A stretch of 64,000 bases of DNA, from the NCBI GenBank assembly GCA_963669155.1, contig OZ022593.1, positions 908,155-972,154 of the forward strand. The letters run 5' to 3'. Below are positions 1 to 64,000 of the stretch, piece by piece (the first letter of the stretch is position 1; each line of letters starts with the position of its first letter). This DNA comes from Arbacia lixula (taxonomy: Eukaryota > Echinodermata > Echinoidea > Arbacioida > Arbaciidae). A program made the translations under genes and the position numbers. The notes under the pieces were generated by a model. The model ran no database searches, was not told the origin of the DNA, and saw only the letters and a program-made list of their open reading frames with translations.

Positions 1-53
1 TCCTTGAAGGAACATATCATGATATTCCCTCTTGTCTTCTTGCGGTCCCTCAG

Positions 54-3000
54 GAGGGGAAGGAGGTGATCAAAAACAGCGGCTTCAGCGGCAAGGGCTT
101 CAAGTTTGACGACACGGAGAGGGAGCTGGCCAATGAGAAGAAGAAGCTACAGAAGGCTGCTCTCGGGCTGCAGGACTCAGACGATGAGGACGCAGGGATG
201 GATGTGAGTAGTGCTGCACAATACTGAGATAATATCGAGTTCATGCGATATTGAGAAATATCAAATTTACATTATTGAGTTCTTGGCTAACTCGATGTAT
301 CATGAAGACATGACTTCAAATATCATCTTATAAACAAGTGACATCATTTATCAGTTTATGTTAGATCACTTCCTTTGCAAACCTAGCCCGTGAAATACTA
401 ATTACACTGTAATGTAACTATTTTAAAAGCCTCAGTCCCATAGATTCATTTTCATGTATAGCTCAACATCTCATGAAGGACAGAGATTTGTGGGCTAAGA
501 GGAGGTGTAAATAAAAGCACAACATTAAAATATAAACTTACACTAAGCACTGTAGCCTAGTATAGGCATTTGATATTTTGACATTTTTCCACTAATTCAT
601 GGAATAAGCCATGTTTGTAATGTATTCACAGCTTTCACCCTACCTGCATGCAACTAATTTCTTTCATAATTAAGACTCAAGAAACAAGGACTACTTGAAC
701 CACATTGCGCACTCCCCCATCCTCCTTGTTTGGTTCCAAAGGGAATGTTAAGGAGTATCCTAAAGAAGAAAAAGAACTGTTTAGTAATGTGTTCATACAT
801 TCACCTGTATTTCGTGATTCAGTTTCAATGGATGGAACGCACTCTAAATCTCTAACAGTTGTTGCTACTCCGACAAACGTCTGACAAGCTTTGGGAGCAC
901 CAGTAGTAATGTATTGTTTGAATGATGTGATTCAATTTGCATATATCACAAAAATGGTTGATTGCCCATATTGGTTGTTTTTTTGGTCCTTAGATTGATG
1001 AGAAGATCGAGACGATGTTTGCATCCAAGCGTCGTGTCAAGGACGTAACGGCCGATGAGATCCCTGTCATCCAGCCCCAGCATGGGGCGGGGCTCCTTGG
1101 GGCTGGGGGGCCAGGGGCTGGGGTCCTGGGGGCTGCTCCGGGGGCGGCCGGTGGGGCCAACCCACCCGCAGGGGCCAATCAGGCCATGCTGAGTCTAGCC
1201 AAGCGCATGGCAGCCAAGATCAACCGCAACCTGGAGAGCGAGCGGCAGGTGGACATGGTGCAGCAGGCTACTCACGCCGTCATGAAGGGGGCCGCTCTCG
1301 GCCAGCCTACCGTCTCGGTAGGTGCCTAATCTTGGGTCTTATTATGTCCTTATGCGACTTTTCTTGCATTCTTTGAATTTCTACTGTACATTTATCATTG
1401 CATGACAACATTCAATTGTGCTTATGTAATTTGGGCAGCCCTCTACCACGGTAAGTGCCTAATCTTGGTGCTTGGGGAAGTTCATAAATAGATCTTCAAG
1501 CATTTATCTTTCTAAATTTGTATCGTTTTTCCTTTCAAAATTTTATTGATTTTTATATTTTTTGTAACAATACAAAAAAAAAACAATCATACCAGAATGA
1601 GATAATTGTATAACATTGGAAGAACAATAATCAAACACAAATTATTGTAGCAATTACAAAAAAATATCAATCAAACAAAATAAGCAGACCTCATGTAAAC
1701 GCTAAAAAATTAGCTTTTTCTTTTCCCTTCCAAGTTTTATTGTTGTTTTTTCTAACACTACAAAACAAGAATCTCACAAGTACATGTATTAAAAATAATT
1801 CCATAACATTGCAAAAACAATCAAGCATATAGCGTTGTAACAATTACGAAAAAGTCAAACAATCAGACCTCATATAAAAGCTAAAAAATCACAGTCTCCG
1901 GATGGTTTGGATTGTGATATTATTCTTCCCGAATAATTTGTTTGTTTTTCCAGGCATTCAGGTTCTTCTATCAATAGATCTTCAAGAATTTATCTTCCCG
2001 AATATTTCCTCTTTTTTTTTTGCAGGCGTTCACCCGGGCAGAGCAGCTGGCAGGTAAGCTGAACGCCAAGCTGAACTACATCCCCAAGACTAACGAGGAA
2101 GAGAAGGAGGAGGAACAGAAAGAGAAACCAACCTTCAGGAAGTATGAGGAGGAGCTGGAGATTAATGACTTCCCTCAGACTGCCAGGTGGAAGGTGACAT
2201 CAAAGGTAATGCATGGGACTGAGCAGGACCTTTTTCGCTTACCTGTATCCCACTTGCTTTTTATCACGTTCAAGTCGGTTATGCAAACATTTATTCAATA
2301 GGCCCACCTCCAGACAGACAGCCTGCTGGAAGGTGACATTAATTGGACTGAGCAGGACTTTTGGCTTGATTTTTATCACTTTCCTGTCAGTTATGCCAAC
2401 ATTTATCAAATAGGGCCACCTCCAGACAGACAGCCAGGTGGAAGGTGACATCAAAAGTAATAGTTGGGACTGAGGGGGATCTGTTTGGCTCATCCCACTT
2501 ACTTTTTATCACTTTCAGTTCTGTCATTTCGAACAAGAGCTGGAAATTAATGACTTCACTCAGACTGCAATGTGGAAAGTGACTGTGCGCAGTCGAATTT
2601 CAAATTTCCTTATGACTGTACCATGACTGTATATGATCTACTGAAGTGTTTGATTATCATTATTATTATATTTTGTTCTGTCCCATGTTCAGGATAACCT
2701 TGCCCAGATCCAGGACTACAGCGAGGCTGGGATCACCATCAGGGGGACGTACTTCCCCCCGGGCAAGGAGCCGAAGGAGGGCGAGAGGAAACTCTACCTC
2801 GCCATCGAAAGTGAGTCTCTTCTGTTAACCCCATTGCTGTGACAAATTTTTTCTCATGTATTTTATTGTTCTGACATGCACGTACAAAATGTTATGTAGC
2901 TTCGGAAAATTGTTCTTGTCAAGGGGGGGGGGCTGTGTTTTTGCCCCACTCCCCCCCCCCGGGCTAGATAAGGTTAAAACAAGCTGACATTGGTATGCTT

Positions 3001-4539
3001 CAAGGAACCGGATAATCCTGGTTCCTGTTTCTGAGTAGAACACCTGGGAACCGGCTGTAGCGGGGTACCATAGTAAATAGGTTAACTCCTTTCAACATAA
3101 GCCTGTATTCACTGGTAAAAAAAAATCATGATTTTGTAGAAAGAAAGAGGATTTTAAAATGTAAACATTGTAAGATGTGGGTTAGAGGTATTGCTATTCT
3201 TTTTGTGTGTGTAATCCTCCCAGTACCATAGGTTCATGATATGTGTAATAAGACAACAGAGGCCTGTGTCACGAAGGGCTATGATTACTCATACCATCAG
3301 TAGATTAATTGTAATTGATCTATTGAATGTACAATTGATATCGACCATAAATCCATATCACAAGAACCTACGATCAATATTGATTGTAACTTGAAATTGA
3401 TATTGATTGTAGCTTGTGTGGATCAATCATAACTATAAGATTGATTGTAAAATTATGCAAAGACCTGGACTTGCAATAGATAGCAGTGATGGTTTGTGAT
3501 ATTGTGCGTTGCAACTTTGCAATTGATCGTAAAGTTGCTCTAGATAGCAACTCACTCTTAGTGATACAGGCCCAGGCTTTTCTTGGCATGGTACTGAGTG
3601 GGTTAATTTAATTTACTGACAACCGATAGTGAAATTGCATATCTTTGAATCCCATTGTCCCCCGTCTTTTCTCGTTAAGGTGTCAGCGACAGAGCGGTGT
3701 CGAAAGCAAAAGCAGAGATCTCCCGGTTAATCAAAGAGGAGTTAATCAGACTGGTGAGTTAGGCCCTCATTGCTTTGAGTTTACCCACAAAACAACATAT
3801 TTAAATCTCTCAACTCACATATCCACACTCTTCTTATACTTCATGGGTTTTCAATTATTGTGACTTATCATCAATGGTAACTACCATGGTAACAGCCAAT
3901 GAGCTCTCATTATTGCACCTGTTGGCATGGTAGGTACCATTGAAAGTAAGTACAATAATTGAATACATATATGCAATATGGCCCTATTTTGCAATCCAGT
4001 TTTTCTTTGAGGCAAGCAATATTATAGAAGATTTTGCTAGCTTTTGGACTGCAGTTTTCATAAATATTGATATATTTAAATATATACAAATGTGAAAAGT
4101 GAAATCAAACTGTATACAAAGCAGAGCTTCCAAGTCTCCCTAATTTCTCAGGAGACTCCCTGAAAATAGACCAGTATTACTGCATTGGATTTCATCACAT
4201 CACCCAATCTCCCCGATTATTGAAAGATTATTGTCATTAGGTTGTATGTATTTTATAGACATCTCCCTGATTTCTGATGAAATTTCCCCAAACCTTCCCG
4301 ATAAAGGAATTTCAATGTTGGTCGCTCTGACAAAGTATTGTTGGTATAATCTTATGCCGCAGATTAAATGCTGCTCTATGGGATTTAAGTGTATTACTTG
4401 TGCACAAGTGCAGCATAAAGAGTTAAGTGTGAATGGATGTGTTTGATTTTAATAGCACTTTGTTTGTTTTCTTTCTTTCTTCCTCGTACAGCAAAACTCA
4501 TACCAGCCAACGAACAAAGGAAGATACAAGGTTCTGTAG
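54..4539 (+). CDS. DDX46: DDX46/Prp5 RNA helicase, C-terminal six coding exons (5' part outside window)
   Basis: Six exons splice in frame with GT-AG borders: 54-203, 994-1317, 2026-2205, 2693-2810, 3680-3753 and 4492-4539 (TAG at 4537). They give the last 297 residues. The spliced protein matches the C-terminal tail of DDX46 closely: SGFSGKGFKFDDTE, KKLQKAALGLQDSDDEDA, EELEINDFPQTARWKVTSK, RGTYFPPGKEPKEGERK and the terminus SYQPTNKGRYKVL. DDX46 (yeast Prp5) is a nuclear DEAD-box ATPase that acts at prespliceosome formation, where U2 snRNP joins the branch site. The helicase core lies upstream of this window. Exon 2 carries a Gly/Ala/Pro-rich insert (about residues 72-97 of the fragment) that I do not recall in the vertebrate protein. 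Intron 3 contains decayed copies of the end of exon 3. Identity is near certain; exon 1 could be longer only if the acceptor at 53 is wrong. Confidence 0.94.
1439..1450 (+). other. Possible 12-nt in-frame microexon or duplicated exon end in DDX46 intron 2
   Basis: The segment is preceded by TTGGGCAG and followed by a strong donor GTAAGT. Its surroundings repeat the true exon 2 end: GTAGGTGCCTAATCTTGG at 1318 and GTAAGTGCCTAATCTTGG at 1451. As a separate exon it would insert four codons (PSTT) without shifting frame. Reading straight through from exon 2 meets a stop, so an extended exon is not possible. No transcript evidence is available here. Confidence 0.3.
2165..2583 (+). repeat. Tandem repeat (about 115 bp) made from the exon 3 end plus donor of DDX46
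   Basis: Unit 1 is the real exon end with its donor and early intron (2165-2299). Units at about 2300-2411 and 2412-2525 repeat GGAAGGTGACAT and TATCAC..TTATGC..ACATTTAT with drift. A last partial unit (2526-2583) repeats GAGCTGGA.ATTAATGACTTC. Unit 2 has lost its donor; unit 3 keeps a possible GTAATA at 2457. The copies sit in intron 3 and look non-coding. Confidence 0.75.
3259..3577. repeat. Inverted-repeat element in DDX46 intron 4
   Basis: The ends are complementary: AGGCCTGTGTCACGAAGG on the left and TTAGTGATACAGGCCCAGGC on the right. The interior is rich in TTGATTGTAA/TTACAATCAA words on both strands. It looks like a non-autonomous DNA transposon or foldback element. The boundary is approximate. 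Confidence 0.5.
3846..3963. repeat. Short inverted-repeat element, family 'GGGCCATGTTGCAT' (partial copy)
   Basis: TTTCAATTATTG at the left pairs with CAATAATTGAA at the right; ACCATCAATGGTAACTACCATGG follows the left arm in all copies (as short words). Fuller copies lie at 47730-47895 and 56935-57081. This copy is in the last DDX46 intron. Confidence 0.55.
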
Positions 4540-4923
4540 TCGTCATTTTAGCGAATCCTATAAACTTCATCTACAAAATAGGCATGAAGGTTTCGGCATG
4601 TGAATCCTGAATCACGAGACTCACATGGCTTAGCGAAACATGTGACCATCATATGTTTGCTCTTGCTAAGGGTGTGGGGAAAGTCCACCATGTCCAAAAC
4701 ATTTTATATGAAAGGTGTTTTTGATGCTCCCTGGAAACTTTCTTACCGACATGCATCAATAATATAATATTACCATGATTATGGTATATGAACGGGGCTC
4801 TTAAGGTGAAAGAAAACATATTTTTGAAATCGGATATGAGTTTAACTGAAAACGGAGGGTATCAAGTGTGTCCTAAAAGCATTTGTTGCTCTGTCGCACA
4901 GCACTGATCTTGGTTAATTTGCA

Positions 4924-4929
4924 TAATAA
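4924..4929 (+). terminator. Candidate poly(A) signal of DDX46
   Basis: AATAAA lies 385 bases after the DDX46 stop codon in an AT-rich stretch. A second AATAAA occurs at about 4960. Either could end the transcript. Confidence 0.45.
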
Positions 4930-4959
4930 AGATGGCCGCTCACTTTACCTTCCTCACTC

Positions 4960-7085
4960 AATAAAGGAGAAGCTACAATTGTTGAAAGCACAAATATTTT
5001 GTTAATTTTGCAACATGCTCAAGTTTTCTTCTGAAAAATCAATATACCGTATTTATCAGTACATGGTACTGGTTGACATCATTCTATGGAGCTGGTATCA
5101 TGTACATTGAGATATGTTGTGGAACTGCCATGGCCTTGGGGTCTTGCCAAAATGGAGGTTCTAGCTTCAAATCCCACACCAGCCATGTGAACAAGACTGA
5201 ATGCCTTGTGCATTTTCCACACTCCTTGCCAAGGAAGAGGTGGGGACCAGGAAGAAAGCAAAGAGGCCGTTATTGACCAAGCTTGTCCAGGGTGCTTGTC
5301 AGGGCATGGCAGCCAGTAGGAAATTTAACTCGTGAATGACTGTGCCGCAGGAAGATTGCAAATTATCACAGGTTTATCTGAGTTTTTGTTCCGTTGAAGA
5401 TTGAACGATTATTGTTTGCTAATGAGGTCTCTTGCTGTCTGGATTTCATGTGATATGAATGCCATGTATTAACTATTTTTGGTCAAGAAATACCATGTTC
5501 AAACTTCTTGACCAATTTGCAATTGCCATTAAAAAATTAGTGACAATCAGCCCTTTCTCTTTTTGTACAAGACGCAAAGAGCCCTGTGCCTTTGGCATAT
5601 CAGTCATGGTACTTCACACTGCTTGCAACTTTGCTACTGTAACTTCTTTAATAGTCACAGGTTTGTCTTATGTTGTATAGTTCAGTTGAAGGTTGAAAGA
5701 CTATCGAATGATAAACTGACTGTGAATCTATCAACTGACGGTTTTTATTGGCATTGATGGTAAAAAGCGGATCAAATTTGTAATAATGTCACGAGAATAT
5801 TTGTCAGTGTCAAATTCTAGAATCTACCAACTACACAGAGCAATTAAGTGAGCAGATTTCCACACCATTTTTACCACTTATCAAGGTCCAGTGATGCAAA
5901 CTTGTCCAAAAGTGAGTAATGTTGAGTACCGTATTGACAACAAGGGGAACAATCTTGATTTGCTAGCATTCTCATATATCCCTAGATGGAGGAAAGAGGA
6001 CTAACAGCCACTTCTTATCAAGCAAACTTCAGGTTAATCTGAAGTAATCTGAATTGCAAAATAAATGCGATATGACATGACCAGAATTGTTTCCATTTTT
6101 GTAATCAATTGAAGAGCAAGCAAAGAGAAGGGAAGGAAAGTACATTTGCAAAAGAGTATGTTGTTATTTTCCACTGATCACAATTATTCTATCATGAGCA
6201 GAGGGTTATTTATCTAGAATTTGTCTTCTAGTTTTAACAGTTTTATTTCAGTTGAATTGATTCCCCGGTAACAAGACTAGTTCTACATTCAGTGACTAGG
6301 TGCGTTAAGGAAATTATCACAGTGTTTGCTATTTCTGATAGTGCTTCTACATTTTATTGTAAAACTTAATGTGTTATAGGAGTTTTTGTATTGGTGTAAG
6401 TGGTCATGAAAATAAAAGATAATATTTTCTTGAGTGTAAGATAATGTACATTAAATGCTGGATAAGCATTTTGAAATGATGTGTTGTAGGTTGTATTCCT
6501 TCTGTGCAAGCATTGAGTGAGTGCAGTGTAGTAACAAGCCAGTGTGGATGAAGAATATGATTGGCACCGTAGCCAAATTTGGCTTCTCCTGTGTGGGTGA
6601 CTCTCCATTTGGTCTCTAAGCAAAATGTTATAACATTGCTCTTTTCAGGACCAAGTACCACAAATATGTGATTTGGGGCTATAACTTTTGAAAAATTAAT
6701 AAAAGATGCCTGACATGAAAAATCATAAATGTTTGCACAAGATGAATCCTTATTTGGCATTTAGTGATATAATATATTTATTACCTTTGTAGTGTTTTTT
6801 TTTTTAAGGAAATAAGGGTCATATAATCACTAAATCTTTAAATTGGCACAATTGATTCTCTAAATTCTGTTTTTGACACATTGATTTTTAACTAAATATA
6901 TGTACCTTAATATCACATTTAAAAAATATAGTGTTGCCAATTTAAAAAACAAATATTGATAAGTTTTGCTCTATAATGGCCTTCATCCCAAATGAGTTAA
7001 ATTTAAGTACAATCAATCAAAACCCCTTAGCCTCGACTATTACCCTACCATGATAAAATACTGATGCAACACAGAAAATGGGCAG
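4960..7085. other. Intergenic stretch without a recognised gene
   Basis: Open frames here are short and show no family resemblance or coding bias. A repeat-like, tRNA-box-like stretch (GGAGGTTCTAGCTTCAAATC) is visible near 5153-5172, but nothing else supports a SINE. I see no gene. Confidence 0.5.
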
Positions 7086-7089
7086 GATT

Positions 7090-7440
7090 CGGGAAAGGGG
7101 GGGGGGGCGGTTAATGAATGAGCAAGAGAGAAAAAAAGAGTGTGTGTTTGTTTGTGTATGCATGAAGAGGGATGAGAGATGAAATAGAAAGTATTTGTTC
7201 ATATTTTGAGAGATAGATAGGGATAGTGTGTGTGCATTTCTCGAGAGGAATGATATAGAAAGAGAAGGATCGAGGGCAATAGATGAGAAAGAGAGAGAGA
7301 GAGAGTGGGAATATGTGTGTGAGCGCATGTGCTTGTGTCCATGGAGGAGAAATATATTGAAAGAGAAGGATGAAAGCTGAGATAGAGAATGTGTGTGTAT
7401 TGTGTGTGTGTGTGTGTGTGTGTCAGTGTGTGTGTGTTTG
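7090..7440. repeat. GA/GT-rich minisatellite, left part
   Basis: Loose units of about 110 bp combine GTGTGTGTG, CATG, GGAGGAGAAATATA and GAAAGAGAAGGATGA words. The same units continue at 10165-10920, on the far side of a LINE, so the two blocks were once one array. Confidence 0.7.
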
Positions 7441-10160
7441 TTTGTTTATTTATTTTCACCATGCATAATATACAATCACATTGACAAGAACAGCGTATTA
7501 CATCAAAATAGAATACATAGTAGGAACAAAGCATAAACATAAATGTTTGAAGCGCAGAGTCCCTAGAATAACATAGTAGGTAATAAATTCGTTTCGTAAA
7601 ACATGGCTTGAAATAAAACATTCATGATTTCGTTTAATCGACAGAAATAAAAACAAATAAAATAAGAAAAAAATGTTAATCGTGCCCTCTTATCGTACTA
7701 TACCTCCTTACCCTGTCATAAAAGGACAGAAACACTTAAGTGTACCTCAAAAGCTATTATGATGAATATTTGGAGAGGAGTAATTCTTTCATATTCCGTT
7801 TAAATGATATAATAGTGCTACAATTTCGTATATGAGATGGTAACACATTCCAAATGTCAGGTCCTACATATCTAATTGATTTATGTGCTAAAGCAGTTCT
7901 TGGTGTAAACAAATGGAAATCAGAAGAATGTCTAGTTGGATAGTTATGAATGTCTCTATTTAAAGTGAAATCGTCACAAAATGATACAGGCAATTCTTTT
8001 TTGTTTAAGCGGTACATGAACACTGCAATTTGCATGAAATGAATATCAGTAATTTTCAATGTTTTTAGTCTAGAAAATAACGGATCAGTATGATCGAAGT
8101 ATCCAGACCCAGTACAGAGCCGTACGGCTCTCTTTTGTAGTCTTAAAATAGTATCAGTATTTGCTTTGCAATTTGCCCACTCTATGTTACAGTAAGAGAT
8201 GCGAGAATGAATAAAAGAATTGTAAATAATAAGCAAAACACGAAGTGGGACAAATGACCGCAGCTTGTACATTACACCAATATACCGAGACAAACTTCGG
8301 GAAAGGTCACGTACGTGCTCATGCCAAGAGAGGCACTCATCGATTAGAATTCCTAAGAATTTGGTGTTTTTCTTTTGTTGGATGGAAATGCTATCTATCT
8401 TCAATGAAATACTTATTTCTTCTTTCTGAGCACGACTTTTAAAATATATGAAGTTGGTTTTATCCAAATTTAACGACAGTTTATTACATTTAAACCAATT
8501 TGATAATTTGGGCAGTTCAGTATTCAACATATGAACAAGAGTTTGTAAGTTTGGATTGGAACAAAAAATATTGGTATCATCCGAAAATGATATATATTGC
8601 AATGAGGTGGAGACATTAGAAATATCATTCACATAAATAAAAAAGAAAAGAAGCGGACCTAAAATAGAGCCCTGCGGCACACCACATGTGATTGATGACA
8701 TAGATGATTTTGCATTATTGAAGGTTGTATATTGACTTCTACAAGAGAGATAACTACGGAACCAATCCAATGGTATGCCACGAATACCATAATGGTAAAG
8801 CTTCTTTAAAAGTATACTATGATCAAGGGTATCAAATGCCTTACTTAAATCCATAAAAACTCCTATGACATGTTCATGATTGGTTAAGCAGATGATACCC
8901 TATCATTTAACTTCACAATAGCATATTCAGTTGAATGAAATTTCCTGAATCCATATTGATCATTATTAAGTAACTTATTGGCAATCAAAAATGTATATAA
9001 CCTATCATAAACGAGTCGTTCTAATATTTTTGAAAAACATGAAAGTATAGAAATGGGCCGATAATTGGTAAATGAGCTAGCATCACCTTTCTTATAAATG
9101 GGTATTACTTTTGAAATTTTCATCATTGAGGGAAAACTACCAGAGGATAATGACAAGTTAAAAATATAAACGAGAGGTTTAATTATACTTCCAATAATAT
9201 TCTTTAACAAATGTGTATTAATCTCGTCATGTCCAGTTGAATGACTGGAATTAAGTGATGCAACAATCCACGTGACCTCAACTGCATTTGTTGAGTTAAA
9301 AAATATACTATTTACGGAGGGATTAAATAGAAAGTTTTGGAAATTTTGACTACATCCCTTAACTTTAGAGGCCTGTTCGGCACCTATGTTTGCAAAGAAA
9401 TTGTTAAAACCATTTGCAATTTCATGTGGATCACTTACAATTCTATCACCGTGTTTAAACTGAGTTGAATGGGAAACATTACCCCTTTTCAGAATATCGT
9501 TTACTATTTTCCACTTTGAAGAAGAGTCATTAGCCTGTACAAACTGTTTAGTGTATTACATTCTTTTATATGTACGTATAACATGAGTTAGTTTATTTCT
9601 GTATTGCCTATATTCTAGTTTCTTCAGGTCGGTAGGATTACAAAGGCTTTTTTTTATAAAGCCTATTTCTATGTTTAATGGATTTTAAGATTCCTTTAGT
9701 AATCCAAGGATGTTTGGGTACATTTTTCCGAGCTTTGATTTGAACGTTTGGTATATTGACATTCAAATAGTTTGTTAATGTTTCTATGAACCTTTGATAA
9801 GCAACATCGATGTTATTGCTATTGAAAACATCATTCCAGGTTTCCGACATTAAATCTGTTTTAAACTTTTCTATATTTTCTCCTGTGAATTTACGAGCTT
9901 CAATGGCATTCCTATTAGTTCTTTTTTTTTATATATATAACTGGGAAGAAACAAGAAAATAGGCAAGTGATCGAAACTTCAGAATAAATAAGACCTGATT
10001 CAATATCGTATTCAGAAACATTGGTAAATATATTATCAATTAAGGTGCTAGTATTTTTATCTATTCTTGTTGGTTTAGTAATTGTCGAGAACATAGCATG
10101 AACATTTAATAACGTATTTAAATCATCAGTAATATCATTGTCAGAAAGCAAATCAATATT
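7440..10160 (-). mobile_element. Degenerate non-LTR retrotransposon (CR1/L2/Jockey-like LINE) inserted in a minisatellite
   Basis: Minus-strand frames at 9915-10151, 9638-9850, 8884-9210 and 7757-8854 carry, in order, the end of an APE-type endonuclease (ITKPTRIDKNTSTLIDNIF) and a reverse transcriptase. RT motifs are VIPIYKKGD, NYRPISIL, MDLSKAFDTLDHSILL, CGVPQGSILGPLLF and FSDDTNIF. The catalytic box reads FSDD rather than the usual FADD. The frame is broken at least three times, with a frameshift between the 8884 and 8854 blocks and another before the SDH motif of the endonuclease. No 5' end or ORF1 is seen. GT/GA repeats flank both sides. It differs in sequence from the LINE at 12.6-16.7 kb. 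Confidence 0.9.
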
Positions 10161-10164
10161 GATT

Positions 10165-10306
10165 GTGTGTGTGTGGGTTGTGTGTGTTGTTTTGTTTTGT
10201 TTTGTTTTGTTTAATTTGTTAATATATTTAACTTCATATGAAGTTAATTTGTATTATTATGGAATCAGAATAAAGATCATTTAAAAAAAAGAAAAAAAAG
10301 TGTGTG

Positions 10307-10343
<37 letters not shown>

Positions 10344-10744
10344 CATGTCCGTGGAAGAGGAGGATATAGAAAGAGAAGGGGGATAAATGATGAGAGAAAG
10401 AGAATGTGTGTGTCTAGAGAAGAATACTATAGAAAGAGAAAAGGATGAGAGATGGGGAGATGGGATGGAGAGGGGAAGTGTGTGCGCTCACGTGTGTGTG
10501 ATTTGTGTGTACATGCATGGGGATGGTGTAAAGAGAAAGCGGCTCAGGGGGTGAGATATATGTATGAGATAGAGATAGAATGTAGGGTGGAGCAGGATGA
10601 GGTAAAACGAGACTTGGAAGAGGAGAGAGAGATAAACAGTGAAATATGATGATAGGGATCAGTATAGTGTCGAGGGAAATGAGGGGGTGAGCGATGAACA
10701 ATATGTACAGTATGTGTGTATGAATTTATGAGATCAACTAGAGG

Positions 10745-10805
<61 letters not shown>

Positions 10806-10815
10806 TGTGTGTGTG

Positions 10816-10859
<44 letters not shown>

Positions 10860-10920
10860 CGCGCATGTTGGGATGGGAGAAAACGAGACAGATTGAAGTA
10901 CAGAGAGATATGAGTTATGA
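10165..10920. repeat. GT/GA minisatellite and microsatellite, right part
   Basis: The block holds (GT)n at 10306-10337, a (GA)n run at about 10744-10803 and (GT)n at 10804-10855. Between them are units with GAGGATATAGAAAGAGAAGG that match the block at 7090-7440. Confidence 0.8.
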
Positions 10921-11204
10921 GAGATTACTATGCTTATTGAGAGTGTTCGTTTTGTAAATGTGCAAGCATGTATCATTATGTGAATATAAATTATGGGATA
11001 AAGAAAAGAACATGGAGACAAATTTAAGAAGATGTAAAACTTTAAAAGCAATAATTTTGTGTCTTTTCATTTATTAGAATAATGCTGTTGATTAATCAAT
11101 CGAATCACACACTTGTACATGATGCCAAATTATTGCTTCTTGATTATCAATTATATGACTGATGTAGAAATTCTTGAGAACATCTTTTTACAATGCATAA
11201 GGAT

Positions 11205-11310
11205 CTACGCGCGCGATTTCTTGCTTTTATTTTGAACGGACTATTCGGAGACACCATAACGGGGCCGGGGGGCTCTTGATCTACCACCAGCTGAAAGCAG
11301 AAAGGATCAC
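11205..11310 (+). promoter_or_regulatory. Candidate promoter/5'UTR of SelU
   Basis: A CpG-bearing, GC-rich patch (CTACGCGCGCGATTTC, CCATAACGGGGCCGGGG) stands out in AT-rich DNA about 0.8 kb before the coding exon. The coding exon has an acceptor (TATTTCAG) at 12070, so an upstream non-coding exon is expected. No clear donor was fixed, so this is only a candidate. Confidence 0.3.
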
Positions 11311-12080
11311 GAGACACTCAGTAAGAAGGTCTTTCTTTTACTTTTAACTGCTTAACACGTAATTTATCCTTTAATACAATACATGCCACCAGGTACCATG
11401 TTTTAAAGTATTCACGATGTAATTAATGTATTTATGTAAGAATGTTACTTTGTATTGTAATGCTGCGCTGGACATGTCATTTCTGATAACTCCAGTCTCC
11501 AGACTTGTGTCTTGTCCCTTGCCTTGTCACTGGATGCTTGTCGAGCCTTCGGTCTTTGCACATCGGACAGTGTGTATTACCATGATTACTGGGTGTATAA
11601 TTCAAATTATCACATATAATGCGGGTGACTTTAATGGACCACCCCCCTTTTTTTCTTCTGAATAATCATATTCATACTGAACAAGTGAAATACTGAAGTT
11701 TCACTCACAGATAAACAAAATTATATGTTAACAATTCTTACAGAGTTTCGTGAGAAAGGCTATAAATTCCTTTGAAAATTCTGATCTGGTATCGATATAC
11801 GAGATGTCACTAGCTGATATCTGACTTAGCATTCTCTTCAAGAAATGGTTTAGCATCATGAATACTAGCTTGACTTCTAATGTCACTGGCATTCTAATGC
11901 AGAAACAGGCCCTAAGTTAAAGTTTCCAATTACCAAATCCAAGATTTATTCCTGTTCAAACTCCTGACCTTGGCACATTTTCTGTCAAGTCTTATGTAAT
12001 GTAATTGTAAAGAAGTAACATCAAAATGACTTCTAACTGTTATGGTGAAATGTCTGATTTCATATTTCAGCACAGACGAA

Positions 12081-15000
12081 ATGGCGCTCTTGTGGGGCGC
12101 AGCGGCCGCAGCAGTGGGTGGGCTCATCATAGCCAACATGGACTTCTGGTTGCCGAGGGGCGGAGCCTTGACTAGTGAGGCATTCCTGGCCGAGACGACC
12201 CTTCAGCTAATGACAGAATCCCGTATAGAGAAGCAGCTGAGTCTCGTTGATGAGGCTCTTAGGACCTTTAAAGCCAAGGATCTGTGGAGGGAAACGGGAG
12301 CAGTTGTGCTGGCTGTCCGACGGCCTGGATGAGCCTTATGTAGAGAGGTAGAAATGGATGACAAAGTACACTTGACTAGAATGCTAGAGCAATTACACTT
12401 CCTCATACACGTTATCGTGTTGCCCTTGTTGTAATGACAGTTGTGATGTGCGATCAAAATGCTTATATTTTTTTTGCGATTTGTTGCCTTAAAATTGCTC
12501 TAAAATAACATATTTAACTTACTAACCCTACCCTACCCCTAACCCTATTCTATTCCAGATCCTAACCCTTAACTAATTTCAAGTTTCAAGTTTCAATTTA
12601 TTTTCATATTTCTCAATACACATGGATAACAAACATATTACAATCAAACTTAAACAATGTGGTCAATCTTATAACAGCAGTATTGATTGAAGTGAGAAAT
12701 ATGATGGGACCTGCATAGAAGCAAGCTTGTAGAGCTGCAGGTCCCATATAAATTGAGATTATATATCACAAAGGAGAACGGAACGTTATGTGTGTGACCA
12801 AATCAAACACTATACAGCTAAATCATATAAGACAAAAAAGAACCCATAAGGCGAACCACTTATGAAATCTTAGACTAGTCCTTATTCTAGCACGAAAAAC
12901 AATTATATTCAGTTATGTTCTTGCCGTGGTATTGTGTTCAGTACATTACATGTCGTTCCCGTTTGCCATTGTGATACTAGTTTAGTATGAATAGAACATA
13001 GGCTGTAAAAAGCTATTAATAGCATACGAATGAATAATCAATGAATAATCAAGGCCAAGCTATGGTGCTCTGAGAAGCAATCTTGTATATAAGCTGAATG
13101 TATATTAAGGTGTGAATTCGATCCATTATGATTCCCAGAGCACCAGCGCTGGGACAGAATACACTTGAACCCAGTGAACATTATACAACAATGAAATAAT
13201 GCGTATTGCTGAATCAGATACAGTGATTGCGTAACAACTTTGAAATATCAATCAGGGTTCCACAATATAATCATTCAATAGAAAGTCTTTCAATTTACGT
13301 TTAAGAGAATATAAAGTTGAGCAACCTGTAATTTGTGTTGGAAGGTCATTCCAGTACTTAGGCCCTGTAAATATTATAGTATTTTTCGCAAAAATGGTGC
13401 GAGTACGCGGAAGGTGATATGCGTCACTTTGTCGAGTGGGATAATTATGAATTGAGCTGTTTCTTCTAAACATATGAGAAAATACATTGGGCAGTTCATC
13501 TACGGATAACTGATACATAAATATGCCTAAATTATAACTGTAAAGGTCTATTATTTTTAGTATCTTATCTTTATGGAATAAATGATTAGTATGAGATAAA
13601 TACCCAGCATTATTTACGTTTCTAATGGCGCGTTTTTGAATACAAACAAGGGCATCCAGATGAGTTTTGCAAGCATTTCCCCAAACAAGAATTCCATAAT
13701 TAAGATATGGGGTTATTAACGTTGAATATAAACCAAGTAAGATATGATGTGGAAAAACATGTTTGAGTTTATTCAAAATTCCAGAATTCCGGGAGAGAAC
13801 TTTGCTTAAATAATTAATGTGAGATTTCCAGGACAAATCACTATCAATAGACAAGCCCAAGAATTTAGTGTTATTTACTTTTTTTAATTCAGTGTTATGA
13901 ATATTTACATTATTCGGAAGCTCAGTTAAAGTATTACTAAAAAGCATATAATGCGTTTTATCTATATTTAAGGATAGCTTGTTTGCAAATATCCAAGACT
14001 GGACATGTGTAAGCTCCAAATTAATGGTATTAACAAGATTATGAGGGTCTCGATCTGTGAGGAACAAGTTAGTGTCGTCTGCAAAGCATATAAATGAGAG
14101 CGCTTGCGAAGAATTTGGAAGGTCATTTATATATAAGATGAATAAAAGTGGGCCCAAGAGAGAACCCTGTGGAACACCACATGTAATCAATTTTTGTCTA
14201 GAATCCCGCCCCTTAATGCTTACAAATTGTTTTCTGTTCGTTAAATAGTCTTGAAACCAGTTTAAGGCTTTACCACGTATTCCATAGTGTCGTAATTTAT
14301 AAATTAGAATATCATGATTGATCGTATCGAATGCTTTAGAAAAATCAAGGAAAACGCCAATGGTGTGGGAAACGTCGTCTATAGCATGAGCCACTTTGTC
14401 TATAACTGAAAGCAATGCATGGGTTGTACTATGTTTTTGTCTAAAACCAAATTGGGAATTACCTAAGATGTTGTACTTCGTCAGAAATTTAATCAAACGC
14501 TTATAAACTAATCTTTCGAGTACTTTTGAAATAGATGTAAGGAGGGAAATTGGACGGTAATTATCAAGGGTATCTTTTTTCCCTTTTTTAAAAACTGGAA
14601 CAACCCTTGCTATTTTCATTTTATTTGGAACTGTTCCACTGGTTAGGGATAAGTTTAAGATATATGTGAGAGGAGATATTATTTCATTAACGACGTTTTT
14701 AAGTAGAAAGTTTGTAATACCGTCATAACCAGAACCCTTTTTAGTATTTAAATTATCAATAATTTCCTTAGTTTCTGCTTCAGTGATAGGTTCTAAAAAT
14801 AAGGAATGGGGGTTATTATCTTTTAAGAAACTGTGAAATTTCGCATTTGAGTTCGGAATATTTTCGGCAAGATTTGGACCTATGTTAACAAAGAAATCGT
14901 TAAATACTTCCGCCATGTCAGTGGGGTCATCAATTTTACGATCACCCAGTGTAATACTTTGGGGAGACTCAGAGTTAGTTAACTTGTTTAAAGCTTGATT

Positions 15001-18000
15001 AATCACCTTCCACGTACTCTTTACGTCATTTTTATGTTTTTCAAATTGCCTAGAGTAGTACATTTTCTTAGATAAACGTAACGACGATGTAAGAATATTG
15101 CGATAACGTACATAGCGAGATTTATTGCTAATGGTAGGAATACGTCTATATTTGTTGAACAATTTATTTTTCCGAGTGATTGACTTAAGGAGAGATTTCG
15201 TGATCCAGGGCTGTTTTGGAATTTTCTTTTTGTTCTTTTTATTCATTTTTAAAGAAGGTATAGCAGAATTATAATTGTAAGTTAGTATATGCATAAAGTT
15301 TTCAAATGCTAAATTCACATCGTCTTGATTATTGACAATTGCCCAATCAACAGATCTTAATCTCTCTCTAAGTTTGTTAAGATTGGTTTGAGACATATCA
15401 CGAATACTAGATTGGTTAGTGTAATCATTACTACGTGCACCTTCGAAAGGCAAAAAGGCATATATTGGGAAATGGTCCGAGATATCAGATACTATTACTC
15501 CAGATTCGATGTCAGATAAAGAATTATTCATAAATATGTTATCAATAAGAGTTGATGTCTCATCTGTCACTCGAGTAGGTTTCGTTATAAGAGGAACAAA
15601 TGATTTAGAAAGCATCAAATTGAGAAAATCTCGACTGGAATGGTTTTCATGACAGTCCAAGAGATTTATATTGAAATCGCCCATAATGACACAGTTCTTA
15701 TTATCAAGATGTCGATTTGATAGCAGTGTATCAAGTAACGCGGTAAATTCGTTAACACTTGAATTTGGAGGTCTGTAGATTTCTCCAACTATAATATTTC
15801 TTTTATTTGGAACACTGATTTCAATAAAAATACTTTCAATAGTTTCTGTAATCAAGTTGAGTTCTTCTACTAAATCACATTTCAAGCTTTGGGAAACATA
15901 AAACCCAACGCCTCCACCTCTTTTACCAGTCCTATCATTTGTAAAAAGTTTGAAACCCTCAATGGTATACAGGGATGAAGGTGACATGTCATTGAGCCAA
16001 GTTTCACACAGGCCAATTATACCGGAGTCTAATTTTAATTTATTGATAAATGTGTGAAGCTGATCAAAGTTTTTATTTAGACTCCTGATATTAAAGTGAG
16101 ACATGAAGAGTTTGTTTGGATTTGAGTGAGAAAGTGCAAAGATCTCGTCTTCTAAATGATAATTAGTGCACTGATTCTGGTTGGTCGTATCGTTAGGATC
16201 AAGATCAAGGTTTAGTTCCATATTTAGTGAATTTAAACTAGTAGCTGTAACTGAATTGTCACCTTCATCACTATCTACATTGTTTACATGTACATTATTG
16301 ACATCGGGTTGAGCATTTATAGTCTGAATGGGTATATTGTTCGTAACACTCGTATGAAGAGAATTACTCATCATGGCAATCAAGCAAATAGGTCGAAAAT
16401 ATTAAGAGCTTGTTATAAAACACAAATAGTCTTGTCACTAGGCAGACAAACATCAGTACGAAACAAAGGGCAGCCAAAGAATGTGAAGCAACACGTTTTG
16501 TTAAGTAGAACATATCAGTAGTACGAATACAGGTGAGCAGTTGTACAATACAAAAGACAGCCAAAGAATTAGGAACTACGCATTGAGGAATGTAAAACTT
16601 ACAATAAATTCCAATGACCACAAACATGAGATGGGATGCATTTGTAGAGACACGCCAGGTGGTTTCTTTACGTAACAATTTGACTGAGTTTAGCTGTTGA
16701 TTCATCCAAGAAACTATCAAAATTTATACAAATGAGGAAAGTGGCTGTCTGATGAAGTATAAAATACAGAAAATACGTGAATACCACATGTAATATAAAA
16801 ACAGTAAAAAAAGAAAAGTTGTTCACTCGCCAATGGTGGTTTTGCTATAATATGCAGGGTAGCTCTGTTCAAGGTTTCTCATACATGTACCTACATGTTT
16901 CATGGTCTTAAGGTCTTTTTTTGAATTTGTGGATACAGCTTGTTCCAGCACTAGCTCTGACAATGGGTGAGCTCATTATATAGGGGGGGGGGGGGGGGGG
17001 GAGGGGCGGGGCGGGGGGGGGGGGATATTTCTACAATAATACTCAAAATGAAAACAATAATAATAACCAAAATGTCTTTTAAACTTAGGTTAGCCTCATT
17101 AGTGTGTCTAGGCTTTTTAAAAGGTTGCTTTTTTATCATTTCCTCAGTCACTGGATCAACGAATCTCACTGGGCCCCTATTTCTCTCATGGAAGCGAATC
17201 ATGGCTTGTTACAGAAAACTTACTTTTGATGGTAACTTTGCTACCAATGCCAATTTCTATTGAAACATTGCATGTGGTTTATTGTCATTAAGTCCAGCGA
17301 TGTTACCACAATACACTAGTTACCATTAATGGTAAGTTTTATGCAAAGGGGCCCAGAGCAAAGTAGGTAGTGGATTAAAGCATTTTGCTGCAGAACATAA
17401 GTGGCAGCTTCTGGCTTTGAACCTTATCCTCCTTAAAAATACTTTAAATGTTATTTGGAAGAGTAGGTCTAGAAACTTGCATTATTTGTTATGTTTTTTT
17501 GTTTTTTTAGGAAGCCCAGGTGCTGTCCTCTCTGAAACCGGAGCTGGATGCCCGCGGTATCCCGCTCTATGCCGTCGTTCTGGAAAAGGGGGGCTACCAA
17601 GAGTTCTTGCCCTTCTTTGCTGGTGAGGTCTTCCTTGATAAAGAGGTAAGATCAAAGGGAACTGTGCGACTAATGGCTTGTTCATTTTAATTAAAGGAAA
17701 TGTACTGTACTGGGAAGACAAGAAGCCTTCAAAAGGATGAGCATGAGCAATCTTCTTGCCATGTTGAGGTAGGCAAAAACATCGCCATGAGTGATTGGTG
17801 GTATTTTCCTCAAGTCCTTCGTCCATGTAATAACCCTTCCATTTTAATGTTGCAAGGTTTTCGAGGGTCGAAATTACAGATTCTGGCGTTATTGCATGAA
17901 TTGAATACGTACCAAGCTCTTACCGGAAGTATGCGTCCCAAGAGCAATCGATCAGATATCGGTATCGGGAGGTGTTATCGCTTGATATTGGCTATTTGCA

Positions 18001-19251
18001 ATAGGGAGAATTGTTTGCATGTATCATCAGACCAGAGTACATCTAACAGTTTGTTTACGGAGCCTGGATATTTGCGGGCTGCCTTTTCCCCACTCAGACA
18101 CTGAGCACGGCGACTCCTGCATAATCTGCTACACTTTTACAATATATGACAGGAAATGAACGATCTTTCAATTTCTTACTGGGAGGAATAAAGCCACACT
18201 TCTTGGTTACTGCATTTCCATGGCAAATTTTGACATGCAGGCTATGGTTCATAAAGCCCCCAAAAATGTGAACGTGAAGAACAGGTTAATGTATGAGCTG
18301 TTATTCTCATGAATCACTGGAGAGTTGTGAATTCAACAACACAAAAATATTGTGTATGCACCAGACGCTACTGCGCATGTACATGAACCAGGGATGGCGA
18401 TCTCGCCATGGGGCATGGTGTATTACAGGCATTGTGAAAACAACCCCCGGAAGTGTCGGGAACTCATTCATTCATATAGGCTGTTACAGAACCATCCGCG
18501 TCAGATTCTTGTATAAATTTTTGCTTTATACCCTATCTCATTCAGCGACGGTTCTATGGTGAAGAGCAGAGGGTGCTGAGTCTGGCTGGCTTACTTCGGC
18601 TCTCCTCATTCACCAAATACAGAGAATTAATGAACAAAGGGATCTCTGGCAACCTAGAAGGTGAGGCTTTAGACATGGAAAATGCACAAGACATTTAGTC
18701 TTTGGCTAGATTGTAGTGAAAGGGCTTTCTGTGGTAATTTCGATTTTGAAAAGAAATTTTAGGTGTACACTCAGTAGTACTAAGGATAGCGTGAAAATAA
18801 GTATCTTCTTAGTAAATTGGTTTTAACCCATCAACTTTAACCGGTCAATTTTTGAGCATTGCACTTGTTACTTTTGAATTCTAGTTGAGGCCTCTTCATG
18901 CCACTAGTATTTAATCAAATTTAATTGTAGAGGATAGTTGTTTTATTTTATACGTTTTATTTATAGTTGTTTTTACCATGTGAATTGTCACAATTTAGCT
19001 GTATGGTTGCGAAGATGATTTAAGAAAAAATGCATTGCAATACGGCAGAGATACAGTGTGATGTATGTATGAATCTCTGTTACTCTCATACAGGTTACGG
19101 CCTCACTCTTGGTGGGGTCTTTGTGATCGGCCCGGGAGACCAGGGCGTCCTCCTAGAGTACCGCAACAAGGACTTTGCCGACCACGTCAGCAACGACGTT
19201 ATCCTGGAAGCCGTGAAGAAAATAGCCGCACCTCGTCCAGCCAAATTATAG
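12081..19251 (+). CDS. SELENOU: Selenoprotein U / peroxiredoxin-like 2A, four exons, in-frame TGA read as selenocysteine
   Basis: Coding exons are 12081-12347, 17511-17645, 18546-18660 and 19094-19251. They total 675 nt, giving 224 residues including one TGA. The protein aligns along its whole length with human PRXL2A (FAM213A): an N-terminal hydrophobic segment (residues 2-18), FKAKDLWRETGAVVLAVRRPG, then U-A-L-C-RE where the human protein has CFLC, then IPLYAVVLEKG, GEVFLD, RRFYG, SGNLEG and LGGVFVIGPGDQGVLLEYR. This thioredoxin-fold family includes SelU, in which Cys is replaced by Sec in fish, birds and sea urchin. It is thought to act in redox control. The start at 12081 follows an acceptor at 12070; an in-frame ATG at 12042 lies in the intron. 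The exon 1 donor is GTAGAA, which is weak, but frame and homology support it. Two SECIS elements follow in the 3'UTR. Intron 1 holds a large LINE. Confidence 0.93.
12330..12332 (+). other. Selenocysteine codon (TGA) of SelU
   Basis: TGA replaces the first Cys of the CxxC-type motif known in PRXL2A; the partner Cys (TGT, 12339-12341) is kept. Coding homology continues in frame past TGA to the donor and then into exon 2 (RE|EAQVLSSLK). The codon lies 15 nt before the exon junction. With three more junctions downstream, the mRNA could be open to nonsense-mediated decay when selenium is low (inference). Confidence 0.93.
12515..12575. repeat. Telomere-like CCCTAA-rich stretch
   Basis: Degenerate CTAACCCTACCCTACCCC-type words run beside the 3' end of the LINE at 12578. 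A similar stretch lies at 62587-62668 within an inverted-repeat element. These are interstitial repeats, not a telomere. Confidence 0.5.
12578..16750 (-). mobile_element. CR1/L2-like LINE with open ORF2, in SelU intron 1
   Basis: The element is antisense to SelU. Its 3' end is marked on the plus strand by TTTCAAGTTTCAAGTTTCAA at 12578. Its 5' end is not defined; sequence to about 16750 may be its leader. It holds one long frame (13252-16383) with endonuclease and reverse transcriptase. No ORF1 is seen, so it is either 5'-truncated or a single-ORF type. Confidence 0.85.
13252..16383 (-). CDS. LINE ORF2: APE endonuclease plus reverse transcriptase, 1043 aa, uninterrupted
   Basis: About residues 85-320 form an APE-like endonuclease: HFNIRSL, CETWL, RGGGVGFYV, IYRPPNS, IMGDFNINLL, STLIDNIF and SDHFPIYAF carry the usual catalytic N, E, D, N and SDH sites. 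About residues 555-830 form the reverse transcriptase: VVPVFKKGKKD, NYRPISLL, QFGFRQKHST, LDFSKAFDTINHDIL, CGVPQGSLLGPLLFILYINDL and FADDTNLF. The tail after NTKFLGLSID is typical of these elements. The proteins nick target DNA and prime cDNA synthesis on it. The full frame and intact active sites imply a young insertion. The N-terminal 80 residues are acidic and Asn-rich and not recognised. The start at 16383 is the first ATG. Confidence 0.92.
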   Translation of the reverse strand: MIAMMSNSLHTSVTNNIPIQTINAQPDVNNVHVNNVDSDEGDNSVTATSLNSLNMELNLDLDPNDTTNQNQCTNYHLEDEIFALSHSNPNKLFMSHFNIRSLNKNFDQLHTFINKLKLDSGIIGLCETWLNDMSPSSLYTIEGFKLFTNDRTGKRGGGVGFYVSQSLKCDLVEELNLITETIESIFIEISVPNKRNIIVGEIYRPPNSSVNEFTALLDTLLSNRHLDNKNCVIMGDFNINLLDCHENHSSRDFLNLMLSKSFVPLITKPTRVTDETSTLIDNIFMNNSLSDIESGVIVSDISDHFPIYAFLPFEGARSNDYTNQSSIRDMSQTNLNKLRERLRSVDWAIVNNQDDVNLAFENFMHILTYNYNSAIPSLKMNKKNKKKIPKQPWITKSLLKSITRKNKLFNKYRRIPTISNKSRYVRYRNILTSSLRLSKKMYYSRQFEKHKNDVKSTWKVINQALNKLTNSESPQSITLGDRKIDDPTDMAEVFNDFFVNIGPNLAENIPNSNAKFHSFLKDNNPHSLFLEPITEAETKEIIDNLNTKKGSGYDGITNFLLKNVVNEIISPLTYILNLSLTSGTVPNKMKIARVVPVFKKGKKDTLDNYRPISLLTSISKVLERLVYKRLIKFLTKYNILGNSQFGFRQKHSTTHALLSVIDKVAHAIDDVSHTIGVFLDFSKAFDTINHDILIYKLRHYGIRGKALNWFQDYLTNRKQFVSIKGRDSRQKLITCGVPQGSLLGPLLFILYINDLPNSSQALSFICFADDTNLFLTDRDPHNLVNTINLELTHVQSWIFANKLSLNIDKTHYMLFSNTLTELPNNVNIHNTELKKVNNTKFLGLSIDSDLSWKSHINYLSKVLSRNSGILNKLKHVFPHHILLGLYSTLITPYLNYGILVWGNACKTHLDALVCIQKRAIRNVNNAGYLSHTNHLFHKDKILKIIDLYSYNLGIFMYQLSVDELPNVFSHMFRRNSSIHNYPTRQSDAYHLPRTRTIFAKNTIIFTGPKYWNDLPTQITGCSTLYSLKRKLKDFLLNDYIVEP
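17130..17435 (+). repeat. Interspersed repeat (possible tRNA-derived SINE) split by a small inverted-repeat element
   Basis: ATTTCCTCAGTCACTGGATC and later GTGGATTAAAGCATTTTGCT, GTGGCAGCTTCTGGCTTTGA match a copy at 55684-55835 and, on the minus strand, one at 49728-49880. In those copies the two parts are adjacent. Here about 150 bp of another family (17207-17354, ACTTACTTTTGATGGTAAC...GTAAGTTTTATGCAA) lies between them, which indicates a nested insertion. GGTTCAAATCC-like words recall a Pol III B box. Confidence 0.5.
17703..17770 (+). repeat. Fragment of the 340-bp foldback family seen at 43193
   Basis: GTACTGGGAAGACAAGAAGC and GAGCAATCTTCTTGCCA match the arm of the element at 43193-43531. 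The fragment lies just after SelU exon 2. Confidence 0.5.
17915..18018 (+). repeat. Copy of the right end of the 62.4-62.8 kb inverted-repeat element
   Basis: CTCTTACCGGAAGTATGCGT, AGCAATCGATCAGATATCGG and AATAGGGAGAATTG repeat at 62732-62832 with few changes. It is in SelU intron 2. Confidence 0.65.
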
Positions 19252-19637
19252 TTATAAAACATTTCGTCCTCCCAAGCTAAGATTTGATTGATTATTTGTT
19301 GTTGAATCACTCTTCAATCTCATCAGATTGTTTGCACCAGGTCACATGTTGCTTCACACGTTGGATGTCTTCAACATACTCTGTACCGCTATGTTTATTC
19401 TCTGTAAATGTTGATTTACTAGGAAAAATTCTGAATTACACCCTGATACTCACTGCAACAGTAGAGTCGGACGTGGTAGCGCTATGTAGATAGCTGTTTC
19501 TCCTGATAGGGTAAGTGTCATTTCAAAACACTGTCACCACCTTAGTAATCACAAAAACAATAATGAAATATTTAAGTACTCTATAATACTGGTAAGATAA
19601 CATGGACATCGCAATCAATATCGGAACTATTAATGCT

Positions 19638-20180
19638 CAATATGTTACTCATTGCGGATCAATGGCTTCTGATAATTGTGTGTCTTGCAATGTGAGGTAA
19701 ACGGAATTGAAAAGATCACAACGTTTTGTGCGCCGCTGCAACACTTCGTCAGGTGTGATACAAAATTGTAGTAAATAGGGGTTTAAATACCCTAAATACC
19801 CTATGCAGGGCACTAACTAAAATCTGCTCATAAATGGTCCAATACTAATGGCCGGCGTATCCGGGTACTTGACCAACACTAGATCATTGATGCGCCTCGC
19901 ATTGGCCTCGCATTGACCAGCGGTAACAAGTTACCGTCAATACGAGGCGCATCAACGGTCTATTGTTGGTCAAATACCCGGATACGCCGGCCATTAGTAT
20001 TGGACCATTTCTGAGCAGATTTCAGTTAGTGCGCTGCACTTGTCATCGGGTATTTAAACCCCTACTTACTACAATTTTGTATCACACCTGACGAAGTATT
20101 GCAGCGGCGCACGAAACATCATGATCCTTTCGATTCCGTTTACCTTACATTGCGAGACAAACGATTATCAGTAGCCATTT
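19638..20180. mobile_element. Large foldback element in the SelU 3'UTR
   Basis: Two arms of about 255 bp are near reverse complements, centred near 19930. AATGGCTTCTGATAATTGTG at 19661 pairs with a segment ending at 20179, and GCCGGCGTATCCGGGTACTT pairs with the CGGATACGCCGGCC region at 19980. A short relative sits at 38812-38905 in MZB1 intron 1 and shares the same end words and the flank ATGTTACTCATTGC. It lies between the SelU stop codon and the SECIS elements. Confidence 0.8.
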
Positions 20181-20334
20181 ATAGCCATTTTTTAATTTAT
20201 ATCGTACATGCAGTATTTTCTATAGGAATATTACAGAATGCTTGACTTTGATAAATACAAAAGTATTGCTTTTGCATTCAATTAGTAATTTAATAACTTG
20301 AATGCAAGCAATTGGACATTTGCAGAAGAAAATA

Positions 20335-20545
20335 TGAGCAGTGTGTATAGATGTGTGTCATAGGTCCATCCTTGCCCCCAAAGCAAAGTCTTTCTTTCAT
20401 GGATAATCAATAAAATGACAACCTTGCTCCTAAACGCTCACCGAGTGCTGACAGGGTTTGATAATAAAGCGATACTCCTGAAAGAAAGTTTTTCTTTCCA
20501 ACGCAGAGGGTGGACGTACAGACTAACATCTTTCACCGAGTTTTG
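20335..20545 (+). repeat. Unit 1 of a 245-bp duplication carrying SECIS 1
   Basis: GTGTATAGATGTGTG at 20343 recurs at 20590, TCTTTC.TTTCATG precedes both SECIS elements, and ACATCTTTCAC follows both (about 20526 and 20767). The units have diverged, so the duplication is not recent. Confidence 0.75.
20415..20462 (+). promoter_or_regulatory. SECIS element 1 (type II) of SelU
   Basis: The core ATGA (20415-20418) faces TGAT (20459-20462) to form the non-Watson-Crick quartet. Helix II pairs 20420-20426 (AACCTTG) with 20452-20458 (CAGGGTT), seven pairs including one G-T. The apical AAA is at 20432-20434. An extra mini-stem pairs CGCTC (20435-20439) with GAGTG (20443-20447), which makes it form II. 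SECIS elements recruit SBP2 and eEFSec-tRNASec to recode UGA. It lies 1.16 kb after the stop codon. Confidence 0.88.
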
Positions 20546-20579
20546 TTTGTAACTTTTATTATTTGAGCCATTTAAAAGA

Positions 20580-20790
20580 ATTCTGCAGGGTGTATAGATG
20601 TGTGAAGTAGTTACACGCTTCTGTCAACACCAGAATCTCTTTCATGATTACTTGACAAAATGACAGCCTTGTGCCCAAACACTCTCAGAGTGCAGACAAG
20701 GCCTGATGATGGAGCAATGCTCATTGAAGTCGTTTAGTATTCACAAGAGTGTGTAACTACAGACACACATCTTTCACTAGATTTTTGTAC
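20580..20790 (+). repeat. Unit 2 of the 245-bp duplication carrying SECIS 2
   Basis: This unit matches unit 1 in order: GTGTATAGATGTGTG, CTCTTTCATG, the SECIS, then CACATCTTTCAC. The offset between the two ATGA cores is 245 bases. Confidence 0.75.
20660..20707 (+). promoter_or_regulatory. SECIS element 2 (type II) of SelU
   Basis: ATGA (20660-20663) faces TGAT (20704-20707). Helix II pairs GCCTTGT (20666-20672) with ACAAGGC (20696-20702), seven Watson-Crick pairs. The apical AAA is at 20677-20679, and a mini-stem pairs CACTC (20680-20684) with GAGTG (20688-20692). The helix is better paired than in SECIS 1. Base changes between the copies keep the pairing. Confidence 0.9.
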
Positions 20791-21309
20791 TCGATGTTTG
20801 TAATGTCTTACCAATGTATTCATGTATGTTGTAGGTCAGGGTGGTCACCAGCTATTTGTTTACATTGGTTGAAAAGGGCAGAACCTCACTTTTTGTGACT
20901 TTGTCAAATATCTGTGCTGGACACGTGGTACACAGCAATGGAATGGGTGGCTCAAAGAAAGCAAAAACAAGAATAATAGGACTGATACTGATTTTACGTG
21001 TGGCTCACATTCACTTTCACGGCCAGACATTTGGTGTCTGAGCCATACGTTTTCTGCCCTGGGGACCACCCTGAGTCTGTCTGCAAGAACTGATTTTCGC
21101 AAATGTGATAAAAGAATGTTCTTGAATGTGTCACATGCAGCCCAATAATGTGATTTATTATTTACAAATTATGATATGATTGCTTAGTCATGTATCTGAT
21201 TTATCACAACTGTTTCCTGATTAACTTGAAGTTGGAACTAATCAATGATGTACTGTAAATGTCATGTAATGTCAAACTTTTTATTTTGTGAAATACCAAA
21301 GAATTTTGC

Positions 21310-21315
21310 AATAAA
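21310..21315 (+). terminator. Candidate poly(A) signal of SelU
   Basis: AATAAA lies downstream of both SECIS elements and about 2.06 kb after the stop codon. The long 3'UTR it implies contains the foldback element and both SECIS. Confidence 0.55.
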
Positions 21316-21499
21316 ACATAAAATATCTTTATCATATAAATTTCTTGAATCTATCTTTGTTATTGAATTTTGTGAAGCTTGATGAACTTCTGCTCTGTCA
21401 AGGAGTGTCAGCATTCTTTCGATATCAGTTTATGTCATTGCAGACACATTGTAGAGAATGAGTGTAGGGGTTGTTGGAAATTTACAAGCCTGAGATGAA

Positions 21500-22370
21500 G
21501 GAGAGATAGAGAAAACGTGAGTGTGTGTGTCTATGTAGCGGGACGAGAATGGGGGGGGGGGGGGGGGGGAGGGGAGATGAGAGAGTGTGTGCATGTGCGT
21601 GCATGTATGAAGAAAGGATGGACAAATCAGAGGAGGGGAGATGAGAGAAAATGAGAGATGAGAAAAAGAAAAGGAAATCTTTGTAGTAATTTCTACAAAT
21701 TTGCAAACGAAGCCCCATTTTACAGTCTGAGTTTTTAAAACACCTAGTAGCTTTCCTGTACATATACTAAGTGTTAAAACAAGAAATGAGGCTTGACAAA
21801 TCAATATAAAAAATGTCATAACTATAAACTGGCTGAAACTTAAACTTGATCAAATCTCGAAGGTGTCATATGCTACCCCCCCCCCCCCCCTTTTTTTTTG
21901 TAAATAGAATGCACTCATCAAGTGGTGGCGTAACGCAAGATTTTGTTTCGTAGCCTAGATCAAGTCGCTAGAGTGGAAAAAAAGTATCTTCTAAAAAACA
22001 AAAACAAAAAAATTGATGTAAAAACAATCATATATATTAATAAATTGAAAGAAATATGCCAATAATTACATCACGATGAATTCATGTTGCATTTTGCATT
22101 ACATTGTCATGTGTGTTTCTAGACTGGATATCAAATTAATCTAACTGAGTCTGAAAACAAAGTTTTGCGTTCTGAGGGCTCGTCAGTCAGTTTTAAGTGA
22201 GTGGAACAGGCTCCCGCGATCTCTTAAAAGTCTACCTGTAAGTTTTGTTCATCGTAGCGTTGAATGCACTTAATGTTTCCCAAGTAGTTGTACTTATACA
22301 TCTGGGGAAAATTTGTGAGAATAGGTAAAGATGCAGCTGTATATATGACATCAATTTTGTAACTTTTCAT
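21500..22370. other. Spacer between SelU and renalase
   Basis: Contents are a poly-G/GA tract (21550-21660), a C11-T9 run near 21877 and otherwise AT-rich unique-looking DNA. No gene is seen. Confidence 0.5.
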
Positions 22371-22371
22371 A

Positions 22372-22520
22372 TGAGCTGCGATGCGGAGAGCGCGCCCCAA
22401 ACTCCCCGAAACCTCGGGGGCGCACCCGGTACGGGAACCGCGAAGCAGGGTGTAGAATCAGTCGTTTACCGTTGCCGTCAGCTTTGCTGCAACTTGACCC
22501 GTCGCTCGCTCGGGACTTCC
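22372..22520 (+). promoter_or_regulatory. CpG-rich candidate promoter/5'UTR of renalase
   Basis: A sharp GC- and CpG-rich island (GGAGAGCGCGCCCCAAAC, CGGGGGCGCACCCGG, CCCGTCGCTCGCTCGGG) ends about 390 bases before the renalase ATG. A hairpin, CCCCGAAACCTCGGGG, lies inside. TTGCAG at 22885-22890 before the ATG suggests that the first coding exon has a 3' splice site and that a non-coding exon lies in or near this island. Confidence 0.5.
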
Positions 22521-22907
22521 TTGCAAATGTTTATTTCTAGTAGCGTTTAAGAACTAAAATCGACGCCACCAGATGCAGGAAAGAATGACAACTTTGACTA
22601 AAAACATAAACCATAAACCATTTCCTGTTAACCACTCTGTGGCCTGGGGAAATCGTTGATGTTGACATATTCTGACATTTTTGCTCTATCAATCATGTAT
22701 GCATTTGCCCCATACACTGGAGGCATTTCCTTTATGTATTGTAACAGATGTCAACATTCTTTATTTTTGACAGAGTTGTCTGATTTTCATCATGTCATTT
22801 TGTGTGATGTGTCTTTCTCCCCCACCCCTGGCCCTGTCTTCCTCTATGCCTCAAGCACCTCCCGCTTGCTCTCACTCTCAATCCTTGCAGATCCAAACTA
22901 GTCGACC

Positions 22908-29749
<6,842 letters not shown>

Positions 29750-29846
29750 AATCTTCTTCTTTTGTATCCATCCATTGTCTCATTTATCTCACATGTTGGG
29801 CTAGGCTCTGGCATAGTGAAGTGCCTTCTCTTTGAGTACCATCAGG

Positions 29847-29945
29847 ACCCCATTGCATAAAACTTACCATCAATGGTACATACCATGGTAACATTGCTGG
29901 ACAGCCAATCAAAGCAAAAGTTTCCATAGAAGTTGCCATTGAAGA
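29847..29945. repeat. Element family 'CCCCGTTGCATAAAACTTACCA' (partial)
   Basis: CCCCATTGCATAAAACTTAC and the following ATCAATGGTA match copies at 17207, 46556 and 56559. The right end is not clear. It lies in the renalase 3'UTR or just after it. Confidence 0.45.
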
Positions 29946-30292
29946 ATTATTTCATGTGACACACAATAAAAACACTGCCCAATATTTTACCAGTATAGAA
30001 TGTTTCATCAAATGCTTTCCAAAGAATAATCCATCAATATTGTACGATATGGAACCTTGTCCCAATTAGATATGGAGGCGATTAACTATGTGTACATTGA
30101 ATTTATATCAAGAAGGATTTGAGGCCCTTAATCATGGCGAGTGTGAGTGATGTGTAAAGACGGGTATCTGTCAACCAGTGGGTGAATAGTGAATCTTTTC
30201 TATAACAGCATTTTGTGAAATATTCATGTTGTACCATTGTCTCTCTCTCTTCATCTACAATGTTAAACTTGTATTTGATCATGTCGACATGC

Positions 30293-30298
30293 AATAAA
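30293..30298 (+). terminator. Candidate poly(A) signal of renalase
   Basis: AATAAA lies 544 bases after the renalase stop in AT-rich DNA. Confidence 0.4.
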
Positions 30299-30569
30299 AG
30301 CTCTATAATTCATCAAGGATTTCAAATCGGCGATGCCGTGTGTGAATTACGTTATGCTTTTCTTTGAAACCTGATTGTTTATAAAAGGCATCATGCAATG
30401 TGTACCGAAAAGTAGACTGGTGTAATATCCTTTAAGTTGGGCAATGTGTATGTAATTATTTTCAAAGACATACAGGATGTTCAATCAAGCTCTCACATGA
30501 GAAAAAGACACAGAAGTTGATACTGCACATATGGATTGAGAAAGCAGGGAGAGATTGATATACAGATAG

Positions 30570-30668
30570 AAGAGGAGACAGAGAGAGAGAGGGGGGAAGG
30601 GAGAAAGAGAGAGACAGACAGACAGACAGAGAGAGAGAGAGAGAGAGAGAGGAGGAGGAGAGGGAGAG

Positions 30669-30703
<35 letters not shown>

Positions 30704-30725
30704 GTGAGAGAGGGGGAGAGAAAGC
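30570..30725. repeat. GA / GACA microsatellite
   Basis: (GA)n with a (GACA)n block near 30613 and GGAGGAG interruptions. The long frames here are low-complexity artefacts. Confidence 0.9.
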
Positions 30726-31014
30726 GAGATATGGACAAGAGGTTACAGACAAAAAAAATTAAGACTTGACAGGCAAAAAGAATGAGGAATGTAGACAGTA
30801 AAAGGGGTGAATGATAAAGGGAGAGGTGAGATGGTACATGTACTTGTGGATGCTCTCCCATATGTTGTGTACTAATTTTTTTGAACATTAAAATTTTCTC
30901 AAAAGGGTATACACTATGCCATGTTGCCTGTGCATTTGACATATTATTAGACACATGTTTTTATTCACATACCTCTATGAAACAGATTTATTCCTGTGTC
31001 AAAAACAGAAAAGG

Positions 31015-31208
31015 TGAATTTCTGGAGCAAATAACACACATGGGAGAGCATCTTGCATGTGATATCACAAAATTAACAATCATGATAGAATCACAATTTT
31101 CTTATCTTTTGGCAGATATTTGTCAAACCTTTTCTTCTTAATATGTTTCTTTCATGGTTTTGCTTTTATTGAAACCAACTTAACTTCAGGGTAGACTTTC
31201 CCCTTTAA
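31015..31208. repeat. Partial copy of the 'TTAAAGGGATAGTTCACCCT' element family
   Basis: ATATGTTTCTTTCATGGTTT, TGCTTTTATTGAAACCAACT and GGTAGACTTTCCCCTTTAAA match the right half of the element at 50335-50548. Confidence 0.6.
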
Positions 31209-31209
31209 A

Positions 31210-33095
31210 GTAGAATGACAGAAGGAGGAAATATAGCACAATTGTCAGTTCCAGTGTTTTACATGATTTATTTCATATACCCACATAAAAGACTGCATAC
31301 ATCCACAGAACACTTGTTGCATGTATTAATACTGAAATCATACGCACAATAGAGTTCTACTAAATCTATAAAATACACACTTTTAAATGTTTCGTTGCAG
31401 GTTTAGTGAGTCAAGCTATTGAGGTATATCTGTCTACACAATTTAGGTTCAAATATGGGTTGTGGCAGTTTGGATTCAACATGTGCAATAAGACGAGGGT
31501 CAAAAGTCGCAGAGACCTAGGACATGCGAGTGCCTATCTGCTTGCCAAAAGGTCAAAAGTAAGGTTCAAATCTGGACAATTCACCATTTATGTCTCAGCT
31601 TACAAAATATTTTGACAAACATCAAACAACCATCTATATGTATTTAAAAAAGCATACATTGACAATATCACAAATCAATTTCAATCCTTTATTTGTAAAG
31701 AATTGCCAAGATAAATTTCTATGCATTTACTATATGAAAGCAAGATAGTTAAGTCAAACAGACTCAAAGAATTGCACAATAGTAAAACAGACAATGTGAG
31801 GTGGTATTTCAAAATGCAGTCCAGATTGTACATACACAGAGAAACTAACATTCTACACATACCACACCATTTAAACAAAAAAACGTTCATAGCTTGCATA
31901 AAACACAAACAAAATCATAAGTACAATATCAAGTAAGAATTGATAGTTTACGTGTGTGTCTAGGTATCTAGTGTAAATGTTGTAACTTTTATAATTTAAT
32001 TTAAAATCAGTAAAAAAAAATGTTTCTGCAGAAAACAAAGAACATTGACCTTGTATGTCTATTTCATATTTATACCAACATATGTTTGTATAAACCTGAA
32101 CAAAAGAACATATTTGTGCATGGCAGATTTAGGTATGCATGGTTAAAGCTGGCAGAAAGATGTCACACAGGGGAATAATAAAAAAAATCTTTACATCTGT
32201 ACTGAGTTTGCTTATGACAATACATTGCACAGTATAAACTTCGATAAAAAAATTAAATATGTGGCTCGTTTATACACATGAAGGATATAGAGAACATAGA
32301 ATGCCTCTGATTCAGAAAGAATACATGTTCTTTTAAAACATTTATGTGAAATACATGATATGAAGTTATATAATAAAATACATTTTCACACATGAAGATA
32401 CAAAATGTCGGCATAAAATGCCTCTGACTTAAAAATAATCAAATACCTCATGTTCTTTTAAAGAAATTATGTGAGATAACATCAAAATCATACATCACAT
32501 CAGAAATTTTACCAGACATTACAACATTGAAAATATAAAGCCATTTTGTTTTCCACATCGCAGTTCATAGAAAATACAGCCAAGCAGAAAATACAATCTT
32601 TACACTTTGTTCATAAAAATCAAGGTACATGATAACTAGTTGCTATGAGTACTACTAAGGATGAACACAAACTTTTTGATTCATTCAAGAGATTATTGCT
32701 ATACATGATATTTCAAAAAATTTGGCTAAACGGTTCATACTTCTTTCAGTATCAAATATACGTCTTGTTCACTTCGTTGTTCAAAACTCTTTTTCCACAA
32801 GGTGGGTCTGTTTTAGACTAAAGTTAGAAAAAAGGTTATGCAGATCTTATGCACATGGTTCAAACAATACATTACTAATGGTAACCCCTAAATTTGATTT
32901 GTCCGAATTGCAGCAACAAATATATTCAGAATGCAATCCAACCATTGACACTAAATCCTACATTAGCCTACAGGTGAATATAAAATCGTGTTTCTTCGCA
33001 GTATGGGTGAAAAACTGTTAGGAAAACAGCTTTTTGAGTCTGCATTAGCCTCAAATAAGACAAGACAGGCAATACACACAATAAGCCAGTTCATA
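31210..33095. other. Non-coding AT-rich stretch downstream of MZB1 and renalase
   Basis: The two genes converge here. No coding frame is convincing. TTTATT at 31688 would be a minus-strand AATAAA, and part of the region could be the MZB1 3'UTR, but nothing proves it. Confidence 0.4.
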
Positions 33096-33099
33096 GTTA

Positions 33100-33329
33100 C
33101 ACTACAGCTCAAAGGAATTGGCATAGGGAAAGGGAAAGGGAAGAAAGAGAAGGACCAGCAGTTTTAAACTGCGGTTTATTTTGTCTAGTTCAGCATGAAT
33201 CATGATGTTTTTAGGCTAAAGCGTCGCGTTTCAAGCTGAACTGGACAAAGTATACCACAGTTTAAAACTGCGGGTCCTTCCCTTTCTTCCCTTTCCCTTT
33301 CCCTATGCCAATTCCTTTGAGCTGGAGTG
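33100..33329. mobile_element. Palindromic TA-flanked MITE, copy 1 of 6
   Basis: The whole 230 bp is an imperfect palindrome. It starts CACTACAGCTCAAAGGAATT, runs through GGGAAAGGGAAGAAAG, AACTGCGGT and GTTCAGCATGAA, then mirrors back to end CCTTTGAGCTGGAGTG. TA flanks both ends (33098-33099, 33330-33331). There is no coding capacity; the TA target suggests Tc1/mariner mobilisation. Confidence 0.85.
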
Positions 33330-34133
33330 TACACCATGGTCGGACAGTCCACTGAATCAAGAACGACTAGGGATTTGATCATGACGCTGTGTAGGTGTGT
33401 TATTTTACAGCATGCCCATACCAACAATAGAAGCAGGTGCACATGGTGGAATGTTCTTTCACGTCCTTCTCAGAGCTGAATTGCTGTTGTCATAGATTTA
33501 AATGTGGTCCACTATCTATGGAATTTCCATTTTACTCTGTGAGTGGTACAATTGGCCCGAGGTCATTCATACCAGTAATAATCTGCTCATGCGCACATTG
33601 CAACTATGAACTCACTTATTCACATATAGCAGCACTTTATATGGTACACAAAAGGTAAATAGGTTGTTAGTCAAAAGATCTCAGACAATGAGAGAGGCTA
33701 CATTCACAGCAGAAATGAAATTTGAACTTCTTCAACTTACATTTTGTTCCAGTATCGAAATACACCAAAGGCACATCAACGTTAGTAATGAGGCTTTTCA
33801 TGTGAATTTGAACATTCTCTTTTTATGCACACACATCAATCCTGGCAGCAAAGAGGGCAGTTTTAAGAAAAACAACTAGCTGAAGACAGATGAAACATTA
33901 TGAAAACATCACTGGTTGGATCCAAGGTAGAAAAAGGAATGCTGAAATGCTAATTTTTATTTTTAGATTTGGCAAAACTATATGACAAAAACCAATACCG
34001 TAGTCAACATGACTGTTGTGATAATCTGATTATCTTCATATTTTCACTTTAGAGGCACCATACATGCAGTTGTTTCATACTGTACATTAATATAAGGATC
34101 TCTGAAATTCTGCCCTTTTGCACGACCTGTCAA

Positions 34134-34740
34134 ATGATCTTCCGGGCCCTCTCCTATAGAGAGGTGCGATTAATCAGAATCGATTGCAAGTACAATCCCC
34201 TATTTCTAATGAACAGAATTATGATTGATATCGATGGCAAGTCAAGTCGCAATCAATCATTATTCTTTATAAGAGAGGGCCCTCGCTGCAGTCACGATTC
34301 GTCCATCGACCGTTTTTTCAGCAATCTTGATCTTGATTGAAGCTCAAGATCCAGTTCTCCACAAATTAAACCTTTACCTCTATCTGGATTCTTTAAACAG
34401 TGTTTGGTGGTGGCTTTCCTAAAATAATGACAACTCTGTCTTCAGCCTGTAATATACTAGTATATGCTATCTGGGCCAAATCTTTGGAAGAATCCAGATT
34501 GATTTTAATTGATTTCAAGTCTAATCCCCTATCTCTAATGTACAGAGTTAAGACTGAAATCAATCACAATTATTTATAAGACACGGCCTAGGTCCTCTTT
34601 CTATTACACCTTATATTGCCAGGTTCCCATCGCATAAAGACTCAAGATTGATTTGAATTGATCACAAATCCAGTCCCTTATCTCTAATGTACAGACTTGC
34701 GACTGATATCAATCACAGTTCTTCAAAAGACAGGGAAATC
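34134..34740. repeat. Three related foldback units of about 120-180 bp
   Basis: Units near 34134-34290, 34470-34590 and 34619-34740 share GATTGATTT, CAAGTCTAATCCCCTATCTC and GACTGATATCAATCACA-type words. Each has complementary ends (for example GGGCCCTCTC at 34146 and GAGAGGGCCC at 34274). They have a similar look to the element at 3259-3577. Confidence 0.55.
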
Positions 34741-34755
34741 CTAGATGCCTTTCAA

Positions 34756-35160
34756 GATGTGTGTGTCTGGGCGTGCATAGTCACTCCATCATTATTGTAC
34801 ATATCATGCTGTGTAGGATTGAAACCCAGATAGTTGTTATATACACTACAGCTCAAAGGAATTGGCATAGGGAAAGAGAAGGGGAAGAAAGGGAAGGATC
34901 CTCAGTTTTAAACTGCGGTATATTTGGTCAAGTTCAGCATGAAACACGATGCTTTAGCCTAAAAAGCATCATGTTTCATGCTGAACTGGACAAAATATAC
35001 CGCGGTTCAAAATTGCGACTCCTTCCCTTTCTTCCCTTTCCCTTTTTCTATGCCAATTCCTTTGAGCTGTAGTGTATGTGTATTTGGACGTGCATAGCCA
35101 CTCTGGCATTATTGAACATATCATGCTATGCAGGATTGAAACCCAGATAGTTGTTACATA
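34756..35160 (+). repeat. 85-bp direct repeat with a palindromic MITE between the two copies
   Basis: The sequence from 34760 to 34841 (CATCATTATTGTACATATCA, GATTGAAACCCAGATAGTTG) recurs at 35077-35160. The MITE at 34844-35074 lies exactly between the copies. Confidence 0.75.
34844..35074. mobile_element. Palindromic TA-flanked MITE, copy 2 of 6
   Basis: Same family as 33100-33329, ending CACTACAG...CTGTAGTG with TA on both sides. The centre is TTTAGCCTAAAAAGCAT. It lies 240 bases beyond the MZB1 stop codon, so probably in its 3'UTR. Confidence 0.87.
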
Positions 35161-35314
35161 GTTTAGACGAGGTAAGAGATGACATTATTCTGAAAACCCC
35201 ACCTTACATCTTCACGACACCACTTGTACGAATCTTGCAACAGGTCGCAGAGAACAGGAATGCAGAATGTGGCACACAACAGGAATGTAGAGATGAAAAC
35301 ACAATGCAAGATTA

Positions 35315-38300
35315 TTATAACTCTGTCTTGGGCTTCTTCTTCTTCCCACCCGTCTTCTTAGCTCCAGCCTTCCCTTTCTTCTTCCCTCCCTCCTTTGTCT
35401 TCTTCTTCTTCTTCTTCTCCTCTTCCTTCTTCTTCTTTTGGCAGACCCCCTTGGGTCCCTGGCACAGCCGTTTGCGGAGTTTTCCCTCCAGGTAGAACTT
35501 GTAGAGCTCTTCCTCTCCATACTCACCCAAATACCCCTCACACATTTGTAGCATTCTGTCAACAAGGAAAAAAACATCATGAATTACCTGCTGCTATGTC
35601 AGGTATAGCTCAGGATTTTAAAGTGTAACCCTCTTGCAGATTGTACCAAATTCTGTAAAACATGGTATGTGAAATACGAAATTTAGTACATGTAGTGACA
35701 TTATCAATGCAAGGGATAATGTACCACTTTGTAATAGGTGTTAACTAAACTTTTGACACTTTTGAAACAATTCTGCGAAATAAACTGAAATTAACGCATC
35801 ATAAATGCAAAGGATGTCAATTTTTTTTTGAAGCAGGTTTTGTGACATTTCATCAATTATTTTTATCATAATAATCCTGTGAATATTTAATGAGACCTCC
35901 ACTTTTGGACAAAGTTAGATCTAAAAACACATGTGTATCAGATAATTCATTTAGAACACAACAATGACCATTTTGTGTCACACATGTCAATCCACTAGCA
36001 ACTTCCATCATGATGCTTCTGGCAAAACAGAAGTTGTGGATTGACATGTGTGATGCACAATGGCCATTGTTGTGTTCTGAATGAATCATCTGATACACAC
36101 ACATTTTTAGATCCAAACTTGTCCAAAAGTGAAGAGCTCACTAAATATTCAGAGGATTATTACATGAAGAGTAAATGATGAAATGTCACAAACCTGCTGA
36201 ACTACAAAATTTGACAACCCTTGACTTCATGATGTGTCAATTCCAGCTTGATTCAAGTTACCACTTGTTCTAAAGTCAAGGTACATGTACACTCCAGTTC
36301 AAAGGAATTGGCATAGGGAAAGGGAAAAGGAAGAAAAGGAAGGAGCCAGTTTTAAACCGCAGTATATTTTGTCCAGTTCAGCATGAAACACGATGCTTGT
36401 GCCTAAAAAGCATCATGTTTCATGCTGAACTAGACAAACTATACCATGGTTTACAACTGCGGCTCCTTCCCTTTCTTCCCTTTCCCTTTCCCCATGCCAC
36501 TTCCTTTGAGCTGTAGTGTATGTCAGAATAGGGTAAATGGTAGAGCCTTACCTGTAGGGCCATTTGCCACCTCCCTGCATGATGCCTGGGACTTCTGCAA
36601 TCTTGGAGCCGGGACCAGACAACCGGTTCTTCCCACCAACCTCCTTCACTCCAACACTAGCAAGAGGGAGGATAGAGAAGGAAAATGAATGTTTCAAATA
36701 TCATATCATGTCTGCTTCAGGGAATAGATCTTATTTTCAAGGCTTTTGATTCAATAGTAAGGTTTAAACAAAAGGTAGAATTGTAAAATTCAAAGTAAAA
36801 TTCAAAGTACTAAAAAAGTAAAATTGCCCCAAAGAAAAAAAAAGTAGCATGTCCATTTTGATAAATGGTCTATCCAGTTTAGCTGAAGTTTTGTCACTCT
36901 TGGAATGAACATTGTTAATAACTTTTTGAAATGTAAATATGCCCTTGGGAAAATGTGTCTGTGCTTGTGTGTTGGGTGTGTATGTGCATACACCAGGGCC
37001 GTCGCCAGGGGGGGTGCGGAGGGTGCGAACGCACCCCCCTTCAGAACCCCCCCCCCAAAAAAAAAAAAATTACAAAAAAAAACAAAACAAAACAAAACCG
37101 GAGGGGGGGTAGGGATACTTGAGGGCTCTTTTGAAAAAGATCTAGGCGAAATACGTCATCAGGGAGAGTGCGGAGGGTGAGAACGCACCACCCTCCAGAC
37201 CACAATTTTTAAAAAAAATTTTTAGAAGGAAACTTTTTTTTTTTTGGGGGGGGGGGGGGAGGGGGGGGGCTATAGGTCTTTTAGATGGGCGAGCACTGCC
37301 TCACATCAGAATTGGTAATGTTTGTGTCTTTTCCCCCCAAACGCACCCCCCTTGAAAAAAGCTGGTGATGGCACTGTACACTACAGCTTAAAGGAATTGG
37401 CATAGGGAAAGGGAAAGGGAAGAAAGGGAAGGAGCTGCAGTTTTAAACCATGGTATATTTTGTCCAGTTCAGCATGAAACATGATGCTTTTTAGGCTAAT
37501 GCATCGTGCTTCATGCTGAACTGGACAAATTATACCGTGGTTTAAAACTGTGACTCCTTCCCTTTCTTCCATTCCCCTTTTCCTATGCCAATTCCTTTGA
37601 GCTGGAGTATATATCATTCCACTCAAAGTCAGTTTCTAGTTTCTAGTTCTAAAACAGTATTTTTCATCAATACTAATAATATCACTACCATTACTTCTAC
37701 TAAACATTCTTTGAAAAAAGAGGGTGAGCAATATGACTACCAGTAATTCTTCTTAAATTTAAGACAGAAAGTCACTAACAATGAAAATGATGGTATCGAT
37801 AAAAGAAATTATAACATATAGTTATAATCTTTATGATAATAATGACAAAGAAAATGTTACTCATTCATATTCCTACAGTTTTACTTTATTCAGCACAATA
37901 TATGGCTGGTTAAGGCGATCCAGCATGTACAGTATGTACAATACCATAAAGAGTGCCTCTTCAATTCATTTCAAGAAAGTTTTCTTCATATCTATGGCAT
38001 TCAGCAGCTGTGGCTGATTTACAGTAATTTACATTGTAAATTATATACAGTTTAAAAACATTGAACTGGTAACGACTATACAATTCAATTACATACAACA
38101 ACAGTTTAATTTCATTGTAAGTTTAAAAAAATACAATAGATTTTAAATACGAAGAGCATAAAAAGCCCATAAAAATAATTTGTTTTTCTCTACTGCATCT
38201 TTAATACTGATGTTGATAATACTAACAATATCAATAGCAATAATATGAACAACATTCATGATAACAAATAACAATTGCATGGCATTTCCCCCACTTGATT

Positions 38301-39251
38301 CCTAACTCGAGTACTTACTTGTTGAATTCATCGCTGCACAGTTCATCAAAGATGTCAATTATTTCTGATTCCGGGAGTTTCTTCTTCAGCGATGGTCGTT
38401 TTTTATTAGCTTTGTCCAGACGCTCAGTCATCTAAGATTTTCAAAAGTATAAGATGGTAATTGAAATTTGAGGTACGACTTAACTATACAGTAAAACATG
38501 TTTATCAAGACCACCCAAAGGATGCTTCCGATGCCAAAGCTGTGGTTTTGATAAACAGGTGGTTATTATATATACGGTTTATTGTGATACAGATTTCAAT
38601 GTTAAACATTGTTCAAGGGATACCAAAGTCATAGCTTTTAGAAGACAGACCTGTGGTTTTTCATACAGGTGATTGCTAAAGAGAGTTTCACTGTATAATA
38701 TGCAACATCACAGCTATCATTCTTGCTATGATATATAATTTGTTTGTTTTCTTCAGGATGAAATAGGATGCTGAACTGTACACAAAAATATAAAAAATCA
38801 GAAACTTGGCTAGTGATAATCATGTGTCTCGCAATGTATGGTTTACCATACACTGCGAGACAAATGATTATCACTAGCCAATTATCTGCAATGAGTAACA
38901 TATTTTGCATTAATAAGAAACTTGTTAGTAAAACAATTAGCCGATTACCATGTGAGTGAGGATAGTGCAGGCATCGCACTTCATGTCCGTCGGGAGATGT
39001 GGAGAGTGGTAGTCATCATCGAGGTCGGGCGTGGACCAGTTAATCGTCCCCAGCGAGTCGCCTGCCCCAAGCTGATGGGCGTTGATTTCTTCTTCCTCGT
39101 CATCCTCCTCTTCATCTTCTTCATCCTCCCAGCCGTGGTCTCTTATTTCGTCATCATCCTCATTTGCATGCGCGACATCTGCTCCTATTAAACAGATGAG
39201 AAACATGAATCCAAGCAGCAGGAGCAATCCTGTTTTCGACTTGGCATTCAT
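35315..39251 (-). CDS. MZB1: MZB1/pERp1-like ER-resident saposin-like (canopy family) protein, four exons, complete
   Basis: Minus-strand exons 39251-38949, 38431-38319, 36656-36552 and 35555-35315 join in frame to 253 codons plus TAA. Residues 1-29 form a signal peptide (MNAKSKTGLLLLLGFMF...). Residues 30-60 are extremely acidic. The core matches human MZB1: YHSPHLPTDMKCDACTILTH (human YSAHMPAHLRCDAC), FDELCSDEF, GVKEVGGKNRLSGPG, GGKWPYR, CEGYLGEYGEEELY and LCQGPKGVC. All six family cysteines are present. The C-terminus has a Lys-rich tail and ends KTEL, a KDEL-type ER retrieval signal. In mammals MZB1 is an ER co-chaperone that helps IgM assembly and calcium handling. An antibody-lacking animal must use it on other clients. 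An in-frame upstream ATG at 39332 would put 27 residues before the signal peptide; I prefer 39251. Confidence 0.9.
35790..36240. repeat. Long inverted repeat (arms about 215 bp) in MZB1 intron 3
   Basis: Arms are centred near 36015. ACACAACAATGACCATTTTG pairs with CAATGGCCATTGTTGTGTTC, AGGTTTTGTGACATTTCATC pairs with ATGAAATGTCACAAACCT, and CACTTTTGGACAAAG pairs with CTTGTCCAAAAGTG. Arm identity looks around 85-90 percent by eye. It would form a very long hairpin in the pre-mRNA. Confidence 0.75.
36290..36518. mobile_element. Palindromic TA-flanked MITE, copy 3 of 6
   Basis: Starts CACTCCAGTTCAAAGG and ends CTGTAGTG with TA at both ends. It sits in MZB1 intron 3, only 33 bases beyond the exon 3 donor (36551-36546 on the minus strand). 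Confidence 0.87.
36991..37376. mobile_element. Inverted-repeat element, possibly hAT-like, in MZB1 intron 2
   Basis: CAGGGCCGTCGCCAGGGGGG at the left pairs with AGCTGGTGATGGCACTG at the right. Within it GTGCGGAGGGTG.GAACGCACC is repeated twice, with A, T and G homopolymers. No clear 8-bp target duplication was found. The palindromic MITE copy 4 starts three bases after it. Confidence 0.5.
37379..37609. mobile_element. Palindromic TA-flanked MITE, copy 4 of 6
   Basis: Starts CACTACAGCTTAAAGG and ends CTTTGAGCTGGAGTA; TA lies on both sides. It is in MZB1 intron 2. Confidence 0.85.
38489..38693. mobile_element. Small pogo-like MITE in MZB1 intron 1
   Basis: It begins CAGTAAAACATGTTTATCAA and ends GAGAGTTTCACTG, flanked by TA on both sides. 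Inner words GATACCAAAGTCATAGCTTT and GATGCCAAAGCTGTGGTTTT are near repeats. Confidence 0.5.
38812..38905. mobile_element. Short foldback, relative of the SelU 3'UTR foldback
   Basis: A near-perfect hairpin: GCTAGTGATAATCATGTGTC pairs with the sequence ending TGATTATCACTAGC, with a four-base loop near 38845. The right flank reads GCAATGAGTAACATAT, the complement of the left flank of the element at 19638. It is in MZB1 intron 1. Confidence 0.75.
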
Positions 39252-39254
39252 TGT

Positions 39255-39780
39255 AATCTTCGCCTGAGCTGGGCCTGGATAACAACAGCAGCCGGAGTAG
39301 AATTTGGATCGGGACGTTGACCGAGTTTTCAAGGGGAAGTGCTGGCCTGGATAATTTCAGAATGACGCTAGCCGAGGTGAAGCCGCTGAAAATATTATCC
39401 AAATTAGCAACACTGCAGTCAGCAATTATTGTTCGTAGTCACACTCTACAATGCTCAACCTTGGGTGTCTTGGCAGCAAATCGCGTAGACGTAAAATCCT
39501 TCGGCTGTGATTTATGGGAAAGATTATATAACGCCTGTAGATGTTAACAATCTAAGACGACGTGTTGTCAAATCACACCCTGGACGTCGACTCACAACGC
39601 TAAACGATGTCAACGTATCAGCGAATCACATTGCTATTGGGACACGTTCAATAAGGCACACACTTTATTACTACATGATTGTATCGCATGCATTATGCAG
39701 AGTGGGCGTGCACTCAGCTGGCAACTCAACAGTTGTTTACGGCAAAAAATGGATGAAGCCCTCTAGCGGTTATATTTTCA
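39255..39780. promoter_or_regulatory. MZB1 upstream region (candidate promoter)
   Basis: Non-repetitive DNA with scattered CpG lies just upstream of the MZB1 start on the minus strand. No TATA box was fixed. It is followed by the CCA tract and, 1.8 kb away, the start of a divergent PDZ gene. Confidence 0.3.
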
Positions 39781-39813
39781 CATTTGATTTTTTTTAATTG
39801 GGGTTTTTGGTCA

Positions 39814-40672
39814 CTACCACCATCACCACACCCACTAGGCCACTACCAACACCACCACCATCACCGACACTAACACTAAACAACTATCAACACCACAACC
39901 ATCAGGTCACCACCACCACCACCACCACCACCACCACCACCACCACCACCACCACCACTACCACCAACATCACCATCACCAACCAGCACCAACACCAACA
40001 CTACTACCAACCCTCTACCACTGTCACTTCCACCATCACCACCACCACTACCATCACCACTATCATCACTACCACCATCACTACCACCATCACTACCACC
40101 ATCACTACCCCTACCATCACTACCACCATCACAGCAATGCACAACAAATTTCCTACCACTGTTTCCACCTCCCACCAGGGATATGCATCACAGATACATA
40201 CCTCACAGGCTCACAACCACCACCACAATCCCATTTTACCAATTATGTACAACATTACCACCACCACCACCACCACCACCACTTCGGCGCTTCCACCACC
40301 ATCATGATACCATCACCACATACTCGTATATCATGTACATGATGTATGTAACCACCACCACAACTTCATCATCACTTATATCCCGTACCACCACCATCAC
40401 TGCATTCTACCAATTCCAACATATACCACCACAACCACCACCACCATGCACCACCACCACCACCACCACCACCACCACCACCACCACCACCACCACCACC
40501 ACTTCGGCACTTCCACCACCATCATGATACCATCACCACGTATACTTGTATATCATGTACATGATGTATGTAACCAACACCACAACTTCCATTCCCCCCC
40601 CCCCTCCCCACGTATACTTGTACATGTATATCATGTACATGATGTATGTAACCACCACCACAACTTCCATCG

Positions 40673-40703
<31 letters not shown>

Positions 40704-40705
40704 CC
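39814..40705. repeat. CCA/CAC trinucleotide tract with 50-bp sub-repeats and poly-C
   Basis: (CCA)n arrays at about 39906-39956, 40256-40284 and 40430-40501 are mixed with CACTACCAC variants. A longer unit (TATATCATGTACATGATGTA then TGTAACCACCACCACAACTT) occurs three times near 40327, 40549 and 40628. Poly-C runs at 40672-40702. Open frames across it give only Thr/His/Pro runs. Confidence 0.9.
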
Positions 40706-40919
40706 ACCAAAACAACACGCAACCGCATGCACATGGCTCAATCTCTTTCCGGTGAAAGAAGAGGGTCTGGAAACAAACTACGGTATGTCATAACGGTATT
40801 CAGCTCGCACACGCCGCATACACAATGTACTGAGTGTAATCCCGGTCGGTCTAGTACATCGACTAGCAAACGGGTTTGGTCTGGGATTTGTTGCGAGCAG
40901 AGGACGTTGTACTTTGAGA

Positions 40920-40951
40920 TGGAGCAAATAAAGAACAGTTTCAAAAGCTAA
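40920..40951 (+). other. Possible short upstream ORF before the PDZ gene
   Basis: An ATG starts a ten-codon frame (MEQIKNSFKS) that ends at TAA before the main ATG. It counts only if transcription starts upstream of 40920. Confidence 0.2.
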
Positions 40952-41046
40952 CGTAGAAATACCGAGTAAACCCTGTGAACAGCAGACTGACAGTACTGGA
41001 ATAACGACAGAATCGTGCCGAAACGTGGGATTTTAACAGCAAGAAC

Positions 41047-41142
41047 ATGTCGGCTTTCATTGTAACTCTTCAAGGAGGCGCGCCTTGGGGTCTACGGCTA
41101 CAAGGAGGTAGCGGTACCGGGCAACCTCTCCGGATCGCAAAG
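41047..41142 (+). CDS. First coding exon of a PDZ-domain gene (PDLIM or SYNPO2 type)
   Basis: The 32-codon exon MSAFIVTLQGGAPWGLRLQG... ends LRIAK and is followed by a GTGAGT donor at 41143. The pattern (V-L-GG-APWG-RLQGG-PL-I) is the start of the PDZ domain found at the N-terminus of ALP/Enigma (PDLIM, LDB3) and of SYNPO2/SYNPO2L. GGAPWG and the final IAK favour SYNPO2-like (PLQVAKI); the start MSxFxVxLxG is equally like PDLIM. Such proteins link alpha-actinin and actin in muscle Z-discs and stress fibres. The ATG has A at -3. No further exon is recognised before the window ends, so intron 1 exceeds 22.8 kb, as is common in this gene class. Confidence 0.8.
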
Positions 41143-41456
41143 GTGAGTTCCCGCTTGAAATTCAGAATTCGCGTGCTGCTCGCGATTAATGGTTACCTGA
41201 AAAATAAGGGAATCGTTTGTTTGTGTAGTTGTGATTCATTTTGGTTTTTTTTGTGTGAAGTACTACCAATGTGTTGATGATGATCAGTCGCGCGTGCACA
41301 AGGGAATGTTCGTCACTTCTTTGCTTTGTCAACAGTTGGACTTCTTGATAGAACCAATCGAAGCATGACATAGAGAATGCCAGAAATGAACAAATATTGA
41401 ATCTCTTTCCAAAAGAAACTGTCCCTCCCCCCTGCTCTGCCTGACTGATAGTAATG

Positions 41457-41483
41457 TCAGAGAGAGAGAGAGAGAGAGAGAGG

Positions 41484-41569
<86 letters not shown>

Positions 41570-41574
41570 GAGAA
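41457..41574. repeat. GA microsatellite
   Basis: About 115 bp of (GA)n with GGGA interruptions. Confidence 0.92.
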
Positions 41575-41967
41575 AGAGAAAATGAAATGGGGTGCCATTG
41601 TGTATGATTGGTGTTGTAGTTCCGCTTTTTTGTTCTTTGCTCAGCATGATCAATGTCAATAAACACTACAGTCATAGGCGATCATCATGTGTACATACGG
41701 CTACAGATTGAGAAAGAACTTGGTAGTCATTCTTCAGTATTTGATGGCTTTAGGCCTACAATATACATGTAAAACTTTTATATCAAGACAAATGTTACTA
41801 TCATACATCATATTTCCCTCTTATATAGCCCTTGAAGTTGGTACAAGTTTAAGTTCAGTACATGTATTTGTAAGATCAGTTTTTGTAGTATAGAATGCTC
41901 AAATTCATACAGCATTTGTGAAAAACAGTATGTCAGCTAAGGTACAGTATCTTGAAATATCTGCTAA

Positions 41968-42122
41968 GCTTCAACCCTCATTACCATTTGCATCAGGATG
42001 TGTAATAAGTCAATGGGGTTTTCAAGGCCAGGTAATGCAAGGTTTAACTCCCTCATTACCATTGGCATGGGGATGTGTAGTAAGTCAATAGGGTTTTCAA
42101 GGCTTGGTAGTAGAAGGGTTAA
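41968..42122 (+). repeat. Two tandem units ending in a TTAACCCT-type palindrome
   Basis: CCTCATTACCATT and GTAAGTCAATAGGGTTTTCA-type words appear twice (41968-42045 and 42046-42122). Single relatives lie near 27370, 44090 and 59350. Confidence 0.65.
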
Positions 42123-42712
42123 AGTGATGCATGGGTGATTGGAGAACTGCAATGCACTACCAAGGAATCAATTACTTGTAATGTGCTATTTCAGGTATGT
42201 ACATTATTCAAAATGAATTTATTTGATCAGTTGCTGACCTTTATCAGAATGAGTTGTACTGTCGAACTTGCTTCTACTACTCAAACATGCTCTATTTTTG
42301 CCCCTTGTTTCAATAGTATGTGAACTGTTAACAGTCTCCTTCAGATTGTCAATCCCCCAATGACGATACAATCTAGACAATGGTTACTGGTCTGATTTCT
42401 TTTAACTATCCTGAAATGTGGCACTTTGGTACAAAAACAAATGATCTTGAGAACTTATTTTGCAATTTTATGTTACTAATAAGTGAAGTTTAGAAGACTT
42501 TCCTTATATATGCAACTATGTACTTTTGAAAAATTAATACTCAGAGGTCTTAAATGCATCTTCAGGTAATGAAGGACAATAACTAAAGTTTGTCAAATGT
42601 TTTGCATCTTCTGACATTATTCACAATATGTCATGAATTCCTATATATTTTTTAGTTTTTTCTCACCCTCCAGTATTTCTTAAATTGTCAATAATGTGCA
42701 GAATGAATCCTT

Positions 42713-42790
42713 AAACCTCTCAGTACCAAACAATCATAGTCCCATATCACTTACAACACAGTTTATTGCGTATGGGACTGACAGTGTTAA
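42713..42790 (+). repeat. Single 'CCTCTCAGTACCA' unit
   Basis: TTAAACCTCTCAGTACCAAA, AGTCCCATATCACTTACAAC and GGGACTGACAGTGTTAA match the tandem copies at 27690 and 48185. Confidence 0.6.
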
Positions 42791-42956
42791 TGAAAAGATG
42801 TGACTGCAGCAATTCTTTTACTCCGTTGATCACCATAACAGACTCTGGTGTTGATCTGTACTATTTGTGGACTTCCTAGGATCTTAGCATGCATGATTGC
42901 TTTCTTTGTTTAACTGAAGGCTATACCCTGTAGGTCTGCCATTTAAATGGTATATA

Positions 42957-43188
42957 CACTACAGCTCAAAGGAATTGGCATAGGGAAAGGGAAAGGGAAG
43001 AAAGGGAAGGACCGTCAGTTTTAAACCGCGATATATGTTGTCCAGTTCAGCATGAAACACAATGCTCTAGCCTAAAAAGCATAATGTTTCATGTTGAACT
43101 GGACAAAATATACTGCGGTTTAAAACTACGGCTCCTTCCCTTTATTCCCTTACCCTTTTCCCTATGCCAATTCCTTTGAGCTGTAGTG
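42957..43188. mobile_element. Palindromic TA-flanked MITE, copy 5 of 6
   Basis: Starts CACTACAGCTCAAAGG, ends CTTTGAGCTGTAGTG, with TA on each side (42955-42956, 43189-43190). It sits directly beside the foldback at 43193. Confidence 0.87.
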
Positions 43189-43192
43189 TACT

Positions 43193-43531
43193 GTACTGGA
43201 AAGACAAATTTTTTTTTTCAAAAGGTGACCATAAGCAATCTTCTTGCCAATGGTGTTAAATTCATGTATTTTCCATTTTAGAAACTTGCTGAAATTTATT
43301 TGCCCTCAAATGATCCATATTTGGAGTAATTTAAAATTCAATCACAAACCCTCAAAATTTTGGGGCCGAACATTTTGATGATTTGTGATTTAATCACTAA
43401 TTACTTCAAATGTAAATCATTTGAGGGCAAATCACTTTTAGCAAGTTTCTAAAATGGACATTGAATTTAAGACCATTGGCAAGAAGATTGCTCATGGTCA
43501 TCTTTTGAAAGTTATTTTGTCTTCCCAGTAC
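43193..43531. mobile_element. 340-bp foldback element
   Basis: GTACTGGAAAGACAAA at the left pairs with TTTTGTCTTCCCAGTAC at the right. AGCAATCTTCTTGCCAATGG pairs with CATTGGCAAGAAGATTGCT, and AGAAACTTGCTGAAA pairs with AGCAAGTTTCT. The right half occurs again at 49321-49481 and the left end at 17703-17770. Confidence 0.75.
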
Positions 43532-43559
43532 TTATTCCCTTTAAGGATCAGAGGCTGGG

Positions 43560-44280
43560 AGAAATGAATGAAGAGCCTTCAGGACCCACTCACCATGTGT
43601 AGCCAACTAATATCTGTGTGTAATTAAGGATTAATCCTTTATGTGACAGATAAAATGTTGCTCTATGGGATTTGTGTGCTTTACTTGTGAATGAATGATA
43701 CATATGTAGCAAGTGGTAAGCAATCTGTGGCAGATACAAAATTTAACATTCATGATATCACCCATGTTGTAAATCCCATTCTAAAATTATTTATAATTAT
43801 GCACAGAACCTCCGTAACCATTTCTAATTTTTATGTTTATAGATGATTATGTACAGTTGTAAAGTCACACGCAATTCGGCCTGCTAGCCATGAAGTGTCT
43901 CTGTTTTTATCCCAATACACCATTATGCTATCTATCTAAAGACTTTAAAAACTGATAGAAAAGGAACATTTCATACTGTATTGTTCCTCACACACGTGGA
44001 CAAAATTCAAAGGTTTCCTTTCAATTTTTGCCCGTACAACCACAACAAAAGACTATGCTCATAACGTTAGGCTTCGGCTTTCTGTGCTGTACATGTATGT
44101 AGACTGTGCATGGCTGTGTAATAACTCAATGCTCTTTTCCTGGCCTGGTGCTGAGGGAGTTACAGAAAAAAAAAATGGAATCACAACGATATGAATGCCA
44201 TTGAGATTGAGTGTGTACAGGAAATAAGTTTGAAGGCACAAGCTCTTCAGTCAAGTTTCCAGTCAGTCTGTGCGTTTAAA
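43560..44280. other. Intronic stretch without recognised features
   Basis: AT-rich DNA with one degenerate 'GGTGCTGAGGGAGTTA' repeat end near 44145. No gene is seen. Confidence 0.5.
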
Positions 44281-44282
44281 GA

Positions 44283-44440
44283 TAGGAGAGCCTCTTTGCA
44301 AAACAGCAAAAGTCATGGAACTCAGCAGGAATCAGCACTGTACCTTAACAATAACGTGTATGAAATTTCACAGTGGTAGCTTCATGAACCTTTTCAGGAA
44401 AAGTGAAAAACTCTCCCTATTTATATTTGAAAGTTGATGT
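44283..44440. repeat. Fragment of the 'TTTAAAGACAGGGTGTCCC' element family
   Basis: AGGAGAGCCTCTTTGCA, ATGAAATTTCACAG and CTTTTCAGGAAAAGTGAAAA match the left half of copy 24894-25338. Confidence 0.5.
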
Positions 44441-44799
44441 GGAACCAGGCTTTTATGTGTGTTTGCGAGGTACTAGGTTCATGTATATATCTAGATCTGT
44501 CATCACAACATTCCTCAGTTGAATATTATGAGGTATCAACATATTCACGGTATCATAAAAATCTTTGATCCTATCAAAGTCAAAATATGCATAGTAACAA
44601 AAGTCCAGGATTTATTCCGTCTGTTGGATCATTAAATTCATCCTGCACGCTTTTCAAATCTCATAAATCACCAGTGTAGCCGCCATACACAGGCAATTAG
44701 ACTTGACTTGATCTCTGTGTGTGTTTGACTTCTCATACACCAAATAAACATTGCCAGTAAATCATTAGCTCTTGATCAATGAGACCCAGGTACGCATAC

Positions 44800-45775
44800 C
44801 AAAACGGTATGCATAGATACAACAAACCCGTGTCCACACAACAAAAAATCTATGCCAATAGGGTATAAAGAAGCATAGTGTAGTACAGGGAAGCGTTGTA
44901 TAACGAAAGAGGTGTTCACACGCACCAAAAAAATCCAGACCGAAACTCTGTGAGGAAGCGTCACAGAGTGAACTGTGTGTCTACACACAAAAATATCTAT
45001 ACGGAAACTGTATTAGGTACTGTCATGGTCTTGTCTTCAGTGAGCGCGCAGTACGTTGAGTTGATTGGGTCATTTGTGCGCGCGGTCATGCTAAGCTCTG
45101 CCCTCTTATACGACCTACCCTTAGTGACGTCCACACAAACACCTTAATTTACCTTGATTCTTTATACTGTTCTAGTTTGAAACGATGCCTAGACCCATGT
45201 TTCTTACAACGTTTCTCTATAGTCAGTGTCCACACACAGATTTTCATTATGTAATAGCTGTTCTGAAACTGTATAGCTATGATACTCTTTCAGTGTAGCT
45301 GTACAATTCATTTTTGTTTTGTGGACACACTGAAAATTCTTTGTGTGGACGCTGACTAACGTTACGGCATATAACAAAACGTTGTAAAAAGAAACATCTA
45401 CGTAGGTCTAGGCATCATTTTGAAGTCGAACGGCTTAAAGAATCATGGTTAATTACGGTGTGTGTGTGAACGTCACTAAGGGTAGGTCATATAAGTGGGC
45501 GGAACTAGTGTGCGCTCACCAAAGACAGGCAAACAGCATAAAACAACAACATGCACAGTAGCAATCTACGCACCTATACAACGTTTCTTTATAGCGTTCC
45601 GGTGTAGATTTTTTTTGTGTGTGTGGACACCAGGTCCGCCATATGATAATTCTTTATCAAGTTTCTGTAAAGATTTTTTTTTGTGTGTGAAAACGCTATA
45701 AATATATGACTTTCCTTTATAAAGTTTCGGGATAAACTTTTCTGTGTGTGGACATGCTGGTAGTTTCTTTCGCAC
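44800..45775. mobile_element. About 1-kb foldback with repeated 'GTGTCCACACA' sub-units
   Basis: Two arms of roughly 450 bp are inverted around about 45290. CCTACCCTTAGTGACGTCCA pairs with GAACGTCACTAAGGGTAGGT, GATGCCTAGACCCATGTTTC pairs with the GAAACATCTACGTAGGTC region, and GTGAGCGCGCA pairs with TGTGCGCTCAC. Each arm holds several 50-60 bp sub-units with TCCACACA and AAATCTATACGGAAACT-type words. There is no coding capacity. Ends are approximate. Confidence 0.8.
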
Positions 45776-46085
45776 AAAAAGGGTTAAGCGTTAATGGGAA
45801 TCTGGCATGACTAGGGACCAGATTCCTGACCGATCCATTGACCATCTCCATAATCTCTTCCCAGGCACGTCTTGAGAATCACTTGAAGGGTTGAAAAGGT
45901 TTATCTTGAGAAATGAATCACAACAAATTCTTGCGGAATTACTTCCTTCCGGATTGTCCAAGTTTGACAGCAAGATGAATTTAATTTTGTGTCCATTATG
46001 ACTTTCTCAGCAATGTGTGAGGTAATGTGATTTGCGGTGTGTGTTTAGATATCAATAACTTTGTACACAGGGTAATGACCAAAAA

Positions 46086-46135
46086 GAAAGAGAGAGAGAG
46101 AGAGAGAGGGAGGAAGGGAGGGAGAGAGGTAGGGA

Positions 46136-46176
<41 letters not shown>

Positions 46177-46181
46177 GGGGT
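46086..46181. repeat. GA/GGGA microsatellite with a G run
   Basis: (GA)n, GGGAGGAAGGGAGGGA and G12 at about 46167-46180. Confidence 0.9.
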
Positions 46182-46555
46182 GAGGAGGGGTAAAATTAGA
46201 ATGGTGAAATTAAAGGCAAAGGTGGAAGCAAAGATGGAGGAGGAAGAGGAATCAATAAAATAGAAACAGAAGGAGAAGTTGTGAAAGAGCAAGGTTTCAA
46301 ATGAGAAGATAATATTTTGCATATTCCATGGACAGTACATGCGTTATAATCGACTGCTGTTCTATCTGCAATTTACAAATTTTATTAAGTGACTGCAGCC
46401 AACTATAAGACTCTGGGGATGGAGTACATATTCCTGTAATTGTGTTTGTGTGACGAGGCCTATGATCTTAACATCCTCATATGAGTCTTTCAGGCTTGCA
46501 GTGGTAATGAGAAGTGCCTGTAACCATGGCAACACCATGCTGTCGTCATTACCTG

Positions 46556-46722
46556 TGCCCTGTTACATAAAACTTACTGTTGATGGTATTTTTGATATCA
46601 ATGGCAACTTCTATGGAAACCTTGAATTTGATTGGCTGTTGAGCAGTGAGCAGTGATACAATGGTAGTTACCATTGATGACAGAGCTACCATTGATGGTA
46701 AGTTTTATGCAACGGGGGCCCC
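46556..46722. mobile_element. Element family 'CCCCGTTGCATAAAACTTACCA', complete-looking copy
   Basis: TGCCCTGTTACATAAAACTT at the left pairs with AAGTTTTATGCAACGGGGGC at the right. Inner words GATGGTA and TACCATTGATGG are inverted. Confidence 0.7.
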
Positions 46723-47729
46723 TGTCTGGATTTTATTAAATTTCAGTGATGTTATAATATTAAGATGATTCCTTCCTGGCCATGGCTGAATCCTACTCTG
46801 TTGATTACATACCACAACCCCTTACCTTTAAAAGGACATTTTTAACAAATACTTGAAGAAAGGTCAGAAGTTGAGATGGAATGAGATATTCCCCTAATGA
46901 AATAAATGCAGTGCCAGTGAAAGTGACATTGGAAGCAAAGGACAGGGTTCGTTTGGCTGGTTGAAAATTCCCGCCATTCCTAAAATCTGTAGAGCTGTGT
47001 TCACATGTGACTGATACTCTGGAGTGAGCTCATAACTTGTTCTCACCAAAGAGCTTTTTCAAAATATTATTCATAGTTTTTGTCCTATTCAAGTGTACAT
47101 GAAATACTGTCAATTTATTGCAATTATTACATGAAATTAAAAAAAAAAATAAAGCCAGTATCGACAATATGGTGACTGGCAAAATGATGTCCATGGGATA
47201 TCTTTAGGATTTGTCTTGCTGACACATGACCACATTCAACCAATCGATAATCAATACTTGACTAACCTGAATACTTGTTTATCCTCATTCAAAAAGTCAA
47301 TCTACATACCATAAGCAGAGCTCCTACCAATGTTTACTACACATATTATAAACACCATGTACAAACAAGTATGTAAGGCAATCTTTTCCTAGTGTATGTG
47401 TGTGTACAAAAGTTTGCAAATCAGCCCATTCTAGGCCAGCAACTGCATTAATTTCTTTTCAAAAAGAAATTGTCAGCATACACCTCCTTACTACTACTTG
47501 CTCACCTAAAAATTCATTTTCAAATTTGGAAATTTCCTGAGAAAGCCCTTTCACAAAAGTATTTTTTTTTTACTGCTCACAAAACCAATCTATGATGTCC
47601 GGAGTGCGCTCTCCTTAATGCTACTTGCAATACCAAAATTTCATTTTCAAGTGTTGGTATTTCGAAATTTCCCAAGTAAGCTCTTTCACTAAAGTCTCTT
47701 TTTTCACTGCTCACATAAAAAAACAATCC

Positions 47730-47895
47730 AGGGCCATGTTGCATTATAGGTTTCAATTATTGTATCTTGCTATCAATGGTAATTACATGTACCATGGCAA
47801 TATGTGAAATAATGAGAGCTCATTTGCTGTTTTCACGGTAGTTACCATTGATGTTATCTTATAACAATTGAAAACCTATGTACAACATGGCTCTG
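47730..47895. mobile_element. Element family 'GGGCCATGTTGCAT', complete-looking copy
   Basis: AGGGCCATGTTGCATTATAG at the left pairs with CTATGTACAACATGGCTCTG at the right; TTTCAATTATTG pairs with ACAATTGAAAA. Confidence 0.7.
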
Positions 47896-48184
47896 GGGAG
47901 AAACAGCCCTGTCCAGAAACCAGCTACAAATGTAGGACATTTCAACGAACCCCTGGTAAATGAGGAATGACAGAAGGCAAGTGAGAGTGTGTGTTGCTGA
48001 ATGCTGACTGCAGTCCGCGGACTCTTCCATTTGATGGCTGTGTGTGGGTGGGTGATAAACAGGCGCCATGACAACAGCTGTCCTCATCTAGCGACGAATG
48101 ATGGCCAATTTGAAGATTCCTGACACATAAACCCAAGAGATCGTGAAGCGCATGTGCCTGTAAATCTTTGTCTGTGGTGTAGGG

Positions 48185-48390
48185 TTTTAACCGTCTCAGT
48201 ACCAAGCACTGACAACTCCATAGCTCTAATAACTCGGTTCTTGCCTATAGGACTGCGTGGGTTAACCCTCTCAGTACCACACACTGACAGCCTCAAATCA
48301 ATAGCAATGCAGTATCCTACCTGCTGTATGAGACTGAGTGGATTAACCCTCTCACTACCAAACACTAATAGCCCCATATCAATTAAAAAG
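48185..48390 (+). repeat. Three tandem units of the 'CCTCTCAGTACCA' repeat
   Basis: TTAACC(C/G)TCTCAGTACCA starts at about 48185, 48263 and 48343. Each is followed by CACTGACA-type and CCATA.C-type words. Period is about 78 bp. Confidence 0.75.
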
Positions 48391-49320
48391 AACAATGCAA
48401 TTTTCACACCATTTCCTCAAACTGACCTTTAAAGACTATTTAAAAAAGATCAATCTTTTCTTTTAGAATGTGGAAACATGATCTAAAATATAGATTAATC
48501 CTTCCAAGAGAGAACAATGTGAGCATCAAATGGCGGAGTATAATCATGCAGCAGGTATATGTACATGTACATTGTATGTTATGCGAGCATTAGCAACCAT
48601 GTGATCAGTACATGTCTTGGAAACCTACCCATACTCAAGACACAAGCCATCTTCACACTCCCATGATGCATTTCACAGTATGACAGAGGAGAGGAACGAA
48701 GTGCCTTGATTTCTCATCCTATTTACTCTGTTCTTCTCCAGTTGTCCTTCCACTGATTAGGTTACCTAGCCATAATTGTATACCGTACGGTATGTCGTAA
48801 TGTTGCTGGCACGGAGCATGTTCTGTTGTGTGCACTGTATGTATTTGGATACATGACTGGTACCTGTACAATGTTTGTTTGTTTGTAGGATAATATAAAT
48901 ACATGTTTGTTATGATTTGCTCATTATTTTGTTATCTTACATGTAGGTGTAATCACATTATCACAAAGTATCAGTACAGAGTTTTATTTCTATAAATGAT
49001 GCATGAAAGATGGATGTTATAGTTTGGTAGTATATTATTGCTATTATATTAGTAGTGGTATTACCATTATATGATATGATATGGTATTATATAAGGAACA
49101 TTATATGATTACCATCATATTTCTTCTTTTATATCAGTACCATTTATTTAAGTACCATCTTATGACATACTAACATTATGTTAGTAAAGAGTACCATACG
49201 TTCAGTCTCTAGTGTGCGTTTGACTTGTGACACTTTCACAATACATTCTCCCGTATTAAAGAGAAACCTAGGACCTGACTGGCCATGATGTCTGTGGAGG
49301 CACGTTCGTATGGTCTTAAA

Positions 49321-49481
49321 TGGGCCGAACATTTTGAGGATTTGTGATTAAATCACTAATTATTCCAAATGTGGATCACATGAGAGCAAATAACTTTCAG
49401 CAAGTTTCTAAATTTAAGACCATTGGCAAGGAGATTGCTCACAATCACCTTTTGAAGGCTTTTTGTCTTCCCAGTACAGTA
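49321..49481. repeat. Right half of the 340-bp foldback family
   Basis: GGGCCGAACATTTTGAGGAT, AGCAAGTTTCTAAATTTAAG and TTTTGTCTTCCCAGTACA match 43363-43531. Confidence 0.75.
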
Positions 49482-49727
49482 TACTCCCTTTAAAATGATA
49501 TTTTCATAAGTTTTCTTCAATCGGTTAAGCACTTGTCACTCGAAAGCAAGAAAAATCCACATAGCAATAGATGATATCATGGAAATCACCTAGTGAGCTA
49601 CCAATGCTCACAATAGCAGTGTATTTCCATAACAGTGAACCTAAGGTATCCCTGTCACACAAAAAAGTATCCTTTCAATTATGAAAGTTACTCGAGTTCA
49701 AACGTGGTATGATTAAAGCAACACGTT

Positions 49728-49880
49728 ATAGTGGATCATTTCTGTGACTCTCGATCGATCACGAGGGTAAGAATTTGAACCCAGCAGCTGCCACTTATTA
49801 AATGTTCTTCACTCTCCAGCAAAACATTTTGATCCACATAGCTGATCCATACCTAGGAGAGAAATAGGAATCTGATACTT
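49728..49880 (-). repeat. SINE-like interspersed repeat, minus orientation
   Basis: The reverse complement reads GGATCAGCTATGTGGATCAA, TTTTGCTGGAGAG, GTGGCAGCTGCTGGGTTCAA, close to 55736-55835. The GGTTCAAAT word resembles a Pol III B box. Confidence 0.5.
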
Positions 49881-49962
49881 AAGCCTGGGTAGGTAAGACC
49901 AATAAAAGTAATATTATTATCATTTATTAAATAGAGATTTTAGTGTGCTTCCAAGGTTCAGC

Positions 49963-50338
49963 TTAAAGACAGAAAAGCTCTTTTGCAGGTAACCCCCCCC
50001 CCCCCACAATTTTGTAAAAACCATGGAATATGGAAGAGAATACTGTATTAGAACTCCTCCCCCCCCCCCCCCCCCCCCAATAATAGATTGGGAAACTGAC
50101 ATCAAGCAAAATTATATTGATTGCTAGATTTGGAGTAGGTTTTGCTCGTTTGTACAAAATGTAGACCATGGTTGCTATGAAACAGGGTGTTTCGATTGGA
50201 AACAAAGGTAGTTTTTCACTTTTCCTGAAAAAGTTAGTGAGGCTGTAACTATGAGATTTCATACATGTTATCATTAGAGTATATTGCTGATCATTGCTGG
50301 GTTTTATGACTTTTAAAAAAAGGCTACTCTGTCTTTAA
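49963..50338. mobile_element. Inverted-repeat element, family 'TTTAAAGACAGGGTGTCCC' (copy 2)
   Basis: TTAAAGACAGAAAAGCTCTT and TTGCAGGTAA at the left; CTACTCTGTCTTTAA at the right. C tracts at 49987 and 50059, followed by CAATAATAGA, match the family interior. It shares its right end with the next element. Confidence 0.65.
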
Positions 50339-50548
50339 AGGGATAGTTCACCCTGAATTTCAGTTGGTTTCGATAAAAGCAGAAACATGGGGGAGCACTG
50401 CGCATGTGACATAGCAAATTGAACTTTCAGAAGATCATCATATTTTTATCCTTTGATGGATTGTTGTCAAACCTTCACTAATATGTTTCTTTCATGTTTC
50501 TGCTTTTATTAAACCCAACTTAACCTCAGGGTGGACTATCCCTTTAAG
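50335..50548. mobile_element. Inverted-repeat MITE 'TTAAAGGGATAGTTCACCCT', complete copy
   Basis: TTAAAGGGATAGTTCACCCT at the left pairs with AGGGTGGACTATCCCTTTAA at the right. Arms continue with GGTTTCGATAAAAGCAGAAA against GTTTCTGCTTTTATTAAACC. Partial copies lie at 23040 and 31015. Confidence 0.8.
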
Positions 50549-50649
50549 TAGAAGTGTGCGTGCATGTCTGGTTGGGTAACGGCTGCTAGTGCTGTTCTAG
50601 TTGACGGGGATGTATCACGTTCAATTCGACCAGACGTAAAGGTCTCATA

Positions 50650-51094
50650 ATGCAACAATGATGAGAGATAGAATGAGTAAGGGATGGGGTGGGCAGAGAA
50701 AAGAGTAGAGGTGGGGAGGGGGGATGGGGGGGGGGGTACAGGGGATGCGGTGGTATTGGAAGCTGGAAGGAGTGAGAGAGTTAAAAGGGAAAGCTGATGG
50801 AGGGATGGAGGGAAGATGAAAGGAAAGAATGATGGTCATGAGAGAAAGAATAAATGAAAGAGGGGGTAGGAAGAGAAAGGAGTAGAGGTGGGGAGGGAGG
50901 GAGGGAGGGAGGGAGGGGGCGGTAGAGGGGATGTGGTATTGGAAGCTGGGAGGAGTGAGAAAGCAAGAAGGGCAGGCTGATGGAGGACTGAATGGATAAT
51001 GAGTGGAAGATGAGAGAATAGAATATGTTGGTCATGAGAGATTAAGAATAAATGAGAGAGGGCAGGGAGAGAATTGAGAAAAAAGGTAGGGGAG

Positions 51095-51163
<69 letters not shown>

Positions 51164-51335
51164 AAGGGAAGGGGAAGATACAGCAGATGGTGGTATATGT
51201 ATTAGGAGCTGGAAGGAAAAACTGACGGAGGGATGTAGATGAAGGGAAGGAAGGATAAGAGGAGAGAATGAGAGATGGTCATTAGAAATAGAATGGATAA
51301 GAGAGAAATGAGTTGGGTGAGAGGGGGGGGGGCAC
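50650..51335. repeat. Tandem repeat of about 220 bp, three units, with a GA run
   Basis: Units near 50650, 50860 and 51090 share GGAGTAGAGGTGGGGAGG, GGTATTGGAAGCTGG.AGGAG, GCTGATGGAGG and ATGGTCATGAGAGA-type words. The third unit contains (GA)n at 51098-51162. Confidence 0.75.
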
Positions 51336-51595
51336 ATTTAGGGAGAAGTAAACTTCCCATAACTACATGTACCCCTTACCTTTAACGGGTTCATTCATGA
51401 TGCGATATCAACCTGGAAGTACAGACGACACTGCACTCAGGGAGGAGGGATATGCATGAGCCTGGGATGGAGACTAGGCAGAGAGTTTGTCAGTGACTTT
51501 CATGGTTGAGGAGAACCAGTGACAGCATGGAATGAGATCTGGAGGGGTCAGAGTCAGGGAGAGGTGTTCACACTAGCCAGCCTTCAACTTTTGTT

Positions 51596-51860
51596 GAAGG
51601 CACTGTGTTACAGTGGTCAGATCTCTTGACTCTTGCAGAAAGATCCTGCTGTGTGCGAGCCCAGCTAGGTGCATACAGTACACCCTTAGACAAGGTGTTT
51701 TGCTCATGTTTGTCGCTCTCAACCCAGGTCTAGTAAATGGGTACCTGGCAGGAATATAGTATTCCTGATCTAACTAGATCAACTAACTTCCAGTGCTACA
51801 TACTTTGCTGCTAGGCTAAAGCCAGGGTAATGATTGAACGCTTTGAGTAGTACTTCGTAC
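51596..51860 (+). mobile_element. tRNA-derived SINE (SINE2-like)
   Basis: GTGTTACAGTGGTCAGATCTCTTGAC-type A-box region (51604 on) and TGTGTGCGAGCCCAG B-box-like word are followed by TTAGACAAGGTGTTTTGCTC, CTCAACCCAGGT, AAATGGGTACCTGGCAGGAA and a tail ending GAACGCTTTGAGTAG. This order is that of tRNA-headed SINEs widespread in marine invertebrates. Boundaries are approximate. Confidence 0.6.
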
Positions 51861-52639
51861 AAATTTTGATGAAAGCAGTAGAATTTGAGAAGGAGATTAG
51901 CAAAGCATGTATGCACAGGTTCTTTTAACACCTTGCTTTGAGGTAAGAACTACATAATGTATGGCTAACAGGTATGTAAGATGCTAGCAGATATATACCT
52001 GTTACATGTACATTGTGCGCAGCAAATATATGTACCGGTACGTAATCATTCATATTCATGCGATTCGGCTATACGATCATCAAATTGGCAAATTCTCTTT
52101 GTGCAAATTTATTTAGAACAGGCCAGCTAGCTTCAACCAGGGCTCATGGTGGACCCATGAAGGTGGACCCTGAAGGCAAAATGCACGTACGCGATGCTAT
52201 GAAGGAAAGATAGACTATAAAAAGGGCAGGTTTCAATTATGTAACAAGGAATACAAAAAAAAAGTAATCAACCCCCTCAGGACAATCTTGGAGCACTTGA
52301 GCCATGGTTGGAAATTTTTTTTACCTCCATTGAATGGAAAATCATGGATAAAAACAACTTCAAATGAATAGACTGACATACAACTGTAGCCAAAATGTAG
52401 TAAGGATATGATGCCAAGCTGTTCTTGAAATATGAATGGAGCAAATGACATGAAGTGTAAGTTGTAGGAGTACACATGGACCTTCCATCTCTGACATCTG
52501 TTAGTCTCCTCATTCAACACTAGAGTACAAAGCTCTCTATATACTGATAACTCAGCGATCAATCAGTGCGGTGATATGGGATAAATTGTTACTGATATAC
52601 CATCTCAGCTGGTTGCCATCTTGGCATAACATCTTGACC

Positions 52640-53115
52640 GATGACCAGTGCGATCTCTTCCGTTTGTTTATTCATCTATTTCATCATCATACTATCTCTT
52701 CTCATCCCTTCCTTTCATCTCTGCAACTTTATTTTCCTTCTCCTTTTCTTCCTTTTCTTCGTCCTTCTCTTCTTCCCATTCCTGTTCTTTTTTACCCATC
52801 TCTTCCTCTCATCTCTGCAACTTTATTTTCCTCCCCCACTTCTTCCTCCTTCTCTTTTTCCCCTGTCTCCATTGTCTCTTCCCATCTCTTCTTTTCATCC
52901 CTGCAACCGTCATGTCCTCTCCCTCTTTGTTCTTTTTCCCATCTCTCCCTTTCATCTCTTTCCCACCTCTTCATTTCATCTCTTCCTTTCATCTCTTACC
53001 ATCTCGTCCTTTCTTCTTTCCCCTCCCGTTTCTCCTATTTCTCTTCTGTCCCTTGTCCCACTATTTCTTCCTAATGCTTTCTCAATATCTTCTCTTCTCT
53101 TCCATCCCGCCCTCT
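52640..53115. repeat. Pyrimidine-rich tandem array
   Basis: Loose units built on CCCATCTCTTCCTTTCATCT and CTGCAACTTTATTTTCCTTC run for about 450 bp. Long frames on both strands are low-complexity artefacts. Confidence 0.75.
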
Positions 53116-53133
53116 TTTTGCTTATCTCATATA

Positions 53134-53347
53134 CAACTGCCCAAAGAAATTGGCATAGGGAAAGGGAAAGGGAAGAAAGGGAAGGAGCCACAGTTTTAAA
53201 CTGATGTATATTTTGTCCAGTTCAGCATGAAACACGATGCTTTAGCCTAATATGCATCATGTTTCATGCTGAACTGGACAAAATATACCACAGTTTAAAA
53301 CTGCGGGTCCTTCCCTTCGCCTATGCCAATTCCTTTGAGCTGTAGTG
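53134..53347. mobile_element. Palindromic TA-flanked MITE, copy 6 of 6
   Basis: Starts CAACTGCCCAAAGAAATTGG (more diverged) and ends CTTTGAGCTGTAGTG, with TA at both ends. It lacks about 15 bp of the right purine/pyrimidine arm compared with the others. Confidence 0.85.
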
Positions 53348-54018
53348 TATTGTATGTCTTATCTTCAGCTCTCCAGTTACTTATTTGCACTTATTCTTTT
53401 TTTGCTCTAAATTGTCTTACATCCCCTCTCCCATAAGAGATATATATGCACATGTACCTTTTCTTGCCCTCCAAATGTTTGATAATTGATTGTTCAATTG
53501 TGTTTTAGTCCAGATGAGGACGAGTCAGAAATAAAAGACAGGTAGAACAAAAGCCTGACTGCCAGTGACTGAAAAGACCACACTGGTGAAATAAAACATG
53601 AAATGAATAAATAAAAAAATCCTCAAAATTCAGAGAAGAATTTGGGAGGGTGGATCCACTTCAGCTGGACTTGTCTTTTAAAGAATAATGTTCAACAGCC
53701 TGGATGACGAGACTAGTCAGAAAGATGAAATCAGTCAAGTGTGTTTTTATATGAAAGTGCCCTGAGTGAAAGGGGGATGGGGGGCGTTATGATTGGAGTG
53801 TTTTGATTGGGAACTGATAATATCAATCATACTATGATGAGCTGCAGATGTGTAGAGTCCATTAAACATATCAAACCAACATCAGACATATCATACCAAA
53901 TTGTCTAGCTGCAGGTGAACTTGCTTAATAATATTTTGAAAATTATGGTGATTGTGAAAAGATGGAAGAACATGGGAGAGGAGAAGGAGGTGATGGGGTT
54001 AAAGAGGAGGAGATGGAA

Positions 54019-54029
54019 GAGAGAGGGAC

Positions 54030-54100
<71 letters not shown>

Positions 54101-54165
54101 GAGAGAGAGAGGGGAAGAGAGAGAAGAAAGAGAGAGAGAAGGAGAAGGCAAGGATAGGATAAGAA
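54019..54165. repeat. GA microsatellite
   Basis: (GA)n for about 75 bp, then AGGGGAAGAGAGAGAAG-type sequence. Confidence 0.9.
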
Positions 54166-54359
54166 AAGAAGGAATAGATGGGAAAGTTAGAGGAAGTTAG
54201 ATGAGTTAGAGGAAGACTGAAAGAAGAAGAAACTTTGGTCATTGTGGAAAACAAATGCGGTTTAGGAAGAGGAGGAAGAGAAGTGAAGAAAATAATGAAT
54301 AATGAAGATTGGGGAGGAGGTGGGAAGAAAAGAAGTAAGAACATGGAGTGAATGAGATT

Positions 54360-54720
54360 TTCAAGTTTCAAGTTTATTTATTGTACTCACTGGATAAAAA
54401 TACAATAATGACAACATATATATAAATAAGTCAAAATTGAGTGTTAGCAGCCAGGTAGGATGCAGCCTTATAGGTAGCTGACCCCAAAACACGATGTTTA
54501 AAATCTACATAAATACAATCCTTAACAACAACATACAACAAATGGAGGTGGAAGAAAAATGAAGAAGGCAAAGAAAACAAAGAAGCCAAAACAAGGAGAA
54601 GAGATGGAAGGGGAAAGATAAATAGATGGGGAAGAAAAACAAATAGAATATGAAAACTAAATGAGATAATAAACAATACCAATGGTAAAAGTGCAACAAA
54701 AATGAATGTGTCACAAAAAC
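54360..54720 (-). mobile_element. Possible 5'-truncated LINE 3' end
   Basis: TTTCAAGTTTCAAGTTTATT at 54360 is the same plus-strand signature as at the 3' end of the LINE at 12578. The next 150 bp is unlike that LINE, so this would be another family. No coding part remains. Confidence 0.35.
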
Positions 54721-54729
54721 AAATTATTT

Positions 54730-55680
54730 TTAAAATCCTATTGACCTCTCCGATGTGACTCTCTTGAAGGGAAATTGCCCATCATTTATCAGTTTGGACT
54801 GACGACTGATCTTACTTGTCAAGCTTCTTCACAAACACAAACCATCCTTTGCATCGTCCACGCACTTTGCATAGCAATACACCCCTGGTAATGAATGGAT
54901 GGATGGTGTGCAATGTTTTCTCTGGTCTAAGCTCTGTTCAGACAGCATAGTCAATGGTCAAGTGCCATTGCATTTGGTCTTTCGTTTAAGTTTAAACCCA
55001 TTTAGTCTATGCCCATTCAGTGTAATCCAATTTAGTCTAATTCCCATTTAGTTTGATATCTGGGTTTTGTGGTTTATGGTTTGGATTAGAGTTGAAGTTT
55101 AAAAGCAGATTTAGGGTTGGGGGTACATTTGATGTTAGGTTTAGAGTAGATTCAAGACTTCTGGTCTAATCACCATGAGTACATTTGATCTAATTCCCAT
55201 CTTGTTTGATGCCTGGATTTTGTGGTTTATAGCGTAGATCAGAGTTGAAGATTATTAGTAGAGCTACATGTAGGGTTGGGGATACATTAGTGTTAGTGTA
55301 GCTTCAATACTGCAGTGATACAAAATGAGAATTGGACCAAAAGGTTGCAAAGTGCCCTGCATTCATCAACATATAAGTGCAGTGAATGTTTGTCATCATC
55401 ATAAACTAAGCCTTGACATGGTATGAAATAGATTCAAAGAAATAAATGGCTTTTAATTTATTATGGGAGTTTGTTTTACTCTATGTAAAATTTGTGACAT
55501 TGCTACTAGTTACGTGAATGGTTTGTTGGTCTTAACTCTGTATAGAAAATTTTATTTTAAAAGACCATCATGTTTTTTAACTCTTGAGAGTACCACGGCT
55601 TTATTTAAATTTTCTTCAAAAGGTTGAATAATCTCAAAAGCGGGCAGTTAATAATACTACTGGTCTCATTTTGGGAGACT
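54730..55680. other. Stretch with a diverged internal duplication, no gene
   Basis: TTCCCATTTAGTTTGATATC...TTTTGTGGTTTATGG at 55041 recurs as TTCCCATCTTGTTTGATGCC...TTTTGTGGTTTATAG at 55195 (period about 154 bp). Nothing else is recognised. Confidence 0.5.
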
Positions 55681-55683
55681 GCA

Positions 55684-55835
55684 TTATTTCCTCCGTCATT
55701 GGATCAAAGGATCCTACCAGGTCCTTATATCTCTCACAGTTATGGAGCAGCTATGTGGATTAAAATGTTTGCTGAAAAGCACAACTGGCAGGCACTTGGT
55801 TTTGAATCCTCACCCTCCTGATCAAGAGTTAGAAG
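55684..55835 (+). repeat. SINE-like interspersed repeat, uninterrupted copy
   Basis: ATTTCCTCCGTCATTGGATC, ATGGAGCAGCTATGTGGATT and GGCACTTGGTTTTGAATCCT are in the same order as at 17130-17435, without the inserted element. Confidence 0.5.
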
Positions 55836-56558
55836 AACAATCCACTTCACCATGGCATGCTACTTACACACTATGAAATGTGAACACAGCCCTGGATGGT
55901 GACGATTAATCTAAATCATGCTTTCCAGCAACGTGTGAACACACCAGGCTGGTGACGTCCCTGCAGGCGTGGGTTCGCGTTACGGGTATTTTAGGACCAG
56001 CACGGTGAATGCCCAAGATTTTTGGAGTTCTTCAGGGAAAGGAAAGAATAAGAGGACTGGGAAAAGGGACCAAAGGCAAAGTGTCAGTCTCGATGCTGCG
56101 TGATGCGTTTCTGACATTTTACAACCGGACTTAACCAAGTTTAACAGTCACAGTGAAAACACAGTCAGACTCTCTTTATCAGCCCAAGGAAAGCAGAATA
56201 GCTTGCTAGTTTTTTTAGTGTTAGTAAGGCAGATTCCTCCCCCCCCCCCAAAAAAAAAAAAAAAAAAAAAAAAAATCTTTGGCTGGATGGCAAAATAGCG
56301 ATGCAATTTACAAAAACAATAAGCTATGTGGAGGGCTGGTTAAACTCGCCAGATCACAAAATACCTGAGCTATGTGCATCTTCAACAGCCTGATCTGGCA
56401 AAATAGCTTGCTTTTGGCCGGAAACCCTGACATCCCAACCCCTTTTCTTTGGTTAGATGGTGAAAGCATGATTAAAAAAAAAAAGATTTTTTGGGGGACC
56501 ATATTCACCAGCCTGAAATGTAGCCAGCATTATCGAACTTGCTGTGCACAATAACCTA

Positions 56559-56704
56559 GGCCCCGTTGCATATAACTTAACAATGATGGTAACTTTGCTA
56601 TGAATGGCAACTTCTATGGAAAGCTTGACTTTATTTGGCTGTCAAGCGATTTTACCACATGGCAGATCTACTATTAATGGGTTAAAGTTTTATGCAACAG
56701 GGGG
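56559..56704. mobile_element. Element family 'CCCCGTTGCATAAAACTTACCA', complete-looking copy
   Basis: GGCCCCGTTGCATATAACTT at the left pairs with AAAGTTTTATGCAACAGGGG at the right. Its right end meets the next element directly. Confidence 0.7.
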
Positions 56705-56878
56705 TTGTTTCACCAAGCTGTTCGTAAGTTACAAACGACTTTACAAACGACTAGTGATCCCTTCTTGTGCTCAATGTGATACCACACTTCATTGAGAATC
56801 TTATTTAGCATAAGAAGGGATCACCAGTCGTTCGTAAAAACGTTCGTAACTTATGAACAGCTTGGTGAAACACCCCCA
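56701..56878. mobile_element. Inverted-repeat element 'GGGTGTTTCACCAAGCTGTTC', copy 1
   Basis: TTGTTTCACCAAGCTGTTCG pairs with GAACAGCTTGGTGAAACACC. Inner arms GACTAGTGATCCCTTCTTGT and AAGAAGGGATCACCAGTCG also pair. The whole unit folds into one hairpin. Confidence 0.8.
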
Positions 56879-56934
56879 GGGCCTTGGAGTGGGCACTGTA
56901 CTGCATTATGCAAAAGAAACAGCTGGGTCATGTT

Positions 56935-57081
56935 GCATATATGTTTTCAATTACTGTAACTTACAATTAATGGTAATTACCATGGCAACAGCCAATGAGC
57001 TCACATTGTTGCACCTGTTGCCATGGTAGTTAAAATTGATGGTAAGTTACAATAAATAAAATCCTATACGCAACATAGCCC
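56935..57081. mobile_element. Element family 'GGGCCATGTTGCAT', complete-looking copy
   Basis: GGGTCATGTTGCATATATGT pairs with ATACGCAACATAGCCC. Inner TTACCATGGCAACAG pairs with CTGTTGCCATGGTA. Confidence 0.75.
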
Positions 57082-57486
57082 AGGCAGCCACAACACTGCG
57101 GGGCAAAATAACAATATGCTTGTTTTAGTGTGATGAAGATGCCATTTCAACTTAAGGCATTTCCAAGAACAGCTCTGTACTGATGCAGTGTATGTAGTAA
57201 AAGTTTGATGAAGATTCACGTTCAACTTCATGCTGATTCCCAGCTCAGCTTCGATCTGATGGAGATGCACCCAGTGAAAGTATGTCTGTAGTTGGGATGA
57301 GTTTTAGATAGATATCAATATTAGTTGGCATTACATTTGCATCAGAGGATCATACTATGTTGTTTGAGAATTATTTGGGATTGGATAAGCAAAAGGATGA
57401 ATGAAAAGGTTAATTACGAAGGCATAGCTCACCCTAATGGAATGTTACTTACAATAATCAGCCTAAGTATAAAGTAAGGGGACCTA

Positions 57487-57807
57487 GGGGTGTTTCACCA
57501 AGCTGTTCATAAGCTACGAACGACTTTATGAACGACTGGTGACCCTTCTTGTGCTAAATGCGATACCACACTTTGTTCCTGTTTTAACATATTGGGAGTT
57601 AATTTCCCACAATCCTTATCAAATTTGACAAATCATTAGCTTTGTATTCAGACACTTGTTAACAAGAATTTTCATTCATAAACATCAGATTTCAACCTAA
57701 GCTGATGGGAATCAAAATAATTTAGAATGTGATTTAGCACAAGAAGGAGTCACCAGTTGTTCATAAAGTCGTTCTTAGCTTACGAACAGCTTGGTGATAC
57801 ACCCCCT
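57487..57807. mobile_element. Inverted-repeat element 'GGGTGTTTCACCAAGCTGTTC', copy 2
   Basis: GGTGTTTCACCAAGCTGTTC pairs with GAACAGCTTGGTGATACACC. This copy has about 130 extra bases in the loop (57585-57715) relative to copy 1, which may be the ancestral middle or an insertion. Confidence 0.8.
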
Positions 57808-57964
57808 GATATATAAGCAGTGCAGAGAAAATGTAATGTATGGAGGAACAGAGAATATGGAGGAGGAAGTTGGGAACACAATAATAGAATAGGAATGAGA
57901 AGGGGAATTAGGAGGAGGAGGAGAAGAAGTTAAAGGAGGAGGAATAGAATATGATGAAGATGAA

Positions 57965-58298
57965 AAAGGAAGCAAGGGAGAGAGGGGGAGAGAGGGGGAG
58001 AGAGGGAGGGAGGGAGGGGGGAGGGAGGGAGGGGGTAGGGAGGGAGGGAGGGAGGGAGGGAGGGAGGGAGGGGGGAGGGAGGGAGGGAGGGAGGGAGGGA
58101 GGGAGGGAGGGAGGGAGGGAGAGAGAGAGAGAGAGAGGGGGGAGGGAGAGAGAAAGGAGAGAGACAGAGAGAGAGAGCGAAGGGGGGGAGAGAGAGAGAG
58201 GGAGAGAGAAGGGGGAGAGAGAGAAAGAGAGAGATAGAGAGAGAGGGAGAGAGAGGGAGTGAGAGAGGGAGAGAGAGAGGGAGAGAGAAAGATAGAGG

Positions 58299-58334
<36 letters not shown>

Positions 58335-58338
58335 GAGG

Positions 58339-58374
<36 letters not shown>

Positions 58375-58435
58375 TAGAGAGAGAGGGAGCAAAATAGAGT
58401 AGAGAGAGAGAGAGAGAGGGGGGGGGGAAGAAGAA
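57965..58435. repeat. Large GA/GGGA purine tract
   Basis: About 470 bp of almost pure purine on the plus strand: (GGGA)n at 58005-58120, then mixed (GA)n. Long Ser/Leu/Pro frames on the minus strand are artefacts. Confidence 0.95.
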
Positions 58436-58769
58436 AGAGACAAAGAAGTAAATGTATGAAAAAGAAAGAGATGACGAAGCAAATGGAAAAGAAGATGATG
58501 AAGAAAAATATGAGATAGATATCAAGGCTTTTAAGCACAGAGTCCATCCCAGGAGAGCTTGCGATGCATTTCTGAAGTCAAACTCGTATCTGTCTCCCTT
58601 CTGGGTCAGTGAAAGAGAATTGAATGAGGTTTTCATGTCCAGTGGGGTTGGAATTACTTTTACATCGTTGGATCGCATGTTGTTGACTCTGAATTCCACA
58701 GGATTGGGTGTGAGAGCGAAAGCATGAACATTGCTCCCTGAATGAGACTCTGATCGGTTGGAATGACAG

Positions 58770-59275
58770 ATGGGGGAATGATGAGAGATAGGAGGATTGG
58801 TGGATGGATAGATAGATATTGGAAAGTAGGAAGAAGGAAAAAGAAGGGATAATGATGGGAGATTATATGATTGGTAGATGGAAAGATAAATGGAAAGTGG
58901 AAAGAAGGGAAAAGAAGGAAGAATGATGAGAGATAGGATTGGTGGATGGATAGATAGATGGAAAGTGGACAGAAGGGAAAATAAGGGATAATGATAAGAG
59001 TTAGGATTGGTGGATGGATAGATAGAAAGTGGAAAGAAGGGGAAAAGTGAGAATAATGACAGATTGGTTGATGGATGGATAGATAGATGGAAAGTGGACA
59101 GAAGGGAAAAGAAGGAAGAATGGTGAGAGATAGGATGATTGGTGGATGGATAGATAGATAGAAAGTGGAAAGTGGAAAGAAGGGAAAAGAAGAGAGAATG
59201 ATGAGAGATATGAGGATTGGTGGATGGATAAATGGAGAGAAAATGGAAAGAATTGAAAAGAAGGGAGAATGCTAA
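58770..59275. repeat. Minisatellite, about seven units of about 72 bp
   Basis: Each unit has GATTGGTGGATGGATAGATA, GGAAAGTGGAAAGAAGGGAA and GAATGATGAGAGATAGG-type words; small losses change the length from unit to unit. Confidence 0.85.
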
Positions 59276-59279
59276 AGGC

Positions 59280-60460
59280 AGTATGTCAGTGTGATCATCA
59301 TCAGAAAGTATGTAATATAAAAATGATACATTCTTATCAAAATTTGTAATACTTTAAGTACCATTGATGCACAAAGTGTAAATGCAATGTATGTCATTAG
59401 GATTGTTGTTCCTGGCTTGGTACTGAGGGGGTTAAATGTATGTTTTGGAATCCAACATACCAAATAGTGAATAGAGAATGGTTTTGTGTAAGAAAAGAAC
59501 ATTATGAAAGGAAGAAAGTTAACTTATTCTGAAAGGGAAAAAGACTTGCAAAGAGGGACAGAAGCTTAGAATTGATAGGTAGATTAGAAGAATAGTTTGT
59601 AAAAGTTCACATAGATGAGCATGATGGGAAAGAATGAAAGAGTCAAGGTGAGAAGCAGAAAAGAAGGAATAGAAAATAGAGGGGGGGGGAAGGGATTAAT
59701 GAGGAAGGGAAGGTGACAGATAAACATGACATGAAACATAAGTTAACACTGTGAGAGAGACTCATCACTGACAGAGAAAAGTTGAAGAAATGCATGTGCA
59801 ACACGAGGGTGCGAAAATAGCACTGCAAGTGCTACACACACTGTACAGTATACAATGCATGAAAGTACTTGTACTTACAAGGGATACTATGTTTTGTCAT
59901 ACAGTAAGATTCTAAACATGTACATGAGGAAGCACATTGCAGTGGTTATCATAAGTCATCTCACTTGAAATATTTTCAAAGATAAACATAAGCTTGCCTT
60001 TGCTCAAAATCTTCTCAAAGGGTTCCATTATAGCAAACATTTAATCAATCTTGTAAAATATTCAAGTCATATGCTTAAATGAACTTTGGAACATGTACAA
60101 AGCACACATATTTCATTGGTATAAATATTTATCCAATCAGGTATTGTTGACAAGTTTTTATCTGTGGATAGTTGATATAGTATGTCTGTCTGCCAAGTAT
60201 TAGTTTGTGCAGTGGGAATCGTATGGTTCCTATGTTTGCATTTAAAGGGAGTTGAAGTTAAATTTGCAATCCTAGAGCATGTTTATATCAAATGTTCAGA
60301 TCTAAACATGTTTTACTCTAGAAAAAATGGATATGAACACATACAGCGTAGTTATCAGCATTTCATTGCATTGCGACAGCTCATAACATTGACAATAGAT
60401 ATAAAGTGACATATTTTTGACAGCCAGCAAAGTTTGGGCTTTTTTAAGATGAGCTTAAAG
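59280..60460. other. AT-rich intronic stretch, no gene
   Basis: Only a degenerate GGTACTGAGGGGGTTAA repeat end (about 59418) and a short G run (59682) are seen. Confidence 0.5.
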
Positions 60461-60469
60461 TTTGGGATA

Positions 60470-60907
60470 TAAAGACAGGGTGTCCCTTTTGCAGGTAAAA
60501 AAATATTATTTAAAAAAAAACTTATGGAAAATGGAAGAAGATACAATATTAGAACTTCCCTCCCAATAATAGAACTGGAAACTGACTTCAAGCAAAATTA
60601 TGGCGATCGTAGATTTTGAGAAGGTTTTGGGCAGGTGGTCTGATATCTGTAGCTTTGAGACCGCAGACCGCTGCACCAGTCCGCTCTACAGTGCATGCGT
60701 TCAACGGGAACTAGGCTATAGGTTTCGGACAACACACCCAAAACCTCCTCAAAATCTAGCGATTGCTGTAATATCACTGAAAGTCAGTTTCCAGTTCTAT
60801 CATTCGGAGGGAAGTGCTTATACAGTATCTTCTTCCATTTTGTTGGTGTTTTTTTTTTTTACAAAATTCTATTTATTTGACCTGCCATTGGGACACCCTG
60901 TCTTTAA
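60470..60907. mobile_element. Inverted-repeat element 'TTTAAAGACAGGGTGTCCC', best copy
   Basis: TAAAGACAGGGTGTCCCTTT at the left pairs with GGGACACCCTGTCTTTA at the right, and further in TTGCAGGTAAAAA pairs with ATTTGACCTGCCA. GAACTTCCCTCCCAATAATA pairs with ATCATTCGGAGGGAAGT. About 438 bp; no coding frame. Confidence 0.8.
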
Positions 60908-60999
60908 GTATGTGTACATGTACAAGCAACATCATTGTACTACTTTGAGACATGAGCACTTGAGATGCCTGCATGTGTTTTGCATGTCGTGTTACACAT

Positions 61000-62430
61000 G
61001 GCTCACATGCCTCAGAGCTATATAAACAATCGGCTGGGAGGCGAAGTTAGAAACAAACACGAAGAGAAAACATCGGAGTGAAAACATTCAAAGGATGGAA
61101 TGTTATTCCAACGATGAAGAGTCAGGACGAACAGAAATAGAACTCGTCAGTAGCACAATTCTAATTTCTAAAAATAGTCTACATATTTATTCCTCTTATC
61201 AATTTGTATCTCCTGTGTGATTCATTTGGCATAAATCTGTCACAGAAGGAGATTGATAAATGATTTCATCATAATGTTAGTATTTAAAGATTGATTGCAT
61301 TCTTTGGTTTACTTTTATATCACAATGTTTTTCTCTGAATATATTTTAAGATCACGATAGTAGTGATAGAATGATGTGTTATTTTTATGGGTGCATGTCA
61401 GTATACAGAAGTCTCAATTTATACAAGAGATTAACAAAAGGTTTGAATTCCTGAATTGTAGGCTGAATTCTAATCAGCCAATGACTTTAATAATTTAATA
61501 ACAATTCTGCTACAAATCAAATAAGAATAGGACCCATTGTTATGAGTCCCAGTTGTCTCATGACTTAAGTTCCTGTAATCTTTACCACTAACTATCCATT
61601 TTCTTGAGACTTACAGTACCATATTTACAGCAGAGCCTAACTCAAACTTAATAAAAATACCTAGCTTGTGTATTGCATGAGTGCATGTCTTGCTTTGATC
61701 TCAAATCAGACAATATCTAGCTTGTGCATTGTATAAATGTGTATGGTCTTGCTTTGATCTATATTAGACAAGTTTTAGTTTGACTCTGTTGTACCTTGTA
61801 AAAGTGTAATATCATGTTTTTGGCAGGTAAATCAAAGTGGGGACCAAATATGATGGGTAGAATGGTTCCGTCATGGTAACGGGCTCCGCAATCTCTACCA
61901 CAAGATCTAACACAAGGCACTGTACATACAAAATGAATGGGCAGTATAAGCACACATTTGAAACACATGGACTAAACCTATGTACTGATTTTCCTCATAG
62001 GCAGAGCTATTCTTCATCGCCTTCCTCAATTCTCACCTTTGGAATCCCGATTGTTTACCTACCAGATGAAGTCTTTATATCACTGTGTTGTGGGTTGCAT
62101 TTCTGGGGTGTGTGTCATGCCATTATATTCTCAAGTTTACATACACACAGACACACACAGACACAGACAAACAGACACTGTCCACTCTGAGCTGTACAGA
62201 GAGTGGAAGGTTGGAAGAAACAATGTCAGGATTCTGATTTCAGGCAAAAACTTTTAAAATGAAAATTTATGAAATGAAAGATTTGTATAATAAGATAGCA
62301 TTCTCATCCTCCCTCCTCTCCTTTATATAATCCTGCTTCTGTTGAAGTGTGGTATACACTTGCACCCTTTCCAGTTATTTTTTCTTAAACAGGGATATTA
62401 CAAATTTATCTAAATTCTGCAAATTCTGCA
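61000..62430. other. Stretch without recognised features
   Basis: AT-rich, no coding frame with family resemblance, a short CA-rich run near 62140. Probably intronic to the PDZ gene. Confidence 0.4.
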
Positions 62431-62435
62431 ATGAA

Positions 62436-62832
62436 TTCTCCCTATCGCATATAGCTCTCCGAATCTGAACGTGTGTGGCGCTCTAATTTTTTTACCTTAA
62501 ATTCTTGGGATATGAACTTCCGGTCCACGAACATTCGGCAATCCCGTACAATAAGGGACCAGGGTATCCAACTAATTTTATGAATATTAACCCTAAACCT
62601 AACCCTGACCTTAACACTAACCCTAAACCTTATTCTAAACCTAACCCTGACCCTAACCACAACCCTACACAAAATTTTCACTGCTTAATTCATAAAAAAA
62701 AGTGATTTCTTGGTCACTTTCTGCCGACAACCAGCTCTTACCGGAAGTATACGTCCCAAGAGCAATCGATCAGATATCGGTATCGTGAGGTGATATCGCT
62801 TGATATCGGCTATATGCGATAGGGAGAATTGC
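62436..62832. mobile_element. Inverted-repeat element containing telomere-like repeats
   Basis: AATTCTCCCTATCGCATATA at the left pairs with TATATGCGATAGGGAGAATT at the right. The interior holds degenerate CCCTAA repeats (62587-62668). The right 100 bp recurs at 17915-18018. Confidence 0.7.
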
Positions 62833-63289
62833 AGTTGTTTATAAATGTCACAATTGTTCTATTCAAATTAGCACAACTAGTAACTATTCTTAATAATATT
62901 TTAGTTTCTGATATTATTTAGTACTTTAATGATATCAAAGTATTTTTATTCACAATCCAATATATTGATAATTGTTAAGGAAATAATCTTATTTTGAGAA
63001 ATGTGCTGCCTTAATTCCATTGCAAAATTATAATTTTTACCCTGAAAAAATACAGATCATGAATGACTACCATCATAGGCAGAATGTCTGACATGGATAA
63101 TGATTGCACAAGTTTGAGTTCGTACAGTGGGTATGTTATTTTGAAGCAAATGAGTACTTGTTGTTTTTGAATATTGAAAGGCACATGTACCTTTTCCATC
63201 AAAGGTGACTTGCGTCCTTTCATTATGTAGTAGAGCCTCTTTTGAATACAGTTGTGCTTGAGTTTTTATTTGAGGTATAAACATTGTTT

Positions 63290-63520
63290 TAGTAGGGTGA
63301 GTAATGAGGAAGTTGATAGAACCAGAGTGGTGTGGACAATGGTGGCCAGTTTTGAGGCTACAAGAAAACGTAAAAACCTAGCAATCTATGAAACCTTTGC
63401 GTGAAGTCAGTTTCAAGTTTTATAATTGGAAAGGAAGTTCTCATACACATTTCCCCTTGATTTTGCTTCTTATTTTAGTATTATTTTTTTTACCTGCAAA
63501 AGGGCTATCCTCTCTTTAAA
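63290..63520. repeat. Partial copy of the 'TTTAAAGACAGGGTGTCCC' family
   Basis: GTCAGTTTCAAGTTTTATAA, GGAAAGGAAGTTCTCATACA and TACCTGCAAAAGGGCTATCC followed by TCTCTTTAAA match the right half of 60470-60907. Confidence 0.6.
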
Positions 63521-64000
63521 GTTATTGTTTGCAAACTTCTCACTTGTATCAAACTTGGCGCCTATAAGTTAGTTTCAAAGTTCAAGCATGTGAAAAGGGT
63601 TTTCACAAACACACCTGCAAAATGTTTACATGAAAATGCTGAACTTACACCAGATACTTGCTATACAACACTTGTTTGCGTATATCGTGAGGCACATGTT
63701 TCTTTTCTAGAAATGGTCAGTTGTGTCCTTCATTCATGTCCAGTTTAGTCCAGAGAGCCTTTTAATTATTAATTAATAATTATAAGCACACCAAAGATGA
63801 CATCATCATTGAAAGAAATATTTCATATTAACATATTAAAGAGTAATAATTATTGCTACAGAGCCATACCATTGTTAAGCACAGATATACTATGACAATG
63901 GTCTTTTGTTACACGGACAACATCTAAAAGGGACCCTTTGAAATGTTGTCTGCATAAATAAAGACCATGTTCATGGTGATAGTTCCCTGATTATATTAAT

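Follow-up and report, generated by a model that had tools for sequence, protein, structure and literature searches.

The window, the whole 64-kb stretch of DNA analysed here (C18:908155-972154 of the 607-Mb assembly), carries on its + strand a PRXL2A/SelU1-like gene, SelU-a, with four coding exons and AG/GT borders. The coding part of exon 1 (12081..12347) starts MALLWGAAAAAVGG and ends AVRRPG-UGA-ALCRE, after which a donor GT follows; it is continued by exon 2 (17511..17645, AG/GT borders placed by hand), exon 3 (18546..18660) and exon 4 (19094..19251, terminal TAG at 19249-19251). The spliced frame, in which three exons were joined by program and the 135 nt of exon 2 were inserted by hand, has 225 codons including the stop, and its only internal stop is the TGA of codon 84 (12330..12332, AVRRPG-TGA-ALCRE), placed in the redox motif AVRRPG-U-x-LCRE. 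The single in-frame TGA reported in an earlier note on this DNA is thus borne out, and with one TGA in the spliced frame SelU-a is not a multi-Sec gene like SELENOP. The protein matched Pfam PF13911 (1.2e-14), and among 57 proteins found at E<=0.001 the top match was S. purpuratus PRXL2A (73% identity over 91%), with which the N-terminus also agrees, so that the source is likely an echinoid; a search of the PDB returned two prostamide/prostaglandin F synthase chains. PRXL2A homology together with a TGA at the redox Cys position identifies SelU-a as a SelU1/PRXL2A selenoprotein. In the sequences retrieved for relatives from S. purpuratus, Patella and Rhinophrynus, the Sec position is Cys (U may be displayed as C), and in a Diadema antillarum model, a 45% relative, exactly the Sec-position segment is absent, which would reflect the behaviour of the gene predictor at a Sec TGA. 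The intron after the Sec exon contains a minus-strand open frame (13252-16401, 1049 aa) that is non-LTR retroelement-like by eye, and a second open stretch on the minus strand (7757-9928) is also retroelement-like.

The probable 3'UTR of SelU-a, on the + strand like all features of the gene listed below, would occupy 19252..21330 (end approximate), with an AATAAA at 21310..21315 as the likely distal poly(A) signal. A palindromic insertion of ~525 bp, MITE-like by eye, lies upstream of the first SECIS (19658..20182); its arms match at 90% (19658-19792/20048-20182) and 92% (19804-19904/19938-20038), and if transcribed it would fold into a hairpin of great length next to the SECIS units. Elsewhere in the window, several long palindromes at ~34860-43450, which weakly match various miRNA precursor families of Rfam at scores under the respective cut-offs, are probably more MITE-like repeats.

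Two SECIS of 48 nt each, SECIS1 and SECIS2, were found in this 3'UTR at a spacing of 245 bases, about 1586 and 1831 nt downstream of the Sec UGA after splicing (a distance to which the 135 nt of exon 2 were added by hand). SECIS1 (20415..20462) comprises ATGA at 20415-20418, a helix II of 7 pairs (20420-20426/20452-20458), AAA at 20432-20434, a mini-stem (20435-20439/20443-20447) and TGAT at 20459-20462; SECIS2 (20660..20707) comprises ATGA at 20660-20663, a helix II with 6/7 pairs and a basal A.C (20665-20671/20697-20703), AAA at 20677-20679, a mini-stem (20680-20684/20688-20692) and TGAT at 20704-20707. Both elements therefore show the form-II features, namely the ATGA/NGAN quartet, a paired helix II, an unpaired AA(R) and an apical mini-stem, here of 5 pairs, and the AAA stands at offset 17, which is the usual form-II spacing. 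The earlier note had ascribed the quartet, the AAA, the mini-stem and a seven-pair helix II to both elements; the first three were confirmed in both and the last in SECIS1 only. Its statement that the differences between the elements preserve pairing likewise holds only in part, because the basal helix II pair has gone from A-T to A.C in SECIS2; the other helix II changes keep their pairs (A-T to G-C on both sides, T.G to T-A on one side), and in the mini-stem G.T is replaced by A-T. The ensemble fold of the full UTR (2079 nt) gave P 0.79-1.0 for the six inner helix II pairs of SECIS1 and SECIS2 alike, and for the basal pair P 0.53 in SECIS1 and P 0 in SECIS2. One further AATAAA lies shortly upstream of SECIS1 (20409..20414), and another adjoins its 3' end (20463..20468), has no counterpart in the second copy and is a possible proximal poly(A) signal.

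Each SECIS is located near the tip of a predicted hairpin of ~200 nt, SECIS1 in unit 1 (20338..20540; -63.6 kcal/mol, z -4.6) and SECIS2 in unit 2 (20585..20781; -63.7 kcal/mol, z -4.0), and as stable a fold was attained by 1/200 shuffles of unit 1 and 0/200 of unit 2. The alignment of the two units has 197 ungapped columns, of which 61 differ (69% identity), so that coordinates and alignment agree with the duplication noticed earlier. When the substitutions were scattered over the sister copy, the resulting energies were -42.6 +- 4.3 and -44.2 +- 4.4 kcal/mol, and 0/1000 scattered controls attained the real MFE (-63.6/-63.7) in either direction; since the units are stable beyond these controls, selection probably kept both SECIS copies. 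The two folds share 32 pairs, none of which can be broken, given how they were chosen: 25 are the same in both copies, 3 have one-side changes and 4 have changes on both sides (one of the 4 to a G.T wobble). Broken in the sister are 16/65 pairs of unit 1 (null 22.5, P 0.016; 4/65 fall in gaps) and 18/61 pairs of unit 2 (null 23.5, P 0.047), counts only mildly below the null, and therefore the two folds share an overall plan more than individual pairs; much of the fold is rebuilt, not kept pair by pair. Within the UTR ensemble the left arms paired with their own right arms at a mean of 0.64 and 0.41 per base and with those of the other copy at 0.00, and the 77-nt arm duplexes reached -54.6 and -47.6 for own partners versus -30.2 and -36.5 for crossed ones. 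By these computations the arms have diverged and each prefers its own partner.

The two elements were examined with a SECIS descriptor (RTGA, AA at offset 15-18, >=6/7 pairs, energy <= -9), which returned exactly 2 matches in both strands of the 64-kb window, SECIS1 (-10.6) and SECIS2 (-13.8), compared with 16 matches in 5.12 Mb-strand from 40 dinucleotide shuffles (~0.4 expected); a laxer descriptor on the + strand of 12001-22000 again gave these two only. Real sequence is harsher than shuffles, as in loci of the genome scanned with it the descriptor also picks SECIS-resembling repeat copies. A covariance model, R1, was built on five SECIS that belong to other genes of this genome, with SelU left out and the structure set by hand. 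It ranked SECIS1 1st in the window (20.5 bits, E 0.0082) and SECIS2 2nd (15.8 bits, E 0.15), the next hit having 11.1 bits (E 2.6); these E-values are rough, and SECIS2 alone is not significant. The sensitivity of R1 is limited, because it reported neither the SelW-like nor the SelU-b SECIS described below.

Rfam SECIS_1 produced no match in the window at its gathering score (35); on 2.2 kb at E<=10 it gave 17.9 bits for SECIS2, below that score, and did not report SECIS1. Applied to 7 other SECIS of the genome, it scored 5 at 25.5-36.4 bits (1 passing, 4 below the cut-off) and did not report 2/7 at E<=5. For this genome the cut-off is therefore over-stringent, and it is not what defines the family; SECIS_1 was rejected as sole judge since it misses or under-scores most SECIS of the genome. 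Scoring by covariance models, which the earlier note had named as a possible refutation, is favourable for R1, with both elements on top, and weakly so for SECIS_1, with SECIS2 subthreshold and SECIS1 absent. A genome scan with SECIS_1 at E<=10 yielded 19 matches, TXNRD alone being above the cut-off, and at least 10 of the others are copies of two SECIS-like repeat sequences. Repeat families among these matches (L004-L019) mimic SECIS in ATGA, AAA, TGAT and paired arms and are a trap for genome-wide SECIS scans. Taken with the sequence features, the descriptor and R1 support two tandem form-II SECIS in a single-Sec SelU gene.

Further Sec genes were located by family and SelU protein queries (TXNRD via Rfam SECIS_1), and their 3' flanks were then scanned; Pfam PF13911 found no SelU exon in the genome, whereas the SelU protein query did. 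One SECIS each was found for a GPx1-like gene (L029, 3147), TXNRD with VTGC-TGA-G (L034 minus, 6668), SelU-b with AVRRPG-TGA-SLCK (L062, 886 on the gene strand, with AATAAA at 999), a SelW-like gene (L036, 1409 on the gene strand) and one deiodinase (L046, 4906). The Sec TGA was read in GPx1-like, TXNRD and SelU-b, and the SelW-like gene and the L046 deiodinase are classed as Sec genes solely on homology and their SECIS. The SelU-b SECIS has an energy of only -7.6 and a SECIS_1 score of 25.9 bits, and about 5-6.5 kb of its flank was scanned. A GPx4-like gene on C5, whose Sec TGA lies near L030:222 and whose last coding exon starts at about 2582, has two SECIS, at L030:4221-4268 (-18.5) and 4649-4698 (-16.4) on the gene strand, about 1.6 and 2.1 kb past the start of the last coding exon, with SECIS_1 scores of 27.5 and 25.5 bits, below the cut-off; AATAAA and ATTAAA are absent between 2722 and 5857. 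A recent tandem duplication was rejected for this pair, which does not align (local score 16, attained by 197/200 shuffles). Two SECIS were thus found in 2/7 genes with any SECIS (SelU-a and GPx4-like).

These counts per gene are lower bounds, because two further deiodinases with a Sec TGA (SAS-TGA-PPLR; L040:849 on the gene strand, L041:764) gave no SECIS by descriptor in about 10 kb past their last exons (L047, L049); either the descriptor misses real SECIS or the SECIS lie elsewhere. A fourth deiodinase locus has one weak candidate (L048, -8.0). The standard descriptor found none for two Cys-form GPx genes (NVASDCGYT; L032, L033) and a further GPx locus (L031), and the 3-kb locus of a SelU relative on C11 (L061) gave no SECIS either. 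At C18:13269438-13271999 minus and C11:23385307 lie other members of the SelU family whose match contains a TGA. Candidates of the laxer descriptor were left uncounted: L030 6920 (-9.4) and 8569 (-6.4), L031 2799 (-7.4), L032 3041 (-12.4, GTGA, Cys-form GPx locus), L060 287 (-8.1) and read-strand 8121 of L036 (-11.7, GTGA).

Long enclosing stems are shared by SECIS of other genes (L029, L030, L036, L046, L062) and the window, being seen in 8/9 and longest in the two-SECIS genes. The 77-nt flanks pair mutually in 8/9 SECIS (z -3.7 to -7.6; TXNRD -0.05), and of 449 control windows at most 9 by z and at most 13 by energy reached any of the eight. When 77-nt flanks were swapped between genes, the own flanks were best in 8/9 (0/16 swaps better in each; TXNRD 10/16). 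Own flanks were not best at 25 nt for the second SelU-a SECIS (10/16) and for the second GPx4-like SECIS, TXNRD and SelU-b (5/16 each), nor at 50 nt for the second GPx4-like SECIS (2/16), SelW (1/16) and TXNRD (6/16). In the outer zone (25-100 nt) pairing was significant for both SECIS of SelU-a and both of the GPx4-like gene (z -3.4, -5.2, -3.3, -2.9; at most 1/300 shuffles each) and not in the five single SECIS (z -1.1 to +0.2), a contrast that is post hoc, sets two genes against five, and includes SECIS within one gene that are not independent.

The alignment shows that a ~245-bp segment of the SelU-a 3'UTR with a form-II SECIS was tandemly duplicated, and according to the computed folds both copies retained the SECIS core and a ~200-nt hairpin presenting it. 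Each SECIS would bind a SECIS-binding protein (SBP2/SBP2L) and bring eEFSec and Sec-tRNA to the same UGA, the second SECIS may add dose or robustness of recoding, and the AATAAA at 20463 may yield an additional shorter mRNA with SECIS1 only. From sequence and predicted folds, we consider it reasonably probable that the duplicated SECIS both work on one UGA as a device of redundancy or dose, possibly with a SECIS1-only short form. The working of both is supported because they are the only two descriptor matches, hold the top R1 ranks, retain their stability and have a counterpart in the GPx4-like pair; against it stand the broken-pair counts so close to the null, the missing Rfam report for SECIS1 and the lower R1 score (E 0.15) and broken basal pair of SECIS2. 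One SECIS suffices elsewhere, as five other genes, including the SelU-b paralogue, show one each.

The hairpins might owe their upkeep to mutation rather than selection, as quasi-palindrome correction by template switching copies arm onto arm and gives paired double changes. Inverted repeats are well known to mutate in this way, and 3/4 of the double changes are in outer arms; the unpaired core motifs are nevertheless intact as well, although they would gain no protection from correction, and since 8/9 SECIS pair in their 77-nt flanks beyond nearly all control windows, pairing is tied to SECIS, which leaves this explanation quite improbable. It is also unlikely that only one element works and that the other persists by chance as a relic, a situation with a printed precedent in the upstream SECIS of human Sep15 (according to passages of PMC2874816). 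The elements do differ in quality, SECIS2 being favoured by energy and seen alone by Rfam and SECIS1 being favoured by R1, in the opposite order. However, after 31% divergence the quartet, AAA, mini-stem and hairpin stability are intact in both, and no scattered-substitution control was equally stable; the predicted retained structure argues against a decayed copy.

Alternative mRNAs, with cleavage after the AATAAA at 20463 leaving SECIS1 only and the distal signal giving both, would make the pair less a dose device than a regulatory switch, a possible though doubtful account. The position of this AATAAA directly 3' of SECIS1, and its absence in unit 2, fit alternative polyadenylation, and with the UTR truncated at 20485, 20495 or 20560 the helix II of SECIS1 was still predicted to form (mean P 0.90). 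A poly(A) site between the two SECIS of human SELENOP is used in 10-25% of its mRNA, according to passages of PMC5133445. An AATAAA may however occur by chance in such a UTR, and cleavage there would leave the outer stem of unit 1 without its 3' arm.

The SECIS pair of SelU-a has partial parallels, described below as far as the passages of the cited sources give them. The view of the earlier note that two SECIS in a single-Sec gene are out of the ordinary needs qualification, as Ciona intestinalis SelW1 is already in print with a single Sec and a pair of form-II SECIS in its 3'UTR, and human Sep15 is a related case (PMC2874816). SelW1 resembles SelU-a in these respects and belongs to another gene family, and those passages mention no tandem duplication and no long hairpins around its SECIS. 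Human Sep15 also combines a single Sec with two potential SECIS, but its upstream SECIS, as recited there, is non-functional, whereas neither SECIS of SelU-a is clearly decayed. SELENOP likewise has a SECIS pair in its 3'UTR, with a mean spacing of 334 nt among the vertebrates studied (PMC5133445, PMC3316567), but unlike SelU-a it has many Sec codons, and the human pair is reported to consist of one type I and one type II element (PMC3737529). Amphioxus Bf.SelP_a, with two SECIS and without the C-terminal Sec residue (PMC3473315), is similar to SelU-a in both respects and differs as a SelP-family gene beside a multi-Sec relative. All 14 SECIS identified in S. purpuratus are form 2 (PMC2746813). 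In the openly accessible literature, at the level of search listings, we found neither an echinoderm SelU with two SECIS nor a long-stem SECIS.

SELENOP, the best-studied case of two SECIS per 3'UTR, combines them with many UGAs, which obscures their purpose. With a single UGA and two sister SECIS of common origin, SelU-a separates the number of SECIS from the number of UGAs, its paralogue SelU-b, for which one SECIS was found, offers a built-in control, and the sister copies give an internal gauge of which parts of the SECIS context are under selection. We tentatively suggest that paired SECIS could be a recurrent device for single-Sec genes (SelU-a and the GPx4-like gene) in this probably sea-urchin lineage, each element on its own long hairpin that does not cross-pair, so that two modules coexist without misfolding. 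With both SECIS copies still well folded at such divergence, SelU-a is a good natural test of the effect of a second SECIS at a single site.
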